Below, one piece after another: positions 1 to 64,000 of a stretch of DNA of 64,000 bases. Each line of letters begins with the position of its first letter. The first letter of the stretch is position 1. Both the position numbers and the translations under genes were made by a program. This stretch comes from Proteiniphilum acetatigenes DSM 18083 (lineage in GTDB: Bacteria; Bacteroidota; Bacteroidia; Bacteroidales; Dysgonomonadaceae): assembly GCF_000380985.1 (NCBI RefSeq), contig NZ_KB905710.1, forward strand, positions 1-64,000. The letters run 5' to 3'. The notes under the pieces were generated by a model that saw only the letters and a program-made list of their open reading frames with translations, did not search any database and had not been told where the DNA came from.

Positions 1-111
1 AGGACTGACCCCTATGGACTCTGCGATGGTTCGCTGGCTGTCACCATTTTTTATACCTAAATAAATCGCGTACCTTTGTTCTGAAGTTAACTGTTTGTAT
101 TTTTTTCTCAT
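1..111 (-). CDS. IS30-family transposase, N-terminal fragment
   Basis: Only the first 37 codons lie in the window; the gene continues past the left edge. The peptide begins MRKKYKQLTSEQRYAI and continues into a helix-turn-helix ending IAESIGVSP, the N-terminal DNA-binding domain typical of IS30-family transposases. An in-frame upstream ATG at 118-120 would add three residues (MLL); the ATG at 109-111 is preferred because family members start close to this point. The catalytic DDE domain is not visible, so activity cannot be judged. The gene drives leftward, away from the disrupted IS256 gene on its other side. Confidence 0.7.
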   Translation of the reverse strand, partial: MRKKYKQLTSEQRYAIYLGIKNGDSQRTIAESIGVSP

Positions 112-135
112 AAGCAACATAATAGTTAATTTTAG

Positions 136-157
136 GGAGACTTCGATCTCCTTTTTC
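136..157 (+). terminator. Terminator-like hairpin inside the IS30 end
   Basis: Stem GGAGA (136-140) and TCTCC (147-151) around a six-base loop, followed by CTTTTTCTTTT. In the plus direction this is a weak intrinsic terminator. Insertion sequences often carry such stops near an end to block read-through into the transposase; that role is inferred. Confidence 0.35.
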
Positions 158-262
158 TTTTATGTTGCCGCTTGACTCTCCTCGGGGGCTTCGCGCCCCC
201 GGCCGTTAGGCAAACCCCCGCGGTGTTTTTCATGATTGTTTTGAAGAAATCATTTCAAAAAA

Positions 263-278
263 CAACACCCGGGTGTTG
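263..278. repeat. 16-bp perfect palindrome CAACACCCGGGTGTTG
   Basis: The perfect inverted repeat lies at the probable outer edge of the IS30 element, next to the boundary with the IS256 remnant. It is either part of the IS30 end or a binding site close to it. A further imperfect dyad TTTTGAA/TTCAAAA sits at about 239-260. Confidence 0.6.
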
Positions 279-294
279 CACTTCTAAGTTGAAC

Positions 295-1299
295 TTAGGG
301 TGTCCACTTCTTCGATATTTGCATAAGGGAAAGAAAGACAGACTTTTTCAGTGATTCATCGGTAGGGAATACCATCTTGTTTTTGGTGTACTTTCTAATT
401 TTACCATTCAAGTTTTCAATCAGGTTAGTCGTGTAAATAATCTTCCGGATCTCCAGGGGGAAGTCAAAAAACACGGTCAGTTCCTCCCAGTTGTTCTGCC
501 ATGACTGGACAGCATAAGGGTACTTATGCCCCCATTTCTGGGCGAAGCGCTCCAGTTCGGCTTTAGCCATATCCCGGTTGGGAGCGTTGTAGATAAGCTT
601 CATGTCTTCGGCAAATTCCTTCTTGTCCTTCCATACCACGTAACGGGCGGAGTTCCTGATCTGGTGTACCACGCAGATCTGGGTATTTGCCATGGGGAAG
701 ACATTGGTTATAGCCCCGGTAAAGCCGTTCAGGTTATCGGTCACGGTGACCAGGATATCTTCCACGCCACGGGCTTTCAGGTCGGTCATTACGCCCTGCC
801 AGAAGGCTGCCGATTCGTTCTGCCCCAACCACATTCCCAGGATCTCCTTGTAGCCCTCACGGTTTAGCCCGACAGCCAGGTAAATGGTCTTGTTGACGAC
901 TTTCCCTCCCTGACGTACCTTAAAAACAATACCGTCCATCCAGACAATGCAATAAACTGGCTCCAGCGGGCGGTTCTGCCAGTCCAGCACCTGCTGGTTG
1001 ACCTTGTCCGTGATAATGGATATGGCAGAAGTGGAGAGTCTGTAACCATAGATTTCCTGGAGTTCCTGTTCTATGTCGGAGACGCTCATTCCCTTTGCAT
1101 AAAGCGATATGATGATGCTTTCCACCGGTGTGGCAGTGCTCTGGTGTTTGGGGACGATGACCGGCTCAAAACTGCCCTGGCGGTCCCTTGGGACCTCAAT
1201 GGTCGATTCCCCGAACTCGGTCTTGAGCCTCTTGGGGGTCGTGCCATTCCGGGCATTGGTATTCTCACTCTTCTCATTCTTGGCGTAACCGGATTTTCA
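295..1299 (-). pseudogene. IS256-family (mutator-type) transposase, truncated at both ends
   Basis: The reading frame is open from about 1296 down to a TAA at 295-297 and encodes about 333 residues, against about 400 for intact IS256 transposases. Visible signatures include the YAKNEKSEN and [14 protein letters not shown] segments of the N-terminal third, the first catalytic Asp in [10 protein letters not shown], the second in [10 protein letters not shown], and the catalytic Glu in [12 protein letters not shown]. The C-terminus stops at ISKKWTP, where relatives continue for about 20 to 30 residues; the stop lies in IS30-type DNA. Upstream, an in-frame TGA at 1297-1299 and loss of homology mark where about 60 N-terminal residues are missing. 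There is no usable start upstream of GTG 1125, which lies inside the conserved region. I read it as dead, cut by IS30 on one side. Confidence 0.8.
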
Positions 1300-1306
1300 C
1301 AGAAAA

Positions 1307-1930
1307 TTAGGCGGGACATGGAAAGAGCATCACTCTGATTGGAAATACGAGCTCTGGGACGGTAACCGGATGGAGGATTTTATTAAAACTTCCTTCCCTG
1401 AAATAGCTGATGTCTATCTTAACTATAAGTATGATGTGCAACGCTGGGATGTAATCCGTTATCTGATTCTTTATAAAATGGGAGGAATGTATGTTGATTT
1501 TGATTACGAATGTTTTGCGCCTTTTGATGATTATCTTAATAATAACGGAAAATGCTTTTTTGCAATGGAGCCGGTCGAACATTGCCAAGGATTCGAGAAC
1601 GGTATATATTTCAATAATGCATTGATGATGTCTCCTCCTTGTCATCCGTTTATTGAACACATTATTACTTATTTAAAAACGACACCCTTTATTTATACCG
1701 GGAACAAATTTCAGGATGTCTTATCTTCTACAGGGCCTAAAATGCTAACATCTCTTTATAGTAAATATGAAAATAAAACTATTATCAATTTTTTTCCGGC
1801 AGAAAGAGTTTCTCCATGGTTGCCAGAAGATGTAAGACATTATGTATATCATGAAGGGGACATAGTGAAATTAGAAAAGAAATTAGAAAAGGCCATGGCA
1901 ATCCATTATTTTTTTGGCTCATGGGTATAA
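1307..1930 (+). pseudogene. GT32-type glycosyltransferase (capsular polysaccharide/OCH1-like), 5'-truncated
   Basis: The frame is open from about 1307, where it already reads GGTWKEHHSDWKYELWD, typical of the region about 30 residues into GT32 (DXD sugar-binding) transferases. It continues through YDVQRWDVIRYLILYKMGG and the DFDYE metal/sugar-nucleotide motif to a stop at 1928-1930. The ATG at 1370 is internal to the conserved domain, so the true N-terminus (usually IPKIIHQIW-like) was lost at the junction with the IS256 remnant. The stop lies 9 bases before the ABC exporter start, so it was the upstream member of that operon. GT32-type enzymes beside C39 exporters occur in Bacteroidales peptide clusters; a role in glycosylating an exported peptide is inference. 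Confidence 0.7.
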
Positions 1931-1939
1931 TTTTTTATT

Positions 1940-4165
1940 ATGCAGAAACCATTTCCCATATATACCCAATTGGACTCGATGGACTGCGGTCCCACCTGTC
2001 TTCGCATGATTGCCAAGCATTACGGACGTAGCTATTCCTTGCAGACACTGCGCGAACGGTCGTTCATCACGCGGGAAGGCGTCAGCATGCTGGGCATCAG
2101 CGATGCCGCCGAAAGCATCGGAATGCATACGCAAGGTGTGAAAGTCACGCTTGAACAATTGACAGAAGGAGAACCTGTACCCTGCATCCTACATTGGAAT
2201 CAGAGTCATTTTGTGGTGTTGTACCACCTGTCCTCTTCTCCAAAATGGAGAAAGGAACGGGAGGAGAAGAGATTTTACATCGCCGATCCTGTGGGAGAAA
2301 AGTACATAATGAACAAGGAAGAATTTTGCCGTTGCTGGTATAGTTCCATGGAGAAGGGAAAAGAGACTGGGACGGCCCTGCTATTGAACCCTTCCCCCGG
2401 TTTCTACGAATACGAGGACGACAAGGAAAAACGTGAAAAGAACCTGGGTTATTTTTTCCGTTATTTGCTGCCCTACAAATCGCAATATGCCCAAATAGTC
2501 GTGGGGATGATACTGGGAAGCATCCTCTCCCTGATTTTCCCTTTTCTGACACAGGCTGTTGTCGACCAGGGTATCGGTAACAACAACCTGAATTTTATAT
2601 CGTTGATACTTATTGCACAGTTTGTTTTGTCGATAACCCAAATGGGCATGGGTTTTCTCCAGAGTTGGATTTCCCTGCATACCAATACCCGTGTCAGCAT
2701 TTCTTTGATTTCAGATTTCCTGGCCAAGTTGATGAAACTGCCCGTAAGTTTCTTCGACGCAAAGAATATCGGCGACATCATGCAACGCATCGGCGACCAT
2801 GGGCGTATCCAGGGATTCATGTCCGGGACCACTTTGTCCACGCTCTTTTCCTTTGCAAACTTCTTTGTATTTGCTTTTGTCCTTGCCTATTACAATTTCA
2901 CCATCCTGTTTGTTTTTTTGGTGGGAAACACCTTTTATATAACCTGGATATTATTGTTTATGCGCTACCGTAAAAAGTTGGATTATAAGCGGTTTACCCA
3001 GTCGGCCGCCAACCAGAGCAATACAATCCAGCTTATTACCGGCATGCAGGAAATCAAACTCAACAACTGCGAAAAGCAACAACGGTGGAAGTGGGAACGC
3101 ATCCAGGTGAAAATGTTCAAAATCAGCATACAGGGAATGGCATTAGGGCAATACCAGCAAATAGGGTCCATATTCTTCAGCCAGACCACTGGTTTATTAA
3201 TCTCGTTCCTGTCGGCCAAGGCGGTAGTGGAAGGAAACATCACACTGGGCATGATGATGTCCATCAGTTACATAATCGGGCAACTCTCAGGTCCCATCGG
3301 GCAGGTGATAGGCTTTGCACAGTCGTTGCAGGATGCCAAGATAAGCCTTGAACGCCTGAATGAAATCCACAACAGGGAGGACGAGGAACAAACAATTGAA
3401 AATAAAATAAACATCCTGCCTGAGAACAAAACGATTAAGATGGAAAACGTCTCTTTCAGCTACGATGGGGCAGAACGTGATTATGTGTTGGATGAGTTAA
3501 GCCTGACAATTCCACAAAACAAAGTGACGGCCATTGTGGGAGCCAGCGGAAGCGGGAAAACGACTATAATAAAACTGTTAATGGGTTTTTATCCGCCCGT
3601 CAAAGGGAAAATCAGCATAGACAATACTCCTTTGGATGAGATCAACCCGCATTTATGGCGACAAAAAACAGGGACGGTGATGCAGGACGGGTTCGTCTTT
3701 TCCGACACGATAGCCAACAATATTGCCGTAGGGCAAGATGAAGTCGACAAAAAACGTTTGTTGCATGCGGTAGAAACCGCCAACATCCGTGAATTCATCG
3801 AATCGCTCCCGTTGAAATACAACTCAAAAATCGGCATGGAAGGTAGCGGCATCAGCCAGGGACAGCGGCAACGCCTTTTTATTGCCCGTGCCGTATATAA
3901 AAATCCCGATTTTTTGTTTTTCGACGAGGCTACCAACTCGTTGGATGCCAACAATGAAAAGATAATAATGGAAAACCTGAAGGAATTCTATAAAGGAAAG
4001 ACAGTAGTGATAGTCGCCCACCGGTTAAGCACGGTACAACACGCCGACAATATCATCGTGTTGGATAAAGGAAAAATAGTGGAAGAAGGCACCCATGCCG
4101 GATTGACCGGAATGCGGGGAGCCTATTACACACTGGTAAAGAACCAACTGGAGTTGGGTACATGA
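1940..4165 (+). CDS. Peptidase-containing ABC transporter (C39 peptidase, membrane domain, ATPase)
   Basis: 741 residues, the full length of this family. The N-terminal C39 peptidase has all four functional residues: Gln10, Cys16 in the DCGPTC box, His90 (SHFVVLY) and Asp116 (ADP). It should therefore cleave double-glycine leader peptides in the cytoplasm and export the mature peptide. Residues about 165-460 form the transmembrane exporter domain. The ATPase has Walker A GASGSGKTT at 534-542, a divergent signature ISQGQ at 638-642, Walker B ending in Asp662-Glu663, and the H-loop AHRLST. The start ATG sits 9 bases after the broken GT32 gene; the HlyD adaptor follows 25 bases downstream. It probably forms a trans-envelope peptide exporter with that adaptor and a TolC encoded elsewhere. 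No precursor peptide gene is visible nearby, so the substrate is unknown. Confidence 0.92.
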   Translation: MQKPFPIYTQLDSMDCGPTCLRMIAKHYGRSYSLQTLRERSFITREGVSMLGISDAAESIGMHTQGVKVTLEQLTEGEPVPCILHWNQSHFVVLYHLSSSPKWRKEREEKRFYIADPVGEKYIMNKEEFCRCWYSSMEKGKETGTALLLNPSPGFYEYEDDKEKREKNLGYFFRYLLPYKSQYAQIVVGMILGSILSLIFPFLTQAVVDQGIGNNNLNFISLILIAQFVLSITQMGMGFLQSWISLHTNTRVSISLISDFLAKLMKLPVSFFDAKNIGDIMQRIGDHGRIQGFMSGTTLSTLFSFANFFVFAFVLAYYNFTILFVFLVGNTFYITWILLFMRYRKKLDYKRFTQSAANQSNTIQLITGMQEIKLNNCEKQQRWKWERIQVKMFKISIQGMALGQYQQIGSIFFSQTTGLLISFLSAKAVVEGNITLGMMMSISYIIGQLSGPIGQVIGFAQSLQDAKISLERLNEIHNREDEEQTIENKINILPENKTIKMENVSFSYDGAERDYVLDELSLTIPQNKVTAIVGASGSGKTTIIKLLMGFYPPVKGKISIDNTPLDEINPHLWRQKTGTVMQDGFVFSDTIANNIAVGQDEVDKKRLLHAVETANIREFIESLPLKYNSKIGMEGSGISQGQRQRLFIARAVYKNPDFLFFDEATNSLDANNEKIIMENLKEFYKGKTVVIVAHRLSTVQHADNIIVLDKGKIVEEGTHAGLTGMRGAYYTLVKNQLELGT

Positions 4166-4190
4166 ACCGGACAATTGTATTGGCAGTGAT

Positions 4191-5561
4191 ATGGATATGG
4201 AAAAAGAAGAAGATAAAATAGAATTGCGCAGCGAGGAATTTCAAGAAGTGCTTGGAACGGTTCCCCCATGGATATTGCAATGGGGCATTACTTTTTTGGC
4301 CATCGTAGTTGTGATTCTATTAATAGGCAGTGCGATGTTCAAATACCCCGATGTGATCTCCGCGCAGGTAACCATTACGGGCACAACGCCGCCCGCGTCG
4401 GTCGTCGCCCATGCTTCCGGCAAGATAAAAGAGCTGTATGTGAAAGACAATCAAGAGGTGAAATCGGGTGATTACCTCGCAGTAATAGACAATACCGCCA
4501 ACACGAATGACGTAAGGTTATTGAAAGAGTCGTTACGTGCCTTCTCAGCCATCTCCACGGGAGGAGATCCAGAAAAAAACACTTCGGGCCTGCAACACAC
4601 CAATCATTTGAACAAGGAATTACAGCTTGGCAATATCCAGTCAATATACTCACAATATTATACAGCACATTTCCAATACAATGAATACAAGCGCCTGCTG
4701 TATTACCCGCAAAAGCTTGAAATAACCAAACAACGGATAGCACAGTATGAAAAACAGTACGAAAACCTGCAAAAACAATACAAATTGATAGAAGAGCAAG
4801 CGCAGTTACAGGAAAACCAATACCAACGGGATGTCAGATTGAACGAAAAAGGTATAGTGTCGGATGAAGAACTGGAACAATCCCGGTCACAATACCTGCA
4901 ATCGGAATTGACCCTTGAAAGTATGCAGGCGGCCATCAATAGTATGGGTATACAAATTGAACAATTGAAAGAAACGTTATTGGACACAAGGCAACAGGAC
5001 ACGGAAACGTTAAACGACCTGGATACAAGGTTACGGACGCTTGCAACCCAGTTGGAAGTAGCCATCGAAGAATGGGAAATGAGTTTTGTGCTCAAATCAC
5101 CGATTGACGGCAAAGTCACATTTACCAGTTTCTGGTCTGAAAATCAGGTCGTAACGGCTGGATATGAAGTTTTCTCTGTGGTGAGCAGCCTGTCCCCATC
5201 CTCCTCTTATTTTATTTTTGGCAAAGCCCTCCTTCCCATAGCACGTAGCGGAAAAGTGAAAATAGGGCAGAAGGTAAATATCCGGCTGGAAAATTTTCCC
5301 GAAAACGAATTCGGCATTTTACAGGGGCAGGTAAAAAACATATCGTTGGTGCCTATTAGTGCAGGACAAGCTGCAGCCGAAAACGGTGCGGCATATTATA
5401 CCATTGATATAATACTTCCAGATAGGCTGACAACTACCTATAAAAAAGAGTTACCTTATCTTCCTCATATGCAGGGACGCGCAGACATCATTACCGAAGA
5501 TATTTCGCTTCTCGAAAGGTTTTTCCTTCCAATGAAAAGGATTTTGAGTGAAAGTTTGTAA
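4191..5561 (+). CDS. HlyD-family secretion adaptor (membrane fusion protein)
   Basis: 456 residues. A short cytoplasmic N-terminus is followed by one membrane span at about residues 24-45 (WGITFLAIVVVILLIGSAMF), then a half-lipoyl segment (ASGKIKELYVKDNQEVKSGDYL), a long coiled-coil hairpin (about 120-290, rich in Gln/Glu/Leu heptads), the second half-lipoyl segment (LKSPIDGKVTF) and a beta-barrel C-terminus. This order is that of HlyD-type periplasmic adaptors that join C39 ABC exporters to TolC. The second ATG, two codons in, is an equally good start. Located 25 bases after the exporter gene, clearly the same operon. The last few hundred bases before the next gene hold no further export gene. 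Confidence 0.9.
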   Translation: MDMEKEEDKIELRSEEFQEVLGTVPPWILQWGITFLAIVVVILLIGSAMFKYPDVISAQVTITGTTPPASVVAHASGKIKELYVKDNQEVKSGDYLAVIDNTANTNDVRLLKESLRAFSAISTGGDPEKNTSGLQHTNHLNKELQLGNIQSIYSQYYTAHFQYNEYKRLLYYPQKLEITKQRIAQYEKQYENLQKQYKLIEEQAQLQENQYQRDVRLNEKGIVSDEELEQSRSQYLQSELTLESMQAAINSMGIQIEQLKETLLDTRQQDTETLNDLDTRLRTLATQLEVAIEEWEMSFVLKSPIDGKVTFTSFWSENQVVTAGYEVFSVVSSLSPSSSYFIFGKALLPIARSGKVKIGQKVNIRLENFPENEFGILQGQVKNISLVPISAGQAAAENGAAYYTIDIILPDRLTTTYKKELPYLPHMQGRADIITEDISLLERFFLPMKRILSESL

Positions 5562-5860
5562 AATCTCGATAGTGATTTTTTGACAGACAATTTGATATCA
5601 CAATTTGGAATAAACTTATCAGAAATCTTCGAGATTGTCGACTTTTATTGGAACAACCTGTATGATGAAATCTGTTCAATGCAAATTTTAACCTGAACGC
5701 CAATACCGATACCTAGTATCTGAAAAATGACCTGAAGTTGTCGGGAGAATGGGACGGACACAGGGGAGATATTTTTTCGGATGAGTTGCCGGTTTTACAG
5801 CGTAGTCTATAGTCTATGAGATCATTTCCGTTCTTATTACTACTAACCGACTGCCTTGGA
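5562..5860 (+). other. Non-coding stretch with decayed coding-like fragments
   Basis: No intact gene is present. Two plus-strand stretches look like eroded protein-coding sequence: from TTG at about 5580 a 37-codon segment beginning LTDNLISQFGINLSEIF and ending in TGA at about 5695, and then, in another frame, YLKNDLKLSGEWDGHRGDIF at about 5715-5775, followed by stops. I do not recognise the parent gene or genes. The region separates the exporter operon from the next promoter at 5886. Confidence 0.35.
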
Positions 5861-5885
5861 TTATTCGAAGCTACAAAACTTTTTG

Positions 5886-5893
5886 TATATTTG
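5886..5893 (+). promoter_or_regulatory. Bacteroidetes -7 element TATATTTG
   Basis: A match to the TAnnTTTG consensus of the main Bacteroidetes sigma factor, about 75 bases before the start of the SGNH-like gene. No clean -33 TTTG lies at the usual 19-21 base spacing, so the site is provisional. Confidence 0.45.
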
Positions 5894-5969
5894 CCAGAGT
5901 ATAATGATTTTTATACTGAAAATCTCTATTCTAAGTTTATGAACTTCTTGACTCCTAAACATACAATAT

Positions 5970-6746
5970 ATGAAACGAATTGAAACATTGACCTTGTCGA
6001 TCTTATTATTGACTTTTGTAACAACTCTTCCTGCACATGCACAGGAGAACAATGAGAACCGTTATACATTCCTGCTTACCGGGGCATCCTTTGCTTCGCC
6101 CAACAACGGCTGGTTTGAAGTAGGATGCCAATTGACAGGCGCGACTCCACTGAACAGAGCCGTTGGAGGAGAAGCGATCGCCGATGCTGCTAATCGGATG
6201 GCGGAAGGCACACTCTACTCCAAAGAAGAATTCGAAGAAATAGATGCGTTGGTGATCATGCAGGTACACGACAGGGATGTGTTTGGTTCCTCTCCGCTGA
6301 AAGAAGAATATACCGATTATGAGATCCCGTTTGACCGCAGTAACTATGCTGCCGCATTCGACTATGTGATCAAACGTTACCTCACGGAATGTTATAATCT
6401 GAAATTCGATGAAAATTCAAAATACTATAATACCCGTATGGGAAAGCCGGCGGTAATAATGCTTTGTACCGACTGGCACGACGGAAGAGTGACCTACAAC
6501 ACCTCCGTGCGGAAGCTGGCAGAGAAATGGGGATTTCCGGTAGTGGAATTCGATAAATATATCGGTTTCTCCAGGAATAGTGTGCATCCCGTCACCAAAC
6601 AACAGATCAGCCTGCTCTTTACGGGCGATAATCAGCAGATCGCCGGCGAGAAATTCGGATGGCATCCCGAAAACGGTCAGGATAGTTATATCCAGCGGCG
6701 TATGGGAGCTATCTTTGCCGATGCTATGAGGAAAATATTTCCGTAA
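5970..6746 (+). CDS. Secreted SGNH-hydrolase-like protein (DUF5040-type)
   Basis: 258 residues with a clear signal peptide (MKRIETLTLSILLLTFVTTLPAHA, cut after AHA) so it is periplasmic or secreted. The layout resembles SGNH/GDSL hydrolases: an N-terminal block around GASFASPNNGWF, a Gly/Asn block NRAVGGEAI, and a C-terminal HPENGQDSY where the catalytic His/Asp region would be. The canonical GDS nucleophile motif is not obvious, since the position reads GAS. I assign it to the DUF5040 type from memory of Bacteroides proteins; substrate unknown. It stands alone behind its own promoter, with the Nif3-like gene 82 bases downstream after a word-repeat spacer. Confidence 0.6.
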   Translation: MKRIETLTLSILLLTFVTTLPAHAQENNENRYTFLLTGASFASPNNGWFEVGCQLTGATPLNRAVGGEAIADAANRMAEGTLYSKEEFEEIDALVIMQVHDRDVFGSSPLKEEYTDYEIPFDRSNYAAAFDYVIKRYLTECYNLKFDENSKYYNTRMGKPAVIMLCTDWHDGRVTYNTSVRKLAEKWGFPVVEFDKYIGFSRNSVHPVTKQQISLLFTGDNQQIAGEKFGWHPENGQDSYIQRRMGAIFADAMRKIFP

Positions 6747-6782
6747 AATGATTAACCATCGGTTAGCAGAGGCAATAATCAA

Positions 6783-6823
6783 ATAATTGGTAATTAGTAA
6801 TTTGTAATTGGTAATTTATAACT
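6783..6823. repeat. AT-rich word-repeat spacer (TAATTAGTAATTTGTAATTGG type)
   Basis: The gap upstream of the Nif3-like gene is built from slightly varied repeats of the words TAATTGG, TAATTAG and TAATTTG. The same words recur at about 23100-23130, 28018-28054 and 51655-51680. Confidence 0.6.
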
Positions 6824-6828
6824 ATCCC

Positions 6829-7923
6829 ATGCGAATAAAAGAAGTCCTTCAAACCATAGAACAACTAGCCCCGCTACCGCTACAGGAAGGATATGATAAT
6901 AGCGGACTGCAGGTGGGGGATGTGAACCGGGAAGTAACCGGTATCCTGTTATGTATTGATGTGACCGAGGACGTGATCGATGAAGCCCTCTCTTTAGGCT
7001 GTAACCTTATCATTTCGCATCACCCCATTGCATTCCGGCCGTTTAAGTCACTCACCGGAAAGAATTATACGGAGCGATGCATGATGCAGGCTATCCGACA
7101 CGATATCGCGCTCTATGCCGCGCATACTAACCTGGATAATGCCCGGGGAGGTGTTAACTACAAGCTGGCGGAGATGCTGGAATTGCAGAACGTGAAGATC
7201 CTGCAACCCATGGAAAATGCGTTGTTGAAGTTTGTTACTACCGTACCACTCCAACATGCCGAGAGTGTCAGGAATGCCTTGTTCAATGCCGGCGCAGGGT
7301 ATATCGGGAATTATGACAGTTGCAGTTATAACCTTTCAGGAGAAGGTACATTCCGGGCAAAAGAGGGAGCCAGTCCACACATAGGAGAGATCGACCGGCT
7401 TCATTTTGAGCCGGAAGTGAGAATAGAAACTGTGATCCCTGTCATGAAAAAGGAAGAGGTGCTTCGGGCGTTACTGTCAGTACATCCCTATGAAGAGCCG
7501 GTGTTTGATTTCTATCCCATTGCCAACAACTGGCCGCAACACGGTAGCGGCGTCGTGGGAGTATTGCCGGAGCCTATGCCCGAACAGGAGTTCTTATATC
7601 TGTTGAAAGATATTTTTAATTTGCCCACCATACAACACTCAAAAATCCAGGGGAGGGAGATCCGCGATGTGGCTCTCTGCGGCGGCGCAGGTGCCTTTCT
7701 AATCCCCAGGGCTATTGCTTATGGGGCCGATGCTTTTATCACCGGCGAAGCAAAATACAACGACTTTTACGATGTGGAAGGACGTATTCTCCTCGCCGTA
7801 GTCGGTCATTATGAGTCGGAAATCTGCACAAAAGAGATTTTTTTCGATCTTATTTCGAGAAAATTTCCTATCTTTGCACTACATAAATCGGCGTTCGACT
7901 CGAACCCGGTGAAATATCTGTAA
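6829..7923 (+). CDS. Nif3-like dinuclear metal-centre hexameric protein (YbgI family)
   Basis: 364 residues from ATG 6829 (MRIKEVLQTIEQLAPL); a TTG at 6808 would add seven residues encoded by spacer sequence and is rejected. Family hallmarks are YDNSGLQVGD near the N-terminus, ISHHP (metal-binding histidines), AAHTNLDNARGGVNYKLAE, and the C-terminal GEAKYNDF and VGHYESE metal ligands. The insert between the two halves matches the longer form of the family with an inserted CutA1/PII-like domain (residues about 130-240). The hexamer binds two metal ions per subunit. The cellular role is unsettled in the family; a GTP cyclohydrolase-like activity has been suggested for relatives. The next gene starts 115 bases later, as is common in Bacteroidetes. 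Confidence 0.9.
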   Translation: MRIKEVLQTIEQLAPLPLQEGYDNSGLQVGDVNREVTGILLCIDVTEDVIDEALSLGCNLIISHHPIAFRPFKSLTGKNYTERCMMQAIRHDIALYAAHTNLDNARGGVNYKLAEMLELQNVKILQPMENALLKFVTTVPLQHAESVRNALFNAGAGYIGNYDSCSYNLSGEGTFRAKEGASPHIGEIDRLHFEPEVRIETVIPVMKKEEVLRALLSVHPYEEPVFDFYPIANNWPQHGSGVVGVLPEPMPEQEFLYLLKDIFNLPTIQHSKIQGREIRDVALCGGAGAFLIPRAIAYGADAFITGEAKYNDFYDVEGRILLAVVGHYESEICTKEIFFDLISRKFPIFALHKSAFDSNPVKYL

Positions 7924-8038
7924 AAATAGCGGTCCGACTTGTTCCCGCGATTGCAGAGAAATGTAGTAATGAAATGATTAAGTGTCGTTTGATTACTGCA
8001 TTTTTTGATTTAATGAATATTGATAAATAAAATAAATT

Positions 8039-8806
8039 ATGGCAACAAGAAAAAAAAGTGCTGAACAGGAAGTGTCGGTAGAAGATAAGCTGAAATCCCT
8101 CTATAAATTACAGTCTTATCTATCCGAAATCGACCGGATCAAGACCTTGCGTGGTGAATTACCCCTTGAGGTGGCCGACCTCGACGATGAGATCGCCGGT
8201 TTAGGTACCCGTATCAACAATTTTGAACTGGAACTCAAACAACTGGATGAGAACACAAAATTGCAAAAGGGAAAGATCGAGACCAGCAAAACGAAAATTG
8301 AGAAATACAACAAACAGCTGGAGAATGTACGAAACAGCAAGGAGTACGACCACCTCTCCAAAGAGATAGAGTTCGAAACGCTTGAGATAGAACTTTCTGA
8401 AAAGCATATCCGCGAATATGCCCAGGAAGCGGCCTCTATCAAAGAACAGATTGAAGCTGCCAATGAACTGCTGAAAGACAAGACATCGGATCTGGAGCAT
8501 AAAAAACAGGAGTTGGACGATATTGTATCGGAAACCAAGGCGCAGGAAGAGAAGATTCGCGAGAAGGCAAAAAAGACCGAGGCAACAATTGAACCCCGCC
8601 TGCTGACTGCTTTCAAAAGGATCCGTAAGAATGCCCGCAATGGCCTGGGAGTTGTACCTATTCAGCGTGGCGCATGTGGGGGATGCTTTAATAAGATACC
8701 GCCTCAGAAACAGATGGATATCAAGCTGGGTAAGAAGATCATCGTGTGTGAATATTGCGGGCGTATTATGATCGACCCTGAAATGGCGGGGATCTCTGAA
8801 AAGTAA
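8039..8806 (+). CDS. C4-type zinc-ribbon coiled-coil protein (CT398-like)
   Basis: 255 residues. Residues about 15-195 are a long charged coiled coil. The C-terminus is a zinc ribbon with ligands Cys213, Cys216, Cys237 and Cys240 (RGACGGCFNKIPP and VCEYCGRI). This is the architecture of the CT398/HP0958-type family, whose members bind RNA or sigma-54 partners in other bacteria. In Bacteroidetes it follows the Nif3-like gene, as here. A strong intrinsic terminator stands 56 bases after its stop. Function in this organism is not established. Confidence 0.88.
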   Translation: MATRKKSAEQEVSVEDKLKSLYKLQSYLSEIDRIKTLRGELPLEVADLDDEIAGLGTRINNFELELKQLDENTKLQKGKIETSKTKIEKYNKQLENVRNSKEYDHLSKEIEFETLEIELSEKHIREYAQEAASIKEQIEAANELLKDKTSDLEHKKQELDDIVSETKAQEEKIREKAKKTEATIEPRLLTAFKRIRKNARNGLGVVPIQRGACGGCFNKIPPQKQMDIKLGKKIIVCEYCGRIMIDPEMAGISEK

Positions 8807-8861
8807 AATTATTACCCCGACAATACTGAAGAACGAGTTCCGGAAAGCATCTGGAAAGTTA

Positions 8862-8900
8862 ATTGGAGAATTTTTTCTCCAATTTCTTTTTATTTTTTCT
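8862..8900 (+). terminator. Intrinsic terminator after the zinc-ribbon gene
   Basis: Perfect stem ATTGGAGAA (8862-8870) and TTCTCCAAT (8875-8883) with a four-T loop, followed by a T-rich tract. It isolates the upstream pair of genes from the nqr promoter that begins immediately afterwards. Confidence 0.8.
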
Positions 8901-8903
8901 TTT

Positions 8904-8928
8904 TTTGGAGGGAAATGATGTATCTTTG
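8904..8928 (+). promoter_or_regulatory. Promoter of the nqr operon
   Basis: A -33 TTTG lies at 8904-8907 and a -7 TATCTTTG at 8921-8928. The spacing is about 13 bases, shorter than the usual 19-21, but the -7 box is a perfect consensus match. Transcription from here gives a leader of about 255 bases before nqrA, which holds the tandem repeat units at 9035-9152. Confidence 0.6.
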
Positions 8929-9034
8929 CGTTCCGGAAGGAGGTACTCCTTTGGTAGTTGTACACAGCTTATTCCTAACCCATTGATTTATCATTGGTTT
9001 CAGAGAACTTAGACTATTTCTTATCAGACTTTTT

Positions 9035-9152
9035 CTCGCGATAACATAATCCGAATAAATTCGTTTTCTGTATTTCGCTTATCGAAAAAGTTCTCGCAAC
9101 GACATAATCCAAGCAAACTTGGCTTCTGTTCGTATTGCTTAACGAAATAGTT
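9035..9152. repeat. Two imperfect ~59-bp tandem units in the nqr leader
   Basis: Unit 1 (9035-9092) and unit 2 (9093-9152) share CTCGC, ACATAATCC, TTCTGT and CTTA-CGAAA blocks. Each has a short hairpin at the same place, but the bases differ in a compensating way: CGAATAAATTCG at 9052-9063 and CCAAGCAAACTTGG at 9109-9122. Read on the minus strand, the units match the two units at 17008-17128, so this is a dispersed family and not only a local duplication. Function is unknown. Confidence 0.75.
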
Positions 9153-9192
9153 TTCAAAAAGATTACAGGCAAGGTTATTTATACAATACTAT

Positions 9193-10539
9193 ATGGCTAA
9201 TCGAATTAAAATTAAGAAAGGCTTACGAATTCCGCTGCTCGGTGAGGCTGAAGAGACACTAAGAGGCAGGGTGACGAGTGAATATGTGAGGATTTGCCCG
9301 GAAGATTTTCATGGCATTACTCCCAAATTGGCCGTCAAAGTGGATGATGCCGTGAAGGCCGGAACACCCTTGTTCTTTGATAAAAATCATCCCGAAATGT
9401 TCTTCGCGTCACCTGTCAGCGGCGTGGTAACAGCCATTGAACGCGGTGAGAAGCGGCGTATCCTTTATATAGAGGTGAAAGCTGATAACACTATACAATA
9501 CGAAGATTTCGGTAAGAAAAAGGTGGATTCACTCTCTGCCGAAGAGGTGAAGAAAGCGATCCTCGATGCCGGTATCTGGTTCCTGGTTAAGCAGCGGCCT
9601 TATGATATAGTGGCTGTGCCCGGCAAAGAACCACGCGATATATTCGTAACCGGTTTCGATACGGTTCCGCTGGCGCCGTCTGCCGATTTTATACTGAACG
9701 GCATTGAGGCTGACCTGCAGACAGGACTTGATGCCCTGGCAAAATTGACAACCGGAAAGGTCTATCTCTCTGTCAGTCCAAAAATAACCAATAAAGGGTT
9801 ACGTGAAGCGAAGAATGTGGTGATTACAGAATTCGATGGGCCGCATCCCGCAGGAAATGTAGGTGTACAGATCAACCATATCAAACCGGTGAACAGGGGT
9901 GAAACCGTATGGACGCTGAGCGCACCGGATGTGGCGCTGATCGGCCGCCTCTTCAACCAGGGGATCGTGGATCTTACCCGTACGGTAGCGCTTACCGGAT
10001 CGGAAGTGAAACAGACCGGTTACTATCAGATGGTGATCGGCACACAGTTGAATTCCCTTTTTAAGGGAAATGTAACGGAGGGTATCTCATTGAGATATAT
10101 CAGTGGAAATCCCCTTACAGGTCGGAAAATCGATGCGGACGGCGTGCTTCGTGCTTATGACAGGCAGGTGACCGTCATTCCCGAAGGCGATGATGTACAT
10201 GAGGCTTTTGGATGGGCATCGCTGTCGCCCAAACGTTACAGTGCCGGATGTACCTATCCCACTTACAACAAGAAATACCGTCTCGATGCCCGTCTGTTGG
10301 GCGGCCCGAGAGCTATCATTGTTTCCAACGAATATGATAAGGTATTTCCGATGGATATTTATCCCGAACAACTCATCAAATCCATTATCGCATTCAATAT
10401 CGATAAGATGGAGCAATTGGGTATATACGAGGTGGCGCCTGAAGATTTTGCCCTGTGCGAGTTTGTCGATACATCCAAACTGGAACTGCAACGTATCGTG
10501 CGTACGGGACTGGATATGTTGCGTAAGGAGATGGAGTGA
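9193..10539 (+). CDS. nqrA: Na+-translocating NADH:quinone reductase subunit A
   Basis: 448 residues, full length. The cytoplasmic, cofactor-free subunit of the Na+-NQR complex, implicated in ubiquinone/menaquinone binding. It starts MANRIKIKKGLRIPLLG, with the typical ITPKLAVKVDDAVKAGTPLFFDK barrel-sandwich segment and the SPVSGVVTAIERGEKRRI block, and later HPAGNVGVQINHIKPV. It is the first of six nqr genes in standard order; a 45-base gap separates it from nqrB. In Bacteroidales the complex re-oxidises NADH and builds a sodium gradient. Confidence 0.97.
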   Translation: MANRIKIKKGLRIPLLGEAEETLRGRVTSEYVRICPEDFHGITPKLAVKVDDAVKAGTPLFFDKNHPEMFFASPVSGVVTAIERGEKRRILYIEVKADNTIQYEDFGKKKVDSLSAEEVKKAILDAGIWFLVKQRPYDIVAVPGKEPRDIFVTGFDTVPLAPSADFILNGIEADLQTGLDALAKLTTGKVYLSVSPKITNKGLREAKNVVITEFDGPHPAGNVGVQINHIKPVNRGETVWTLSAPDVALIGRLFNQGIVDLTRTVALTGSEVKQTGYYQMVIGTQLNSLFKGNVTEGISLRYISGNPLTGRKIDADGVLRAYDRQVTVIPEGDDVHEAFGWASLSPKRYSAGCTYPTYNKKYRLDARLLGGPRAIIVSNEYDKVFPMDIYPEQLIKSIIAFNIDKMEQLGIYEVAPEDFALCEFVDTSKLELQRIVRTGLDMLRKEME

Positions 10540-10584
10540 ACATCGTTTATAATAGTATATATATAACTTATAAATAATAGAACT

Positions 10585-11793
10585 TTGAAAGCGTTAAGAA
10601 AGTATCTTGATAAGATCAAACCGAATTTCGAGGAAGGCGGGAAACTGCACTGGCTCTATTCTACATACGATGCGTTTGAGACGTTCCTTTTCGTGCCCAA
10701 CACGACATCGAAATCGGGTGTGCATATCCACGATGCGCGTGATTCGAAACGTACGATGATCATCGTGATCCTCGCACTGATCCCCGCGCTGCTGATCGGT
10801 ATGTATAACGTGGGATTACAGCATTATCTGGCAATTGGCCAGGATGTGACATTCCTTACCAAATTCTTCTATGGATTTCTGGCAGTACTGCCTCACATAG
10901 TAGTTTCATATGTGGTGGGACTTGGTATCGAGTTCGCCATGGCACAGATAAAAAAGGAGGAAGTGGCCGAAGGGTTCCTGGTTACAGGGATGCTTATCCC
11001 GATGATCGTGCCCGTAGACACCCCGTTGTGGATGATTGCCGTTGCCACTGCTTTTGCCGTAGTGTTTGCCAAAGAGGTGTTCGGCGGTACCGGGTATAAT
11101 ATTTTCAATGTAGCGTTGATTACGCGTGCATTCCTTTTCTTTTCCTACCCTTCAAAAATGTCGGGCGACCAGGTATGGGTGCGCACTGCCGATACATTCG
11201 GAATGGGGACAGGAACAGTAATAGACGGTTATTCGGGAGCTACCCCGTTGGGGCAGATAGCAACTACCGAGGCCGGCGGATTTGCCGATTTTACCTTCCA
11301 TGGTATTACAGGACAACCTCTCTCTCTCAGTGATATGTTTTTCGGCTTCATTCCGGGATCTATTGGTGAAGTATCTACCATTGCCATCCTGTTGGGAGCT
11401 GCGATTCTGATTGCCACCGGCGTAGGAAGCTGGAAAACCATGCTTTCAGTCTTTATCGGAGGTCTTGTGGCTGTCCTGCTGGTGAATGTCTTTGCACAAA
11501 ATACCATTATGGAGATGCCCGTACATTATCACTTCCTGTTAGGCGGATTCGCTTTTGGAGCGGTATTTATGGCTACAGATCCGGTAACCTCGGCAAGAAC
11601 TGAAAAAGGGAAATGGATCTACGGTTTCCTTATTGGACTGATCGCGGTAGCCATTCGTGTGTTCAACCCGGGATACCCTGAAGGAATGATGTTGGCTATC
11701 CTGTTCATGAACGCCTTCGCTCCGCTTATCGATTTCTATGTGATCGATGCCAATATTAAGCGTCGTATGAAACGGGCAGCAGTAGTGAAATAA
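10585..11793 (+). CDS. nqrB: Na+-translocating NADH:quinone reductase subunit B
   Basis: 402 residues from a TTG start (no better in-frame ATG precedes the conserved KKYLDKIKP-like N-terminus). Polytopic membrane subunit with about ten spans. The covalent FMN attachment motif SGAT is present with Thr220 as the flavinylated residue (DGYSGATPLGQ); ApbE would install the flavin, and no apbE lies in this window. The GTGYNIFN and FMATDPVTSART segments are conserved landmarks. It forms the sodium/electron path with NqrD/E and the quinone site with NqrA. Confidence 0.96.
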   Translation: MKALRKYLDKIKPNFEEGGKLHWLYSTYDAFETFLFVPNTTSKSGVHIHDARDSKRTMIIVILALIPALLIGMYNVGLQHYLAIGQDVTFLTKFFYGFLAVLPHIVVSYVVGLGIEFAMAQIKKEEVAEGFLVTGMLIPMIVPVDTPLWMIAVATAFAVVFAKEVFGGTGYNIFNVALITRAFLFFSYPSKMSGDQVWVRTADTFGMGTGTVIDGYSGATPLGQIATTEAGGFADFTFHGITGQPLSLSDMFFGFIPGSIGEVSTIAILLGAAILIATGVGSWKTMLSVFIGGLVAVLLVNVFAQNTIMEMPVHYHFLLGGFAFGAVFMATDPVTSARTEKGKWIYGFLIGLIAVAIRVFNPGYPEGMMLAILFMNAFAPLIDFYVIDANIKRRMKRAAVVK

Positions 11794-11807
11794 ATAATAA
11801 TAAAGAT

Positions 11808-12521
11808 ATGAACAGAGAAAACAGTGGATATACGATCATATATGCATCGGTGATGGTGATAGTGGTAGCACTCGGATTGGCCTTCACTCACCAGGTATTG
11901 AATGAACGGCAGATTGCCAACGAAAATACCGACAAGATGCAGCAGATATTGCGTTCTCTCAACTTAGATGTAAGTGTGGCCGAGGCCCAGCCAAAATATA
12001 CCGAGTTGATAAAGAATGCCTATCTTATCAATGATGAAGGTGTAAAAGTGGAAGGTACTGAAGGAATCACCCCTGACGATCCGGCCTTTTCAACCGAATT
12101 GGGAGATACTCAGGCTAAAGGATTGCCGGTATATGAAGCAGAAGTAGATGGTTCTACCAAATATATTATCCCGATGAGCGGCACCGGACTTTGGGGACCC
12201 ATTTGGGGATACCTGGCCATTGAATCCGACGGCAGCGCCATTTATGGTGCGGAATTCGGTCACGCTGGGGAGACTCCCGGATTGGGCGCGGAAATAGTGA
12301 CTACCCCCTTCAGAAACCAATTCAGGGAAAAGAATCTATTCAGAAATGATGAATTTACATCAGTGGCTGTGGTAAAACCGGGACAGACCAATAGCAGAAG
12401 AGACTATGTGGACGGGATTTCCGGGGGGACTATCACCAGTAAAGGAGTGGACAACATGTTACTCAACAGTGTCGGTAGATATAAGAATTTTTTAATGAAT
12501 TTGCACACTGCCAATCAATGA
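11808..12521 (+). CDS. nqrC: Na+-translocating NADH:quinone reductase subunit C
   Basis: 237 residues with one N-terminal membrane span (YTIIYASVMVIVVALGLAF) and a periplasmic FMN-binding domain. The flavin-carrying motif reads DGISGGTITSKG, with Thr208 as the expected phosphoester-linked residue; the common S(T)GAT form has Ala where this has Gly. The ETPGLGAEI block before it is typical. It starts 14 bases after nqrB. It passes electrons between NqrF/D/E and NqrB. Confidence 0.95.
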   Translation: MNRENSGYTIIYASVMVIVVALGLAFTHQVLNERQIANENTDKMQQILRSLNLDVSVAEAQPKYTELIKNAYLINDEGVKVEGTEGITPDDPAFSTELGDTQAKGLPVYEAEVDGSTKYIIPMSGTGLWGPIWGYLAIESDGSAIYGAEFGHAGETPGLGAEIVTTPFRNQFREKNLFRNDEFTSVAVVKPGQTNSRRDYVDGISGGTITSKGVDNMLLNSVGRYKNFLMNLHTANQ

Positions 12522-12565
12522 CAGTGGAACTAATTTCGTTAATGAAAATATAACAGTGAAAGAAA

Positions 12566-13198
12566 ATGGCATTATCAAGTAAGACAAAAGCGGTTTTATT
12601 GGGGCCGCTGAATAAAAATAATCCTGTTATTGTACAGGTGCTGGGTATCTGTTCCGCACTGGCGGTCACCTCCAAACTCGAACCTTCTATCGTGATGGCT
12701 ATTGCCGTGGTTCTGGTGACAGCTTTTGCTAATGTGATCATTTCCCTGTTGCGCAAAACTATTCCTAACCGTATTCGTATTATTGTGCAGTTGGTCGTGG
12801 TTGCTGCCCTTGTGACCATCGTGAGCGAAGTACTGAAAGCGTTTGCCTATGATGTAAACAAGCAACTCTCGGTATTCGTCGGACTGATCGTGACGAACTG
12901 TATCCTGATGGGACGCCTCGAAGCATTTGCACTGGGTAACGGCCCCTGGCCCTCTTTCCTGGACGGTATCGGGAACGGATTAGGTTATGGATGGATACTG
13001 GTAGTGGTAGGGTTTTTCCGTGAACTGCTGGGTTCAGGTACATTACTGGGACATCAGGTGATTCCGCAGGCGCTCTATGATGCCGGTTATGAAAATAATG
13101 GTTTGATGATGCTTGCACCTATGGCGATATTGCTGGTGGCATGTATCATATGGGTACACAGATCGAAGAACAAGGAACTACAGGAAGAGACTAACTAA
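12566..13198 (+). CDS. nqrD: Na+-translocating NADH:quinone reductase subunit D
   Basis: 210 residues, six membrane spans, paralogous to NqrE and to RnfE/RnfA. Landmarks are NPVIVQVLGICSALAVT, VGLIVTNCILMGRLEAFAL with the conserved half-membrane Cys and GNGLGYG. It is inverted in the membrane relative to NqrE and probably shares an iron cofactor with it at the centre of the complex (known for the family). Gap of 44 bases to nqrC. Confidence 0.95.
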   Translation: MALSSKTKAVLLGPLNKNNPVIVQVLGICSALAVTSKLEPSIVMAIAVVLVTAFANVIISLLRKTIPNRIRIIVQLVVVAALVTIVSEVLKAFAYDVNKQLSVFVGLIVTNCILMGRLEAFALGNGPWPSFLDGIGNGLGYGWILVVVGFFRELLGSGTLLGHQVIPQALYDAGYENNGLMMLAPMAILLVACIIWVHRSKNKELQEETN

Positions 13199-13339
13199 GT
13201 GAAAAGTGAAGAATTGATTAATAATGAAGAATTAATAATTAAAAGTGAAGAATTGGAAGTCACAATCCAATATCTTACAATTTAATTGAAAATCAATTTT
13301 TCATTTTTCACTTTTAACTTTTAATTTATAGAATATATT
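13199..13339. repeat. AT-rich word-repeat spacer between nqrD and nqrE
   Basis: 141 bases composed of repeated words such as AGTGAAGAATTG, TAATAATGAAGAATTAATAATTAAAAGTG-like runs and TTTTTCATTTTTCACTTTTAACTTTT. No gene or strong hairpin. The other nqr gaps are far shorter, so this looks like a later insertion or expansion that left the operon intact. Confidence 0.6.
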
Positions 13340-13954
13340 ATGGATGCAATTAGTTTGATTGTACGATCGATATTTGTCGACAACATGATTTTCGCCTACT
13401 TCCTGGGGATGTGTTCGTTCCTGGCAGTGTCGAAAAACGTGAAAACAGCATTGGGATTGGGAGTTGCGGTAACATTTGTACTGGTGCTTACCTTGCCCAT
13501 CAATTATATGCTGGAAAACTATGTGCTGAAAGCAGGTGCACTGCAATGGCTGGGTGAAGAGTATGCCGGGGTCGATCTGAGTGTATTTAGCCTCCTTGTT
13601 TTTATTGCTATCATCGCATCTTTCGTACAATTGGTGGAAATGGTTATAGAACGTTTCAGCCCCTCTCTCTATAATTCATTGGGTATCTTTTTGCCGCTTA
13701 TTGCGGTGAATTGTGCGATTCTCGGTGGTTCGCTGTTTATGCAGCAGCGCGAGTTTGCCAATGTGGGATTGGCTACAGCTTACGGATTTGGTTCCGGGAT
13801 CGGCTGGTTACTGGCTATCGTGGGGATGGCAGCAATCAGGGAAAAGTTAGAGTATTCCCATGTTCCCAAACCCTTGAAAGGATTAGGTATTACCTTTATT
13901 ATTACCGCATTGATGGCTATTGGCTTCATGAGTTTTTCAGGGATCGACATTTAA
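13340..13954 (+). CDS. nqrE: Na+-translocating NADH:quinone reductase subunit E
   Basis: 204 residues, six membrane spans, paralogue of NqrD. Conserved [18 protein letters not shown] and [16 protein letters not shown] segments contain the paired Cys residues that bind the intramembrane iron centre in the family. It follows the long nqrD-nqrE spacer and precedes nqrF by 35 bases. Confidence 0.95.
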
Positions 13955-13989
13955 TTGAGAACAGACAATAACAAATTATTTATTAAAAT

Positions 13990-15264
13990 ATGAGTGTATT
14001 ATTGAGCGCGGGTGGATTGACGATATGGGCGAGTGTCATTGTATTCCTGCTGATCATTTTGGTACTTGTGGTGATCATTCTGGTAGCCAAAGCTAAATTG
14101 ATGCCTTCCGGCAATGTAAAGATTACCGTGAATGATGAAAAAGAATTGAACGTGCCGATGGGCGGTACCCTGTTGAATACGTTGCAGTCACAGAATATAT
14201 TTCTCTCTTCTGCTTGTGGAGGTGGAGGTACCTGCGGCGAGTGCCGTTGTCGCATAACTGAGGGAGGTGGGGAGATACTTCCAACCGAGAAGGGGCACTT
14301 CAGCCGTAAGGAGCAGTTGAACGATTGGCGTTTGAGTTGTCAGGTGAAAGTAAAGGACAACATGTCGATCGTTATACCCGATGAGGTTTTCGGTATTAAG
14401 GAGTGGGAGTGCGAAGTGGTTTCAAATCATAACGTGGCTTCGTTTATCAAAGAATTTATAGTGAAGCTGCCCGAAGGGGAGAAACTCAATTTCAAACCGG
14501 GTTCCTACAGCCAGATCAAGGTACCCCGATTCGACCAGATAAAATATTCCGATTTTATTATCGATGAGCAATACAAGAGCGAATGGGATAAATTCAACAT
14601 GTGGGATCTTACGGTGACCAATGACGAAGATACCGTGCGTGCTTATTCTATGGCCAATTATCCCGCAGAAGGGAATATCATTACCCTCAACGTGCGTGTG
14701 GCAACTCCTCCGTTCGACAGGGCCAAAGGTACATGGATGAACGTGAATCCCGGAATTGTATCTTCTTATATCTTCAGCCTGACTCCGGGCGACAAAGTCA
14801 AAATATCGGGTCCATACGGGGAATTTCATCCCATACTCAACAGCAAGCGTGAAATGCTCTGGATAGGCGGTGGTGCCGGTATGGCTCCCCTGCGTTCACA
14901 GATCATGCACTTAACTAAAACGTTGAAGATCACTGACCGGAAGATGTCTTACTTCTATGGAGCAAGGGCTTTGATAGAAGCATTCTATCTGGAAGATTTC
15001 TACGAACTCGAAAGAGAATTCCCCAACTTCTCGTTCCATCTGGCACTCGATAAGCCCGATCCGGCAGCCGACGAGGCCGGTGTGAAATATACTCCGGGAT
15101 TCGTGCACCAGGTCATTCACGACACCTATCTGAAGGACCACGACGCTCCCGAAGATATCGAGTACTATATGTGTGGACCCGGCCCCATGGCAAACGCTGT
15201 ACAGCGCATGCTCGACAACCTGGGGGTTCCGCCGGAGATGATCATGTTCGACGACTTCGGATAA
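13990..15264 (+). CDS. nqrF: Na+-translocating NADH:quinone reductase subunit F
   Basis: 424 residues. Electron entry subunit: one N-terminal membrane span (about 10-33), a plant-type 2Fe-2S ferredoxin domain with Cys76, Cys82, Cys85 and Cys117, an FAD-binding domain with RAYSMANYP, and an NADH-binding domain with GGGAGMAPLRSQ and the MCGPGPM terminal block. It ends FDDFG, as usual for NqrF. Last gene of the operon; a terminator hairpin follows 32 bases later. Confidence 0.97.
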   Translation: MSVLLSAGGLTIWASVIVFLLIILVLVVIILVAKAKLMPSGNVKITVNDEKELNVPMGGTLLNTLQSQNIFLSSACGGGGTCGECRCRITEGGGEILPTEKGHFSRKEQLNDWRLSCQVKVKDNMSIVIPDEVFGIKEWECEVVSNHNVASFIKEFIVKLPEGEKLNFKPGSYSQIKVPRFDQIKYSDFIIDEQYKSEWDKFNMWDLTVTNDEDTVRAYSMANYPAEGNIITLNVRVATPPFDRAKGTWMNVNPGIVSSYIFSLTPGDKVKISGPYGEFHPILNSKREMLWIGGGAGMAPLRSQIMHLTKTLKITDRKMSYFYGARALIEAFYLEDFYELEREFPNFSFHLALDKPDPAADEAGVKYTPGFVHQVIHDTYLKDHDAPEDIEYYMCGPGPMANAVQRMLDNLGVPPEMIMFDDFG

Positions 15265-15296
15265 TTACGGAAGGAAATAAACAATCTATATATTTG

Positions 15297-15334
15297 ACGG
15301 CATTCTCTGTAGCAGGGGGATGCCGTTTCTTTTG
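15297..15334 (+). terminator. Intrinsic terminator after nqrF
   Basis: Stem ACGGCAT (15297-15303) with ATGCCGT (15320-15326), then TTTCTTTT. It separates nqrF from the convergent pabC-pabB pair. Confidence 0.7.
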
Positions 15335-15374
15335 GAATAAGGAGATGTGTTGTATTATACAGAACTATATCTAA

Positions 15375-15959
15375 TCATATAATATTGCATACCGGGAGGG
15401 ATATTCCATCTTCTATATCCAACATGGCGTTGATAAGGTGGATGCGGTCATATTCCGGGAGGGAATCGCGGTGGATAATTCTCTCTGCGATGACTCCTTC
15501 GCGAAGGAGCTTTTGCCGCTTGGTACCGTTTAACAGCGGACTCTCCGGTGTAAAATACTGCTTCCCCTTGCTGAATACTACATTGCTGTAAGAGGTATCT
15601 GTAATAAGACCGTTCCGGGTGACAAGGATCTCATCATAGTCGCCTTTTTGCGCCAACAGGGCATTTAGCCGTCTCCTGTCGGCAAATTTGAATGAGTAAT
15701 CGACCGATGCCTCTATCAACTTCAACGAGGTTATCTTTTTGAGAAGATAGGATTCAAATGATACCTCTTGAATAGTCTTGTGATAAATGATCCGGCATTT
15801 TACTTTAGTATCCTGTAGTTTATCCGGAAGAAGCGCTGGCAGATCGGGCAACTTGGGCGCGTTGAATCCGAAATGGGCGGCTGTCCGTTGCATCCGTTCT
15901 TCATGGCACTGCCTGTTTTGAATCTCTCCTTGAAGTATGTAAATGGTTTCTAAAAACAT
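15375..15959 (-). CDS. pabC: Aminotransferase class IV, probable aminodeoxychorismate lyase
   Basis: 194 residues, a short member of the PLP-dependent fold-IV family (most are 260-290). It keeps the C-terminal half motif TDTSYSNVVF and the TPESPLLNGTKRQKLLREGVI block around the PLP phosphate site. It lies 21 bases downstream of pabB on the same strand, so the reaction is most likely 4-amino-4-deoxychorismate to p-aminobenzoate plus pyruvate, for folate. The N-terminal half is compact, which is common in Bacteroidetes forms. A branched-chain aminotransferase role is less likely given the partner gene. Confidence 0.8.
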   Translation of the reverse strand: MFLETIYILQGEIQNRQCHEERMQRTAAHFGFNAPKLPDLPALLPDKLQDTKVKCRIIYHKTIQEVSFESYLLKKITSLKLIEASVDYSFKFADRRRLNALLAQKGDYDEILVTRNGLITDTSYSNVVFSKGKQYFTPESPLLNGTKRQKLLREGVIAERIIHRDSLPEYDRIHLINAMLDIEDGISLPVCNII

Positions 15960-15980
15960 GTCAGGTGAAATTTGGAATGA

Positions 15981-16991
15981 CTAATGTAATGGCAGATATA
16001 TTTTCCGGATTGCTTCCTCGTACTCTTTCCTGCCGCTGCTGTTGGCGGTAATGCCGCCGCCGCTGCGGAAAAAGAGTTGTGATCCGCATTGTTCAATGAA
16101 TCGGATTAATACAAACGATTCTAGTTTTTCACCATCGAAATAACCGGCTACACCGGTGTAGAAGCCGCGTGCTTCCTTTTCAGCCTCCTTGATGATGCGA
16201 AGCGTAGCCTCCTTGGGCGCTCCCGATACGGAACCGGCCGGCAATAATTCGAAGAAGAGTGTGCCCAGGATATCGAGATACCCTTCCGCCAGTGTTCCCT
16301 CTATCTCGGAACTTACCTGTAATATGGGCCCCCTGTTTGTCTCCAATGCATCTATGTATCTGAAACGGTTTACTTTCACAGAGGCAGCTATCCGGCTCAG
16401 GTCGTTACGAAGCAGATCCACGATGGTATTATGTTCCGCCGTCTCTTTCCGGTCATTTAGCACGATATCGCGTGCATAAGGCAGGCGTCCGTCGATAGTT
16501 CCTTTCATCGGGAAAGTGAGGATTTTTCCCTGCTCTATCCGTACAAAACACTCCGGAGAGAAGCAGACCCATTTGCCTGGCAGGCAGAGTTTATAGGTCG
16601 CCCTGCTGGAAAGAAAAATTTCTTCAAATGAGAGAGAACACCTCAATGGAGTTTTTATAGTGAGATTGACAAGATAGGAGTCACCTCGTTTCAACCCGTC
16701 CATCACCACATTAAAACGCTGTAGATAGGTGGCGTAATCTTCAGGATCGGCCTCAAATAAATAGCTGTCTGTCTGATAAGAAGGAAAAGAGAATGACTCG
16801 GGTATCCCGGAAAGCCTGTGAGGGAAGGTGTTGGACATGCCTTTGATGTCGAAAAGGATCTCTTGTTGTGACAACGGATCGGCAACAAAAAATCCTTCCC
16901 GCATCTCAAAATCTACTGTGAATAGAAACGGCTTTCTCGCTTTTCCCGCTTCGTTCATCATCTCCTTTATTTCATTACTTTCGAAAAACAT
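15981..16991 (-). CDS. pabB: Aminodeoxychorismate synthase component I
   Basis: 336 residues of chorismate-binding domain without a glutamine amidotransferase fusion. Signature LLPAGSVSGAPKEATLRII and the GFYTGVAGYFDG block are the active-site region of PabB/TrpE enzymes; IVDLLRNDLSRI and FPMKGTIDG are also conserved. The short length and pairing with a class IV lyase favour PabB over TrpE. It turns chorismate plus ammonia/glutamine into aminodeoxychorismate. A separate PabA subunit must be encoded elsewhere. Transcribed leftward from the 17000 region. Confidence 0.88.
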   Translation of the reverse strand: MFFESNEIKEMMNEAGKARKPFLFTVDFEMREGFFVADPLSQQEILFDIKGMSNTFPHRLSGIPESFSFPSYQTDSYLFEADPEDYATYLQRFNVVMDGLKRGDSYLVNLTIKTPLRCSLSFEEIFLSSRATYKLCLPGKWVCFSPECFVRIEQGKILTFPMKGTIDGRLPYARDIVLNDRKETAEHNTIVDLLRNDLSRIAASVKVNRFRYIDALETNRGPILQVSSEIEGTLAEGYLDILGTLFFELLPAGSVSGAPKEATLRIIKEAEKEARGFYTGVAGYFDGEKLESFVLIRFIEQCGSQLFFRSGGGITANSSGRKEYEEAIRKIYLPLH

Positions 16992-17007
16992 GATGCAAAT
17001 ATAGTGA

Positions 17008-17128
17008 ACTATTTCGTTAAGCTAAATGAGCAAAGAGCAAACTTGTTTGAACTTTGCCATAGCGAGAAATAGTCTGATAAAATCGAAAGCCGAATGGTAA
17101 GCCAAACTTGTTTGAGCTTACCTGAGGC
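17008..17128. repeat. Two further units of the ~60-bp hairpin repeat family
   Basis: Plus-strand blocks AACTATTTCGTTAAGC, GCGAGAAATAGTCTGATAA and two copies of the palindrome CAAACTTGTTTG (17038-17049 and 17103-17114) align with the reverse complement of the nqr-leader units at 9035-9152. The units lie in the gap between divergent pabB and leuA. The repeat could belong to the pabB leader in the same way as it belongs to the nqr leader; read from pabB the orientation is the same relative to the gene. Confidence 0.7.
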
Positions 17129-17182
17129 GCATCTTATATTCTATAAATATAGTGATAGTGAAAGCATCCTATATTCTGCAAA
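17129..17182. repeat. Short direct repeat GCATCYTATATTCTRYAAA
   Basis: Two copies at 17129-17147 and 17164-17182 match at 16 of 19 positions with 16 bases between them. They adjoin the hairpin units. From 17183 to 17420 I see only AT-rich sequence without a gene. Confidence 0.5.
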
Positions 17183-17423
17183 CATGAACAATTCACTCCT
17201 GATAGATGTTTTGTGAAGTAATGAACCGGGTATGGAAACAAAACTTGTTTCTACTATTTCCAAATGTGAGGTGATTTTAGTACATATCCTTCTGACAAGG
17301 GGAGAACGGGGATAATATACTGATTTTTCGTGTTATTTGAGAGGTTGCGATGTTTTAAATCGAAAATTTTTGATGGAAATAATCAACAAAATGAAAATTT
17401 TTTGAAGAAAATTGTGGAAATAT

Positions 17424-17454
17424 TTTGTTTGTATGAATTTTTGCCTTTACTTTG
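17424..17454 (+). promoter_or_regulatory. Promoter of the leu-ilv operon
   Basis: -33 TTTG at 17424-17427, 19-base spacer, -7 TTACTTTG at 17447-17454 (one mismatch to TAnnTTTG). A start near 17461 gives a 200-base leader holding a leader peptide and a terminator. Confidence 0.6.
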
Positions 17455-17488
17455 CACCCATTAAACAGAGAAAATTTCAATTTGTCGT

Positions 17489-17551
17489 ATGTATTATCAG
17501 GTCGATATTCTAGTCATTTCTATTCTACTTCTGGAAAAATTCGGAGGGTGA
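17489..17551 (+). CDS. Ile/Leu/Val-rich leader peptide of the leu-ilv operon
   Basis: A 20-codon reading frame from ATG 17489 to TGA 17549-17551. Its core VDILVISILLL is almost wholly branched-chain residues, and half of the whole peptide is Ile, Leu or Val. It lies between the promoter and a strong terminator hairpin in front of the branched-chain amino-acid genes. This is the arrangement of ribosome-mediated attenuation: when charged Leu, Ile or Val tRNA is short the ribosome stalls on these codons. The GGTGAGA at 17547-17553, overlapping the stop, is complementary to TCTCACC at 17602-17608 in the terminator, giving a possible antiterminator. No protein evidence exists; the call rests on composition and position. 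Confidence 0.78.
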   Translation: MYYQVDILVISILLLEKFGG

Positions 17552-17591
17552 GACTGGCATATCTGTGATTTACATTAGGTAAAAAATATAG

Positions 17592-17633
17592 GGATAACCT
17601 TTCTCACCACGTGGGAAAGGTTATCCTTTTTTA
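17592..17633 (+). terminator. Attenuator terminator in the leuA leader
   Basis: A 12-bp perfect stem, GGATAACCTTTC (17592-17603) with GAAAGGTTATCC (17615-17626), followed by TTTTTTA. It stands 27 bases before leuA and so would stop transcription ahead of the whole operon. Bases 17602-17608 on its left arm and loop can instead pair with 17547-17553, so the two folds exclude each other. Confidence 0.85.
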
Positions 17634-17659
17634 TAAAGCTAACAAAAACGTGAATAATA

Positions 17660-19147
17660 ATGGAACGTATTTATGTATTTGATACAACATTAAGAGATGG
17701 CGAGCAAGTTCCCGGTTGTCAGTTGAACACCATTGAAAAGATACAGATTGCTCAAACTCTTGAATTGTTGGGAGTAGATGTAATAGAAGCCGGTTTCCCC
17801 GTATCAAGCCCGGGCGACTTCAATTCGGTGGTAGAGATATCTAAAGCGGTCACCTGGCCCACTATCTGTGCGCTAACCCGTGCAGTGGAAAAAGATATCG
17901 AAGTAGCTGCCGAAGCCCTGAAGTATGCCAAGCGGAAGCGGATCCATACCGGTATTGGTACATCAGAGTCGCATATTAAATACAAGTTCAATTCCAACCG
18001 GGAGGAGATCATCGAACGGGCAGTAAAGGCGGTAAAGTGTGCCCGTCGTTTTGTAGACGATGTGGAGTTCTACGCCGAAGATGCGGGACGTACCGATAAT
18101 GAATATCTTGCCCGCGTAGTCCAGGCCGTGGTTAATGCGGGAGCTACCGTAGTGAATATACCCGACACGACCGGCTACTGCTTCCCCGACGAATACGGAG
18201 CAAAAATAAAGTATCTTATAGATAACGTAGACCTGAAAGATGCCATCCTCTCTACCCACTGTCATCAGGATCTGGGAATGGCTACTGCCAACACTCTTTC
18301 GGGCGTGATAAATGGGGCACGTCAGGTAGAAGTGACCGTCAATGGTATTGGTGAACGCGCCGGGAATACTTCTCTTGAAGAGGTGGTGATGGCACTGAAA
18401 AGTCATAAAGACCGCGGATTCGATACCAATATCAATACACAACATATCTATTCTGCCAGCCGGATGGTATCAAGCCTGATGAATATGCCGGTACAGCCTA
18501 ATAAGGCTATCGTAGGGAGAAATGCTTTTGCACACTCTTCGGGCATCCATCAGGATGGAGTACTCAAGAATGTCCAAACATACGAGATCATCAATCCTAA
18601 AGATGTGGGAATCGATGACAATGCTATAGTGCTGACAGCCCGTAGCGGACGCGCCGCACTGAAGAACCGTCTGTCGATCCTCGGGGTAAAGCTCGAAAAC
18701 GAAGAGCTGGATGAGGTATACCAGAAGTTTCTGGAAATGGCTGACAGGAAGAAAAGCGTTAACGATGATGATATCCTGATGCTGGTAGGCAAAGATGGAC
18801 GCCTCAACAGGATCAAAGTGGAATACCTGCAGGTCCTGTGCGGTATTGGCGTACGTGATGTGGCCAGTATAGCCCTGAACATTGCCGGCGAGCGTTTCGA
18901 AGCTACCGCAAGCGGCAACGGACCGGTAGATGCCGCCATCCGTGCCGTGAAAAATATCATCCGAAGGAAGGTGAAAATCCGTGAGTTCCTCATCCAGGCA
19001 ATTGACCATGGCAGTGATGATATAGGTAAAGTCCATATGCAGGTGGAACACAACAATATAGTATATTATGGTTTCGCGGCCAACACCGATATTGTGGCAG
19101 CCTCCGTGGAAGCATTTATCGATGCGGTGAATAAGTTTGTGGAGTAA
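17660..19147 (+). CDS. leuA: 2-isopropylmalate synthase
   Basis: 495 residues. First committed step of leucine synthesis: acetyl-CoA plus 2-oxoisovalerate gives 2-isopropylmalate. The N-terminal TIM barrel has [16 protein letters not shown], the [14 protein letters not shown] metal site and [29 protein letters not shown] follows. The C-terminal LeuA dimer domain (about 380-495) is the leucine-feedback region, with [14 protein letters not shown]. The start ATG lies just after the attenuator. First structural gene of the locus. Confidence 0.96.
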
Positions 19148-19260
19148 TATACTAATGTGCCAATGAGAATAATATGCCAATGTGAATAATAAAAATAATA
19201 AGACTAATGTGAATGAAATGATAATTTTTCACTTTTCACTTTTAATTTTTAATTAAAAAA
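19148..19260. repeat. Word-repeat spacer leuA-leuC
   Basis: 113 bases made of repeats of AATGTGCCAATGAGAATAAT-like words, then TTTTTCACTTTTCACTTTT. No gene or terminator seen, so transcription should pass through. Confidence 0.55.
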
Positions 19261-20643
19261 ATGAAGACTCTTTTTGATAAGATATGGGATGCGCATGTGG
19301 TGGCGACGGTAAAAGACGGTCCCACCCAGTTATACATCGACAGGCATTTGTGTCACGAAGTGACCAGTCCCCAGGCCTTTGCAGGCCTCCGGGCACGTGG
19401 GTTGACAGTGTTTCGCCCAAAGCAGACTACACTGACGGCCGACCACAACATTCCCACGATGTGGCAGAACAGGCCTATTCGTGACTCTATCTCTCGTTTT
19501 CAGGTGGAAACGCTTGCCAGGAACGCGTCGGATTTCGGCCTGACCTATTACGGATTAAATAATCCCAGGAACGGGATCGTACACGTGATCGGACCGGAGA
19601 ACGGCTATACACAACCTGGAATGACTATTGTCTGCGGTGATAGCCATACTTCTACCCATGGTGCCTTTGGAGCTATCGCCTTCGGTATCGGTACCAGCGA
19701 AGTGGAAATGGTGCTGGCATCGCAATGTATCCTGCAGACGCGTCCCAAAACCATGCGGATCAATTTCGAAGGTAAACTGGACGAAAATGTAAGTGCTAAA
19801 GATATGGCGCTATATATGATCTCACAGTTGACTACCGGAGGTGCTACCGGCTATTTCGTGGAATATGCCGGCGAAGCGGTACGCAATCTCACTATGGAAG
19901 AGCGGATGACACTTTGTAACCTGAGTATCGAGATGGGCGCGCGCGGTGGTCTGGTCGCCCCGGATGAAACCACATTCAATTACATCAAAGGACGTGAGTT
20001 CGCACCCAAAGGAGAAAAATGGGAAAAAGCCCTGGCTTACTGGAAAACATTGAAGAGTGATGAGGGTGCCGTCTTCGATAAGGAGGTTACTTTCGATGTG
20101 ACGAAGATCCGTCCGATGATCACTTATGGAACCAATCCCGGGATGGGTATTCCTATCGATGGTACTATTCCACATCTGGATGAAATAGACGAAGCCGGAA
20201 AAATATCATTTGAGAAGTCATTGAATTATATGGGATTTGCTCCCGGTGAAAAGTTAGAAGGAAAACAGATCGATTATGTCTTCCTGGGAAGTTGCACCAA
20301 TGGCCGGATCGAGGATTTCAGGGTATTTACCAATTATGTGAAGGGTAAAAAGAAAGCCGGTAATGTGACAGCATGGTTAGTGCCCGGCAGTTGGCAGGTG
20401 CGCAAGCAGATTGAAGCGGAAGGACTCGACAAGATACTGGAAGAGGCCGGCTTCGAACTTCGTCAACCGGGTTGTTCTGCCTGTCTGGCAATGAATGACG
20501 ATAAGGTGCCGGCAGGTAAATATGCAGTCTCTACTTCCAACCGGAATTTCGAAGGACGACAGGGCCCGGGTGCAAGGACTATCCTGGCAGGCCCTCTGGT
20601 AGCTGCTGCTGCTGCGGTAAACGGAAAAATAACGGAACCGTAA
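19261..20643 (+). CDS. leuC: 3-isopropylmalate dehydratase large subunit
   Basis: 460 residues, aconitase-like. It isomerises 2- to 3-isopropylmalate with LeuD. The 4Fe-4S ligands are visible: Cys in FLGSCTNGR and the pair in [35 protein letters not shown] and [18 protein letters not shown] are substrate-site blocks. If the second synthase at 21466 makes citramalate, the same LeuCD would serve the isoleucine branch. Confidence 0.97.
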
Positions 20644-20796
20644 ATTAATGTGCTGATTTACTGATTTGTGAATGTGCCGATTTATTAATGTGCCAATATG
20701 CCAATGAGATTAATAAGCTAATGAGAACTCAGAATTCAAAATTTTAAATCTTGAATTTTGAATCTGAAATCTGAAATCTTGAATTTTGAAAAAATA
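20644..20796. repeat. Word-repeat spacer leuC-leuD
   Basis: About 150 bases built from words such as AATGTGCC, CTGATTT and TTGAATTTTGAA with small variations, ending just before the leuD ATG. No gene. Confidence 0.6.
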
Positions 20797-21396
20797 ATGG
20801 AAAAGTTTCAAACAATAACATCAACATATGTGCCGCTTCCTATAGAGAATGTGGATACCGACCAGATCATCCCTGCCCGCTTTCTGAAGTCGACTACACG
20901 GGAAGGCTTCGGTGACAACCTGTTCGCCGACTGGCGTTATGATAAAGAAGGAAATCCTAAACCCGATTTCGTACTGAATAACCCTCTCTATTCGGGAGAA
21001 GTGTTGGTAGCAGGAAAGAATTTCGGGAGTGGAAGTAGCCGCGAACACGCCGCCTGGGCAATCGGAGGTTATGGTTTTAAAGTGGTGGTATCGAGCTTCT
21101 TTGCCGATATCTTCCGTAACAACGCCCTTAATAACGGTATCCTGCCGGTAGTCGTGAGTGAAAAATTCCTGAGCGAACTTTTTGTATCAGTGAATAGTAA
21201 TCCGCAGGCAACAGTGACGGTCAACCTTGAGGAGCAGACCATTTCGAATAACGAAACCGGTACGGTCGAGTCGTTCGAGATCAATTCCTACAAGAAAGAA
21301 TGCCTGATGAAGGGTCTGGATGATATCGATTTCCTTCTCTCCAACAGGGATAAAATCGAAGAATATGAGAAAAACCGTTTATTTGCGTACGAATAG
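20797..21396 (+). CDS. leuD: 3-isopropylmalate dehydratase small subunit
   Basis: 199 residues from ATG 20797 (MEKFQTITSTYVPLPIENVDTDQIIPARFL region). A longer frame reading back to 20758 would translate spacer words and is rejected. Landmarks are NVDTDQIIPARFL, GKNFGSGSSREHAAWA and FFADIFRNNALNNGILP. It forms the isomerase with LeuC. Confidence 0.96.
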   Translation: MEKFQTITSTYVPLPIENVDTDQIIPARFLKSTTREGFGDNLFADWRYDKEGNPKPDFVLNNPLYSGEVLVAGKNFGSGSSREHAAWAIGGYGFKVVVSSFFADIFRNNALNNGILPVVVSEKFLSELFVSVNSNPQATVTVNLEEQTISNNETGTVESFEINSYKKECLMKGLDDIDFLLSNRDKIEEYEKNRLFAYE

Positions 21397-21465
21397 ATTC
21401 CAGATTTAGAATTCTAAGTCAGCAAATCATCATATCAACAAATCATCACATTAACATAGGTTGTT

Positions 21466-23025
21466 TTGGGAGAAGTAAAGAAAATAGAAATCATGGATAC
21501 CACGCTTCGTGATGGTGAGCAGACCTCGGGCGTGTCTTTTGCTGCACAGGAGAAGGTGAGCGTGGTACGCCTTTTGCTCGAAGAGCTGAAGGTGGACCGT
21601 GTGGAAATTGCTTCTGCACGGGTTTCCGAAGGAGAATTCCAGTCCGTGAAGAAAATGGCGCAATGGGCGCATACGCATGGCTATATCGACCAACTCGAGG
21701 TACTCGGGTTCGTGGATGGCACTACTTCCCTGGAATGGATTGCCAATGCGGGATGTAAGGTGGTAAATCTGCTCTGCAAAGGTTCTTTGAAACATTGCAC
21801 CTATCAGTTGTGTAAATCGCAGGAAGAACATCTGGCAGATGTGAAGAACTCTATTGCTCAGGCGCAACGGATGGGATTGACGGTCAACCTTTACCTCGAG
21901 GATTGGTCCAACGGTATGCGCGACTCTAAAGAGTATGTATTCCAAATGATGGATGGGTTGAAAGATGAGGCGGTCACCCGTTTCATGCTGCCCGATACAT
22001 TGGGTGTGCTCAATCCCGATGAAACATACCAGTTCTGTTCGGAAATGATTATACGATATCCCAACCTTCATTTCGACTTTCATGCCCACAACGATTACGA
22101 CCTGGCCGTGGCCAATGTATACGAAGCCATCAAAGCGGGAGTGAAAGGCATCCATGTCACTGTGAACGGACTCGGTGAGCGTGCCGGCAATGCGCCGCTT
22201 ACCAGCGTAGTGGCACTTATCCATGACCATATGGGTTTGAGTTCCAATATCGATGAGTCGAAACTCTATAACGTGAGCAAGGTGGTGGAGAGCTACTCCG
22301 GTGTGCGTATCCCGAATAATAAGCCGGTGATTGGTGACAATGTATTCACTCAGGTGGCGGGTGTTCATGCCGACGGAGATAAAAAGAAAAACCTTTATTT
22401 CAATAACCTGATGCCCGAACGGTTCGGCCGTTTCCGCGAATATGCACTGGGGAAAAATGCAGGACGTTCCAATATCATTAAAAATCTGGAAGCCCTGGGT
22501 ATTGAACTCGACGATGAGGCGACACGCAAAGTAACGGCGCGAATCATTGAACTGGGTGACAGGAAAGAGATTGTCAACCTCGATGAACTCCCTTATATCG
22601 TTTCCGATGTGTTGAAGAACGGGATAGAAAATCAGGATATTAAAATGCTTAACTATTCACTCACGCTGACGGATGGACTCAGACCGACTGCTACGGTGAA
22701 AATATCGATAAAAGGAGAGATCTATCAGGAAACCGCAGCAGGAGACGGACAATACCATGCTTTCTCGAAAGCAATGTACAAGATATACAGAAAGCTTGAC
22801 AAACCGGCACCGGAACTGATTGACTATGTTGTAGTAATCCCGCCCGGTGGGAAAACCAATGCTTATGTACAGACAGTGATCACCTGGAAGTTCGAAGACA
22901 AGATATTCAAAACCCGTGCACTCGATATCGACCAGACGGTAGCAGCCATCAAGGCGACAATGAAAATGTTGAATATGATAGAAAGCGGGAATATTCCCAA
23001 TATGAATTATATGAGATTACCCTAG
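21466..23025 (+). CDS. Second 2-isopropylmalate synthase-family enzyme, possible (R)-citramalate synthase
   Basis: 519 residues from a TTG start; the next in-frame ATG (21493) falls inside the conserved [11 protein letters not shown] motif, so TTG is preferred. It has a TIM barrel with [28 protein letters not shown] metal site and GLGERAGNAPL, then a C-terminal LeuA-type regulatory domain (TAAGDGQYHAFSKAM). The barrel is clearly divergent from LeuA at 17660. In several bacteria such paralogues condense pyruvate with acetyl-CoA to citramalate, the threonine-independent route to 2-oxobutyrate and isoleucine. The absence of ilvA from this otherwise complete locus fits, but specificity cannot be read with certainty from sequence. 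Confidence 0.85.
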   Translation: MGEVKKIEIMDTTLRDGEQTSGVSFAAQEKVSVVRLLLEELKVDRVEIASARVSEGEFQSVKKMAQWAHTHGYIDQLEVLGFVDGTTSLEWIANAGCKVVNLLCKGSLKHCTYQLCKSQEEHLADVKNSIAQAQRMGLTVNLYLEDWSNGMRDSKEYVFQMMDGLKDEAVTRFMLPDTLGVLNPDETYQFCSEMIIRYPNLHFDFHAHNDYDLAVANVYEAIKAGVKGIHVTVNGLGERAGNAPLTSVVALIHDHMGLSSNIDESKLYNVSKVVESYSGVRIPNNKPVIGDNVFTQVAGVHADGDKKKNLYFNNLMPERFGRFREYALGKNAGRSNIIKNLEALGIELDDEATRKVTARIIELGDRKEIVNLDELPYIVSDVLKNGIENQDIKMLNYSLTLTDGLRPTATVKISIKGEIYQETAAGDGQYHAFSKAMYKIYRKLDKPAPELIDYVVVIPPGGKTNAYVQTVITWKFEDKIFKTRALDIDQTVAAIKATMKMLNMIESGNIPNMNYMRLP

Positions 23026-23136
23026 TAAAGTGGAAAGGTGGAAAAGTGGGAGAGTGGAAAGGTGATTAATCCCGATAAATCGGGACAAGTGCTGGTAATC
23101 AACAATTTGTAATTAGTAATTTGTAATTAAAATAAG
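23026..23136. repeat. Word-repeat spacer with CCCGATAAATCGGG hairpin, before leuB
   Basis: The spacer contains GTGGAAAGGTGGAAAAGTGGG-like words, a 22-base dispersed repeat at 23069-23090 (hairpin CCCGAT/ATCGGG) that recurs at 54853-54874, and TTTGTAATTAGTAATTTG. No gene. Confidence 0.65.
23069..23090 (+). repeat. Dispersed 22-bp hairpin repeat, copy 1
   Basis: ATCCCGATAAATCGGGAC followed by AAGT. The hairpin CCCGAT/ATCGGG is in the leuD-group/leuB spacer. An identical 22-base copy occurs at 54853-54874. Confidence 0.85.
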
Positions 23137-24204
23137 ATGCAACTAAACATAGCTGTACTGCCGGGCGACGGAATAGGTCCGGAGATAATGAAACAGGCGT
23201 TGAATATTACTTCGGCCGTTTGTGAAAAATTCGGCCATACTTTGACCTGCAAAGAGGCCATTGTTGGCGCCTGTGCCATTGATGCAACCGGGGATCCTTA
23301 TCCGGCCGAAACGCATGAACTCTGTATGCAGAGCGATGCTGTACTGTTCGGTGCTATCGGTCATCCTAAATTCGATAACGATCCCAACGCAAAAGTACGT
23401 CCCGAGCAGGGTTTGCTCCGCATGCGCAAGCAACTGGGACTCTATGGGAATATCCGGCCCGTAATGACCTTTCCTTCCCTTATCCATAAATCACCTCTGC
23501 GGGCTGATCTGGTGGAGGGTGCCGATTTTGTCTGTATCCGTGAACTTACGGGCGGCATGTATTTCGGACGACCCCAGGGAAGGAGTGAAGATGGCAATAC
23601 AGCTTATGATACGTGCGTCTATACGCGCGAAGAGATTGAACGTGTACTGCATCTGGCCTATAAGTTTGCCGGACAGCGACGTAAAAAAGTGACTGTGGTC
23701 GATAAGGCAAACGTCATCGCTACCTCCCGCCTGTGGCGCCAGATTGCACAGGAGATCGCACCCCAATATCCTGATATTGAAACCGATTTCCTCTTTGTGG
23801 ACAATGCTGCCATGCGTATCATCCAATGGCCCAGGAGCTTCGATGTGATGGTGACCGAAAACCTGTTCGGAGATATCCTCACCGACGAAGCGTCCGTGAT
23901 TACCGGCTCACTGGGATTACTCCCTTCGGCATCCGTGGGCTTACATACATCGCTGTTTGAGCCGATCCACGGATCCTATCCGCAAGCGACCGGTAAAAAT
24001 ATCGCTAACCCGCTGGCTATGATCCTATCTGCCGCCCTGATGTTTGAATATGGTTTCAACCTGATGGAAGAAGGAGCGCTTATCCGCGAAGCAGTCAACG
24101 CGAGCCTCGAAGCAGGAATCGTCACCGAAGATATCGCCGACGGCGGAAAGGCATACAGTACCTCTGACGTAGGGGAGTGGATTGAACGGTTTGTGAGAAA
24201 GTGA
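23137..24204 (+). CDS. leuB: 3-isopropylmalate dehydrogenase
   Basis: 355 residues. NAD-dependent oxidative decarboxylation of 3-isopropylmalate to 2-oxoisocaproate. Visible motifs are [10 protein letters not shown], the [21 protein letters not shown] substrate loop, [23 protein letters not shown], and the [14 protein letters not shown] metal site followed by [18 protein letters not shown]. It may also act on the citramalate-derived intermediate. Confidence 0.96.
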
Positions 24205-24374
24205 GAATGGGAGAGAATTGACAATTGACAATTGAGAATTGACAATGAATAATTTGTAATTAGTAAATCTCAAATCAAAGATCCTACATCCTAAACTGAC
24301 GTAGTCAATTAACAATCGGCGTAAGCCAAATTATGAAATCCGAAATCTTGGAATTTTGAATCTTGAATTTTGAA
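24205..24374. repeat. Word-repeat spacer leuB-ilvD
   Basis: 170 bases: CAATTGACAATTGAGAATTGACAAT, TTTGTAATTAGTAAA, and TTGGAATTTTGAATCTTGAATTTTG words (each shown only in part). No promoter match, gene or terminator recognised. Confidence 0.55.
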
Positions 24375-26219
24375 ATGAGTAACAAAAATATAAATAAGGG
24401 CGATTTACGTAGTGCGACCAGTACGCAGGGACGCCGTATGGCAGGTGCACGCGCGCTCTGGCATGCCAACGGGATGACGCGTGAACAGATGGGGAAACCG
24501 ATCATCGCGATCGTAAATTCCTTCACGCAGTTCGTCCCCGGCCATACGCATCTGCATGGAATAGGGCAGATGGTAAAGGCGGAGATCGAGAAGCTGGGTT
24601 GTTTTGCCGCTGAGTTCAACACCATCGCAGTAGACGACGGCATTGCCATGGGGCATGACGGTATGCTGTATTCCCTCCCGTCGCGCGACCTGATCGCCGA
24701 TTCGGTAGAGTATATGATCAATGCCCACAAGGCCGATGCTATGATCTGTATCAGCAACTGCGACAAGATCACACCCGGGATGCTGATCGCTGCTATGCGT
24801 TTGAATATCCCGGCTATCTTTGTCTCCGGAGGACCAATGGAAGCGGGTAAGATCGGCGACGAGCAGATCGACCTGATCGATGCCATGATCGAGTCGGCCG
24901 ACGAGTCGGTCTCCGATGAACGGGTAGCCCAACTCGAACAACTGGCTTGTCCTACCTGCGGATCCTGTTCCGGAATGTTCACTGCTAACTCCATGAACTG
25001 CCTCAATGAGGCGATCGGGCTGGCGCTTCCCGGTAATGGCACCATTTTGGCAACGCACGTCAACCGCAAACAGCTGTTCGTCGATGCTGCCCGCCAGATC
25101 GTAGAAAATGCTTACAGGTATTACTCCGAAGGAGATGATACGGTATTGCCAAGGAATATCGCTACCCGCGACTCTTTTCTCAACGCCATGACGCTCGATA
25201 TCGCCATGGGTGGCTCTACCAACACCATCCTCCATACACTGGCTATTGCCCATGAAGGGGGAATCGACTTCACCCTCGATGATATCGATGCTCTTTCACG
25301 TCGCGTGCCCTGTATATGCAAGGTAGCACCCAATTCGAAAAAATACCATATCCAGGATGTGAATCGTGCAGGTGGTATTATGGGAATTATGAACGAACTG
25401 GCAAAGGCCGGCCTGGTAAATACCTCAGTACACCGCGCCGACGGGCGCACTCTGGAAGAGGCATTAAAAGAATATGATGTTACCAACGGAAATCCGGGTG
25501 AAGAGGCATGCAGGATCTATTCTTCCGCTCCCGGTAACCGGTACAATATTGTGATGGCTTCACAGAATGCGCAGTTCAAAGAGCTGGATACCGACAGGGA
25601 GAACGGATGTATCCGCAGCGTAGAACATGCCTATACCAAAGATGGCGGGCTGGCTATCCTGAAAGGGAATATCGCTGAAAAAGGCTGTGTGGTGAAAACT
25701 GCCGGCGTAGATGAGAGTATCTGGAAATTCAGCGGCAAAGCCAAAGTATTCCATTCTCAGGACGATGCCTGTACGGGTATTCTTAACGGAGACGTACAGG
25801 CTGGCGATGTGGTGGTGATCGTGTACGAAGGGCCTAAAGGTGGTCCCGGTATGCAGGAGATGCTTTATCCCACGTCTTACATTAAAGCCAGACACCTTGG
25901 GACTGAGTGCGCCCTGATCACCGACGGGCGTTTTTCGGGTGGTACTTCGGGACTCTCCATAGGCCATATCTCTCCCGAAGCGGCTGCCGGCGGAAGCATC
26001 GGACTGGTACGCGAGGGAGACATCATCGAGATAGATATCCCTGCCCGTTCCATCAACTTAAAAATTAGTGATGAAGAACTTCAGGAAAGAAGAAGAGAAG
26101 AAGAGGCAAAAGGAGAAAACGCCTTCAAACCCCAACGCGACAGAGTGATTTCGAAAGCATTAAAAGCATATGCCGCTTTTGTAAGCTCAGCCGATCTGGG
26201 AGCGGTAAGAATCATTTGA
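24375..26219 (+). CDS. ilvD: Dihydroxy-acid dehydratase
   Basis: 614 residues from ATG 24375 ([16 protein letters not shown]); a TTG four codons earlier is spacer-derived. It dehydrates 2,3-dihydroxy-isovalerate and -methylvalerate. Iron-sulfur ligands are in [12 protein letters not shown] and [50 protein letters not shown] are family signatures. Common to the valine, leucine and isoleucine branches. Confidence 0.97.
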
Positions 26220-26264
26220 GAAAAAGATTTACAATTTTAGGTTCAAGTTTAAAGAGAAGAGTGT

Positions 26265-28019
26265 ATGAACAGAGATAATCAAACTCCATTAACTACACCC
26301 CTTTCCGTGGAGACGGAAACCATTCCGGGGAGTGAAGTACTTATTCGCTCCCTGATCGCCGAAGGAGTAGATACCATATTCGGCTATCCGGGTGGAGCTA
26401 TCATGCCTGTATTCGATGCTTTGTACGATCATAAAGACAAGATCAGGCACATACTGGTTCGTCATGAACAGGGCGCGCTCCATGCAGCGCAGGGATATGC
26501 ACGGGTCTCGGAAAAGGTGGGGGTGGCCCTCGTAACATCCGGCCCGGGGGCAACCAACGCGATTACCGGTATCACCGATGCAATGATGGATAGTACACCG
26601 TTAGTGGTGATCTCGGGACAGGTCAATTCCACTCTGCTCGGCTCTGATGCTTTTCAGGAGGCCGATGTGATTGGTGTTACGCAACCCATCACCAAATGGG
26701 CTTATCAGGTACGTCGTGCCGAGGATATTGCCTGGGCCGTATCGAGGGCGTTCTACATCGCTTCGAGCGGCCGACCCGGTCCGGTGGTGCTCGATATCGC
26801 AAAAGATGCACAGGTACTGAAATGCAATTATACCTACCAAAAAACCACTTTTTTGCGGAGTTATCATCCGCTGCCGGAAGTAGAAGAAGACAAAATAAAG
26901 ATGGCAGCCGACCTTATTAACAGCGCTAAAAAGCCATTTGCTCTGGTAGGGCAGGGGGTAATCCTCGGTAATGCCGAAGAAGAATTACGCGCTTTCCTGG
27001 AAAAAGGCGGTATCCCCTTTGGATCTACTATCCTGGGACTATCGGCTATACCCTCTGATCATCCTCTGAATCGAGGTATGCTGGGTATGCACGGGAATGT
27101 AGCTCCCAATATCAAGACAAATGAATGTGATGTGTTGATCGCTATCGGTATGCGGTTTGACGATCGGGTGACGGGCGACCTGAAGACTTATGCCAAACAG
27201 GCGAAGGTGATCCATTTCGATATTGATCTGGCCGAAATGGACAAGAACGTGAAGACCACCGTGAAAGTACTGGGCGACGCTAAACAGACGTTACCAATGG
27301 TAACCAGGCTGATCGAAAAGAAATCGTATCCTGAATGGCTCGAAGAATTCAAACCCTATGAACAGAAGGAATACGATTGCATCATAAAAAATGAACTCTA
27401 TCCTGAAAATGGAGGAGAGATAAAGATGGGCGAAGTAGTGAATAAAATCACCGAAGCCACACAAAACAAGGCAATTTGCGTGACCGATGTGGGACAACAC
27501 CAGATGATGGCTACCCGTTATTTCAAGTACAATCAATCGCGCAGTATGGTTACATCGGGCGGATTGGGTACGATGGGATTCGGCCTGCCCGCCGGTATCG
27601 GTGCCAAATATGGCGCACCCGACAGAACGGTTTGCATCTTCGTGGGTGACGGGGGACTGCAGATGACGATCCAGGAATTTGGCACCATTATGGAGTATGG
27701 TATAGATGTGAAGATCATTCTCCTGAACAATAATTATCTGGGGATGGTACGCCAGTGGCAGGAACTCTTTTTTGACGAACGCTATTCGGAAACACACCTT
27801 AAAAATCCTGATTTTATCAAGATTGCTGATGCATACAATATCAAGGGACGGAAAGTGACACAGCGCGCAGAACTCGATGCCGCTATACAGGAGATGCTCC
27901 AACATAAAGGGGCATACCTGCTCGAAGTGGTGGTGGAAACCAAAGGGATGGTTTATCCGATGGTGCCTGCCGGAGGTAATATTACCAATATTATGTTGGG
28001 GAACGGATACACGCTGTAG
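26265..28019 (+). CDS. ilvB: Acetolactate synthase large subunit
   Basis: 584 residues. ThDP enzyme making 2-acetolactate or 2-aceto-2-hydroxybutyrate. The catalytic Glu is in VRHEQGALHAAQGYAR; TSGPGATNAITGI, GRPGPVVLDI, and the ThDP motif GDGGLQMTIQEFGTIMEYGIDVKIILLNN are present. The N-terminal 20 residues before EVLIRSL are variable. Partner small subunit follows 35 bases later. Confidence 0.96.
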   Translation: MNRDNQTPLTTPLSVETETIPGSEVLIRSLIAEGVDTIFGYPGGAIMPVFDALYDHKDKIRHILVRHEQGALHAAQGYARVSEKVGVALVTSGPGATNAITGITDAMMDSTPLVVISGQVNSTLLGSDAFQEADVIGVTQPITKWAYQVRRAEDIAWAVSRAFYIASSGRPGPVVLDIAKDAQVLKCNYTYQKTTFLRSYHPLPEVEEDKIKMAADLINSAKKPFALVGQGVILGNAEEELRAFLEKGGIPFGSTILGLSAIPSDHPLNRGMLGMHGNVAPNIKTNECDVLIAIGMRFDDRVTGDLKTYAKQAKVIHFDIDLAEMDKNVKTTVKVLGDAKQTLPMVTRLIEKKSYPEWLEEFKPYEQKEYDCIIKNELYPENGGEIKMGEVVNKITEATQNKAICVTDVGQHQMMATRYFKYNQSRSMVTSGGLGTMGFGLPAGIGAKYGAPDRTVCIFVGDGGLQMTIQEFGTIMEYGIDVKIILLNNNYLGMVRQWQELFFDERYSETHLKNPDFIKIADAYNIKGRKVTQRAELDAAIQEMLQHKGAYLLEVVVETKGMVYPMVPAGGNITNIMLGNGYTL

Positions 28020-28054
28020 AATTACCAATTACCAATTACTAATTACCAATTAAA
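28018..28054. repeat. Word-repeat spacer ilvB-ilvN
   Basis: The 35-base gap is AATTACCAATTACCAATTACTAATTACC-like, the reverse complement of the words at 6783-6823 and close to 51655-51680. Confidence 0.6.
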
Positions 28055-28639
28055 ATGGACGGGAATAAAACATTATATACCATTACTATTTTCTCAGAAA
28101 ATACGGTAGGTGTGCTCAATCAGATCACGACCATCTTTACCCGCAGGCAGCTCAATATCGAGACGTTGTCAGTCTCACCCTCCGCCATCCGCGGGATACA
28201 TAAATTCACCATTACCACTTTTTCGGATGATGAGGAGGTAATGAAAAAGTTGGTACGCCTGATCGATAAACGGGTGGATATCCTGAAAGCCTATTTCAAC
28301 ACCGATGAAGACCTTGTGCATCAGGAGTTGGCGCTCTACAAGCTTTCCACCAATAAGGTGATGGAACATGGCTCCATAGAGTACCTGGTGAGAAAATATA
28401 ATATCCGTATACTGGAGGTCAACAAAGACTGTGTAGTCTTTTTGAAAGCAGGTCATTATGAGGAGACCCAGGGCCTCTTCGAAGAACTGGCCGACACCAT
28501 TGGTGTGTTGCAATTCGTCCGTTCGGGAAGGATTGCCATTACTAAATCGAAGGTGGAACGTCTGAGCGATATGCTGGCCAAATGGGAACAGCAACGAAAC
28601 GGCATCGAGAAACCGGAAAACATAGTACAGAACCAATAA
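28055..28639 (+). CDS. ilvN: Acetolactate synthase regulatory (small) subunit
   Basis: 194 residues. An N-terminal ACT domain (TITIFSENTVGVLNQIT, RRQLNIETLSVSPSAIRGIHKFTI) binds valine for feedback control, and a C-terminal ALS_ss domain (about 85-160) follows. Usual length for the longer class of small subunits. It activates and regulates IlvB. Confidence 0.94.
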   Translation: MDGNKTLYTITIFSENTVGVLNQITTIFTRRQLNIETLSVSPSAIRGIHKFTITTFSDDEEVMKKLVRLIDKRVDILKAYFNTDEDLVHQELALYKLSTNKVMEHGSIEYLVRKYNIRILEVNKDCVVFLKAGHYEETQGLFEELADTIGVLQFVRSGRIAITKSKVERLSDMLAKWEQQRNGIEKPENIVQNQ

Positions 28640-28760
28640 AACAGAAAATAATTTATAAATAAGCAGTCAATGAGTTCAGCTCGTATTTAGTCCTTAGTCC
28701 TAATTTCTTAGTTCTTAGTTCTAACGATACCCTATCTCATGACAATAAAAAATTGAACAA
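28640..28760. repeat. Word-repeat spacer ilvN-ilvC
   Basis: The 121 bases include TTAGTCCTTAGTCCTAATTTC and TTAGTTCTTAGTTCT words. No terminator hairpin, so ilvC is probably co-transcribed. Confidence 0.5.
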
Positions 28761-29807
28761 ATGGCAAAAATGAATTTTGGCGGGGTTGAGGAAAATGTAG
28801 TTACCCGCGAAGAATTTCCCCTTGAAAAAGCGCGGGAAGTATTGAAAGATGAAACAATCGCGGTGATCGGTTACGGTGTGCAAGGCCCCGGACAATCTCT
28901 TAACCTGCGTGATAACGGTTTTAACGTGATCATAGGACAGCGGAAAGAGAGTAAAACCTGGGATAAGGCGGTGGCCGACGGCTGGGTACCGGGTGAGACG
29001 CTCTTTGATATTGAAGAAGCCTGCCAACGGGGAACTATTATTCAGTACCTGTTATCTGATGCGGCACAGATTGCCCTGTGGGACACAGTGAAGAAACATC
29101 TGACTCCCGGCAAGGCGCTCTATTTCTCACACGGCTTTGGTATTACCTATAAAGATCGTACCGGTATTGTTCCGCCTGCCGATGTGGATGTGATCCTGGT
29201 AGCTCCCAAAGGATCGGGTACGAGCCTTCGTAAGATGTTCCTGGAAGGACGGGGACTGAATTCCAGCTATGCTATCTATCAGGATGCTACAGGTAAGGCA
29301 TATGATCGAGCAGTAGCTCTGGGTATAGGTGTCGGTTCAGGTTATCTGTTTGAAACCGATTTCAAACGTGAAGTATATTCCGATCTGACCGGCGAGCGCG
29401 GTACGCTTATGGGCGCTATTCAGGGGCTGTTACTGGCACAGTACGAAGTGTTACGTGAGAACGGACATACGCCTTCGGAAGCATTCAACGAGACGGTGGA
29501 AGAACTTACTCAATCGCTGATGCCATTATTCGCCGAAAAAGGAATGGACTGGATGTATGCCAACTGTTCTACTACCGCACAACGCGGCGCCCTTGACTGG
29601 ATGGGACCGTTCCATGATGCTACCAAGCCGGTATTTGAAAAACTCTATAAAGAGGTAGCCAGTGGCAATGAAGCGCAACGTTCTATCGACAGTAATTCAC
29701 AATCCGATTACAGGGAAAAACTGGAAGAGGAACTGAAAGCCCTTCGTGAAAGCGAGATGTGGCAAACCGGAGCCGTCGTAAGAAAACTGCGTCCGGAGAA
29801 TAATTGA
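28761..29807 (+). CDS. ilvC: Ketol-acid reductoisomerase
   Basis: 348 residues, class I length. NAD(P)-binding Rossmann motif VIGYGVQGPGQSLNLRDNG; the cofactor loop reads GQRKESKTW, with Arg and Ser residues typical of NADPH preference. Metal/substrate residues lie in SDLTGERGTLMGAIQG and the ETVEELTQSLMP helix. Last gene of the locus, ending before a bidirectional terminator. Confidence 0.97.
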   Translation: MAKMNFGGVEENVVTREEFPLEKAREVLKDETIAVIGYGVQGPGQSLNLRDNGFNVIIGQRKESKTWDKAVADGWVPGETLFDIEEACQRGTIIQYLLSDAAQIALWDTVKKHLTPGKALYFSHGFGITYKDRTGIVPPADVDVILVAPKGSGTSLRKMFLEGRGLNSSYAIYQDATGKAYDRAVALGIGVGSGYLFETDFKREVYSDLTGERGTLMGAIQGLLLAQYEVLRENGHTPSEAFNETVEELTQSLMPLFAEKGMDWMYANCSTTAQRGALDWMGPFHDATKPVFEKLYKEVASGNEAQRSIDSNSQSDYREKLEEELKALRESEMWQTGAVVRKLRPENN

Positions 29808-29832
29808 AACAGAGGTTAAATATTAAACCTTA

Positions 29833-29870
29833 ATACAAAAAACGCGGTTTTAAAACCGCGTTTTTTGTAT
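29833..29870. terminator. Bidirectional terminator between ilvC and pdxA
   Basis: A 38-base perfect palindrome: left arm 29833-29851 (ATACAAAAAACGCGGTTTT) and right arm 29852-29870. The GC core CGCGGTTTT/AAAACCGCG is flanked by A-run and T-run, so it can stop transcription from both convergent sides. Confidence 0.9.
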
Positions 29871-30968
29871 TTATATCTCCTCTTCACTGGTAAGATCGAG
29901 TTTCTCATCGTCCTTACCCCGGTCGAAGAACATCTTTTTGAGGGGGTTCTTACGGGCTTCATCATAAGCCAGCCGGTTCCTGAAAATATCAATACCCATA
30001 TAGATCGCCTGACGGAACGATTCATCGGAAGCCAGGTTCTTTCCTGCGATATCGTAAGCGGTACCATGATCGGGCGAAGTACGTACGATGGGTAGTCCGG
30101 CCGTAAAATTAACTCCCGAATCCATAGCAAGTGTCTTGAAAGGGATCAATCCCTGATCGTGATACATCGCCAGGATGGCATCGAACTCCTTGAAGCGCCC
30201 CGAGCCGAAGAATCCGTCGGCAGCAAAAGGGCCGGCACAGAGGATCCATTGGTCCTGTGCCTCTTTCACGGCAGGGGCAATGATGTCTGCTTCCTCTTTT
30301 CCCAGCAATCCGTTTTCACCTGCATGCGGGTTTAATCCCAATACGGCAATACGGGGATTCTCTACTCTGAAATCACGCTTCAGCGTGTGGTCGAGTGTCT
30401 TCAGCTTCTCCATGATCAATTCCCTGGAAAGTTTCGAAGAGACTTCCGCCAGGGGTACATGAGTAGTGGCCAGTGCTACACGCAATGTTTCCGTTGCCAT
30501 GATCATTAAAGCCTTTTCCCCGTTCGAGGCAAAGCGTTCCTCTAAAAATTCGGTATGTCCGGGAAATTGAAAACGATCATTCTGGATAGTGTCTTTATTG
30601 ATGGGAAGGGTGACCAGCAGGTCGATCTTGCCGCTAGCAAGATCACGACAAGCAGCATCTAATGCCGTATAAGCCGACTCTCCTGCATCGGTACTTGCCG
30701 ATCCCAACTCTATCTTGATCTCCTCCCTGACACAATTGACAAGATTGACTTTTCCTTCATGCGATTCTTCGACTTTGGAAATAATATGAAAATTCATCGC
30801 GTCGCTGTTCAACACCTTCCGGTGATAGGACGCCGATTTGGATGATCCGTATACGATTGGGTGGAACAACTCAAGTATTCTGGCATCGGAGAAGGCCTTC
30901 AACAGGATTTCATATCCTACACCGTTCACATCGCCATGCGTGATGCCCACCTTGATTAAATCTGACAT
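29871..30968 (-). CDS. pdxA: 4-hydroxythreonine-4-phosphate dehydrogenase
   Basis: 365 residues. Pyridoxal phosphate pathway (DXP-dependent route). Landmarks are ITHGDVNGVGYEI at the N-terminus, LVTLPINKDTIQ, FPGHTEFLEERF with metal-binding His, LGLNPHAGENG, and AMYHDQGLIPFKTL. The Bacteroidetes form has ITHGDVNGVG in place of ITMGDPAGIG. Convergent with ilvC and 59 bases upstream of the DUF4837 gene in the same direction of transcription (downstream of it). Confidence 0.94.
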   Translation of the reverse strand: MSDLIKVGITHGDVNGVGYEILLKAFSDARILELFHPIVYGSSKSASYHRKVLNSDAMNFHIISKVEESHEGKVNLVNCVREEIKIELGSASTDAGESAYTALDAACRDLASGKIDLLVTLPINKDTIQNDRFQFPGHTEFLEERFASNGEKALMIMATETLRVALATTHVPLAEVSSKLSRELIMEKLKTLDHTLKRDFRVENPRIAVLGLNPHAGENGLLGKEEADIIAPAVKEAQDQWILCAGPFAADGFFGSGRFKEFDAILAMYHDQGLIPFKTLAMDSGVNFTAGLPIVRTSPDHGTAYDIAGKNLASDESFRQAIYMGIDIFRNRLAYDEARKNPLKKMFFDRGKDDEKLDLTSEEEI

Positions 30969-31027
30969 GTATATATGTTAATTAAAGAACTTAAGTGTGA
31001 TTAAAGTCTATGTAATAAATAATTCAA

Positions 31028-32026
31028 TTAAGATGTTTTTTCTTCCTCTTTTTCGGGGATACTGATGGTATATAATGTGGATTCCAGATTACGCAGGAGA
31101 TTCCGCTTATTCATTTCCGGGGCATAAACGAATACTTCTACGATTACCACCATACCCGTGTTCTCGTTGACGAACGCATGCATCACGAACGGGCCGCCCA
31201 TCATGTCGTTGGTCATTTCCCAGAGGCCGCGCAACTCAGCCCGGAACAGGCCATCCGTTTCCATTTTCCTGTAATCGGGTGAATATACTGTGGCAGTCAT
31301 CATCCTCGAGTCGAATGAACCTGTGATATATTCTCCTAATACCCTGTTACGAATATTAATGAGCGAATCTTTCTCGAAGACGGTCTCTGTAGTATAGGGA
31401 AACTGGTATATTACGATGTCCTGGCGTCCTCGTGCTGCATTGTTGGTCGCCCAGTAGAAATTCTCATGTTCACTAATATTAGGCAATCCTTTCGGGAAAT
31501 GAATATTGATCCCAAAAACCTGTTTTACACGTGATACCGGTTCTTTTATCTGATTTTTAAGATATCTCGCGTTGCGTTCCAGTTCTTTGGTGACGAAATA
31601 ATCTATTATGCTCTCCCTGTTTTCGGTTACGAATTCCACAAAACTGACCGTATCGGGAGCATGAATATTCATGATGACCTGTCCCATGGCATACTTGTCG
31701 AGATCCGCAGTAAGTTTGGGATAACTGTATATATTGGATATTTCGGGAATGATCAGGTTTCTCGCCATCTTAAAAGTACTGGTGAAATTTTCCGGAGAAA
31801 GCTGTAGTATCCGGAAGTTAGGCTCGGCCTGAGGTAGTGCTTTCACGTTAGAGTTGAGCACGCCGAAGAGGGCCCTTCCGGCAGTACCTTCCCAGGCATT
31901 CTCGTCCATTATTACGATCACCTCGTTGGTAGTTCCCGAAGCGGAGAAAAAACTACTTCCGCCGTCACACGATGTAAACAGCGCTAATAAAGCAAGAATA
32001 ACGGGTAAAACGGCATATCGTTTCAT
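31028..32026 (-). CDS. DUF4837 family lipoprotein
   Basis: 332 residues with a lipoprotein signal (lipobox FTSC, Cys20), so it is anchored in the envelope. Recognised as DUF4837 from the TNEVIVIMDENAWEG N-terminal block and the overall length; Bacteroidetes carry it beside rlmN or pdxA. No catalytic motif visible. Function unknown. The order rlmN, DUF4837, pdxA on one strand suggests a loose operon. Confidence 0.8.
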   Translation of the reverse strand: MKRYAVLPVILALLALFTSCDGGSSFFSASGTTNEVIVIMDENAWEGTAGRALFGVLNSNVKALPQAEPNFRILQLSPENFTSTFKMARNLIIPEISNIYSYPKLTADLDKYAMGQVIMNIHAPDTVSFVEFVTENRESIIDYFVTKELERNARYLKNQIKEPVSRVKQVFGINIHFPKGLPNISEHENFYWATNNAARGRQDIVIYQFPYTTETVFEKDSLINIRNRVLGEYITGSFDSRMMTATVYSPDYRKMETDGLFRAELRGLWEMTNDMMGGPFVMHAFVNENTGMVVIVEVFVYAPEMNKRNLLRNLESTLYTISIPEKEEEKTS

Positions 32027-32104
32027 ATCGACGTAGTTTTAAAAGGTTTGTATTTCATTTTTAACTTTAGTGACCTCCATATCAAGCCATATATTCAGAA
32101 ACCG

Positions 32105-32128
32105 AACTGACCGAACAATCAGTCAGTT
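32105..32128. promoter_or_regulatory. Operator-like inverted repeat
   Basis: AACTGACCGA and TCAGTCAGTT flank ACAA: the arms match at nine of ten positions. The TGAC-GA/TC-GTCA form resembles TetR-family operators. It lies 79 bases upstream of the DUF4837 start, next to a -7 element. No regulator gene of that family is in the window. Confidence 0.5.
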
Positions 32129-32140
32129 GTGTTTGATCAA

Positions 32141-32148
32141 CAAATATA
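32141..32148 (-). promoter_or_regulatory. -7 element for the DUF4837-pdxA genes
   Basis: The minus strand reads TATATTTG. It faces the DUF4837 gene, 115 bases away, with the inverted repeat between them at a position that would block elongation or open complex formation if bound. No clear -33 box. Confidence 0.45.
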
Positions 32149-32234
32149 CGATTATTTGTATGAAATATAACCGATAGGACTAAAATAATCGTTAAACTCC
32201 TGCCGAGAACCGATGCTGGTATAGGTTGTCGTTT

Positions 32235-33263
32235 TTATATATCTGTGATCTTCGCTGTCGACAGCATGCCGCAGGCGGCGAAGATATCCTCTCCCCTCGA
32301 AGCGCGGATGGTGCAGATGAATCCTTTTGCGGTAAGGAAGTCGCGGAATTTGATCATATTTTCGTCAGTGGAAGGTTTCAGGTTGCTCATCGGAATCACG
32401 TGGAACCGGATCAGGTTAATACGGCAATCCAGTCCGGTAAGCAGTTTAGAGAGTTCACGCGCGTAAAGCAGCGAATCGTTTACCCCGTCGAACATGATGT
32501 ATTCGAATGAGAGCCTCCGTTGGCGGCTCCAGTCGTACTCGCGCAGCATTTCGATCACCGAAGCCGAAGGTGCCGATTTCTCAATCGGCATGATAGCCAG
32601 CCGCTCTTCCGGGATCGGGTTGTGAAGGCTGACCGCCAGATGGCATTTGCTTTCATCGAGAAACCGTTTCAGGTTTGATGTCAACCCGATAGTGGAGAGT
32701 GTGATCCGCCTGGGGCTCCAACCCAGTCCATATTCCGCCTGAAGCAATTCCGACGCTTTCTTTACGTTCTTGTAATTATCCAGCGGTTCACCCATTCCCA
32801 TAAATACCAGGTTGGTGATCTCTTCCGAGCCAGGTACCGAGTAGACCTGATTCAAAATTTCCGTGGCGGTAAGGTTGTCATGGAACCCCTGCTTTCCCGT
32901 CATGCAGAAATCGCAGTTCATCCGGCATCCCACTTGCGAAGAGACACAGATGGTGAGTCGGTCCTCTTCGGGGATGGTCACTGTCTCGATGAATTTTCCG
33001 CTGTACGTCCTGAATAACATCTTACGGGTGCCGTCGATTGATGTCTGTATATCTAATGGTTCCGATCTTCCGATATCGAATTTCTCCGAGAGGAGTTCCC
33101 GGTTCTTCAGCGAGATATTGGTCATCTCGTCGATCCGCTTCACCCGTTTCACATATATCCAGTCGGCAATCTGCTTCCCTGTGAATTTGGGTAATCCCAG
33201 TTCCGTCACGCTTTCGGTGATCTCGGCAAGCGTCATCCCCAGAAGATATTGTTTTTGATCCAT
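32235..33263 (-). CDS. rlmN: 23S rRNA (adenine(2503)-C(2))-methyltransferase
   Basis: 342 residues from ATG at 33261-33263 (MDQKQYLLGMTLAEI); a TTG 39 bases upstream is rejected because family members start here. Radical SAM enzyme with the CxxxCxxC cluster motif CRMNCDFC, the LVFMGMGEPLDNY block, and the C-terminal catalytic Cys region IRASRGEDIFAACGML. It methylates A2503 of 23S rRNA and A37 of some tRNAs. Confidence 0.95.
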   Translation of the reverse strand: MDQKQYLLGMTLAEITESVTELGLPKFTGKQIADWIYVKRVKRIDEMTNISLKNRELLSEKFDIGRSEPLDIQTSIDGTRKMLFRTYSGKFIETVTIPEEDRLTICVSSQVGCRMNCDFCMTGKQGFHDNLTATEILNQVYSVPGSEEITNLVFMGMGEPLDNYKNVKKASELLQAEYGLGWSPRRITLSTIGLTSNLKRFLDESKCHLAVSLHNPIPEERLAIMPIEKSAPSASVIEMLREYDWSRQRRLSFEYIMFDGVNDSLLYARELSKLLTGLDCRINLIRFHVIPMSNLKPSTDENMIKFRDFLTAKGFICTIRASRGEDIFAACGMLSTAKITDI

Positions 33264-33376
33264 TTGCTGCAATTTTATACGATTAAAACTATTTATTTTC
33301 AAATGTATCGTATAGAACTAGCTTTTAATCACGTTCTTGTGTGAGAACAGTTATTATGCTCGTTTCAATTAGACTG

Positions 33377-33384
33377 CAAAGATA
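33377..33384 (-). promoter_or_regulatory. -7 element for rlmN
   Basis: The minus strand reads TATCTTTG, a perfect TAnnTTTG match, about 115 bases upstream of the rlmN ATG. No convincing -33 TTTG at the standard spacing. Confidence 0.5.
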
Positions 33385-33459
33385 GCACCAACCGGCCGTT
33401 TTTCTTCTATCATAGTAATATAAAATGAATTTGTTTTATCTTCGGAATCAAAAAATCCC

Positions 33460-33467
33460 TATCTTTG
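33460..33467 (+). promoter_or_regulatory. -7 element for the esterase gene
   Basis: TATCTTTG lies 28 bases before the esterase ATG, giving a short 5' leader. A TTTG at 33430-33433 is farther away than usual (26 bases). Confidence 0.6.
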
Positions 33468-33495
33468 CCTCGAAACGAAATCATGTAAAAAGACG

Positions 33496-34380
33496 ATGAA
33501 ACGAACAATTTTCTCACTTTTCTTATTTTCAGTAATGACGATAACCCTTATGGCACAGCATAATCCGGTACTGTTGTTTCCCGACGGTGCGCCGGGTGAA
33601 TCACGGAAGATGAAACAGGTGGATGACCAGAGCGGCAACAGGGTCGCCGGATGCCCTGTACTCCGTATCAGTAATGTGAGTGAACCGACACTTACTTTTT
33701 ATCCTGCGCCTGCCGGAAACAATACCGGTGCTACCATCATCGTGAATCCCGGAGGAGGTTATAATATACTGGCTTACAACCTTGAAGGATCGGAGATATG
33801 TAAGCGTTTCAATAGTTTCGGCATCAATTGTGTGTTGGTGAAGTACCGCGTGCCGCGCCGCGAAGGGTTGGAGAAACATACGGCTCCCTTACAGGATCTG
33901 CAACGCGCCATTGCCTATACACGTTCCCATGCAGGTGAATGGAATATCGATCCCGGCAGGATCGGGGTGATGGGCTTTTCTGCCGGAGCACATCTCTCGG
34001 CAATGGCAAGTACGGCGTATGGCGAACCTACTTATCCGAAGGTCGACGCTTATGATGATGTAAGTCTACGACCTGATTTCTGTATTCTTATCTATCCGGC
34101 CTACTTATCCGGAGAGAATTTTTCGATTGCTCCTGAACTGAAAGTGGATGCCAATACCCCTCCCACTATCCTTATCCAGACTCAGGACGACAAGGATTAC
34201 ATCAATAGTAGTTTGTTTTATTATTATGCGCTCAAAGAAGCGAAAGTGCCGGCTGCCATGCATTTATATCCCTCCGGCGGACATGGTTACGGCTTGCGTA
34301 ATACCGGTCACACGGTGAATGAATGGCCCCACCGCGTCCTTTCATGGATGCGGGATATCGGTATGATCGGGAACAGGTAG
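33496..34380 (+). CDS. Secreted alpha/beta hydrolase (acetyl-xylan-esterase-like)
   Basis: 294 residues with a signal peptide (hydrophobic core FSLFLFSVMTITLMA, cut near AQ). Alpha/beta-hydrolase fold: oxyanion-hole block VNPGGGYNILAYNLEG, nucleophile Ser162 in GFSAGAH, acid in QTQDDKD, and His in GGHGYGL near the C-terminus. Members with this arrangement are usually deacetylases of plant polysaccharides, such as xylan. No CAZyme genes lie next to it, so substrate is open. It has its own promoter. Confidence 0.85.
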   Translation: MKRTIFSLFLFSVMTITLMAQHNPVLLFPDGAPGESRKMKQVDDQSGNRVAGCPVLRISNVSEPTLTFYPAPAGNNTGATIIVNPGGGYNILAYNLEGSEICKRFNSFGINCVLVKYRVPRREGLEKHTAPLQDLQRAIAYTRSHAGEWNIDPGRIGVMGFSAGAHLSAMASTAYGEPTYPKVDAYDDVSLRPDFCILIYPAYLSGENFSIAPELKVDANTPPTILIQTQDDKDYINSSLFYYYALKEAKVPAAMHLYPSGGHGYGLRNTGHTVNEWPHRVLSWMRDIGMIGNR

Positions 34381-34551
34381 AAAAGCAAACCTTTTGCATA
34401 CCCTTTGTTTTCCGTTAATCACAATTATAATTTTCTTCCCATACAAATGCTTAATTAATTATAATACCGTCTGCATCTGAGAACAAATATTCTTCAGGAA
34501 CAGTTTTATAGATGATTAATTATCAACCGGCAGGTGAAACTTATAAGAATT

Positions 34552-35412
34552 ATGCAAAAACAAAATGAAGAAAAAAAATTACGTCCAGAGCAAAAACAAC
34601 GCCGTCCCGGAAAAGAGTCGAAAATGAGACCGGTTCCCCATACCGAACCTGTGAAACAACAAAATAAACTTGACGGAAAAGTTGCCCTCATAACCGGCGG
34701 CGACAGCGGCATAGGGAAAGCAACTGCCTTGCTCTTTGCGGCAAACGGGGCCGATATCGCCATAGCCTATTTGAGCGAAACGGACGATGCGAAAGCTACG
34801 CAAAAAGAGATCCGCGAAATGGGGAAGGAGTGCCTGCTCATAAGAGGCGACCTGTCCAAGGAAGTGAATTGCAAAAAAGCCGTCGATAAAACGATTGATA
34901 AATTTTCAAAACTCGACATTTTGGTAAACAACGCAGCCTTGCATTGGGAAACGGAAAGTCTGGAGGAAATATCGACCGATCAGTTGGAGCGCACTTTTGC
35001 TAACAATGTGTTCTCTTACTTTTGGGTTACCAAGTACGCCCTGAGACACTTAAAAGAAGGGAGCGCCATTGTGAATACAAGTTCCGTAACAGCTTACCGC
35101 GGAAGTGGAAAGCTGATTGATTATTCCGCTACCAAGGGCGCTATCATCAGTTTCACCCGCAGCCTTGCCCAAAGTCTGGCCCCGAAAAAAATACGGGTGA
35201 ATGCCGTGGCGCCCGGCCCTATATGGACGCCGCTGATTGTGTCGACATTCGATGAGAAAAGGGTTGCTGAATTCGGTAGCGATACGCCCCTGGGCAGAGC
35301 CGGAGAACCCAGTGAAGTGGCCCCCTGCTTTTTGTTTCTGGCCTCCGACGACTCGACTTACATAACCGGGCAATGCCTGCATCCGAATGGTGGCGAGATT
35401 GTGAATGCGTGA
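34552..35412 (+). CDS. SDR-family oxidoreductase, general stress type
   Basis: 286 residues from ATG 34552 (MQKQNEEKKLRPEQ); an upstream in-frame GTG at 34534 adds six residues. The charged N-terminal extension, about 45 residues, is typical of the YhdF/GS39-type stress SDRs. Rossmann motif TGGDSGIGKA, NNAA, catalytic Ser in NTSSV and the YSATKGA Tyr-x-x-x-Lys pair are all present; the tail TGQCLHPNGGEIVN is typical. Substrate unknown. Convergent with the GtrA gene, three bases apart, with no terminator between them. Confidence 0.88.
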   Translation: MQKQNEEKKLRPEQKQRRPGKESKMRPVPHTEPVKQQNKLDGKVALITGGDSGIGKATALLFAANGADIAIAYLSETDDAKATQKEIREMGKECLLIRGDLSKEVNCKKAVDKTIDKFSKLDILVNNAALHWETESLEEISTDQLERTFANNVFSYFWVTKYALRHLKEGSAIVNTSSVTAYRGSGKLIDYSATKGAIISFTRSLAQSLAPKKIRVNAVAPGPIWTPLIVSTFDEKRVAEFGSDTPLGRAGEPSEVAPCFLFLASDDSTYITGQCLHPNGGEIVNA

Positions 35413-35415
35413 TAT

Positions 35416-35832
35416 TTAACGGAAAGTAAAGAAATAGTTCGCCAGAAAATTCCACAGTGTGACAAGGGTGATGGCAGCCATCTTTGCCAGATAGAAATTC
35501 ACCTTACCTTTCTCGTGGAGCAGATAAAGAAAAAAATTATTCAGACCGAGTCCGATCAGGGATACTACAATAAAAGAGAGATACTCGCTTCGTAAATCAG
35601 GATTCTCGCTTTCAAAAGTCCATATTCTGTTCAGCAGGTAATTGGAGGTGGCTGCCAGTATGAAGCCGATAGAATTTGAAAGAAACTTATTCCATTTGAA
35701 CTTCTCTTTACATAGCCACGTAAAGAAAAAATCGACGATCATTCCTGATAATCCTACTGCCCCGAATTTCAAAAATTTCAGTAACAACTCAGAAATACTG
35801 ACTATTTCAAAGTCCGAAAAGATTTTTTCCAT
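35416..35832 (-). CDS. GtrA-family membrane protein
   Basis: 138 residues, four membrane spans, with FLKFGAVGLSGMIVDFFFTWL and NYLLNRIWTFES as family landmarks. GtrA proteins are small membrane proteins linked to polyprenyl-phosphate sugar flipping or recruitment. In mycobacteria a GtrA member (Rv3789) sits beside dprE1 and dprE2; here it is the last gene of a cluster with homologues of both. It overlaps the signal-peptidase gene by 31 bases, so translation is coupled. Confidence 0.88.
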   Translation of the reverse strand: MEKIFSDFEIVSISELLLKFLKFGAVGLSGMIVDFFFTWLCKEKFKWNKFLSNSIGFILAATSNYLLNRIWTFESENPDLRSEYLSFIVVSLIGLGLNNFFLYLLHEKGKVNFYLAKMAAITLVTLWNFLANYFFTFR

Positions 35833-36467
35833 TTTTCCTGAGAAAAGATGATTCTGTTTACTTTTCCTATGATCTCTTTTTCATTGACATAACCGAAGAA
35901 ACGGCTATCCCGTGAAATTTGCGGATTATCCCCCAAAACAAAATAGTAGTTGTTTTGTACCCGATAAATAGTCATTGGTTTTCCATTGATTGATATGGAA
36001 TTATTCTGCAATTCAACGGTATTATTCTCCCGTATAATGATCTCCTTATAATCAATGAAATTATCGGGATTGATAATAAGATCCGTCCCTTTTTGCAATA
36101 TTTGAGAAATTCGTTTCACCAGCAATACTTCTTTATTTTCAGGACTTTTAAAAATAATAAGATCGTTTTCCTGCGGCATTCTTAATCCCTTTAGCCGATG
36201 GTATCCCCAATTCGTTTCCATATCTTTTTCTCGCAGTGAGGGAATCCATGTGAAGATGTTTACAAGCGGAATATCAGACCAGCGGGCAGGTAGTATAGCG
36301 CCATAGCTGACCTTATCGATCCATAACCAGTCACCCGCCATAACAGTCGGTTCCATACTACCACTGGAAATACGGCACGGTTCACCGATAAAAGTCCGTA
36401 TTAAAATCGCAATAAAAAATATGCTTAAAAAGAGATGAACAAATTTATGAATAACTCTTCTCATCAT
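35802..36467 (-). CDS. lepB: Signal peptidase I (S26)
   Basis: 221 residues. One N-terminal membrane span (about 9-27), nucleophile Ser37 in SSGSMEPT, general base Lys118 in LLVKR, and the box E segment GDNPQISRDSRFFG. This is shorter than the main Bacteroidales LepB (about 300-480) and so may be an accessory signal peptidase. It overlaps its neighbours on both sides (31 and 23 bases). Its presence in a glycosylation operon that also encodes secreted proteins suggests a dedicated substrate; that is inference. Confidence 0.88.
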   Translation of the reverse strand: MMRRVIHKFVHLFLSIFFIAILIRTFIGEPCRISSGSMEPTVMAGDWLWIDKVSYGAILPARWSDIPLVNIFTWIPSLREKDMETNWGYHRLKGLRMPQENDLIIFKSPENKEVLLVKRISQILQKGTDLIINPDNFIDYKEIIIRENNTVELQNNSISINGKPMTIYRVQNNYYFVLGDNPQISRDSRFFGYVNEKEIIGKVNRIIFSQEKWKKSFRTLK

Positions 36468-37098
36468 CCAGATATTTGGAATTCATTTTTAAGATATGTG
36501 AAACATTCTTTGTAGTCAACTTAGCATTATAATGTATTTCCAATAACTCCAAAAAATAGTTATCGGAATTACTATTTCCATATCCGAAGCTAGTAGTATA
36601 ATTTTTCTCTTTAATTAAATCTAATACAATCCTTTTTTTTCTCAGCCCATGACAATTTCCTCCTTTAATCTTTCCCGTGAAAACCCCATTCTTTATTTCA
36701 TATATAGTTCCTATTAATTCCATCCCGTTTATATCGCACCATTTTTTCAACCAAATCGAAGAAGATGCTGTCAATATAATGATTCTATCATTCCTTTTTT
36801 TATGCCATTCTATAAGTTTAATTGCATCTCTTCGACAAATATATGGCAACTTCTTCTCACAAAATTCATTTCCTTTTTTAATCAAATATGATTCTGGTTT
36901 ATTCTTAAAAAAAAAGGAAAATAAGCGTTCTTTCAATTTAAAATTAGGATATATTCTAAAAAAATATAACAACGTAAATGGTATTAAACTCAATATTCCC
37001 TTATAAAAATGACTACCTTCACAGAATTTTATAAATTCAAAAAATGTATTTTTGAAAGTTATAGTACCATCCATATCAAAAACAGCAATACCTTTCAT
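36445..37098 (-). CDS. HAD-IB family phosphatase
   Basis: 217 residues, SerB-like HAD subfamily IB. Motif I FDMDGT with Asp8 and Asp10, motif II in IILTASSS, a Lys in the cap-proximal region and motif IV GYGNSNSDNYFL. In this setting, next to a UbiA-type transferase and DprE1/DprE2 homologues, it is a good candidate for removing the 5-phosphate from polyprenyl-phosphoryl-5-phosphoribose. Mycobacteria use a different phosphatase family for that step. The residues 40-75 are strongly hydrophobic, a possible membrane-contact cap. AT-rich compared with the leu genes. Confidence 0.8.
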   Translation of the reverse strand: MKGIAVFDMDGTITFKNTFFEFIKFCEGSHFYKGILSLIPFTLLYFFRIYPNFKLKERLFSFFFKNKPESYLIKKGNEFCEKKLPYICRRDAIKLIEWHKKRNDRIIILTASSSIWLKKWCDINGMELIGTIYEIKNGVFTGKIKGGNCHGLRKKRIVLDLIKEKNYTTSFGYGNSNSDNYFLELLEIHYNAKLTTKNVSHILKMNSKYLDDEKSYS

Positions 37099-37107
37099 AG
37101 ATTATCA

Positions 37108-37848
37108 TTATAAACTTAATTTTTTAAATATTTTCTCAGGAATCAATTTTATTATACAAGTGATCATCTTCCAGATTCCTAATACATAAATTTTTTCTTT
37201 CTTCCTTTTGTAAGCAATGTATATGGTTTTTGCAACTGTCGACGGTTGTGCTGTTAAAATAGAAGGAGTTTTTAAATGAGAAATCATCTTAGTGTCTATA
37301 TATCCTGGTATTACAGTTATTATATTCACGTGTGATTTAGAAAGCCTATTTCTCAATCCACTTAAATATGCTGTAAATCCAGCTTTAGCACTCCCATAAA
37401 TATAATTATTCCCTCTCCCTCTTTCACCGGCAACAGAAGAGATTCCTATGATTGTACCAGCATGGTCGTCTTCCATTATATTTGCCAGTATATTTAAAAT
37501 GGAAACATGAGCTACATAGTTATTATTAATTATAGCTAATGATTCGTTAAAATTGCCTAAAGCTTTATTATGATCCCCTAAATATCCAAAGACAGAAACA
37601 ACAACATCAGGAAACATAGGCAGTGATTTTACAAACTCCATGTGATTCTCAAATTCATTTCCATCGAATAAGAGATTAAAAGTTTTGACATCATTTTTAA
37701 TTGAAATATCAGCCGACAATCTTTGCTGATAATCTGTAATTTTTCTGGCAGCTAATTGGATGTCGAATCCCTCTTTTGCAAATTTATATGCAATAGCTTC
37801 ACCCAAATCCGAATTTGAACCAAGAATCAAACAGGTTTTATTGGCCAT
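37108..37848 (-). CDS. DprE2-like SDR (polyprenyl-phosphoryl-2-ketoribose reductase)
   Basis: 246 residues. Rossmann start LILGSNSDLGEAIAYKFA; catalytic ISSVAGERGRGNNYIYGSAKAGF with the Ser, Tyr and Lys of SDRs. The block AGERGRGNNYIYGS closely follows the corresponding part of mycobacterial DprE2 (AGERVRRANFVYGS), as does the C-terminal IPEKIFKKL. DprE2 reduces the 2-keto intermediate to the arabinose epimer, working with DprE1. The gene lies 33 bases after the DprE1-like gene. Confidence 0.83.
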   Translation of the reverse strand: MANKTCLILGSNSDLGEAIAYKFAKEGFDIQLAARKITDYQQRLSADISIKNDVKTFNLLFDGNEFENHMEFVKSLPMFPDVVVSVFGYLGDHNKALGNFNESLAIINNNYVAHVSILNILANIMEDDHAGTIIGISSVAGERGRGNNYIYGSAKAGFTAYLSGLRNRLSKSHVNIITVIPGYIDTKMISHLKTPSILTAQPSTVAKTIYIAYKRKKEKIYVLGIWKMITCIIKLIPEKIFKKLSL

Positions 37849-37881
37849 TTCATCAAAGATTTTATATTATTACTGTATCTT

Positions 37882-39195
37882 CTATATATCTAGTCTTGTA
37901 GACTGGAGAGATTGAAATTTATTAGGATGAGTAAAATCAGTATTGTACATTTCTTTAAACAGATTTTTTGGGATTAGAAGATCTTTTGTTAAGTATATTT
38001 TCCCTTCGTATTTGAGTACCAGTGTGTGTAGCTGATTGATTAAATCAATATTTTGACGATTTAATTTAAAATCAAGGGCTAATGTATAGCCTGGCATTGG
38101 GAACGAAATAGGTGCTGCATACTCGCATTTATCTCCCATAATTTTAAGAATAGCCAATGGAGAAAAACAAGATGAACTTACAATTTTATCGATGATATTT
38201 TTTATGCCTTCCTTACCCTTTGTAAATGGAATTACAAATTGGAATTGAGTGAATCCTTTTTTGCCATACACCCTATTCCAATTGCTGATACTATCCAAGG
38301 GATAAAAAAAACTATTATAGTGAATTAAAAAATTACTTTCTTTCTTTATTTGTTTATTATAATATATGGAGTTCCAATTGCTTATAAACTGTTTATTTAA
38401 TATAAACGAAGGAAACGTGAAAGGCACATTTATTAACGGGTTAGATCTCTGTACTTTTAATGGATTATTTTTTTTATCCACAGGTAAATCCTTTAACAGA
38501 GCATGTTCTCCCAACAAAAGGATAGATTTTCTGGTTGAATTTTTCATCGAGTTGCAATTAAGCCAAGCTACAGAATAAGTATAAAAATTATATTCTTCTA
38601 ATTTATCCAATAGTTCATCCACTCCTTTTATTTTTATAGATTTTTGTTTTAGATAAGCTGTCTCTATTTTCCTAAGTTTTAAAGTGACGGATACAATAAT
38701 TCCTGTCAGCCCCATTCCTCCAATTGTATTTGAGAACAATTGGGTATTGCGATTTCTAGAACATTCTATTAATTCCCCTTTTGCATTAATCAGTTCTATA
38801 TTCTCTATGTAAGATGAAAATGCGCCTTCCTTATGATGATTCTTTCCATGTACATTTGATGCTACGGCTCCTCCTAATGTAACGTATTTAGTCCCAGGTG
38901 TTACAGCAAGAAAAAAACCTTCAGGTACGATTAATTCCAAAAGGTCTTTTATTAAAATACCTGATTCTGCTTTTATAATGCCATTTTCAGAGTCGAAAGA
39001 GATAACTTTATTAAACCTTAAAGTTGAAATAATATGATCCTTATTAAGAGAACTATCCCCATAACAACGCCCATTACCTCTTGCTATCAAGTTGTTGCTA
39101 TTGACGATTATTTCATATAAATCGTCATAATCCTTTCGCTCTATCAAGTTTGTTTTAATACAAGGGTATAATCCCCAATTACAAATTTTTTCCAT
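37882..39195 (-). CDS. DprE1-like FAD-dependent oxidase (polyprenyl-phosphoryl-ribose 2'-epimerase, oxidising subunit)
   Basis: 437 residues. FAD PCMH fold: RGNGRCYGD at 39-47, PGTKYVTLGGAVASNVHGKNHH with the HGKNHH block at 116-121, GGMGLTGII, and in the substrate domain SFFYPLDSISNWNRVYGKKGFTQFQFVIP (shown in pieces: FYPLDSISNWNRVYGK). These are the hallmarks of decaprenyl-phosphoryl-beta-D-ribose 2-epimerase DprE1. It oxidises the C2 hydroxyl of the lipid-linked ribose. It overlaps the UbiA-type gene by 17 bases. A sugar dehydrogenase of other specificity is possible, but the partners argue for DprE1. Confidence 0.85.
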   Translation of the reverse strand: MEKICNWGLYPCIKTNLIERKDYDDLYEIIVNSNNLIARGNGRCYGDSSLNKDHIISTLRFNKVISFDSENGIIKAESGILIKDLLELIVPEGFFLAVTPGTKYVTLGGAVASNVHGKNHHKEGAFSSYIENIELINAKGELIECSRNRNTQLFSNTIGGMGLTGIIVSVTLKLRKIETAYLKQKSIKIKGVDELLDKLEEYNFYTYSVAWLNCNSMKNSTRKSILLLGEHALLKDLPVDKKNNPLKVQRSNPLINVPFTFPSFILNKQFISNWNSIYYNKQIKKESNFLIHYNSFFYPLDSISNWNRVYGKKGFTQFQFVIPFTKGKEGIKNIIDKIVSSSCFSPLAILKIMGDKCEYAAPISFPMPGYTLALDFKLNRQNIDLINQLHTLVLKYEGKIYLTKDLLIPKNLFKEMYNTDFTHPNKFQSLQSTRLDI

Positions 39196-40060
39196 ATAAA
39201 ATAATCGTAAAGATAAAAAACCAGATAATAATTACAATCTTTAAATATAAATCTTTCATTAGAATATTCATAGGACAACCCGATTTTCTTTCAACTATGG
39301 AAAGCTGTATATAACGCATAATGCCTATAAAGACAGGGATAGACGTAAGGTATAATTTATTCGAACCTATTCTTTCAATCACATCCTCAGAAACCGTATA
39401 GAGGATATATGTAATAAGAGTGACAGAAAAACCGATTGTTTCGGCCACATCCATAAAAACTATATTATATTCTTTTTGTACGTCCCGGTATATATACTTT
39501 TGCGATAATATAAGATCATCTCTTCGTTTGGCAAAAGCAATAGATACGGTGAGGAAAAATACAATAATCAGTATCCAATGACTGACAAATATGTCACTCA
39601 TAACCCCGCCGCTTTTTATTCTTAAAATGTATCCAAGACCTATGCATGATACATCGACGATTGGGATTTTTTTTAACGATACAGAATATGATAAATTTAA
39701 TGCTATATATAATATTACATATAAGCCGGAAGATTTCAGATAAGGAAATAACGAAATGAATATGATCAATAAAATAAAAGCGATAATTAAGGTTTGCTTT
39801 TTAGTGAAAAAGCCGCTTGCCAGCGGTCTTGTGAATTTTATTGGATGGTATTTATCCTTTTCAACATCCAGAACGTCATTGACAATATATATGATGGAGC
39901 AGGCCAAACAAAAAGAGGAAAAAAGAATGAATAAATCATATATTGTGTTTAACGGAAGATCGAAAATTCTGCCGGAAAAAAAAGCCGGAATAAATATCAT
40001 TCCATTTTTAATCCAATGATCTACCCTTATTAATTTAAGAAATTGGGAAATAGTTTTCAT
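39179..40060 (-). CDS. UbiA-family prenyltransferase, polyprenyl-phosphate phosphoribosyltransferase-like
   Basis: 293 residues, about eight membrane spans. The first aspartate motif NDVLDVEKD lies at 61-69 followed by HPIKFTRPLASG, the form seen in decaprenyl-phosphate phosphoribosyltransferase (Rv3806c type) and not in quinone prenyltransferases; the second motif region is FAKRRDD. The expected reaction joins phosphoribosyl pyrophosphate to polyprenyl phosphate. It overlaps the GT22 gene by four bases. Confidence 0.84.
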   Translation of the reverse strand: MKTISQFLKLIRVDHWIKNGMIFIPAFFSGRIFDLPLNTIYDLFILFSSFCLACSIIYIVNDVLDVEKDKYHPIKFTRPLASGFFTKKQTLIIAFILLIIFISLFPYLKSSGLYVILYIALNLSYSVSLKKIPIVDVSCIGLGYILRIKSGGVMSDIFVSHWILIIVFFLTVSIAFAKRRDDLILSQKYIYRDVQKEYNIVFMDVAETIGFSVTLITYILYTVSEDVIERIGSNKLYLTSIPVFIGIMRYIQLSIVERKSGCPMNILMKDLYLKIVIIIWFFIFTIILYGKNL

Positions 40061-41598
40061 GGTAATATGTAACTGATTTTTTCGTAATCTGTTATAAACG
40101 GATTGGGAGTGTATAAGAGCAATACAGAATTTTCATCATACACTTTATATAGTTTGTTAAAAAAGCTCATCCAAGTTGGGATACTTTCATGTTCAATTTT
40201 ATATCCGGATGTTTCAAGAAGTTCGCGTTCATGAAAATATCCTTTTGGAATAGTCACTATTGCATTATCCGGTATATCATTCAGAAACTCTGTATCAATA
40301 AAATGAAGGTTTACTTCATCATCCATATAGAATCTTTGAATCCAGCCTTTGGCATTCCCGATAGAATACGGTCCATAATAGGTACTGTAAATATCTATTG
40401 GATTACCCTTATAATAAGTTTTCTGGATATATTCAGCTAAATTTACAGCCCCGCTACCTGCGGGTTTGAAGATCATAAATAATCCCCCCGCATTTACTAT
40501 TATCACTGCGAAAATAAATGAGTGGAACATAACTTGGAAATATCTTTTCTTGATTTTATATATTATTCTCTGATAAGTCCAGATAAGTAAGATGGGGGCA
40601 AAATTAATTATCGGGAAAAAATACCGAATTTCTTTATGGCCTATGAAAGAGTGAATTACCAAATATGGTAAAATGCACCACAGAATAATATTTTTATAAT
40701 CATAAAATAATAAGTAAATCAGAGAAAACAAAATGGAAATACCAATAATTAATGTAGGCGCTGTTACAATTTTCTGAATATAATAATACCAGGGCTCTAA
40801 TCCATAAAAGTTTACTACATTGTCAATAAGATCAACCTTAAAATAATTATAAGGTGCAAAAACAAATTCTCCATAATAAATTGTATCTAACAGGGTACAT
40901 AAGAATACAATTGTAAATAGCCCACCCAGGACAAAGAAAAGATCCCTGAATCTGATTTTTTTAATTAATAATAACCATAATAGTAGACCTGTTACACAAA
41001 GTCCCATCTGGAAACGAAATTCAAAGCTTAATCCGAATAATACGCCTATAAGAAAAAAATAAATGTTGGTATGTCTATTTAATTGGATTAAACCTACAGA
41101 AACTAAGAGACATAAACCAGCCCATACTTCAGATGAGAAACGCACATTAATTGAGGGAAGAAACCATAGTACAAAAGATAAAAAGGAAAAGACCGTATAG
41201 AACCTTCTTTCTATAGTAGGCCTGAAACAACGGATAAAAAAGGAAATGGAAAAAACAGATAAAATTGCTGTTATTCCTCTTAATATCATTGCCAAAACAT
41301 ACGGGTTATTCAGATTAAATAAAGAAAAGAAGTAAAAAATACATAGAGCAATATACGGTTGTAATGACGAACGAATTTGTGAATCATATTCCCATGCCAA
41401 ATCATAACCGGTATTCCATCCCGCTTTTAATCCGGCAAATTCAATTAACTGGAAATGTTCATCGGGATGATGGAAGCCGTTACTATAGAAAATAGATAAG
41501 GTGTATATGACTATAATGATATATATATTAAAAGATTTAATATACGTTATCTGGTTCTTTTTTAGATTTTGTACCATATATACTAAAATTGACTTCAT
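40057..41598 (-). CDS. GT22-type GT-C glycosyltransferase (GPI/Alg9 mannosyltransferase-like)
   Basis: 513 residues, about ten membrane spans. Family GT22 signs: HPDEHFQ at 44-50 (the first-loop acidic motif), WEYDSQIRSSLQP shortly after, FEFRFQMG, and the GHKEIRYFFP box. GT22 enzymes of eukaryotic GPI and N-glycan synthesis use dolichyl-phosphate mannose on the lumenal side; here a polyprenyl-phosphate sugar is expected on the periplasmic side. The start overlaps the DUF1573 gene by 62 bases; a second ATG at codon 8 would still overlap by 41. Confidence 0.82.
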   Translation of the reverse strand: MKSILVYMVQNLKKNQITYIKSFNIYIIIVIYTLSIFYSNGFHHPDEHFQLIEFAGLKAGWNTGYDLAWEYDSQIRSSLQPYIALCIFYFFSLFNLNNPYVLAMILRGITAILSVFSISFFIRCFRPTIERRFYTVFSFLSFVLWFLPSINVRFSSEVWAGLCLLVSVGLIQLNRHTNIYFFLIGVLFGLSFEFRFQMGLCVTGLLLWLLLIKKIRFRDLFFVLGGLFTIVFLCTLLDTIYYGEFVFAPYNYFKVDLIDNVVNFYGLEPWYYYIQKIVTAPTLIIGISILFSLIYLLFYDYKNIILWCILPYLVIHSFIGHKEIRYFFPIINFAPILLIWTYQRIIYKIKKRYFQVMFHSFIFAVIIVNAGGLFMIFKPAGSGAVNLAEYIQKTYYKGNPIDIYSTYYGPYSIGNAKGWIQRFYMDDEVNLHFIDTEFLNDIPDNAIVTIPKGYFHERELLETSGYKIEHESIPTWMSFFNKLYKVYDENSVLLLYTPNPFITDYEKISYILP

Positions 41599-42019
41599 CG
41601 TTACTCACAATACCCTTGATAGTTACTAAGATCGGAGATTCATACCCGTAAAAATATATAAACACCACCCTCTCGATATAACCGTAATCCAACTCTGTTG
41701 GGGTGAAATTTAATTTAATCACAGAACTTTCTTTAGGCTCTAAAATAAACGGAGTGTTAGAAATCTTACTGATAAGGCACTTACAACTGGTTTGAATTTG
41801 TGCTACCTGTATTTTGTTTTCACTTAAATTTTTTAACGGAATATCTATGTCAAACTTATTTTTTTTATTTCGAGATGTAATTATTTTTCCAAAATCTACT
41901 TCTGTTGGTATTTCTATTTGGAGAACATTCGTTTTTCTCGAATTACATCCTGAAATCGTAATACAAATAACTGATAATATTAGAAAGCACTTATATATTT
42001 TGTGTTTATTTTCTTGCAT
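41537..42019 (-). CDS. DUF1573 lipoprotein
   Basis: 160 residues, lipobox ISGC with Cys25. One DUF1573 (immunoglobulin-like, ASH/MSP-related) domain: FGKI, the conserved SCKCLISKISNTPFILEPKESSVIKLNFTP-type region with the Cys pair, and a closing strand ILVTIKGIV. In Bacteroidales such proteins accompany NVEALA peptides and propeller lipoproteins. Overlaps its neighbours on both sides (14 and 62 bases). Role unknown. Confidence 0.82.
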   Translation of the reverse strand: MQENKHKIYKCFLILSVICITISGCNSRKTNVLQIEIPTEVDFGKIITSRNKKNKFDIDIPLKNLSENKIQVAQIQTSCKCLISKISNTPFILEPKESSVIKLNFTPTELDYGYIERVVFIYFYGYESPILVTIKGIVSNDEVNFSIYGTKSKKEPDNVY

Positions 42020-43214
42020 CTTGTACTATTTGTTGTATGTTGATAAATACGATTATTGGATTACCATCTTCCTCAAATTCCGAACGAATCTCTTTTATTG
42101 ATTCATTCTCACTTATTATATCTTCGTTAACTTCTTTAAAACCATCTCTTAGCATAAAAACTGCGACGAAATATTTATTTGTACTGGCTTTAAAGTTTCC
42201 AAAAGAAACTATGTCAGCTATGGGATATTTATAAAATTCTTTATCTAAAGTTATTGAAAAGTTTTGGTTATATTGTAAATCTCTAAATATGTGATAAATC
42301 TTATTTTTATGATAATTATTGTATAATAGGTATAAATATTCATCTGTAGATAATATCTGTTCTAATCCTAATGAATAATTATCTTTCTTTAAATTACTAT
42401 CGAAATCCAATATTGTTCCTGTTTCGTTTCTACCTGAAAATTTTGTATTTTTATTAATCTGTTTCAAATGAGTACTCACTAATAGATATGGGTTAATGTT
42501 ATTATTATGATATTTTTGAACAATGTCTGAATATTGTGTAAGAATAAAACAGGTGTCTTGAACCATTGTGACCCTAGGAAAGCCATATTTCATTGAAACG
42601 TTATTAGTAGCTAGATAGGGGAAAACTTTCCTTTCCAATTTCATGTTTTCTTCATCTACCAGTAAGTATTCATATTTATTTCTTGGCTCGTTGTAGGTTG
42701 TGAGTACTAATTTGTTCTCATCGCTCAGTAGGTCTACATCATAGAATTCAGAGATCGAGTTATCGTACTTAATTTTATCAAGTAATATCCCATTATAGGA
42801 GTATTTGAAGACAGTTTGTCTAAGAATATCAAAAATTGCTATATATTTTTTAATTGGGTGTACGTAAAAACTAACAATGCTTAATTGCTCATTTGGGCCT
42901 CCACCTTTTTCTCCAATCGTATTTAAAAAAGTGCCATTTGTATCAAATACAAATATCTTATTATTAGAATCTAAAATAAATATTTGATTATCTTTGACAA
43001 CCAATTTTTCAATATTGTTTCCAATTAAACAATTTTCGTTAGTCTCTAATTGAATATAAGTGGAATTTTTTATAAAATTACCGGGGGTGATTTTAATTTC
43101 TTCAAGTTCTTCAATATCAATGATCAAATCAATAGATTGCCTTTCTTGTTTGGGATTACAAGACAAAATCAATCCGTTTAGTATAAGAATGAGAATATAT
43201 TTTTTCATTTTCAA
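42006..43214 (-). CDS. 6-bladed beta-propeller lipoprotein
   Basis: 402 residues. Lipobox LILSC with Cys19 places it on the membrane surface. The N-terminal IQLETNENCLIGN block, IFVFDTNGTFLNTIGEKGGGPNE and repeated FxxDILxxxVFKYSxxG strands are typical of the Bacteroidales 6-bladed propeller family. No catalytic residues visible; such proteins probably bind ligands or partners. The ETNENCLIG segment serves as reference for the TGA-interrupted homologue at 62332. Spacing to the protease gene is 13 bases. Confidence 0.87.
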   Translation of the reverse strand: MKMKKYILILILNGLILSCNPKQERQSIDLIIDIEELEEIKITPGNFIKNSTYIQLETNENCLIGNNIEKLVVKDNQIFILDSNNKIFVFDTNGTFLNTIGEKGGGPNEQLSIVSFYVHPIKKYIAIFDILRQTVFKYSYNGILLDKIKYDNSISEFYDVDLLSDENKLVLTTYNEPRNKYEYLLVDEENMKLERKVFPYLATNNVSMKYGFPRVTMVQDTCFILTQYSDIVQKYHNNNINPYLLVSTHLKQINKNTKFSGRNETGTILDFDSNLKKDNYSLGLEQILSTDEYLYLLYNNYHKNKIYHIFRDLQYNQNFSITLDKEFYKYPIADIVSFGNFKASTNKYFVAVFMLRDGFKEVNEDIISENESIKEIRSEFEEDGNPIIVFINIQQIVQDARK

Positions 43215-43227
43215 AGATTTATATTTG

Positions 43228-44592
43228 TTATTTTTTTAATTGAATAAACATTTTATTCAGATTCAATGTGATCTTACTAAATTTATTAATGAAATCCGTT
43301 CCTAAAGAGCCATCAGCAGAGGGATCTTCCATAAAATAGTCTACAGTATAAATGGGGATATTTTTAAGAGAGAAAAATGTTTCACCAATTAATAATGCAA
43401 GTGAAGGCATTTGATAAATAGTATCGGACTTAATGGCTCCTACTCCGAAGGAATAAGTGAGTTTTTTCTCTAACGTTGTTTCTATTTCATTTCTATTTTT
43501 TAAATAATAGGATTTGAACATATGACTATTACTATTTCCCGTGTCAAGATGAAATGTAATAAGATCATCTTCACTAAAGGCTTTAACGATAATATTATTT
43601 CTTTCGTCGAGTATAATATTCCGGCCTGAAATAGGTAATTCGCTTTCTTTCTGAGGGATTATTATCTTCTTGTCGGAGGGATATAATTGTATCTCTCCTA
43701 TTCTTTTTATAAAATCTATTCCTAAAACTCCATCAATATAGTCATTTATATTTTCATTTCTGAAAATACCGGATTTTTCCAAAAAATTATCACTGACTAC
43801 AATCAATAGATTATAAAGAGTTACTTCTCCCAATGAGATATTATCTAATATTGCTAAATTTCCCTGGCTTATCCCTGTACCTGATATATTTATCGAATCA
43901 TTCAGGTAATGTAAATTTATATTTTTTGAAGTATTATTAAAAATGCAAGTTGTTTCATATCCCGTATCTAGAATGAAGACATATTCTTTTCCTTGTATAA
44001 AAATTTTCACTACTCCTAGAGCACTTGTCATGTCGTGAATTGTGTCTTCATCTTTTCGAGAAGTAAAATCCATTTCTATTGTGCCGAAGGGAATTTCAAT
44101 ATTTTTTTCCGGCTTTATTACTTGGGTTTTCTCCTCATTACGTAGTGAATTATAAAAATTATACATTTCTTCAAATTTTTTTAATTCTTCTTGAGGCAAA
44201 TTTTCAGAAACTTGGTCTATAAAATTTTTCAATTCACCAGCTATAAAGCCGTACTCACCCTGATAAGCCAATAAAGATATTTTATATCGAAATAATTCTA
44301 CACTATTAGTAAAACCGATATTTTGTTGGTATTTATGTAGAAGGGTATCAATTGATGAAATCGCGGCCTCGTTTTGATTAAATTTGATATTTAACAAGGA
44401 TTCTGTAAGCCACTTAAGTTCAGGCGTTTTAATACTGTCTTGTATTTGAGGATATTCTTTCTCTAGAGCAAACCAGTTATTTTGTTTTAACAATTCGTGG
44501 ATAAAGATATCATATTTTTGAGCATTTAAATGCTCAAAAAATAATATAATTATAGAAAATATCATTACTTTTTTATTAATCTTACTTTTCAT
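43228..44592 (-). CDS. Double-domain retropepsin-like aspartic protease, secreted
   Basis: 454 residues with a signal peptide (core VMIFSIIILFFEHL, then AQ). Residues about 30-160 are helical and TPR-like. Two aspartyl-protease half domains follow, with catalytic Asp209 (ILDTGYETT) and Asp350 (HLDTGNSNS), each with its closing GVLGIDF (about 289-295) or GSLGTDF (about 437) motif. Proteins of this type may process surface or secreted peptides. Here it lies directly downstream of the Ser/Gly-rich peptide gene, separated from it by a large stem-loop. Confidence 0.85.
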   Translation of the reverse strand: MKSKINKKVMIFSIIILFFEHLNAQKYDIFIHELLKQNNWFALEKEYPQIQDSIKTPELKWLTESLLNIKFNQNEAAISSIDTLLHKYQQNIGFTNSVELFRYKISLLAYQGEYGFIAGELKNFIDQVSENLPQEELKKFEEMYNFYNSLRNEEKTQVIKPEKNIEIPFGTIEMDFTSRKDEDTIHDMTSALGVVKIFIQGKEYVFILDTGYETTCIFNNTSKNINLHYLNDSINISGTGISQGNLAILDNISLGEVTLYNLLIVVSDNFLEKSGIFRNENINDYIDGVLGIDFIKRIGEIQLYPSDKKIIIPQKESELPISGRNIILDERNNIIVKAFSEDDLITFHLDTGNSNSHMFKSYYLKNRNEIETTLEKKLTYSFGVGAIKSDTIYQMPSLALLIGETFFSLKNIPIYTVDYFMEDPSADGSLGTDFINKFSKITLNLNKMFIQLKK

Positions 44593-44616
44593 AACATTGT
44601 TGGATTGATTATCTTA

Positions 44617-44707
44617 AAAATGAGGCAAGGAAAATGCAAATAGAACTTTTAGGTAAACGTTATGGAAATATTTAGATTTCTAGTATTTACATTCCTTGCC
44701 TCATTTT
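44617..44707. promoter_or_regulatory. Large stem-loop between the Ser/Gly-rich peptide and protease genes
   Basis: Perfect 16-base arms AAAATGAGGCAAGGAA (44617-44632) and TTCCTTGCCTCATTTT (44692-44707), with imperfect pairing continuing inward for about eight more bases. The GC-richer arms stand out in AT-rich DNA. It sits in the only sizeable gap of the operon, so it may limit read-through from the peptide gene, stabilise its mRNA 3' end, or be a small MITE-like element. Confidence 0.7.
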
Positions 44708-44777
44708 GCTGTTTTGTAATTATATATTACAAGATCGTCTTTATTCTCTTAAGTATAAAAATACCTGAATAAATTTG

Positions 44778-45263
44778 TTAAAATGTTACTTTAATTGTAC
44801 CTGAAATGGACCAATCACAGTTTGAATTAAAAGAATAAGAACATGAGGCTACTGAAATTTTAGCGGATGCTCCAACTGTATAGCTACCATATTTTTTACT
44901 CCCTCCAAATTCAATATAAGCTCCATAACTGTCTTCTTTAACTGTTGATGACCCAGTTAACGTCCAGACTATTTTACTATTATTGGAAGAAGGATTGGAA
45001 CTGCTACCGCCAGAACTGCTACCGCCAGAACTGCTACCACCAGAACTGCTACCACCAGAACTGCCACCTCCGGAACTGCCACCTCCAGAACTGCCACCAC
45101 CTCCAGAACTATCTCCTCCACCTGAACCATTCGACTGAGCCAATACTTCCACATGCAATTTATTGTCTACTATTCCGTAGTCATCCAGTGCATGTTTGAA
45201 GTTCAGCGTAAGCGCAAACAGTAAGGTTGCTATGCCTAAAATTGTTAAGTAAATCTTTTTCAT
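44778..45263 (-). CDS. Secreted Gly/Ser-rich peptide with NVEALA-like leader
   Basis: 161 residues. The leader resembles NVEALA peptides: MKKIYLTILGIATLLFALTLN, then LHVEVLAQ at 37-43 in place of NVEALA. Residues about 45-95 are a Gly/Ser tract built of a GGSSS unit, which at DNA level is a 15-bp tandem repeat. The C-terminal 65 residues (from about 97) look beta-rich with two Cys (SCSYSFNSNCDW) that could form a disulfide. Gene is flanked by a GT-C enzyme and an aspartic protease. The Ser tract would suit O-glycosylation. No exact family recognised. Confidence 0.75.
   Translation of the reverse strand: MKKIYLTILGIATLLFALTLNFKHALDDYGIVDNKLHVEVLAQSNGSGGGDSSGGGGSSGGGSSGGGSSGGSSSGGSSSGGSSSGGSSSNPSSNNSKIVWTLTGSSTVKEDSYGAYIEFGGSKKYGSYTVGASAKISVASCSYSFNSNCDWSISGTIKVTF
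44998..45120. repeat. 15-bp tandem repeat in the Gly/Ser-rich peptide gene
   Basis: Eight units, GAACTGCTACCGCCA and variants, at 15-base steps with one 18-base unit at 45088-45105. Units 1-2 are identical, as are 3-4, pointing to recent unit duplication. A change of one unit keeps the frame and alters the Ser tract by five residues. Confidence 0.9.
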
Positions 45264-45302
45264 TTCTGTTAATTATTTGATTATTAATTGATATAATTGA
45301 AT

Positions 45303-46706
45303 TCAACTATTCATCTTCTGATTATTTTCATCCCGCCAATGACGGGATTGTCGGAAGACCACGCTATCGTAAAAGATAAGATATGTTTTCATTGTTCCAT
45401 TGTCAGGTTGAAATAAATGGTAATCGTTTCGTTGTTTCAGTAATTCCCTTAGTTCTTTCTTCAACGTATCGGTATTATACCATGTATACGTGCGTTTGTG
45501 GGCATAAAACCCTAAATACAGTATGTAGCTGGTAAAAAGTATTACTGTTAATAATTTAAGGCTTTTCTTTCTGATCCTGTTATACAGAATAACACCGTAA
45601 TAAGCCAATATAAATCCTATTCCTATCACTGCAACATAGGCATATCTATCGGCCACAATGGCAAAGCGTGATAGCGGAATGATATGCAAAGCCAGAGCGA
45701 TATGGATGGTAAAAAATAAAAATCCGAAAGCCATCGGCCATTGCCTGATAAACGTCCATAATGATACCGCAATAACTAGTATTATTGCCGGATACACCAA
45801 CAGCCAGTTGGGTAACGGATCTCCGATAGCAGAAGGAAAAGGATACAGGTAGGATAACTTAAACGGGAAAATGATTTTGAACAGGTATTCCAGATAAGCA
45901 TAAGAGGCATAAACAATACGCTGCCATACTGGGTAATTGTCATGCCCGGCAAGAAATCCTCCTCCGTCGGTGTACTGGGAATAGATGGTGACAATCCCGA
46001 AAATAATGGATAACACGAAGAACGGCAGGGTTGCCATCCATGCCTTCCTATCTGATAGCTTCCGGTTCAATAACCAGTATATCAATAGCATCCATACCGG
46101 GAAAACTACCGCCTGCTCTTTTCCCAGAAAAGAGAGAACGTATAATAAGAGTGTGTATATGTAAAACCGTGCTTTCGCGGTTTCCATATAACGGAGAAAC
46201 GTGTAGGTTGCCAGTAAATAGAAGAGGGCATATACCAATACCTTTGATGCGCTCATCCATGCAACCGATTCAACATTGAACGGATGAACGCAGAATATAA
46301 GGGAAGTGATCAATGAAACCGGCGGAATTATTTTAATATCGATTTTTCCGCTTAAAGTAAGCAATTTCTCTATTACTAAGAATACCAGGCAGGTATTGAT
46401 GATATGCAGGATAAGACTTGCCAGATGAAAGACAAATGGATTATATCCGGCCACAGAATATAAGATCAGGTATAAATATTCATTAAAAGGGGCATATTGT
46501 CCATGATAGAATTCGGTAAGTATTCGCCATATATTCTGAAATGTGAATCCACCTTCAGTATATTGGTTCATCACGACCCATTGGTCGTCCCAGAAATCGA
46601 GCAACTGATTACTAAGGATCGGGTAATATATTGCCAATGCAGAGATTCCCAGTATTATGAAATACAAGTAGCGGAAAGAAAAGATAGATGGCCTTTGTGT
46701 TTCCAT
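45303..46706 (-). CDS. TMTC/PMT-like GT-C membrane glycosyltransferase
   Basis: 467 residues, about eleven membrane spans. The first periplasmic loop carries FWDDQWV, the acidic pair typical of GT-C active sites, and NIWRILTEFYHGQYAPF; further on HPFNVESVAWMSASK and ADRYAYVAVIGIGF correspond to the DUF1736-containing TMTC protein O-mannosyltransferases. It starts the gene train, 40 bases upstream of the Ser/Gly-rich peptide gene. Protein O-glycosylation of that peptide is inferred from position only. Confidence 0.75.
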   Translation of the reverse strand: METQRPSIFSFRYLYFIILGISALAIYYPILSNQLLDFWDDQWVVMNQYTEGGFTFQNIWRILTEFYHGQYAPFNEYLYLILYSVAGYNPFVFHLASLILHIINTCLVFLVIEKLLTLSGKIDIKIIPPVSLITSLIFCVHPFNVESVAWMSASKVLVYALFYLLATYTFLRYMETAKARFYIYTLLLYVLSFLGKEQAVVFPVWMLLIYWLLNRKLSDRKAWMATLPFFVLSIIFGIVTIYSQYTDGGGFLAGHDNYPVWQRIVYASYAYLEYLFKIIFPFKLSYLYPFPSAIGDPLPNWLLVYPAIILVIAVSLWTFIRQWPMAFGFLFFTIHIALALHIIPLSRFAIVADRYAYVAVIGIGFILAYYGVILYNRIRKKSLKLLTVILFTSYILYLGFYAHKRTYTWYNTDTLKKELRELLKQRNDYHLFQPDNGTMKTYLIFYDSVVFRQSRHWRDENNQKMNS

Positions 46707-46898
46707 AAGGAAAAGAATTACGTTTTCATCCTATCGGACCGGCTCGTTTTTGGTTATTTGCCTCTTCCGGCACTATTCATCTGTCATTGCGATTGTGATA
46801 AACGCTTTTATCTCAGTATTGTACTGATAGAGGGCAAATATGGGATATTATTTTGATTATTACAAATATTTTTTTATGTTATCCAACATATTTCACCT

Positions 46899-49800
46899 TC
46901 ATCTCTTAACCATCAACAGAGGCATGAAAATAAAGATGCCGATAAAAGACATGATCAGGCCTCCAATAGTGCCGGCGGCCAGCGGGAACCAGAAGCCTTC
47001 TTTCTGCGTGCCGACCAGAAAGGGGATAAAGCCGAGCACGGTGGAGATAATGGTCAGGAAGATGGGGATAATCTTCGCGTTCCAGGCTTTCAGGTATGTC
47101 CGTAACGGGGAGAGGCGGGGCCTGCGCCTTCTTATCCGGTTGTATTCGTCCGTGATATAAATTCCGGCGTTGATGGTGATACCCGACAGGAGGATAAACG
47201 AGGCAAAGCCGCCCTGGTCGAAGTTGAGTTTGAACCAGTAAAATGTAAGGAAAATACCGATAAAGGATACCGGGATGATGAAGATCACGGCCAGTGGCTG
47301 TTTCAACGAATTGAACAGGATGGAGGAGGTGAAAAATATGATCACGATCAGCAACCCTATCAACCGGTACTGCTTATTGTCTTTCTTGCCCCAGCCCCAG
47401 TAGCTGTCTTCCCTTTGCGCGGTATAACCCATGGGGAGCCGTTTGTTGAATTCCTCGATCTCCCTTTCCAGGATTTTCTGTCCCTGCGTGTTGGAGCCGA
47501 TATAATCGTATTGCAGTACCAGACGGTATTGCTGGTTTTCCTTACCTACCTCCTGCGGCGCCTGCCCCCTGGCAATATCGGCCACTTCGTCCAGTTTATA
47601 GTAGCGATCGCCCACGTGACGCCCCAGATGCTGCAATGCCCAGATATCATATTCCCTTGCCTGCCTGCCGGAGAGGATGATATCTTCGTTTTCCCCGTCC
47701 ATCACCACGGAGCCGATCCACATATTCCTCGCAAAGACCGGCTGGAGGGAGGCGAACAGTTCGCCGGGTAAAATATCCCGCGCTGCAAGCTGTTCTTTTT
47801 TCAGGTCGAATAAGAACTCCTGATAATCGTCCTTATACCACGAAAAATTGGAGTTGACGATCACTTCCCGGATGCGGCGATAGGTAAGTAACCGCTGCTT
47901 CAGGCTGTCCGTCCATGCCGACAATTCATCGTAGTTATATCCATAGAGCTTTACCCTGTATTGTCCGGCCATATCCCGGACCTCGTTGCTGAACCCCTGG
48001 TCCTGCAACCCGTACACGCCCCAGCTGCCGCCGCCCAACTCCAGGGCTTTACTGATCACATTGCTTTTCAACTGGTAGGGAAAGCCGCTCTGCTCGGCTT
48101 CCTTCCTGAAAAAGACATTGATCGATGCCCGCCGGGCATTGGGGATACTGGTCTGGAACTGCCGTATCTCGGAAAAGCCGCTCAGGTAACGTTCCATCTT
48201 GACAACCAGGTCGTTCATCTGTGAAAGAGTGGTGCCGTTGGGCATTGAAGCGGTGATGGTGAGCACCAGTTCTTCACTGCGGGTGAAGTAACTTCCCTGG
48301 TAAACTTTCTCCACAAACAGCCGCAGGGTACCCCCCAACGCTTTATTGACGACCGGTTTAATTTTTTCTTTGTAGGTGGCGCTCCCGAATATTTCATTAT
48401 ACTTCAAAGCGAAGGGAGTCTCCTTTTCTATCTTGTCCGGCAACATGAAAACCGGCAACCCGAATAACAGGACGATACATGTGAAAGCGATCCATTTCCT
48501 GCGGGACAGCAGCAGGATCATTTTTTCATAGAGACGTGTGAGCCGGATGGCGATTCGCCCCCGGGAAAGATAGCGATGGCGAAAACCGGCAAGACGGTCG
48601 GAACGGCCAAAAAGGCGGAATCGGGAAAGGAGACGGAATCGGGGCGTTCTCCTCTTCCTGTGCCGCTTTGTAAGCCTTATCCGCTCGACTAAGGCCGGGA
48701 CGAACAATAGCGCCACGAACAATGATACCATCAGGTTGATCATCACCACCGCCGCGAAATCCTGCAGGTTGAGCCGTATCCGTTCATCCAGCAGGAAGAT
48801 CATGGACAATGCGCCGATGGTGGTGACCGTAGCGGTCAGGATAGGCATAAAGGCATTCCTGTCCCCCTTGTGCATAATATGGTCGGTCATGATGATGGCA
48901 TTGTCGATGATCAGGCTCAACGAGATGGTGATGCCGGCCAGGGAAAACAACTGTATCTCCAGTTTGAGCAGATAGTAGAAGATGACGGCGATAGCCAGGT
49001 CGACAAAAAGGCTGGCGGTGATCAGGAAGAGGTAACGCCCGTTGCGGGTGATCAGCAATACGAAAAGGGTGAGAATCAACACGGTGAGCCCGCTACGGAT
49101 ATAGATCTTGTTTAGTTCGGCCTGGATATAGTCGGTAGCATCGTAACTGGCGTGTATCTCGTAACCGGCCGGGAGCGATGCTTCCACCTCCCGCATCGTC
49201 TTTTTCACCTGCTCGTTCAGGCGTAACTGGTTGGCCGACTCTTCCGCCGTGAGGTTGAGGTAAACGGAGTTGAGCCCGTTGATCCGGTAATAGCCCGACG
49301 GTTCCCTTTCCGCATGATGCACCCTCACCAACTGGTCCAGACGGATAAGGGCACCATCCCTGTTCGCCACGTGGATGACGGTGGGGTCGAACCGGTTCTC
49401 CTCGGCTGTGGATGCCAGTGTGACGCGGATCCATGACGGGGCACTGCCCTCTGTTTTTGTCTCCGCCATCCCCAGGAAATCGGTGGAGTAATACTGAGAT
49501 ACGGCTTGCATGATATCCGTCACGGTCACGCCGGCAGATTCCAGTTGCAGGTAGTCATATTCCAGTTGCCATTCCATGGGACTGGCACCGGTCACGTCGA
49601 TCTTGTACAATCCCTTGATATCGCTCAGTGCCGTCTTGATCACGTTCTCTGTATAGCGCTGAATAACGATGGGGGTAGCTGCCGAATTAATAGTGTAGGT
49701 CATAAAGGGACGGGCAGCATTGTCATCGGGACGGTTTACGGAGATATAAGGATAAGTCACTTCCCGCGGGAGTTCCGGCCATGTCTGGCGGATGATGGTA

Positions 49801-50126
49801 GAAACTTCGAAGCGGGCCACGTCGATGGGCGTATGTTTGTCGAGTTCGAGGGTGATGCTTCCCCAGCCGTTCCCGGAGGTAGAGTATATATTCCTGATCC
49901 CCTTGATCCTGGCCAGCATCGACTCCAGCCGGGAGGTAGCCTCCATCTCCACCACACGGGCAGAATTCTGTGGCATATTGAAACGTACCGTAATGCTCGG
50001 CAGGGTACGCGACGGCGACAGTTTTACGGGCAGCAGCGGGATAAGCGCCACTCCCACGATTGCCAGGCAGACAAACGCGATGATGACCGTGAAGGAGGAT
50101 ATATGTTTTTTTTCAGTACCTGTCAT
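46899..50126 (-). CDS. RND efflux transporter, permease subunit 2
   Basis: 1075 residues from ATG at 50124-50126 (MTGTEKKHISSF); the TTG six codons upstream is less likely. Membrane span at the N-terminus, two large periplasmic loops, and the RND proton-relay span region LFSLAGITISLSLIIDNAIIMTDHIM with the conserved Asp. It belongs to the AcrB/MexB-CusA superfamily, on the divergent side. It is the second RND subunit in the operon; the paired pumps may form a mixed trimer as in MdtBC (inference). Nine-codon spacing to tolC. Confidence 0.88.
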   Translation of the reverse strand: MTGTEKKHISSFTVIIAFVCLAIVGVALIPLLPVKLSPSRTLPSITVRFNMPQNSARVVEMEATSRLESMLARIKGIRNIYSTSGNGWGSITLELDKHTPIDVARFEVSTIIRQTWPELPREVTYPYISVNRPDDNAARPFMTYTINSAATPIVIQRYTENVIKTALSDIKGLYKIDVTGASPMEWQLEYDYLQLESAGVTVTDIMQAVSQYYSTDFLGMAETKTEGSAPSWIRVTLASTAEENRFDPTVIHVANRDGALIRLDQLVRVHHAEREPSGYYRINGLNSVYLNLTAEESANQLRLNEQVKKTMREVEASLPAGYEIHASYDATDYIQAELNKIYIRSGLTVLILTLFVLLITRNGRYLFLITASLFVDLAIAVIFYYLLKLEIQLFSLAGITISLSLIIDNAIIMTDHIMHKGDRNAFMPILTATVTTIGALSMIFLLDERIRLNLQDFAAVVMINLMVSLFVALLFVPALVERIRLTKRHRKRRTPRFRLLSRFRLFGRSDRLAGFRHRYLSRGRIAIRLTRLYEKMILLLSRRKWIAFTCIVLLFGLPVFMLPDKIEKETPFALKYNEIFGSATYKEKIKPVVNKALGGTLRLFVEKVYQGSYFTRSEELVLTITASMPNGTTLSQMNDLVVKMERYLSGFSEIRQFQTSIPNARRASINVFFRKEAEQSGFPYQLKSNVISKALELGGGSWGVYGLQDQGFSNEVRDMAGQYRVKLYGYNYDELSAWTDSLKQRLLTYRRIREVIVNSNFSWYKDDYQEFLFDLKKEQLAARDILPGELFASLQPVFARNMWIGSVVMDGENEDIILSGRQAREYDIWALQHLGRHVGDRYYKLDEVADIARGQAPQEVGKENQQYRLVLQYDYIGSNTQGQKILEREIEEFNKRLPMGYTAQREDSYWGWGKKDNKQYRLIGLLIVIIFFTSSILFNSLKQPLAVIFIIPVSFIGIFLTFYWFKLNFDQGGFASFILLSGITINAGIYITDEYNRIRRRRPRLSPLRTYLKAWNAKIIPIFLTIISTVLGFIPFLVGTQKEGFWFPLAAGTIGGLIMSFIGIFIFMPLLMVKR

Positions 50127-50153
50127 TCCGCATCCGTAATTCAATATCCGTTA

Positions 50154-51647
50154 TTATTTACTTGTCAGGCCCCAATCGAATGTATCCGCGATAGGCGTCC
50201 GTTTCTCAAAGTCGAACAGTGTGAGTTTGCGTATCTTAAAATAGCTCTGCCAGTAATTCTTCAGGGCGGAGATATAGTTCCGCTGCGCTTCCTGGCGTCG
50301 GTTGGTGGAAAGGGTAAGGCTGTTGATGTCGGCTTTCCCGATAATGAACCGTTCACGTGTCTGTTCATAAGCGAGCTTGGCCAGTTCCATCGCCTCCTCG
50401 GCGCTGCGGATAAGATGCTGCTGTATGGTAAAGTCGCCCACGGTCATGATCACATCTTCCTCGAGCCGTATCTCATTCTCCTGGGCGGTGAGGCGGGTGA
50501 TGTTGAGGTTGCTTTTCGCCATGTTGTAGCGCCCTTTCCTCACACCCCAGTCCACCAACGGGATGGATAGTGTGAGGGAGACGATATCCTGTTGTAGCGG
50601 GTCCCGGTACGCATTCCTGAAGGACTCTGCCACCTGGTTGAATCCCACGCTCGCAGACAGCCCTGCGTTGAACCACGACTCTATTTTTGCCCTTTCCACG
50701 GTCTGTTCCGATTGCAGGATCTGCTGTTCAGAATCCAGGTATTGCGGGTTGTTCTCTTTGGCCAGCATCAACGCCTCTTCTTCGGTGATGATTACCTCCC
50801 TGGGGTATCCGGGCAGTTTGAGGGTGATGCGCGTGTCTTTCTCCAGGTTGAGGTATGCCGCCAGGGCGAACATTGTTCTTTTGAGGTTGATCTCCGCATT
50901 TTGCAGGCTGTTCTGTGCATTCACCCTGTCTAATTTCAGGGTGAGCAGGTCGGCCTGTCCGATTGAAGCAATCTTATGCTTTTGCTCACCGATGCGGTAG
51001 AGTGTGTCGGAACTGGCGAGGTTTTCCACGGCCAGTTCGTACTCGGCTTGTGCCATGGCCAGGTCGAAAAAATAACCCGTGGCTGTTTCGGCTGTCTGCT
51101 CCAGTTGATGGATCAATTCTTTCTGTGCTTTCTCGTATTTCACGGGAGCGATCCTCTTTTCCCATTTGAAAGGGTTGTATCCGATCAGGTCCTGCCGGTA
51201 GCCGACACGGATGGGAACGCTGGAGAACTGGCTGTAGGTCTGCTCGCCCAGGTTACGGATATATCCCAGCTCCGAATCGATGAAGAAGGTACCGCCGGTA
51301 ATGTCCAGGTTTTGCTGTGCTGCCAGGTTGCCATAGCTGTAGAGTGATTGCTGGCGGCGGTAAATATCGATATTCTGTTCGGAGTCGTACCGGCGTGTAT
51401 AGTCTCTGTTATAGCTGACGGGAGTCAGGTAGAGGGAGAGCGATGGCAGCCGGTCTGCCTTGAACGAGCGGTACTCCCAGTGGCTGGCCATGTAGCTGTT
51501 CTTCGCGCGGAATGCCGACAGCGAACTATCATTTGCCAGTTGCACAGTTTTCAGCAGGTCTAACTCAATATGTTTCTGTTGGGCGAGAATGCGTGGGGAG
51601 TGTAAAACTACGCAGTACAGTATGAATATCAAAATAGAGTGTCTCAT
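50154..51647 (-). CDS. TolC-family outer-membrane efflux protein
   Basis: 497 residues, signal peptide (LIFILYCVVLHSPRILAQ). Two OEP repeats with long alpha-helical segments such as AEYELAVENLASSDTLYRIGEQKHKIASIGQADLL (shown: YRIGEQKHKIASIGQADLL) and FIIGKADINSLTLSTNRRQEAQ. Outer-membrane channel for the RND pumps flanking it on the same strand. Confidence 0.9.
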   Translation of the reverse strand: MRHSILIFILYCVVLHSPRILAQQKHIELDLLKTVQLANDSSLSAFRAKNSYMASHWEYRSFKADRLPSLSLYLTPVSYNRDYTRRYDSEQNIDIYRRQQSLYSYGNLAAQQNLDITGGTFFIDSELGYIRNLGEQTYSQFSSVPIRVGYRQDLIGYNPFKWEKRIAPVKYEKAQKELIHQLEQTAETATGYFFDLAMAQAEYELAVENLASSDTLYRIGEQKHKIASIGQADLLTLKLDRVNAQNSLQNAEINLKRTMFALAAYLNLEKDTRITLKLPGYPREVIITEEEALMLAKENNPQYLDSEQQILQSEQTVERAKIESWFNAGLSASVGFNQVAESFRNAYRDPLQQDIVSLTLSIPLVDWGVRKGRYNMAKSNLNITRLTAQENEIRLEEDVIMTVGDFTIQQHLIRSAEEAMELAKLAYEQTRERFIIGKADINSLTLSTNRRQEAQRNYISALKNYWQSYFKIRKLTLFDFEKRTPIADTFDWGLTSK

Positions 51648-51775
51648 CTTTTTTAATTACAAATTACTAATTACCAATTATATGGAAATTAAAAGTAAAG
51701 TTCACTATCATATTTATCATGCGAAGCATCTATCATTTTTAACTTTCAATTTTCAATTTTCAATTTTTTTACGGT
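51648..51775. repeat. Word-repeat spacer between RND subunit 1 and tolC
   Basis: Contains ATTACAAATTACTAATTACCAATTAT, TTTTTAACTTTCAATTTTC words in repeated form (each in part), of the same kinds as at 6783, 13199 and 28018. No gene. Confidence 0.6.
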
Positions 51776-54700
51776 AGATCGCCCAATACAGCAAGGGGAT
51801 CAGGAATATGCTTACAACAGTCCCGATGGTCATTGCGCTGATCATCGCTATGGCAAGGGGTTTCTGTAATTCCGAACCGATATCGAAAGTGAACAGTATA
51901 GGGATCATGGAGAAGAGGGATGTGAGCGCTGTCATGATGATTGCCCTCAACCTCCTTACACCGCCGGTATGGATCGCTTCCATTAATGGCATCCCCCCTT
52001 TCCGCAATTCATTGATCAGGTCGATTTTCAGGATGGAGTCTGTAAGGATAACCCCGATTGTCACCACGATACCGATGGCGCTCATCAGGTTCAGTGTATG
52101 TCCCGTCAGCCAGAGCACAACCAAAGCGAAAGCGATATCGATAGGAATTTCGGCCAATACAATCAGCGGTTGCAGGAAATTTTCGAACTGGGAAGCCAGA
52201 ATGAAATACATCAACAGGATAGATATCAGCAGGATGATTACCAGTTCTTTGAGCATTTGCCGGTTGGAAAAGAAATTCCCGGAGAATGCCACATCCCACG
52301 AACCCTCCTGTCGGACGGTTTCTGCGGCTTTTTCCATCAGCTTCTCGGGCTGATCGGTATGGTAATAATAAAGCGGGATATATTCGCCGTTCTTTCCGGC
52401 AATGATGGTCTTTATATCCTCTCCGGGTGTCAGGCTGACTAATGCAGCCAGTGGTACACGGATGGGTTGTGACCTGTCGGCCGGATAACCATATAACAGT
52501 GTTTGTTGCAGGACATCCTGAATGGATTGTTGTTTGCCTGTAATGGAGATGGGGAGGTACTGCTGGAAGGAGCGTAGTACCGCCACCTGATTGTCCCTGA
52601 ATGCTGTTTTTAATGTTTGCGATACCTCCTGTTGTGTAACACCGTAGAGCAGGAGTTTCTCCCGGTCGGTGGTGATCACGAACTGGTGCTCGAACGGTAC
52701 GTTTTCAGCCTGCTCACCTGTGGATGCAGCCAGACTTGCTTCCATCTGCCGGATAGAAGACGGCTCGGGTATGTCTTCCCTGTTCCTGGGATAGAGTTGT
52801 ACGATCATTTCGGCTTCACCGGTATCGAATATCTTCTCGAATATATTCTCCGGAGGGGAAAAAGTGATTACCGCATCAGGGTAATGATGGCGCACCCAAT
52901 CCGATATATGGGTTTCGAGTGATGCAATTCCGGAGGGTTTGTCGGTCTTCAGATATAACTGGGCCTCGGTAGCAGTCAGGTCGTTGTCCTTGTCCAACAA
53001 GTACTGCCGTTGTCCTATGTAGGCTGCATTCTCCACCGCGTGTTCTTCTGTTGTTTGAAGCAGTTCCGATATACGGCGCGCATTCTCATCCACATGGATA
53101 TTTTCGTTCCATTCCACTGTGACGATACTTTCCACATAGCTTATATCGGGCATGCTCGTCTTGGGCATTACCCGGAAAAGGAACACGCAGAGCGGGATGG
53201 CAATTGCCAGCAAAACGATGAAGAAGACCTTGTGATTGAATACATAACGGATACCTTTATCATAAGCGGGGAAAAGCACCGCGTCAATCTTTTCTTGTGC
53301 GGAAATAAAGAATTTTTCAATATTCTTATTGGTGAATTTTTTGCCGTAAGCAATTTTATAGAGTACCGGTAGCATGATGATCCCGGTGAGGTAGGATACC
53401 AGCATGCCTATGGTTACTGCAAAAGCTTCAGCTGTAAAAAGAGCACCGGCAATTCCGCTCATAAAGACAAGCGGTACGAAAACGGAGATGGTGGTCAGTG
53501 TGGAGCTGAAGATGGGCATAATCACTTCCCTGGTTCCTTTCTCGCAGGCATCTTCCAGGGCGTATCCCTGTTTCCTGTATTGAGTGATAACATCGGTCAC
53601 CACGATGGAGCTGTCTATCATGTTCCCCAATGCGAGGATCAGTCCCGAAAGGGTGATGATATTCATCGACTGTCCGAAGAGGAAGAAAAAGATAAAAGTA
53701 GTAATCAGCGCCGTAGTCATACTGATACCGATGATCAGCGGTGACTTTCCGTCGCCAAGGAACAGCAAGGCGACGATGAATACCAGTATAAAGCCGAGTA
53801 TGAGGTTCTCCTGGAGATTAGAGATCGTGTAGTCGAGCAGTTCCGTCTGATTCCGGTTCACGGTAAATTCCACGTCGGAGTAGCTTCGTTGGAGGTTGTC
53901 CAGCGTTTCGTCCAGCGATTTGCGCAGGTTCTTCATGGTCTCGTCCGCCTGCTTGATCACGCCTAAGGTGACGGCCCTTTTCCCGTTGATGAGTGACATC
54001 CCTGACTCCGGTTGCCGCACGACGTCGATCCGGGCCAGGTCTTTCAATTGGAAGAGGCGCCCTTCCTTCCCGATGTAGATATTCCGTACATCTTCAGGGG
54101 TACGCAGCAGTGAGGAGAATTTGATATTATATTCATAATAGCCATTGCGTACGATCATGCTTCCCGGTTCGATATTATTGGCAGAGAGCACGTTTTCTAT
54201 ATCGCTCAGGGTGATCGATGCCGATTCCAGCAAGGCGGGATCAGGTACGATCTGGAGGTGTTTGTACATTAGCCCCGTCATGTCGGCCATCGCTACTTCG
54301 GGCAATTGCTCGATACGCCGTTTCACCACGTTGTCTGCAAATTCCGACAGGTCGAGGAATTGTTGTTCATCGGTACCGGCGTAGGGGATATCGTTTTTCA
54401 GGGTAAGGTTCAGGTAGAATACGGGCAGGTCGGTCGCACTGGCTTTAATCACCCTTGGGCGGCGGAAATCGCGTGGCAGGTTGTTCATGGCGGCATCGAT
54501 CTTCTCATTCACTTCGATAAATGCCAGGTCGGTATCGGTACCGTAATCAAATTTCAGCCGGATAATGGCCGATCCGTCGCGTGTCTCGCTCTGGATATCC
54601 CTCAGTTTGCCCACCTGCATCAACTGCCTTCGGATAGGTTTCACTACCGTGTTTTCCAGTTCACGCGCCGAGGTGTTCTCACCGGATACCTGTACGGTAA

Positions 54701-54827
54701 TCTCCGGAATGGCAATATCGGGCAGCAGCGATACGGGCAGTGTGTTATAGGTGATAATCCCGAGAATCACACATGCCAGGAACAGCATTAATACCGATAC
54801 GGGACGTTGCAGTATAGCTTTTATCAT
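51753..54827 (-). CDS. RND efflux transporter, permease subunit 1
   Basis: 1024 residues from ATG at 54825-54827 (MIKAILQRPVSVLMLFLACV); an in-frame upstream start would add 15 residues of spacer. Motifs are PEITVQVSGENTSARELENTVVKPI in the first porter region (shown: VQVSGENTSARELEN), LILALGNMIDSSIVVTDVI with the proton-relay Asp, and the C-terminal SAIGIVVTIGVILTDSILKI. Closest to the heavy-metal/HAE branch used with a single adaptor and TolC. Its 3' end runs into the word-repeat spacer. Confidence 0.9.
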   Translation of the reverse strand: MIKAILQRPVSVLMLFLACVILGIITYNTLPVSLLPDIAIPEITVQVSGENTSARELENTVVKPIRRQLMQVGKLRDIQSETRDGSAIIRLKFDYGTDTDLAFIEVNEKIDAAMNNLPRDFRRPRVIKASATDLPVFYLNLTLKNDIPYAGTDEQQFLDLSEFADNVVKRRIEQLPEVAMADMTGLMYKHLQIVPDPALLESASITLSDIENVLSANNIEPGSMIVRNGYYEYNIKFSSLLRTPEDVRNIYIGKEGRLFQLKDLARIDVVRQPESGMSLINGKRAVTLGVIKQADETMKNLRKSLDETLDNLQRSYSDVEFTVNRNQTELLDYTISNLQENLILGFILVFIVALLFLGDGKSPLIIGISMTTALITTFIFFFLFGQSMNIITLSGLILALGNMIDSSIVVTDVITQYRKQGYALEDACEKGTREVIMPIFSSTLTTISVFVPLVFMSGIAGALFTAEAFAVTIGMLVSYLTGIIMLPVLYKIAYGKKFTNKNIEKFFISAQEKIDAVLFPAYDKGIRYVFNHKVFFIVLLAIAIPLCVFLFRVMPKTSMPDISYVESIVTVEWNENIHVDENARRISELLQTTEEHAVENAAYIGQRQYLLDKDNDLTATEAQLYLKTDKPSGIASLETHISDWVRHHYPDAVITFSPPENIFEKIFDTGEAEMIVQLYPRNREDIPEPSSIRQMEASLAASTGEQAENVPFEHQFVITTDREKLLLYGVTQQEVSQTLKTAFRDNQVAVLRSFQQYLPISITGKQQSIQDVLQQTLLYGYPADRSQPIRVPLAALVSLTPGEDIKTIIAGKNGEYIPLYYYHTDQPEKLMEKAAETVRQEGSWDVAFSGNFFSNRQMLKELVIILLISILLMYFILASQFENFLQPLIVLAEIPIDIAFALVVLWLTGHTLNLMSAIGIVVTIGVILTDSILKIDLINELRKGGMPLMEAIHTGGVRRLRAIIMTALTSLFSMIPILFTFDIGSELQKPLAIAMISAMTIGTVVSIFLIPLLYWAIYRKKIEN

Positions 54828-54852
54828 TGTTAATCGATTTGCTGATTTACTG

Positions 54853-54874
54853 ATCCCGATAAATCGGGACAAGT
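54853..54874 (+). repeat. Dispersed 22-bp hairpin repeat, copy 2
   Basis: Identical to 23069-23090 and located in the 85-base gap between the adaptor gene and RND subunit 1, which also contains CTGATTTACTGAT words. Both copies sit inside operons between genes. Confidence 0.85.
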
Positions 54875-54912
54875 ATTGCAGATTATTATCATTGCATCCT
54901 TAAATCATCAAA

Positions 54913-56037
54913 TTAATCATCTGTGGCATTTGAATCTCCTGTAGTATCCGGGGAATCGCCACTCCTTTCTATCTCATCGATCACGGTGACGGGTGATTCA
55001 TGTGCCAGGTTGATATTGCCGCTGGTGATGATCCGGTCGTCCTCCTTGAGTGTTTCCCCCGTAATAGTATAGGAGGAGGCATTTTCCAATCCGGTCTGGA
55101 CGTAATTCCAGATGGCTTTTCCGTCCTGCAGAGTAAAGACTACCTGCCTGCCTGTGCGCAGGACGACCGCGCTTTTGGGTACGACCCATTGCTTGCCCAA
55201 TGAACGGAAGATGCTGACCCGTACATTCATTCCTTCCACCATGCGTTCATGGTATCCTACTGAAGCTTTCACCTGTACCATCCCGTTCTTGTCCACCCAG
55301 GGGTTGATCTCCGACACGCGCCCCTCTATTTCCACACCGGGCATGGAGAAGGGTGTCACCTTTATCTTGTCGCCTGTGCGAATCATCCCCAGTTCGTTTT
55401 CCAGCACGGTGAAGGTCGCTTCCAGACTGCGTGTGTCGATGATATTGCAGAAGATATCGGAAGGGGAGGAGAGAGTATTGGGTTTGGCAAAGAGATTGGC
55501 GATCACCCCGCTGATGGGGGCGGTCAGCGTGGCCTGTTCCAGGTTATACACCGCCATGTCGTATTGAGTTTGTGCCGTGTTGTAACCGCTCTTTACCCTG
55601 GCCAGTTCTTCCACTTCCTTGGGCACTGCTTGCGGGTTATCGAGCCTGTATCCCTGTCCGATCAGCACGTCCTGGTATTCGAGCTTGCTCCTGTCCAACG
55701 CGTCCTTTGCCTGGTTCATGGCGTTGGCAAGGGAATAGGTGTCCAGCATGGCGATGCGCTGCCCTTTTTCCACGCGGGCGCCGTTCCTGACATATATGGT
55801 GGAGATCACTTCGGCGGTCTGGAACTTGAGTTCCGCCACATTTTGCGCCGATATTTTTCCGTTGCTCACCAGTTCGTGTTCAAAGTCCACGGCAGTGAGT
55901 GTCATGGCGGTTACTTCAGCCGGCCGGTCCGGAAGTAGTTGCTGGACATTATTTTCGGTATTTTTGTCCTTGTCCGCTTTGCACGCGGCAAACAAGGAAA
56001 TGGATAGTATCAGGATAAAAATATAGTTGTGTTTCAT
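54913..56037 (-). CDS. RND efflux periplasmic adaptor (membrane fusion lipoprotein)
   Basis: 374 residues from ATG at 56035-56037 (MKHNYIFILILSIS); lipobox LFAAC with Cys19. Order: half-lipoyl (AELKFQTAEVISTIYVRNGARVEKGQ), short coiled coil (about 105-165), half-lipoyl (TLTAPISGVIANL), beta-barrel and membrane-proximal domain (AVVLRTGRQVVFTLQ). First gene of the operon, so one adaptor serves both pumps. No promoter of consensus type was found in the 90 bases upstream. Confidence 0.9.
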   Translation of the reverse strand: MKHNYIFILILSISLFAACKADKDKNTENNVQQLLPDRPAEVTAMTLTAVDFEHELVSNGKISAQNVAELKFQTAEVISTIYVRNGARVEKGQRIAMLDTYSLANAMNQAKDALDRSKLEYQDVLIGQGYRLDNPQAVPKEVEELARVKSGYNTAQTQYDMAVYNLEQATLTAPISGVIANLFAKPNTLSSPSDIFCNIIDTRSLEATFTVLENELGMIRTGDKIKVTPFSMPGVEIEGRVSEINPWVDKNGMVQVKASVGYHERMVEGMNVRVSIFRSLGKQWVVPKSAVVLRTGRQVVFTLQDGKAIWNYVQTGLENASSYTITGETLKEDDRIITSGNINLAHESPVTVIDEIERSGDSPDTTGDSNATDD

Positions 56038-56125
56038 TATTGCTAAATATTGGTTGAATAAATTTATTCCGGACAAAATAATATGTTTTCTTGAATGATA
56101 GCTCCTTTTATGTCATTTTTTTACT

Positions 56126-57205
56126 TTACAAGTCAAAACTTACCAGACATACATCATGGTCGGGATCTCGCATTAATGCGTATCCTTTTTTATCATTATC
56201 TTCAATCACAAACGAGATAATTCCCCTTTCAAAAGAAAATAATTTTACAGGATCTCCATACCAATCAAATACCGCAATTTGATTATACTCATTTTCACCG
56301 CGGCTGTCACTATAAATTGTATATATATATTTATCGGTACAGGCAATACTGGTGATTCCGTGGATGGAATTCGGATCCACTTGCACAAATGGATACATGG
56401 TATCTTTTCTTTTTGGGGGAATATAAACCGGTTCAAAAAAACGTTTTGTCTCCAGAAGTCTGATCCTGTCCGAACAGTCAAAAATTTCGAGAATACATCC
56501 ACCCTGAGTTGCGTGTACGAATTTTTTTCCATCGGATTTTGTAGCAAATCTTCCCAAATAAGAAAAATAAGCATGTTCAACTCTTATAAATTCCTCCGGT
56601 TCATTTAATTTCGGGTATTGATTGTAAGTACTGATTGTGTCATCAATATTTGTCTTTATAAAGCGATACGAGGTGTCGTATGAGTTATTATATGCAGATA
56701 TAAATTCATTGTTTCCTAAAGAAAAGAACATCTCGCTTCTGACATTACGTATTTCGGGAGGTAGCATATAGTCTTTTGTGTTTACGGCTATTTCATTTTC
56801 AGTATAATAGAGAGAATATTCCGTTAGTTTGAATTGTCCCGTATCATAGAAAAAAACTTTATTTTGCTTTCGATCTGTTGAAAAGCCCGAAACCGGCAGT
56901 ATTATTTCTCCCGGCCCTTGTCCTATCTGTCCGAAACTTCTGATATAATCTCCACTTTTTTTAGAGAATAAATGAAACGGATGTTCATTGATATCCGTTT
57001 TACCGGAACATATTATAAATGTATCGATAAAGTTTATCAGACCTGTGTCGAAAATAAAAGAATCGTTCAATCGTTTGGTTACTACTTCTTGTTTCTCAGG
57101 GAAGACGGGAGGGAAATATGCGTCTGTCGAGTCGTCTTGTTTTTTGCATTGTAAGAAAAACAAAATGAATAAGATACATAAAAGATAGTTATAGTTGATT
57201 TTCAT
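56126..57205 (-). CDS. BF3164-like (TolB-like 6-bladed propeller) lipoprotein
   Basis: 359 residues from ATG at 57203-57205 (MKINYNYLLCILFILFFLQC), lipobox FLQC with Cys20; a longer frame adds 17 residues without a signal. It contains FHLFSKKSGDYIRSFGQIGQGPGEI and the C-terminal QIAVFDWYGDPVKLFSFERGI region typical of the family. Propeller lipoprotein of the kind encoded next to NVEALA peptides, here 115 bases downstream of one. Ligand unknown. AT-rich relative to the RND genes. Confidence 0.82.
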   Translation of the reverse strand: MKINYNYLLCILFILFFLQCKKQDDSTDAYFPPVFPEKQEVVTKRLNDSFIFDTGLINFIDTFIICSGKTDINEHPFHLFSKKSGDYIRSFGQIGQGPGEIILPVSGFSTDRKQNKVFFYDTGQFKLTEYSLYYTENEIAVNTKDYMLPPEIRNVRSEMFFSLGNNEFISAYNNSYDTSYRFIKTNIDDTISTYNQYPKLNEPEEFIRVEHAYFSYLGRFATKSDGKKFVHATQGGCILEIFDCSDRIRLLETKRFFEPVYIPPKRKDTMYPFVQVDPNSIHGITSIACTDKYIYTIYSDSRGENEYNQIAVFDWYGDPVKLFSFERGIISFVIEDNDKKGYALMRDPDHDVCLVSFDL

Positions 57206-57320
57206 ACATTCTTTCTTTAAATATAAAAGACATATAAAATTTAAGCCTATTCTCATATATTTTTATTCTCAAAAAAATAGGCTTAAATTTCATTAAAAAT
57301 ACATTTCAAAGATACAATTT

Positions 57321-57638
57321 TTATCTACAGTCTTCAACAGGAGTCCCACAAACCCCACATTCACCTTTAACCGAATAAGTGTCACCTTGACTTTGACTCT
57401 GATGTAAAGCTGCACACGCACAACATCGATAAAAGCAATAAGATAATGATGATCCTGTGCAAGTCCCTCTTATCTCATTGATATTAACCTCTGCCAATGC
57501 CTCCACATTACTTAATGCCAGTTCTGAAAGACCGGCATTGCTTCTCATATTCACGTTCACTCCGTAACCTGTGGCTATTAAGAGTGTAAGGGCAAATATT
57601 CCCCCCCCCCCCCCCCCCATAATAATTTTTTTCTTCAT
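57321..57638 (-). CDS. NVEALA-family peptide precursor with poly-G tract
   Basis: 105 residues from ATG at 57636-57638 (MKKKIIMGG...). Leader MKKKII..GGIFALTLLIATGYGVN is followed by NVEALA at 44-49 and a Cys-rich C-terminal part with eight Cys (60, 68, 72, 73, 75, 94, 97, 104) including CYC-like and GVCGTP pairs. NVEALA proteins are small exported peptides of unknown function in Bacteroidales. Codons 7-13 are ATG followed by Gly codons encoded by an 18-nt G run, so any slip not divisible by three would destroy the frame. Other members usually have about two Gly there. Confidence 0.85.
   Translation of the reverse strand: MKKKIIMGGGGGGIFALTLLIATGYGVNVNMRSNAGLSELALSNVEALAEVNINEIRGTCTGSSLSYCFYRCCACAALHQSQSQGDTYSVKGECGVCGTPVEDCR
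57601..57618 (-). repeat. 18-nt poly-G tract (C on the plus strand), candidate phase-variation switch
   Basis: Eighteen consecutive C on the plus strand, inside codons 7-13 of the NVEALA gene. With 18 the gene is in frame. Homopolymers of this length slip at high rate in bacteria. The tract is by far the longest homopolymer seen in the window. Confidence 0.95.
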
Positions 57639-58166
57639 ACTCCAATGAATTAAAAATGTTTTATGCATTATTGCACTCCTAAATGTATTCGAACTCATGT
57701 TTTTGAACAAATTTCTTAACTCACTTATAACTCACTTTTATTAAGGTGCTGAGAAAGAGTGTGTATTATTTTACACCTTTCAACTCCCTTGTACAAATAA
57801 ATAGAAAAGAGAATGATCCCCCAACAAGTGATTTGTTAAGATTCTGTTCGAATTTTGTTTTACAGGGGAGCGGGAATTTTATTGTCAGCGTTTTTTCTCA
57901 TTGTATTATTTTTTATTGCAATTATAAATCCCTATGCTGCAAATTTATGAATAAATCGTAAATGAAAAATTGTTCCGTAAAATATTAATCTTAAAAAATG
58001 AGAATAACTATTCTTTTTGTTGTCTGGGTATGGAAAATTATTTTCAAACCAAATGCATAATATCTTTTTTGAAAAATAGGACGCCCATTGTATTTCCGCA
58101 TCGAATAGGATTTACTTCCCTATTTGTGCCGGGCAAATGAGTCACTACTGTAATCAATCGAATGGT
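57639..58166. other. 528-base gap upstream of the NVEALA gene
   Basis: AT-rich, no convincing gene. On the minus strand a TAAATTTG at 57940-57947 could be a -7 element for the NVEALA and BF3164-like genes, which would give a leader of about 295 bases. A short plus-strand frame at 57746-57961 has no family features. Confidence 0.4.
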
Positions 58167-59360
58167 TTAATTTTGTCGTAATTTTCCATAAAACAGATAA
58201 TTGTTATCATTTTCATCTATTGAGTCGCGTAAATCGATTAATTTCTTATGCTCACTGTTGGAGAGATCTTTGCGGTGCTCCAAATGTTGTGTTAAGAGCT
58301 CTTTCAATTCCCCGGGATCTACATTCCAAAAGTAATAACCGTTATAAAACGAAGCCCATTCCATAGGGATACCTCCCAGAAAGTCGTTATATAACCTATA
58401 GAACCCTCCTTTGAGTGTTCTCTTGTCCACGATATATTTCGACGGATACTCGGTGACAGACATATGCTCGGATATTTTTTTCTCGACGGTTATTTGTCCC
58501 AGAAAATGATGGGGTAACTCCTGATAGGAATGGATTTTCCATGGCCTCTCCTTGAAGTCGAGTGTAAATTTCGGTTCAAGTCTGTTCTCTGCGATGTTAT
58601 AGTGATAGAGCGTATCGTGGCGCCTTTCCTCAAAATTAAACAGGGAACAGTCAAATGCCTTACCGTTTTTATTGGAATAAACTTCGTTGTTGAAACTACG
58701 GGGTAAGGCGAGATGCCCGGATGGAATGGAATCAATCATGTGGCCCTCGAAATCCTGTGTCCATGCCACAACGGGAATACCTTCGAAAGGAAGTTGGAAA
58801 ACTGATACGGTAGATTCCTTGCTGTTTATAAAGATTTGTCCTTTGGGAACCCTGTATCTAAGAGGAATCGGTTCCAGTGGATTATTCTGCAGGTCGAAAC
58901 GCAATAGCTTATTGCTTGACCAGGGTAAAATAAATATCTGTCCGGTTTCTTCATCCAGCCATTCGTCGTACACGTTCAGGTATTCATTGGGGCCTTGTCC
59001 GTAGGAGCCGATGGTTGTTATAAATTCACCGTCTATATTGAATAGCTTATAAGGATTCTGGCGAATATTCCTCACCAGGATATGCTTGTTGGTGACAGTA
59101 ATAAACGTGAATCCTATAAGGGCTTCGTCCCGATTGTCGAGTTTTACCATCTGAAGACCTTCGATAAACAGGCTTAACGGTATATCTGCCGTGTCTTTCA
59201 GTTTAGTCAGGTCGCAGGAGATCAACTCGGAATTGGCAACCATTACCCTCTCGGCTACTACATCTAATTTGCCGAGTGTCGCTTGTTTCCTGTTCTTGCC
59301 GCAGGAGAAGAGGAGGAAAAGAAGTATCGCCGGAAGGTAAAGAAATAATCCGCGTTTCAT
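58167..59360 (-). CDS. 6-bladed beta-propeller lipoprotein (DUF4934-like)
   Basis: 397 residues, lipobox LFSC with Cys20. Propeller signatures: LFNIDGEFITTIGSYGQGPNEY, FILPWSSNKLLRFDLQ, and the C-terminal helical tail that includes LRDSIDENDNNYLFYGKL, which corresponds to the EEDNP tail of its paralogues. Stands alone between the NVEALA gene and the TPR regulator, all on the minus strand. It probably belongs to the regulon of that regulator (inference). Confidence 0.83.
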   Translation of the reverse strand: MKRGLFLYLPAILLFLLFSCGKNRKQATLGKLDVVAERVMVANSELISCDLTKLKDTADIPLSLFIEGLQMVKLDNRDEALIGFTFITVTNKHILVRNIRQNPYKLFNIDGEFITTIGSYGQGPNEYLNVYDEWLDEETGQIFILPWSSNKLLRFDLQNNPLEPIPLRYRVPKGQIFINSKESTVSVFQLPFEGIPVVAWTQDFEGHMIDSIPSGHLALPRSFNNEVYSNKNGKAFDCSLFNFEERRHDTLYHYNIAENRLEPKFTLDFKERPWKIHSYQELPHHFLGQITVEKKISEHMSVTEYPSKYIVDKRTLKGGFYRLYNDFLGGIPMEWASFYNGYYFWNVDPGELKELLTQHLEHRKDLSNSEHKKLIDLRDSIDENDNNYLFYGKLRQN

Positions 59361-59527
59361 GTTTATCCGCTTTAATGGTGATTTATGGAAGCAAAGGTAG
59401 CGGTTTGGAATGGATAGAGACCAATAATCCGGTGGACAATAAATGATTTTATCTTGTGGTTAATTGTTTGTTTATTAACTATTTATGGTTTTATTGGAAA
59501 GTGTATAAGAGGACAATGACATATTGT

Positions 59528-61171
59528 TCAATTTATCTGCTGTAAAATTGTATCTAAATTGAGTTTGTTACCGGCTATTTGGAATTTCTCCGTTTTCAAC
59601 CGGTATTTCCGTTTAGTGATGGCTGCCTTGGAAACACAGTAGATATCTGCCAGGTCCTGCATATTCACATTGATTTTCAATAGGCAGCAAAAACGAACAT
59701 CGTCGTCCGACAGGGTGGGGGCGTGTTGTTTCAATTTGTCCAGAAATTCGGGATATGCATCCCGGATACCGTTTATCAGTTCCTGCCAGTCGTTGGGAGT
59801 AATCTTTATTTTTTCCTGTTTGTCGTGATGATTGTGCTCTTCCCGGTTCAACGAAGGTAGTTTGTGGAAAAAATTGATCTTTTTGAACAGTGATTCCCTG
59901 AGTATCGCTTCTTTTTCACGTAAAACACTTATTTCCTGTTGTTGTTTCAGTAATAAGTTTTCCTGTTGTAACCGGATCATTCGGTTTTCATGTGCCGCCT
60001 TTTCATTTTTTCGTCTATTGTTTACACGAATAATATAGAGGACGATCAACATAAGAAGAAGGAGAAAGGCACTCATCAACAGATAAAACTGATGCTCTCT
60101 TTGTTTCATCTTTAGCCGGTTATTTTCATTCTCTAATTTCTCCTTTTCATATTTCTGCTGCATATCAGCGGAATGGATCCCGGATAAAAATGAGTTGAAT
60201 ATCCTTTCGCTGTTTTTTGAAAGGTTCAGGGCGTCGGTATAACGGCCCTCCTTCTCTTCCGACAGGCTTAGAAAAGTATAGGCCAGGGCTGCGACGAACT
60301 GATCGTCCCCCTTGATGGACAATTCTGCATAGTACCATGCCGAGTCGGACATATTTTGTTTGTCGAACAGGATTGCCCTGTATAGATTGGTGACAGGCAC
60401 ATCTTGCCGGTTCCGTTTGACCTCCTGCGATTTATTCTTATAGTGTAACGCTTCCTTTATCCGGTTGTCTGACTCGTAAACTCCCGAGACAATATTGAGG
60501 ATACTGGCTTCCATATCACGATCCTCTCTCTCCCTTATCAGGTCGAGTACCTGCATATAGGTCTCTAAGGACTGTCCGGTATTCTTATTGTATTTATAAG
60601 CCTCCGCAAGGCTTAACAATGAGTAGATAACAGAGAGGGAATCGTTCGCGGCACGGGCATATTGCAACCCCTCTGTCTGGGTTTTTACCGCTGCCTCAGC
60701 ATCTCCAAGGTACAGGTAAGAATAACCGGCCGTTCGTTTATAACCGGCTTTCCTGTCGTTATCGTTTCCGGCCGGAATGGCTTTTACTGCTTTATCGAAG
60801 TAGAGAACGGCCGAGTCGTGTCTGGCATTGCGGTAGTGGTATAGTCCGTTATAATACAGGGCCTGGTGCAAACCTGCTGAATCATTATGATTCCAATAAT
60901 ATTGTGTGGTAGCATGGATGATAGAGTCGGAAGATAGTTTATTGCCAGACCGCAGCATACTTTTTATGAAAATCAGGTTATATTCAGCTTGTTCGGCTGT
61001 ACTTAACCGCTTTACATTCTTTATTTCCTCCAGTTTCATCAATGCCTGTGAAGGGATGGAGTCGGATAAACGGGCTGCTTCACTCAACACTTCGGTGTGA
61101 TGTTTTCTATTCTGGCAGGCCGTGAATAGCAGGCAGAGCGGTATAATGAGATAGAGGAGAAGTCGTTTCAT
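59528..61171 (-). CDS. TPR sensor with C-terminal HTH regulator domain
   Basis: 547 residues from ATG at 61169-61171 (MKRLLLYLIIPLCLLFTAC). N-terminal lipoprotein-like signal with Cys19, TPR repeats over about 40-340 (periplasmic), one membrane span at about 362-384 (FYLLMSAFLLLLMLIVLYII), a coiled coil (about 390-430), and a C-terminal HTH resembling LuxR/response-regulator output domains, with DDDVRFCCLLKINVNMQDLA and VSKAAITKRKYRL. Such membrane-bound TPR-HTH proteins are frequent in Bacteroidales next to NVEALA and propeller genes and probably relay a surface signal to them. A longer upstream start adds 33 residues and would spoil the signal peptide. Confidence 0.82.
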   Translation of the reverse strand: MKRLLLYLIIPLCLLFTACQNRKHHTEVLSEAARLSDSIPSQALMKLEEIKNVKRLSTAEQAEYNLIFIKSMLRSGNKLSSDSIIHATTQYYWNHNDSAGLHQALYYNGLYHYRNARHDSAVLYFDKAVKAIPAGNDNDRKAGYKRTAGYSYLYLGDAEAAVKTQTEGLQYARAANDSLSVIYSLLSLAEAYKYNKNTGQSLETYMQVLDLIREREDRDMEASILNIVSGVYESDNRIKEALHYKNKSQEVKRNRQDVPVTNLYRAILFDKQNMSDSAWYYAELSIKGDDQFVAALAYTFLSLSEEKEGRYTDALNLSKNSERIFNSFLSGIHSADMQQKYEKEKLENENNRLKMKQREHQFYLLMSAFLLLLMLIVLYIIRVNNRRKNEKAAHENRMIRLQQENLLLKQQQEISVLREKEAILRESLFKKINFFHKLPSLNREEHNHHDKQEKIKITPNDWQELINGIRDAYPEFLDKLKQHAPTLSDDDVRFCCLLKINVNMQDLADIYCVSKAAITKRKYRLKTEKFQIAGNKLNLDTILQQIN

Positions 61172-61217
61172 AAGATAACAGACAAACAAAACTATAATAA
61201 AGATATATATAGTATTT

Positions 61218-61484
61218 TTATGGATAATGGTATCGCAAGGAGTAAATATAAACGGATGAGTTCTTTTCATGCACGGAATAAATAATTCGGTGCTCGGAAT
61301 TGATTCGTCTCGACCATTTTCCCGAAAGTTCGCATTTCAGCGGTTCAGGTTTTCCTATCCCTGTATATGGATGCTCTGAAATAGCACGCAACAAAGCTGA
61401 GATTTTGTTCATCACAGCCTTATTGCCTGATTTCTTCCAGTATGAGATATCTTTTTGTGCTTGCTCAAGCAGTATTATTTCCAT
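61218..61484 (-). CDS. yoeB: YoeB-type mRNA interferase toxin
   Basis: 88 residues, full length. Txe/YoeB family of RelE-like toxins: EQAQKDISYWKKSGNKAV near the start, YTGIGKPEPLKCELSGKWSRRINSEHRIIY in the middle (shown: GKPEPLKCELSGKWSRRI) and YSLRYHY at the end with the catalytic His/Tyr. It cuts mRNA at the ribosome. It overlaps the antitoxin gene by 10 bases and ends 46 bases upstream of the TPR regulator start. Confidence 0.92.
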   Translation of the reverse strand: MEIILLEQAQKDISYWKKSGNKAVMNKISALLRAISEHPYTGIGKPEPLKCELSGKWSRRINSEHRIIYSVHEKNSSVYIYSLRYHYP

Positions 61485-61735
61485 AGATCGTCAATATCTG
61501 CTTTTTCTCCACCGCCCCTCCTGATTTCATCTTCACCTTCCCTAATAATATCCATCATGGCGGGAGATTTCATGATATATTCAGTCTCTTTTATTGAGTT
61601 GTATTCATCCAATGAAATAACAACTACGCTTTCATTGCCTGAACGGTGTACCAATAGAGGTTCACTGTCGTTGATTACTCCGTCGAGATAACTCTTGAGG
61701 TTCTTTCTTAGCTCTGAATAATTTGCTGTCTTCAT
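61475..61735 (-). CDS. yefM: YefM/Phd-type antitoxin
   Basis: 86 residues. N-terminal DNA-binding part MKTANYSELRKNLKSYLDGVIND and the HRSGNESVVVISLDEYNSIKET core are typical of YefM. The acidic C-terminus (GEDEIRRGGGEKADIDDLW) binds the toxin. It precedes and overlaps yoeB, and the complex is expected to repress the promoter 20 bases upstream. Confidence 0.93.
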   Translation of the reverse strand: MKTANYSELRKNLKSYLDGVINDSEPLLVHRSGNESVVVISLDEYNSIKETEYIMKSPAMMDIIREGEDEIRRGGGEKADIDDLWK

Positions 61736-61755
61736 ATTTTATTATTTAGTAGGTA

Positions 61756-61787
61756 CAAATATAAGTACTTGTTTCTGTGCGTACAAA
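61756..61787 (-). promoter_or_regulatory. Promoter and operator of yefM-yoeB
   Basis: On the minus strand: -33 TTTG (61784-61787), exactly 20-base spacer, -7 TATATTTG (61756-61763), start codon 20 bases on. The sequence GTACAAATAT appears at both boxes (61753-61762 and 61781-61790) and AAGTACTT, a palindrome, lies between them at 61763-61770. These repeats are candidate YefM operator sites. Confidence 0.8.
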
Positions 61788-61845
61788 TATTCAGAAAAAA
61801 ATTGATCATTAAGTTTGATAGATAAACTTAATTGAGAGTAAATCA

Positions 61846-62331
61846 TTAATCAATCAGATCATCATCAAGGGGGAGGTATCCGAACTGGATCATATCATCG
61901 AAATTGAATATCAATCTGTCGTTTAGTTTGTCATAACAGAAATCGGAGATTCTATATCCTATATCCAATGTTTTTACATAGTCTCCTTCGAGATTGAAGA
62001 TCAATAATTTGTCGGGATTGTATTCTTCTGTATTCCAATTTCCTCCTGAATAGGAGACGATTATTTTATCTTTCCTGAAAACAACATCTCCGTAATGACG
62101 AAGGGCATCCCTGCTATTCCCAGTTACTTCCATATACATTGTATTTCAGATTCCCGTCCAGATCCATAATCGTCATCAGGTCATGATTATGTACATAGAG
62201 GGTTGTTGTTTTATATTATTGAATATCAACGGAGATCTCTGTTTGTGATATGGATGTTCCGGGATATCCGTGATAGAACTGTTATTTTCTTCATTATAGT
62301 GTTCACTAAAGGAGACTTTTCCTGCGCTATT
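61846..62331 (-). pseudogene. BF3164-like propeller gene fragment with two frameshifts, no 5' end
   Basis: Three pieces in different frames read in order: SAGKVSFSEHYNEENN and onward (about 62329-62195), LYVHNHDLMTIMDLDGNLKYNVYGSNWE (about 62200-62115; shown core HDLMTIMDLDGNLKY), and NSRDALRHYGDVVFRKD through FDDMIQFGYLPLDDDLID to the stop at 61846. The C-terminal piece matches the gene at the right edge (63714-64000) closely. The 5' half is missing: the first piece starts directly after the stop codon of the next propeller gene. A single functional product is unlikely. Confidence 0.75.
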
Positions 62332-63561
62332 TTATTCTGCTATTATCACAATAGGATTATCCTCCTCCGAAATTTGATTTATTATTTCTGCAAATGAATC
62401 ACTTAAATCCGGTAAAGATTCCGTATACTCCAGGAATTTATATGCATGATGATAATCGATCAACTGGTTATTGCTTGAAGTGTTGCGCACAAAGAAGGGG
62501 ATTCCTTTGTCAATATCATTTTTCAATCCGGGAATTCCATGTATAGGTTGTCGTAGAAAATGAAATGATTGTTTCTGTTTATCGAAAATGCCGGATATTG
62601 AATGGTTGATGAATTTACGCAAACTTCCATCAAAATAAACCTCATCCTCATACGGTTCGGGAGATGCATTTTCTGTATGGAAATTAAGGAAAATATACCT
62701 GTCATTCTCTTTTATTGAGGATACTATGATTAAATTGGGATTTTCTGCTCCCCTTGCAAAGTTCAGAGTTGATGTATGTTTTCCATAGTCTATTATAAAG
62801 AAAGGAGAAAACATTTGTGTTTCATTCCTATAAGCAAAAACTGTATCGGTAAATCCTCTGAAGTAGCGAATCTCTTGATTAGCACGATAAAAAGAGCCAC
62901 CTTGACCAAATGGTGCCCATACACCACCTGGAATATTCGGTGGCTGAATAGGATTTTCATAACATTTTAAACTGCCGGTAATTTCCTGATTATCGTTGAA
63001 CAGTACCACTAAGTTTTTTTGATCTCCATCAAAAGTCCTGATTGTTCCGGCAAAATAACGTGCATCGATTGATACTACAGGTGCATTGATTCGCTCGTTG
63101 TCATCAATAGGAGGAAGTTCTATTTTTCCTGAAAAATTCCCGTCAAAATCAAAACGATGTGCAGAATTCCCCCAACACAGTAATATCTTGTTTTCATGCG
63201 GGTTTATATCAACCGTATACATATATGGCAGTTCTCCCGGCCCTTGCCCTTTTGCCCCAATATTATGCAGATATTTTCCGATTTCTGCATCAAACACCTT
63301 TAAATAGGGTTCGTAATCATGGACAAATATTTTATTATTTTCTAAATAAATATTTCTTATACCATTGGTAACCAGTCAATTTTCATGAGTTTCTAAACGT
63401 ACATAGCGGATAGATGGAGCAAATTCAGATAATTTGGAAATCTGAAAGTTTCCAAGCCCCTCCTCGATATCAATAATTGGAAATTCCGAATCGCTCTTGC
63501 CGGAAGGAGTACAAGATAAAAATAGTAGAAATACTATGTACGCAATATAAATTGTTTTCAT
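62332..63561 (-). pseudogene. 6-bladed beta-propeller lipoprotein gene interrupted by one in-frame TGA
   Basis: From ATG 63559-63561 the frame encodes a lipoprotein signal (lipobox FLSC, Cys17) and IRYVRLETHEN, then TGA at 63376-63378, and continues in the same frame with LVTNGIRNIYLENNKIFVHD, FDAEIGKYLHNIGAKGQGPGE and on to the tail ISEEDNPIVIIAE at 62332. Without the stop the product would be 409 residues, the normal length. In the homologue at 42006 the aligned segment is ETNENCLIGN, so the TGA stands for a Cys codon, one base from TGC or TGT. The rest of the frame shows no other damage, so the loss is recent. Confidence 0.85.
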
Positions 63562-63601
63562 TTTCGGTTGTTTTTTGCCGATTGTACAATATATAGATTT
63601 T

Positions 63602-63703
63602 TTATTTCTTATGCTTTACCAGCATAATTACGGGATTGTCTTCTTCATCCAGTCCGGCCGCAATTTCTTCCAGGATTGCTGAAATTGATTTTACTTTTTT
63701 CAT
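63602..63703 (-). pseudogene. Detached C-terminal tail of a propeller gene
   Basis: A 33-codon frame, MKKVKSISAILEEIAAGLDE then EDNPVIMLVKHKK. It matches the C-terminal tail of propeller lipoproteins (compare SFAEIINQISEEDNPIVIIAE at the end of the 62332 gene). It lies alone between two propeller genes, so it is either a remnant of a deleted copy or, less likely, a translated micropeptide, since it has its own ATG. Confidence 0.6.
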
Positions 63704-63713
63704 TGTTATACGG

Positions 63714-64000
63714 TTAGTTAAGTAAGTTGTTATCGAGTGTTAAGTAGCCAAACTGAATTATATCATCGAAGTGCATAAGCAGCCTGTTATTCCGGTCGTC
63801 ATAGCTTAGATCCATGATTCGATATCCTATGTCGAGTGTTTTTATATAATCGCCTTTAAGATCAAAAATAAGCAGTTGTGTCGGAAGATCGTCAGTGGTG
63901 GGGCCTCTCTCTTTACCGTCGGAGTAGGACGCTAATATCCTGTTTTTGCAGATAACGACATCACCGAAGTATTGCTTCGCATTGGAAGTTGTACTGTCCC
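63714..64000 (-). CDS. BF3164-like propeller lipoprotein, C-terminal part (runs off right edge)
   Basis: The last 95 codons, ending at TAA 63714-63716. Visible segments are AKQYFGDVVICKNRILASYSDG, LLIFDLKGDYIKTLDIGYRI and LLMHFDDIIQFGYLTLDNNLLN. This is a close paralogue of the broken fragment at 61846-62331 and distantly of the gene at 56126. Start and signal lie outside the window. Confidence 0.7.
   Translation of the reverse strand, partial: DSTTSNAKQYFGDVVICKNRILASYSDGKERGPTTDDLPTQLLIFDLKGDYIKTLDIGYRIMDLSYDDRNNRLLMHFDDIIQFGYLTLDNNLLN

Follow-up and report, generated by a model that had tools for sequence, protein, structure and literature searches.

Our best explanation, to which we give about even confidence, is that Proteiniphilum acetatigenes DSM 18083 carries a mobile island whose genes serve to glycosylate a secreted protein. 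The donor would be a polyprenyl-phosphate pentofuranose, probably D-arabinofuranose, and the proposed acceptor is an exported Gly/Ser-repeat protein. We start from gene identities, gene order, relatives and the identity of the island in two species, all of which are observed directly. The window is the whole stretch of 64,000 nucleotides of contig NZ_KB905710.1 that was analysed. Its features are collected in Table 1.

Table 1. Features of the island and its gene string, in window positions
Feature	Position	Strand	Basis or remark
Island, identical in a second Proteiniphilum species but for one repeat unit	33874..47228	.	comparison with G305/X52
GtrA-family putative lipid-phosphate-sugar flippase	35416..35832	-	PF04138 2.7e-28
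Signal peptidase I paralogue	35802..36467	-	PF10502 5e-29; TIGR02227 103.6 vs 47 bits
HAD-IB phosphatase, proposed 5-phosphate phosphatase	36445..37098	-	PF12710 1.1e-24; TIGR01488 70 vs cut-off 45 bits
DprE2-like SDR reductase	37108..37848	-	PRK07102 1.2e-84, 283.7 bits; DprE2 model (NF053786) 5e-47
DprE1-like polyprenyl-phosphoribose oxidase	37882..39195	-	NF053785 7.6e-105; PDB 4aut 1.5e-66
UbiA/DPPRS-like polyprenyl-phosphate phosphoribosyltransferase	39179..40060	-	NF008977 1.1e-55; PDB 8j8j 1.2e-28
GT22/Alg9-like GT-C glycosyltransferase, 513 aa, membrane	40057..41598	-	PF03901 7.2e-33
DUF1573 protein, lipoprotein-like N-terminus by eye	41537..42019	-	PF07610 5.5e-11
6-bladed beta-propeller protein, lipoprotein-like N-terminus by eye	42006..43214	-	PF17170 1.4e-23
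Aspartyl-protease-family (retropepsin-like) protein	43228..44592	-	PF13650 2.4e-11
Long RNA hairpin then U run, after the Gly/Ser-protein gene	44616..44707	-	z -4.61 (44593-44790)
Exported Gly/Ser-repeat protein, 161 aa, proposed acceptor	44778..45263	-	leader searches
Gly/Ser-linker tandem repeat (15-bp unit, 6.9 copies)	44998..45101	-	G305 has one unit less
Membrane protein, TMTC-like and GT-C-like, 467 aa, with WDDQW motif	45303..46706	-	PMT_2 0.0011

A single minus-strand string holds the UbiA-type, DprE1-like, DprE2-like, HAD and GtrA genes. An earlier note on this DNA had recognised all five, and they stand: the transferase has its NDVLDVEKD and RPLASG motifs, the oxidase its HGKNHH and the SDR its AGERGRGNNYIYGS, and the HAD and GtrA proteins match their families. 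All these family matches lie well outside the range of chance. The kinship it proposed with DprE1, DprE2 and Rv3806c (DPPRS) is borne out by profile scores, a PDB score gap and conserved residues. The UbiA-like protein scores 189.1 bits against NF008977 (DPPRS), below the cut-off of 234, and this is nonetheless its best-scoring model; its best PDB match is also a DPPRS. The DprE1-like protein reaches 351.7 bits against NF053785, below the equivalog cut-off of 500, and so do six of six other Gram-negative DprE1 proteins (370-427 bits). Against PDB sequences it matches DprE1 structures at 214-228 bits and the next entry at 41.7. The DprE2-like protein has 160.6 bits against NF053786 (cut-off 250). 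Its best SDR model, PRK07102, is unspecific and is exceeded at a cut-off of 267.

The oxidase carries Tyr60, His132, Lys134 and Lys418, which we take to be the catalytic residues of DprE1 (M. tuberculosis numbering). The first three positions are conserved in 100 of 100 aligned DprE1 sequences, and Lys418 in 99 with one gap. The Asn385 position is Thr and the Cys387 position is Ala, each so in 90 of the 100. Among 99 non-mycobacterial sequences the Cys387 position of mycobacterial DprE1 holds another residue in 97, Cys in one and a gap in one. The earlier note had considered a grouping with unrelated sugar dehydrogenases. In a quick 102-row tree, whose outgroup is two proteins from the same genome that both sit on very long branches, the oxidase stays among the DprE1 proteins and apart from other FAD_binding_4 oxidases. 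A polyprenyl-phosphate pentofuranose is the likely product of the cassette because of the DprE1, DprE2 and DPPRS kinship and the conserved catalytic residues. The product had been named as a polyprenyl-phosphate pentose, probably arabinofuranose; homology makes the pentofuranose likely, while the arabinose itself is a step we infer.

It had also been described as one overlapping gene string. There is one string, and four pairs do overlap (GT22/UbiA by 4 bp, UbiA/DprE1 by 17 bp, HAD/signal peptidase by 23 bp and signal peptidase/GtrA by 31 bp), but the overlap is incomplete because DprE1 and DprE2 are 33 bp apart and DprE2 and HAD 9 bp. Four things are new relative to that description: the signal peptidase I gene between HAD and GtrA, the GT22 nature of the 513-aa gene, the upstream continuation of the string and the exported protein as candidate acceptor. 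Upstream of the GT22 gene the string runs on through the DUF1573, propeller, aspartyl-protease-family, Gly/Ser-repeat and TMTC-like proteins. Ser37 and Lys118 of the signal peptidase, presumably its catalytic residues, are invariant in four of four aligned sequences. Scans for promoters (69 found, 63.4 expected), terminators (8 and 7.5) and TANNTTTG (55 and 53.3) were at chance level, and PADLOC gave only weak matches, to the protease of the string.

The first 44 aa or so of the Gly/Ser protein form a conserved leader that ends in EVLAQS; a Gly/Ser linker and a variable C-terminal part follow. It has no Pfam family match at E 1. It does not match the NVEALA model (PF14055), and an NVEALA profile built from its own genome missed it at E 5. 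In 10 peptides with this leader Ser and Thr make up 43% of the 12 residues that follow it, against 16% in 9 NVEALA peptides and 19% in the remainder, a comparison that draws on related sequences. A narrow search found the leader in 4 of 286 genomes of the order and 2 of 295 of the class, the window genome counted in both. Leader peptides are encoded on two more contigs of the window genome, accompanied by a TMTC-like gene or a degenerate version of it. At two of the seven leader loci (G448 and C140 of G899) the surrounding stretch that was read shows no match to a GT-C protein. The hairpin after the gene is possibly a partial terminator. C30, C31 and G687 also have a hairpin directly after the peptide gene, as does the single G899 peptide that was folded, and G448 has no clear one. 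That the island joins the pentose pathway to the gene for this small, serine-rich protein suggests that the protein may be decorated with the pentose.

Two membrane proteins could transfer the sugar. The GT22 protein scores 114.8 bits against PF03901, where the gathering cut-off is 23.8, and this match argues against its being a GT136 enzyme. Its sequence alone found nothing in the PDB at E 1, and its single-sequence fold has a pLDDT of 39.9. A profile from seven relatives finds the mannosyltransferase 9s6t (1e-9) and ALG9 (6.3e-8). GT22 enzymes are best known with mannose donors. Relatives are present in 57 of 295 genomes of the order, far more than have the leader, so GT22 usually acts without such peptides. 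GT22 was considered as a marker of pentose transfer and rejected, since the UbiA query, in a search without a positive control of its own, was empty in 20 of 20 GT22-bearing genomes, G687 included.

The TMTC-like protein has 19.6 bits against PMT_2, under the cut-off of 26.1. Its relatives are 62, 38 and 87% identical; distant ones (L037, L105 and L055) have C-terminal TPR repeats, of which the string's protein shows none. A PDB sequence search with its profile gave nothing at E 1. One model of five was usable, with a pLDDT of 67.5 (the remaining four had 41-51). In Foldseek it matches STT3, PglB, ArnT and AftD with rmsd of at least 9 A, the best being a human OST-A chain (E 4.6e-4, prob 1.00, TM 0.45, rmsd 13.9). 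On this predicted model the protein resembles oligosaccharyltransferases, ArnT and AftD.

The island, mobile on our best reading, was recently exchanged between species. It shows zero substitutions against G305/X52, and the sole difference is one 15-bp Ser/Gly repeat unit. Its flanks differ by about 4-11% between the two Proteiniphilum species.

Parts of the string recur elsewhere in the Bacteroidales. The relative G687 has the order TMTC-like (63% identity), GT22 (47%), signal peptidase (48%) and GtrA (54%), with no UbiA, DprE or HAD genes in that stretch and an empty UbiA query genome-wide. The earlier note had taken GtrA as part of a mycobacterial-type set. The gene is present, but it need not belong to that set because in G687 it stands behind TMTC-like, GT22 and signal peptidase genes in a stretch that lacks UbiA and DprE. 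On another G687 contig a second GT22 lies beside a leader-bearing protein, the first 66 aa of which share 56% identity with the Gly/Ser protein; a propeller and an aspartyl-protease-family protein come next. One contig of G899 has three leader peptides, propellers, a TMTC-like protein (310 bits), a signal peptidase (142 bits) and a GT2. G899 has another donor synthase, since this GT2 best matches PgfS and ArnC (270.8 bits as PgfS-like, under the cut-off of 500).

The pentose cassette alone is ordinary; the point of interest is its gene setting. We find no support for novelty in its presence: DprE1 relatives were found in 64 of 296 Bacteroidota genomes, and cassette loci also come from Pelagibacteraceae, Agrobacterium, Vibrio and others. 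Nor is HAD in place of a PAP2-type phosphatase a new variation, since HAD phosphatases are published for Gram-negative pentofuranose systems (PMC11127046, in the part used here). UbiA is directly upstream in 64 of 98 cassette loci and DprE2 directly downstream in 70 of 98. Of 98 cassette loci outside the island, three have a TMTC-like match, and matches to GT22, the Gly/Ser protein or the aspartyl protease are absent from all. The cassette and the Gly/Ser protein co-occur solely in the island, which the window genome and G305 share and which counts as a single event. A link between NVEALA peptides and the cassette was also considered and rejected, as the own-genome profile found no such peptide in 157 loci (L036-L192) other than those of the window genome itself; the link is therefore to the Gly/Ser-type leader. 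Literature searches found no paper on products of a DprE-type pathway in Bacteroidota, none on 'NVEALA', and nothing to the point on DprE1 in Bacteroidetes, judged from titles and the start of abstracts.

It is worth considering what else the cassette could be for. It might supply polyprenyl-phosphate pentofuranose to a surface polysaccharide or to side chains of LPS, like the published three-component systems, with the exported protein and propeller as passengers. This is its known use in other Gram-negatives (in the part of PMC11127046 used here), Bacteroidota loci such as L038 and L043 have it near other membrane or polysaccharide-type genes by eye, and L036 and L037 have no evident GT-C directly beside it. 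However, no polysaccharide cluster was recognised within the string's genes, and the cassette is embedded in a unit of which parts recur with leader peptides in G687 and G899, so we find this rather doubtful. A less likely reading is that the protein receives another sugar from a GtrB/PgfS-type donor while the cassette, beside GT22 by chance, serves another acceptor. PgfS-like GT2 genes in G687 and G899 would fit, as would the GT22-bearing relatives that lack UbiA. Against it, no GT2 of the window genome is closely PgfS-like (28% identity at best), and UbiA overlaps GT22 as HAD overlaps the signal peptidase. A TMTC-like gene directly precedes UbiA in the unrelated loci L105 and L055 as well, where it either runs 8 bp into UbiA or stops about 60 bp short of it, and DprE1 and DprE2 follow.

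The final pentose might also not be arabinose, if the DprE1/DprE2-like pair makes a different epimer or uses another polyprenyl-linked sugar. The scores under the equivalog cut-offs and the Thr and Ala at the Asn385 and Cys387 positions allow for this. The four conserved catalytic residues and the common UbiA-DprE1-DprE2 arrangement speak against it, and we consider it the least probable course.

We return to the proposed arabinosylation of the secreted protein. By homology, UbiA would place ribose-5-phosphate from PRPP on polyprenyl phosphate, and the HAD enzyme would strip the 5-phosphate. DprE1 and DprE2 would epimerise the sugar at C2 by way of a 2-keto intermediate, and GtrA would flip the resulting polyprenyl-phosphate arabinofuranose. 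In the periplasm the TMTC-like protein, GT22 or both may move the sugar onto Ser residues right after the leader, and the string's signal peptidase would cut near VLA/QS. The propeller, DUF1573 and protease proteins may help to export, anchor or process it. On this view the four pentose genes would be a donor module added to an older unit of peptide, GT-C and signal peptidase, perhaps with GtrA. More tentatively, one can imagine a modular secretion-glycosylation system for small proteins across the Bacteroidales: a leader with an N...A..D.G core, a signal peptidase and GT-C acting on the Ser/Thr tract behind that leader, and an exchangeable donor. In Proteiniphilum the donor would have changed from a PgfS/GtrB-like to a D-arabinofuranose type, after which the whole block would have passed from species to species.

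Lipid-linked D-arabinofuranose is known mainly from mycobacterial cell walls. If our reading is true, Bacteroidales attach it to one specific exported protein, and a shared chassis for protein glycosylation can accept different donor pathways. A pathway common in Bacteroidota would then have a defined acceptor and genes that can be tested, and glycoengineering would gain donor and acceptor parts.

The following comparisons draw on parts of the cited papers. The mycobacterial decaprenyl-phosphoryl-arabinose pathway uses Rv3806c, Rv3807c, DprE1, DprE2 and Rv3789 (PMC11127046). The string likewise has a DPPRS-like UbiA, DprE1-like and DprE2-like proteins and a GtrA protein. It differs in having a HAD phosphatase and no PAP2 phosphatase, in Ala at the Cys387 position, and in having GT22 and TMTC-like proteins where mycobacteria have Emb/Aft; we saw no arabinan genes in it. 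For pentofuranose systems of Gram-negatives the same paper describes both HAD phosphatases and DprE1/E2. Citrobacter youngae O1/O2 has a three-component pentofuranose addition, with DprE1/E2 homologues for the Araf cases (PMC11127046). This Kelly gene set is present by homology in our single locus as UbiA, HAD, GtrA and GT22/TMTC-like. Both systems have a polyprenyl-phosphoribose synthase, HAD phosphatase, flippase and GT-C enzyme; in the string GtrA replaces the MATE flippase, GT22/TMTC-like proteins replace GT136, and the proposed acceptor is a protein rather than O-antigen.

NVEALA proteins (PF14055) are also small, with a long N-terminal leader ending in VEALA/EVLA and adjoining propeller genes, and some of their loci have signal-peptidase-like genes as the string does; the Gly/Ser protein differs in lacking a PF14055 match. 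In Streptococcus mutans, PgfS, PgfM1 and PgfM2 are needed to modify an adjacently encoded surface protein (PMC5856776). The likeness lies in a membrane-bound glycosyltransferase with PMT_2-type membrane proteins, and the relative G899 even has a PgfS-like GT2, whereas in the string UbiA, HAD, DprE1 and DprE2 would fill the donor role. No pilin families were found among the string's scanned proteins. The type IV pilin of Pseudomonas paraeruginosa is glycosylated with D-Araf through TfpW and PSPA7_6245-6251 (PMC12369383), and protein arabinosylation by a GT-C enzyme and an Araf-glycan set that includes ubiA is what we propose for the string. Here the candidate acceptor would be a leader-bearing Gly/Ser protein with its own signal peptidase gene, in another phylum.

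The genes that the earlier note read as a Mycobacterium-like polyprenyl-phosphoryl-arabinose operon (UbiA, DprE1-like, DprE2-like, HAD phosphatase and GtrA) are present on the minus strand. The genes are real, but they form the second half of a longer string that begins at a TMTC-like gene. The first half is transcribed in the order TMTC-like, Gly/Ser-repeat exported protein, aspartyl-protease-family protein, 6-bladed propeller and DUF1573. The second half follows as GT22, UbiA, DprE1-like, DprE2-like, HAD phosphatase, signal peptidase I (SPase) and GtrA. We argue that the main interest lies in how the pathway is used, more than in the pathway itself. This appears to be a protein-glycosylation island whose genes for the lipid-linked donor look exchangeable.

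Landmark genes of the minus-strand string
Gene	Coordinates	Strand	Place
TMTC-like membrane protein	46706-45303	-	head of string
Gly/Ser-repeat exported protein	45263-44778	-	second in string
GT22 enzyme	41598-40057	-	directly ahead of UbiA in order
GtrA	35832-35416	-	end of string

By homology the lipid-linked arabinose pathway is likely right in outline. The top NCBIfam models are DprE1 for the oxidase (7.6e-105), DPPRS for UbiA (1.1e-55) and PRK07102 for the SDR (1.2e-84, with DprE2 next at 5e-47). None of the three proteins reaches its own equivalog cut-off for the mycobacterial names DprE1, DPPRS and DprE2; six further DprE1 proteins from Gram-negatives were scored, and all six fall short of the DprE1 cut-off too. 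The catalytic residues of DprE1 are retained in the alignment, and in a quick 102-row tree the oxidase groups with three other Bacteroidota proteins (L036, L037 and L038; SH-aLRT 99). Among 100 aligned DprE1 sequences, 90 have Ala at the site that is Cys387 in mycobacteria; 4 have Ser there, 3 have Thr, 2 have Cys (one mycobacterial, the other from locus L112) and 1 has a gap.

The pathway is ordinary in distribution. Of 296 Bacteroidota genomes, 64 have a DprE1 relative, and the best 80 of 85 DprE1-type loci span many phyla. We surveyed 98 cassette loci picked as DprE1 matches, no two with an identical DprE1. UbiA is directly upstream of DprE1 in 64, DprE2 directly downstream in 70, and both hold in 49; a HAD gene lies within 2.5 kb as well in 20. 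The UbiA frame exceeds 430 aa in 15/98, which fits a putative HAD-UbiA fusion. The order UbiA-DprE1-DprE2-HAD is found in Hydrotalea (L036) and a Bacteroidales MAG (L037), with no GT-C gene evident directly adjoining either cassette. The available text of Kelly et al. 2024 (PMC11127046) describes Gram-negative systems of polyprenyl-phosphoribose synthase plus HAD phosphatase, and DprE1/E2 homologues for Araf cases. The pathway is therefore plausible but not of a new kind.

Either of two enzymes could be the pentose transferase. GT22 is favoured because its gene overlaps UbiA by 4 bp; it is above the Pfam cut-off, and its profile matches a mannosyltransferase (1e-9) and ALG9 (6.3e-8) in the PDB. 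The TMTC-like protein is favoured because it adjoins UbiA elsewhere: it overlaps UbiA by 8 bp in a Flavobacteriaceae bacterium (L105) and ends about 60 bp ahead of it in a Nitrospiraceae MAG (L055). Its single PMT_2 match is below cut-off, and distant relatives carry C-terminal TPR repeats. Of five models, each attempt drawing on a set of eight sequences, one could be used (pLDDT 67.5, pTM 0.75; the others pLDDT 41-51). Foldseek matched it to STT3, PglB, ArnT and AftD (best E 4.6e-4, TM 0.45, rmsd 13.9); with moderate confidence the predicted fold is GT-C-like.

TMTC-like matches occur in 3/98 cassette loci, the third being L037, where a TMTC-like TPR protein lies about 6 kb away on the opposite strand. 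GT22, Gly/Ser-protein and aspartyl-protease matches occur in 0/98. Thus the cassette met TMTC-like enzymes more than once, and the Gly/Ser protein in this island only among the loci examined.

Within the genus, DprE1 matches only the window's genome and a second Proteiniphilum species, G305 (2/37 genomes), and the TMTC-like gene is in 2/39. The relative G687 has, successively, TMTC-like, GT22, SPase and GtrA (63, 47, 48 and 54% identity to the window), then RND-type efflux genes by eye. UbiA, DprE1, DprE2 and HAD are absent from that stretch, and a UbiA query of the genome gave no match. On a separate contig GT22 adjoins a protein with the same leader as the Gly/Ser protein, then a propeller (23% identity), an unmatched small protein and an aspartyl-protease-family protein. 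The relative G899 groups a GT2, SPase and a TMTC-like gene with propellers and three leader peptides. The GT2's best models are PgfS (270.8 bits) and ArnC (172.1 bits), both below their own cut-offs. PgfS-like GT2 genes (47 and 40% identity) lie away from the TMTC-like unit in G687, and none exceeds 28% identity in the window's genome. From this one island and two relatives we infer a donor swap. The closest genes on either flank have a GC of 0.49-0.53; within the string it is 0.37-0.41 for the TMTC-like, Gly/Ser-protein, SPase and GtrA genes and 0.27-0.31 for the genes from HAD through protease.

The Gly/Ser protein would be the acceptor and arabinose the probable sugar. Its leader is in 4/286 genomes of the order and 2/295 of the class, the window's genome counted in both. 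At 5 of 7 leader loci of the order search the peptide adjoins a GT22 or TMTC-like gene, intact or decayed; at the other two, in the relative G448 and at G899 C140, the stretch that was read has neither. The window's genome has two further leader contigs: C30, where the start of the contig truncates a TMTC-like gene, and C31, which has a decayed copy. By eye, L261 (on C31) and L262 (10233-10505) hold shortened TMTC-like copies with N- and C-terminal parts brought together, and L262 a GtrA-like gene (10717-11100); both look like decayed copies of the TMTC-like unit. An alignment was made of ten leader sequences. The 12 residues that follow the leader are 43% Ser/Thr in 10 leader peptides, compared with 16% for 9 NVEALA peptides encoded in the window's genome and 19% for the remainder of the leader proteins (Mann-Whitney p 2.4e-4 and 3.5e-4, rough values as the sequences are related). 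In the window, the linker consists of 6.9 tandem copies of a 15-bp unit. A long hairpin lies 3' of the gene (z -4.61, 198-base stretch). Six further stretches were folded and read by eye without shuffles; hairpins of other sequence lie just 3' of the peptide gene in C30, C31, G687 and one G899 peptide, and none is clear in G448, nor in G305 C14, which has an altered reading frame.

The window and G305 have zero substitutions from 33,874 to 47,228, and their sole difference there is one 15-bp unit of the Gly/Ser repeat, which points to a recent exchange. In the flanks, identity per kilobase is 0.93-0.95 over 28.6-33 kb to the left and 0.89-0.96 over 48-58 kb to the right, with the next two kilobases lower. 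Both edges lie within a gene (33496-34380 and 46899-50144), as would fit homologous exchange between the species.

An NVEALA protein (57321-57710; PF14055, 6.1e-9) lies about 11 kb upstream on the operon's strand, flanked by 6-bladed propeller genes (56126-57256 and 58167-59360). Elsewhere in the genome an NVEALA cluster (L205/L206, G000:C6:360001-387664) has five NVEALA matches, propellers, two signal-peptidase-like genes (one short) and a Wzy_C protein of the O-antigen ligase family (1.9e-18) that also shows a weak TPR match. GT22 pieces alternate with NVEALA peptides and one propeller in L173 (10035-11021, end of contig C19) and L174 (contig C32); these pieces sit at breaks, the assembly being fragmented within the repeats. 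In the window, overlapping small genes (61218-61484 and 61475-61735) resemble by eye a YoeB-type toxin and a YefM/Phd-type antitoxin. Propeller-type pieces at 61846-63998, possibly remnants, include a PF17170 match (62332-63297).

As far as the available text of each source goes, P. paraeruginosa pilin is a precedent for the proposed modification, as its arabinosylation involves a GT-C enzyme (PMC12369383), and the S. mutans Pgf layout is a second analogue (PMC5856776).
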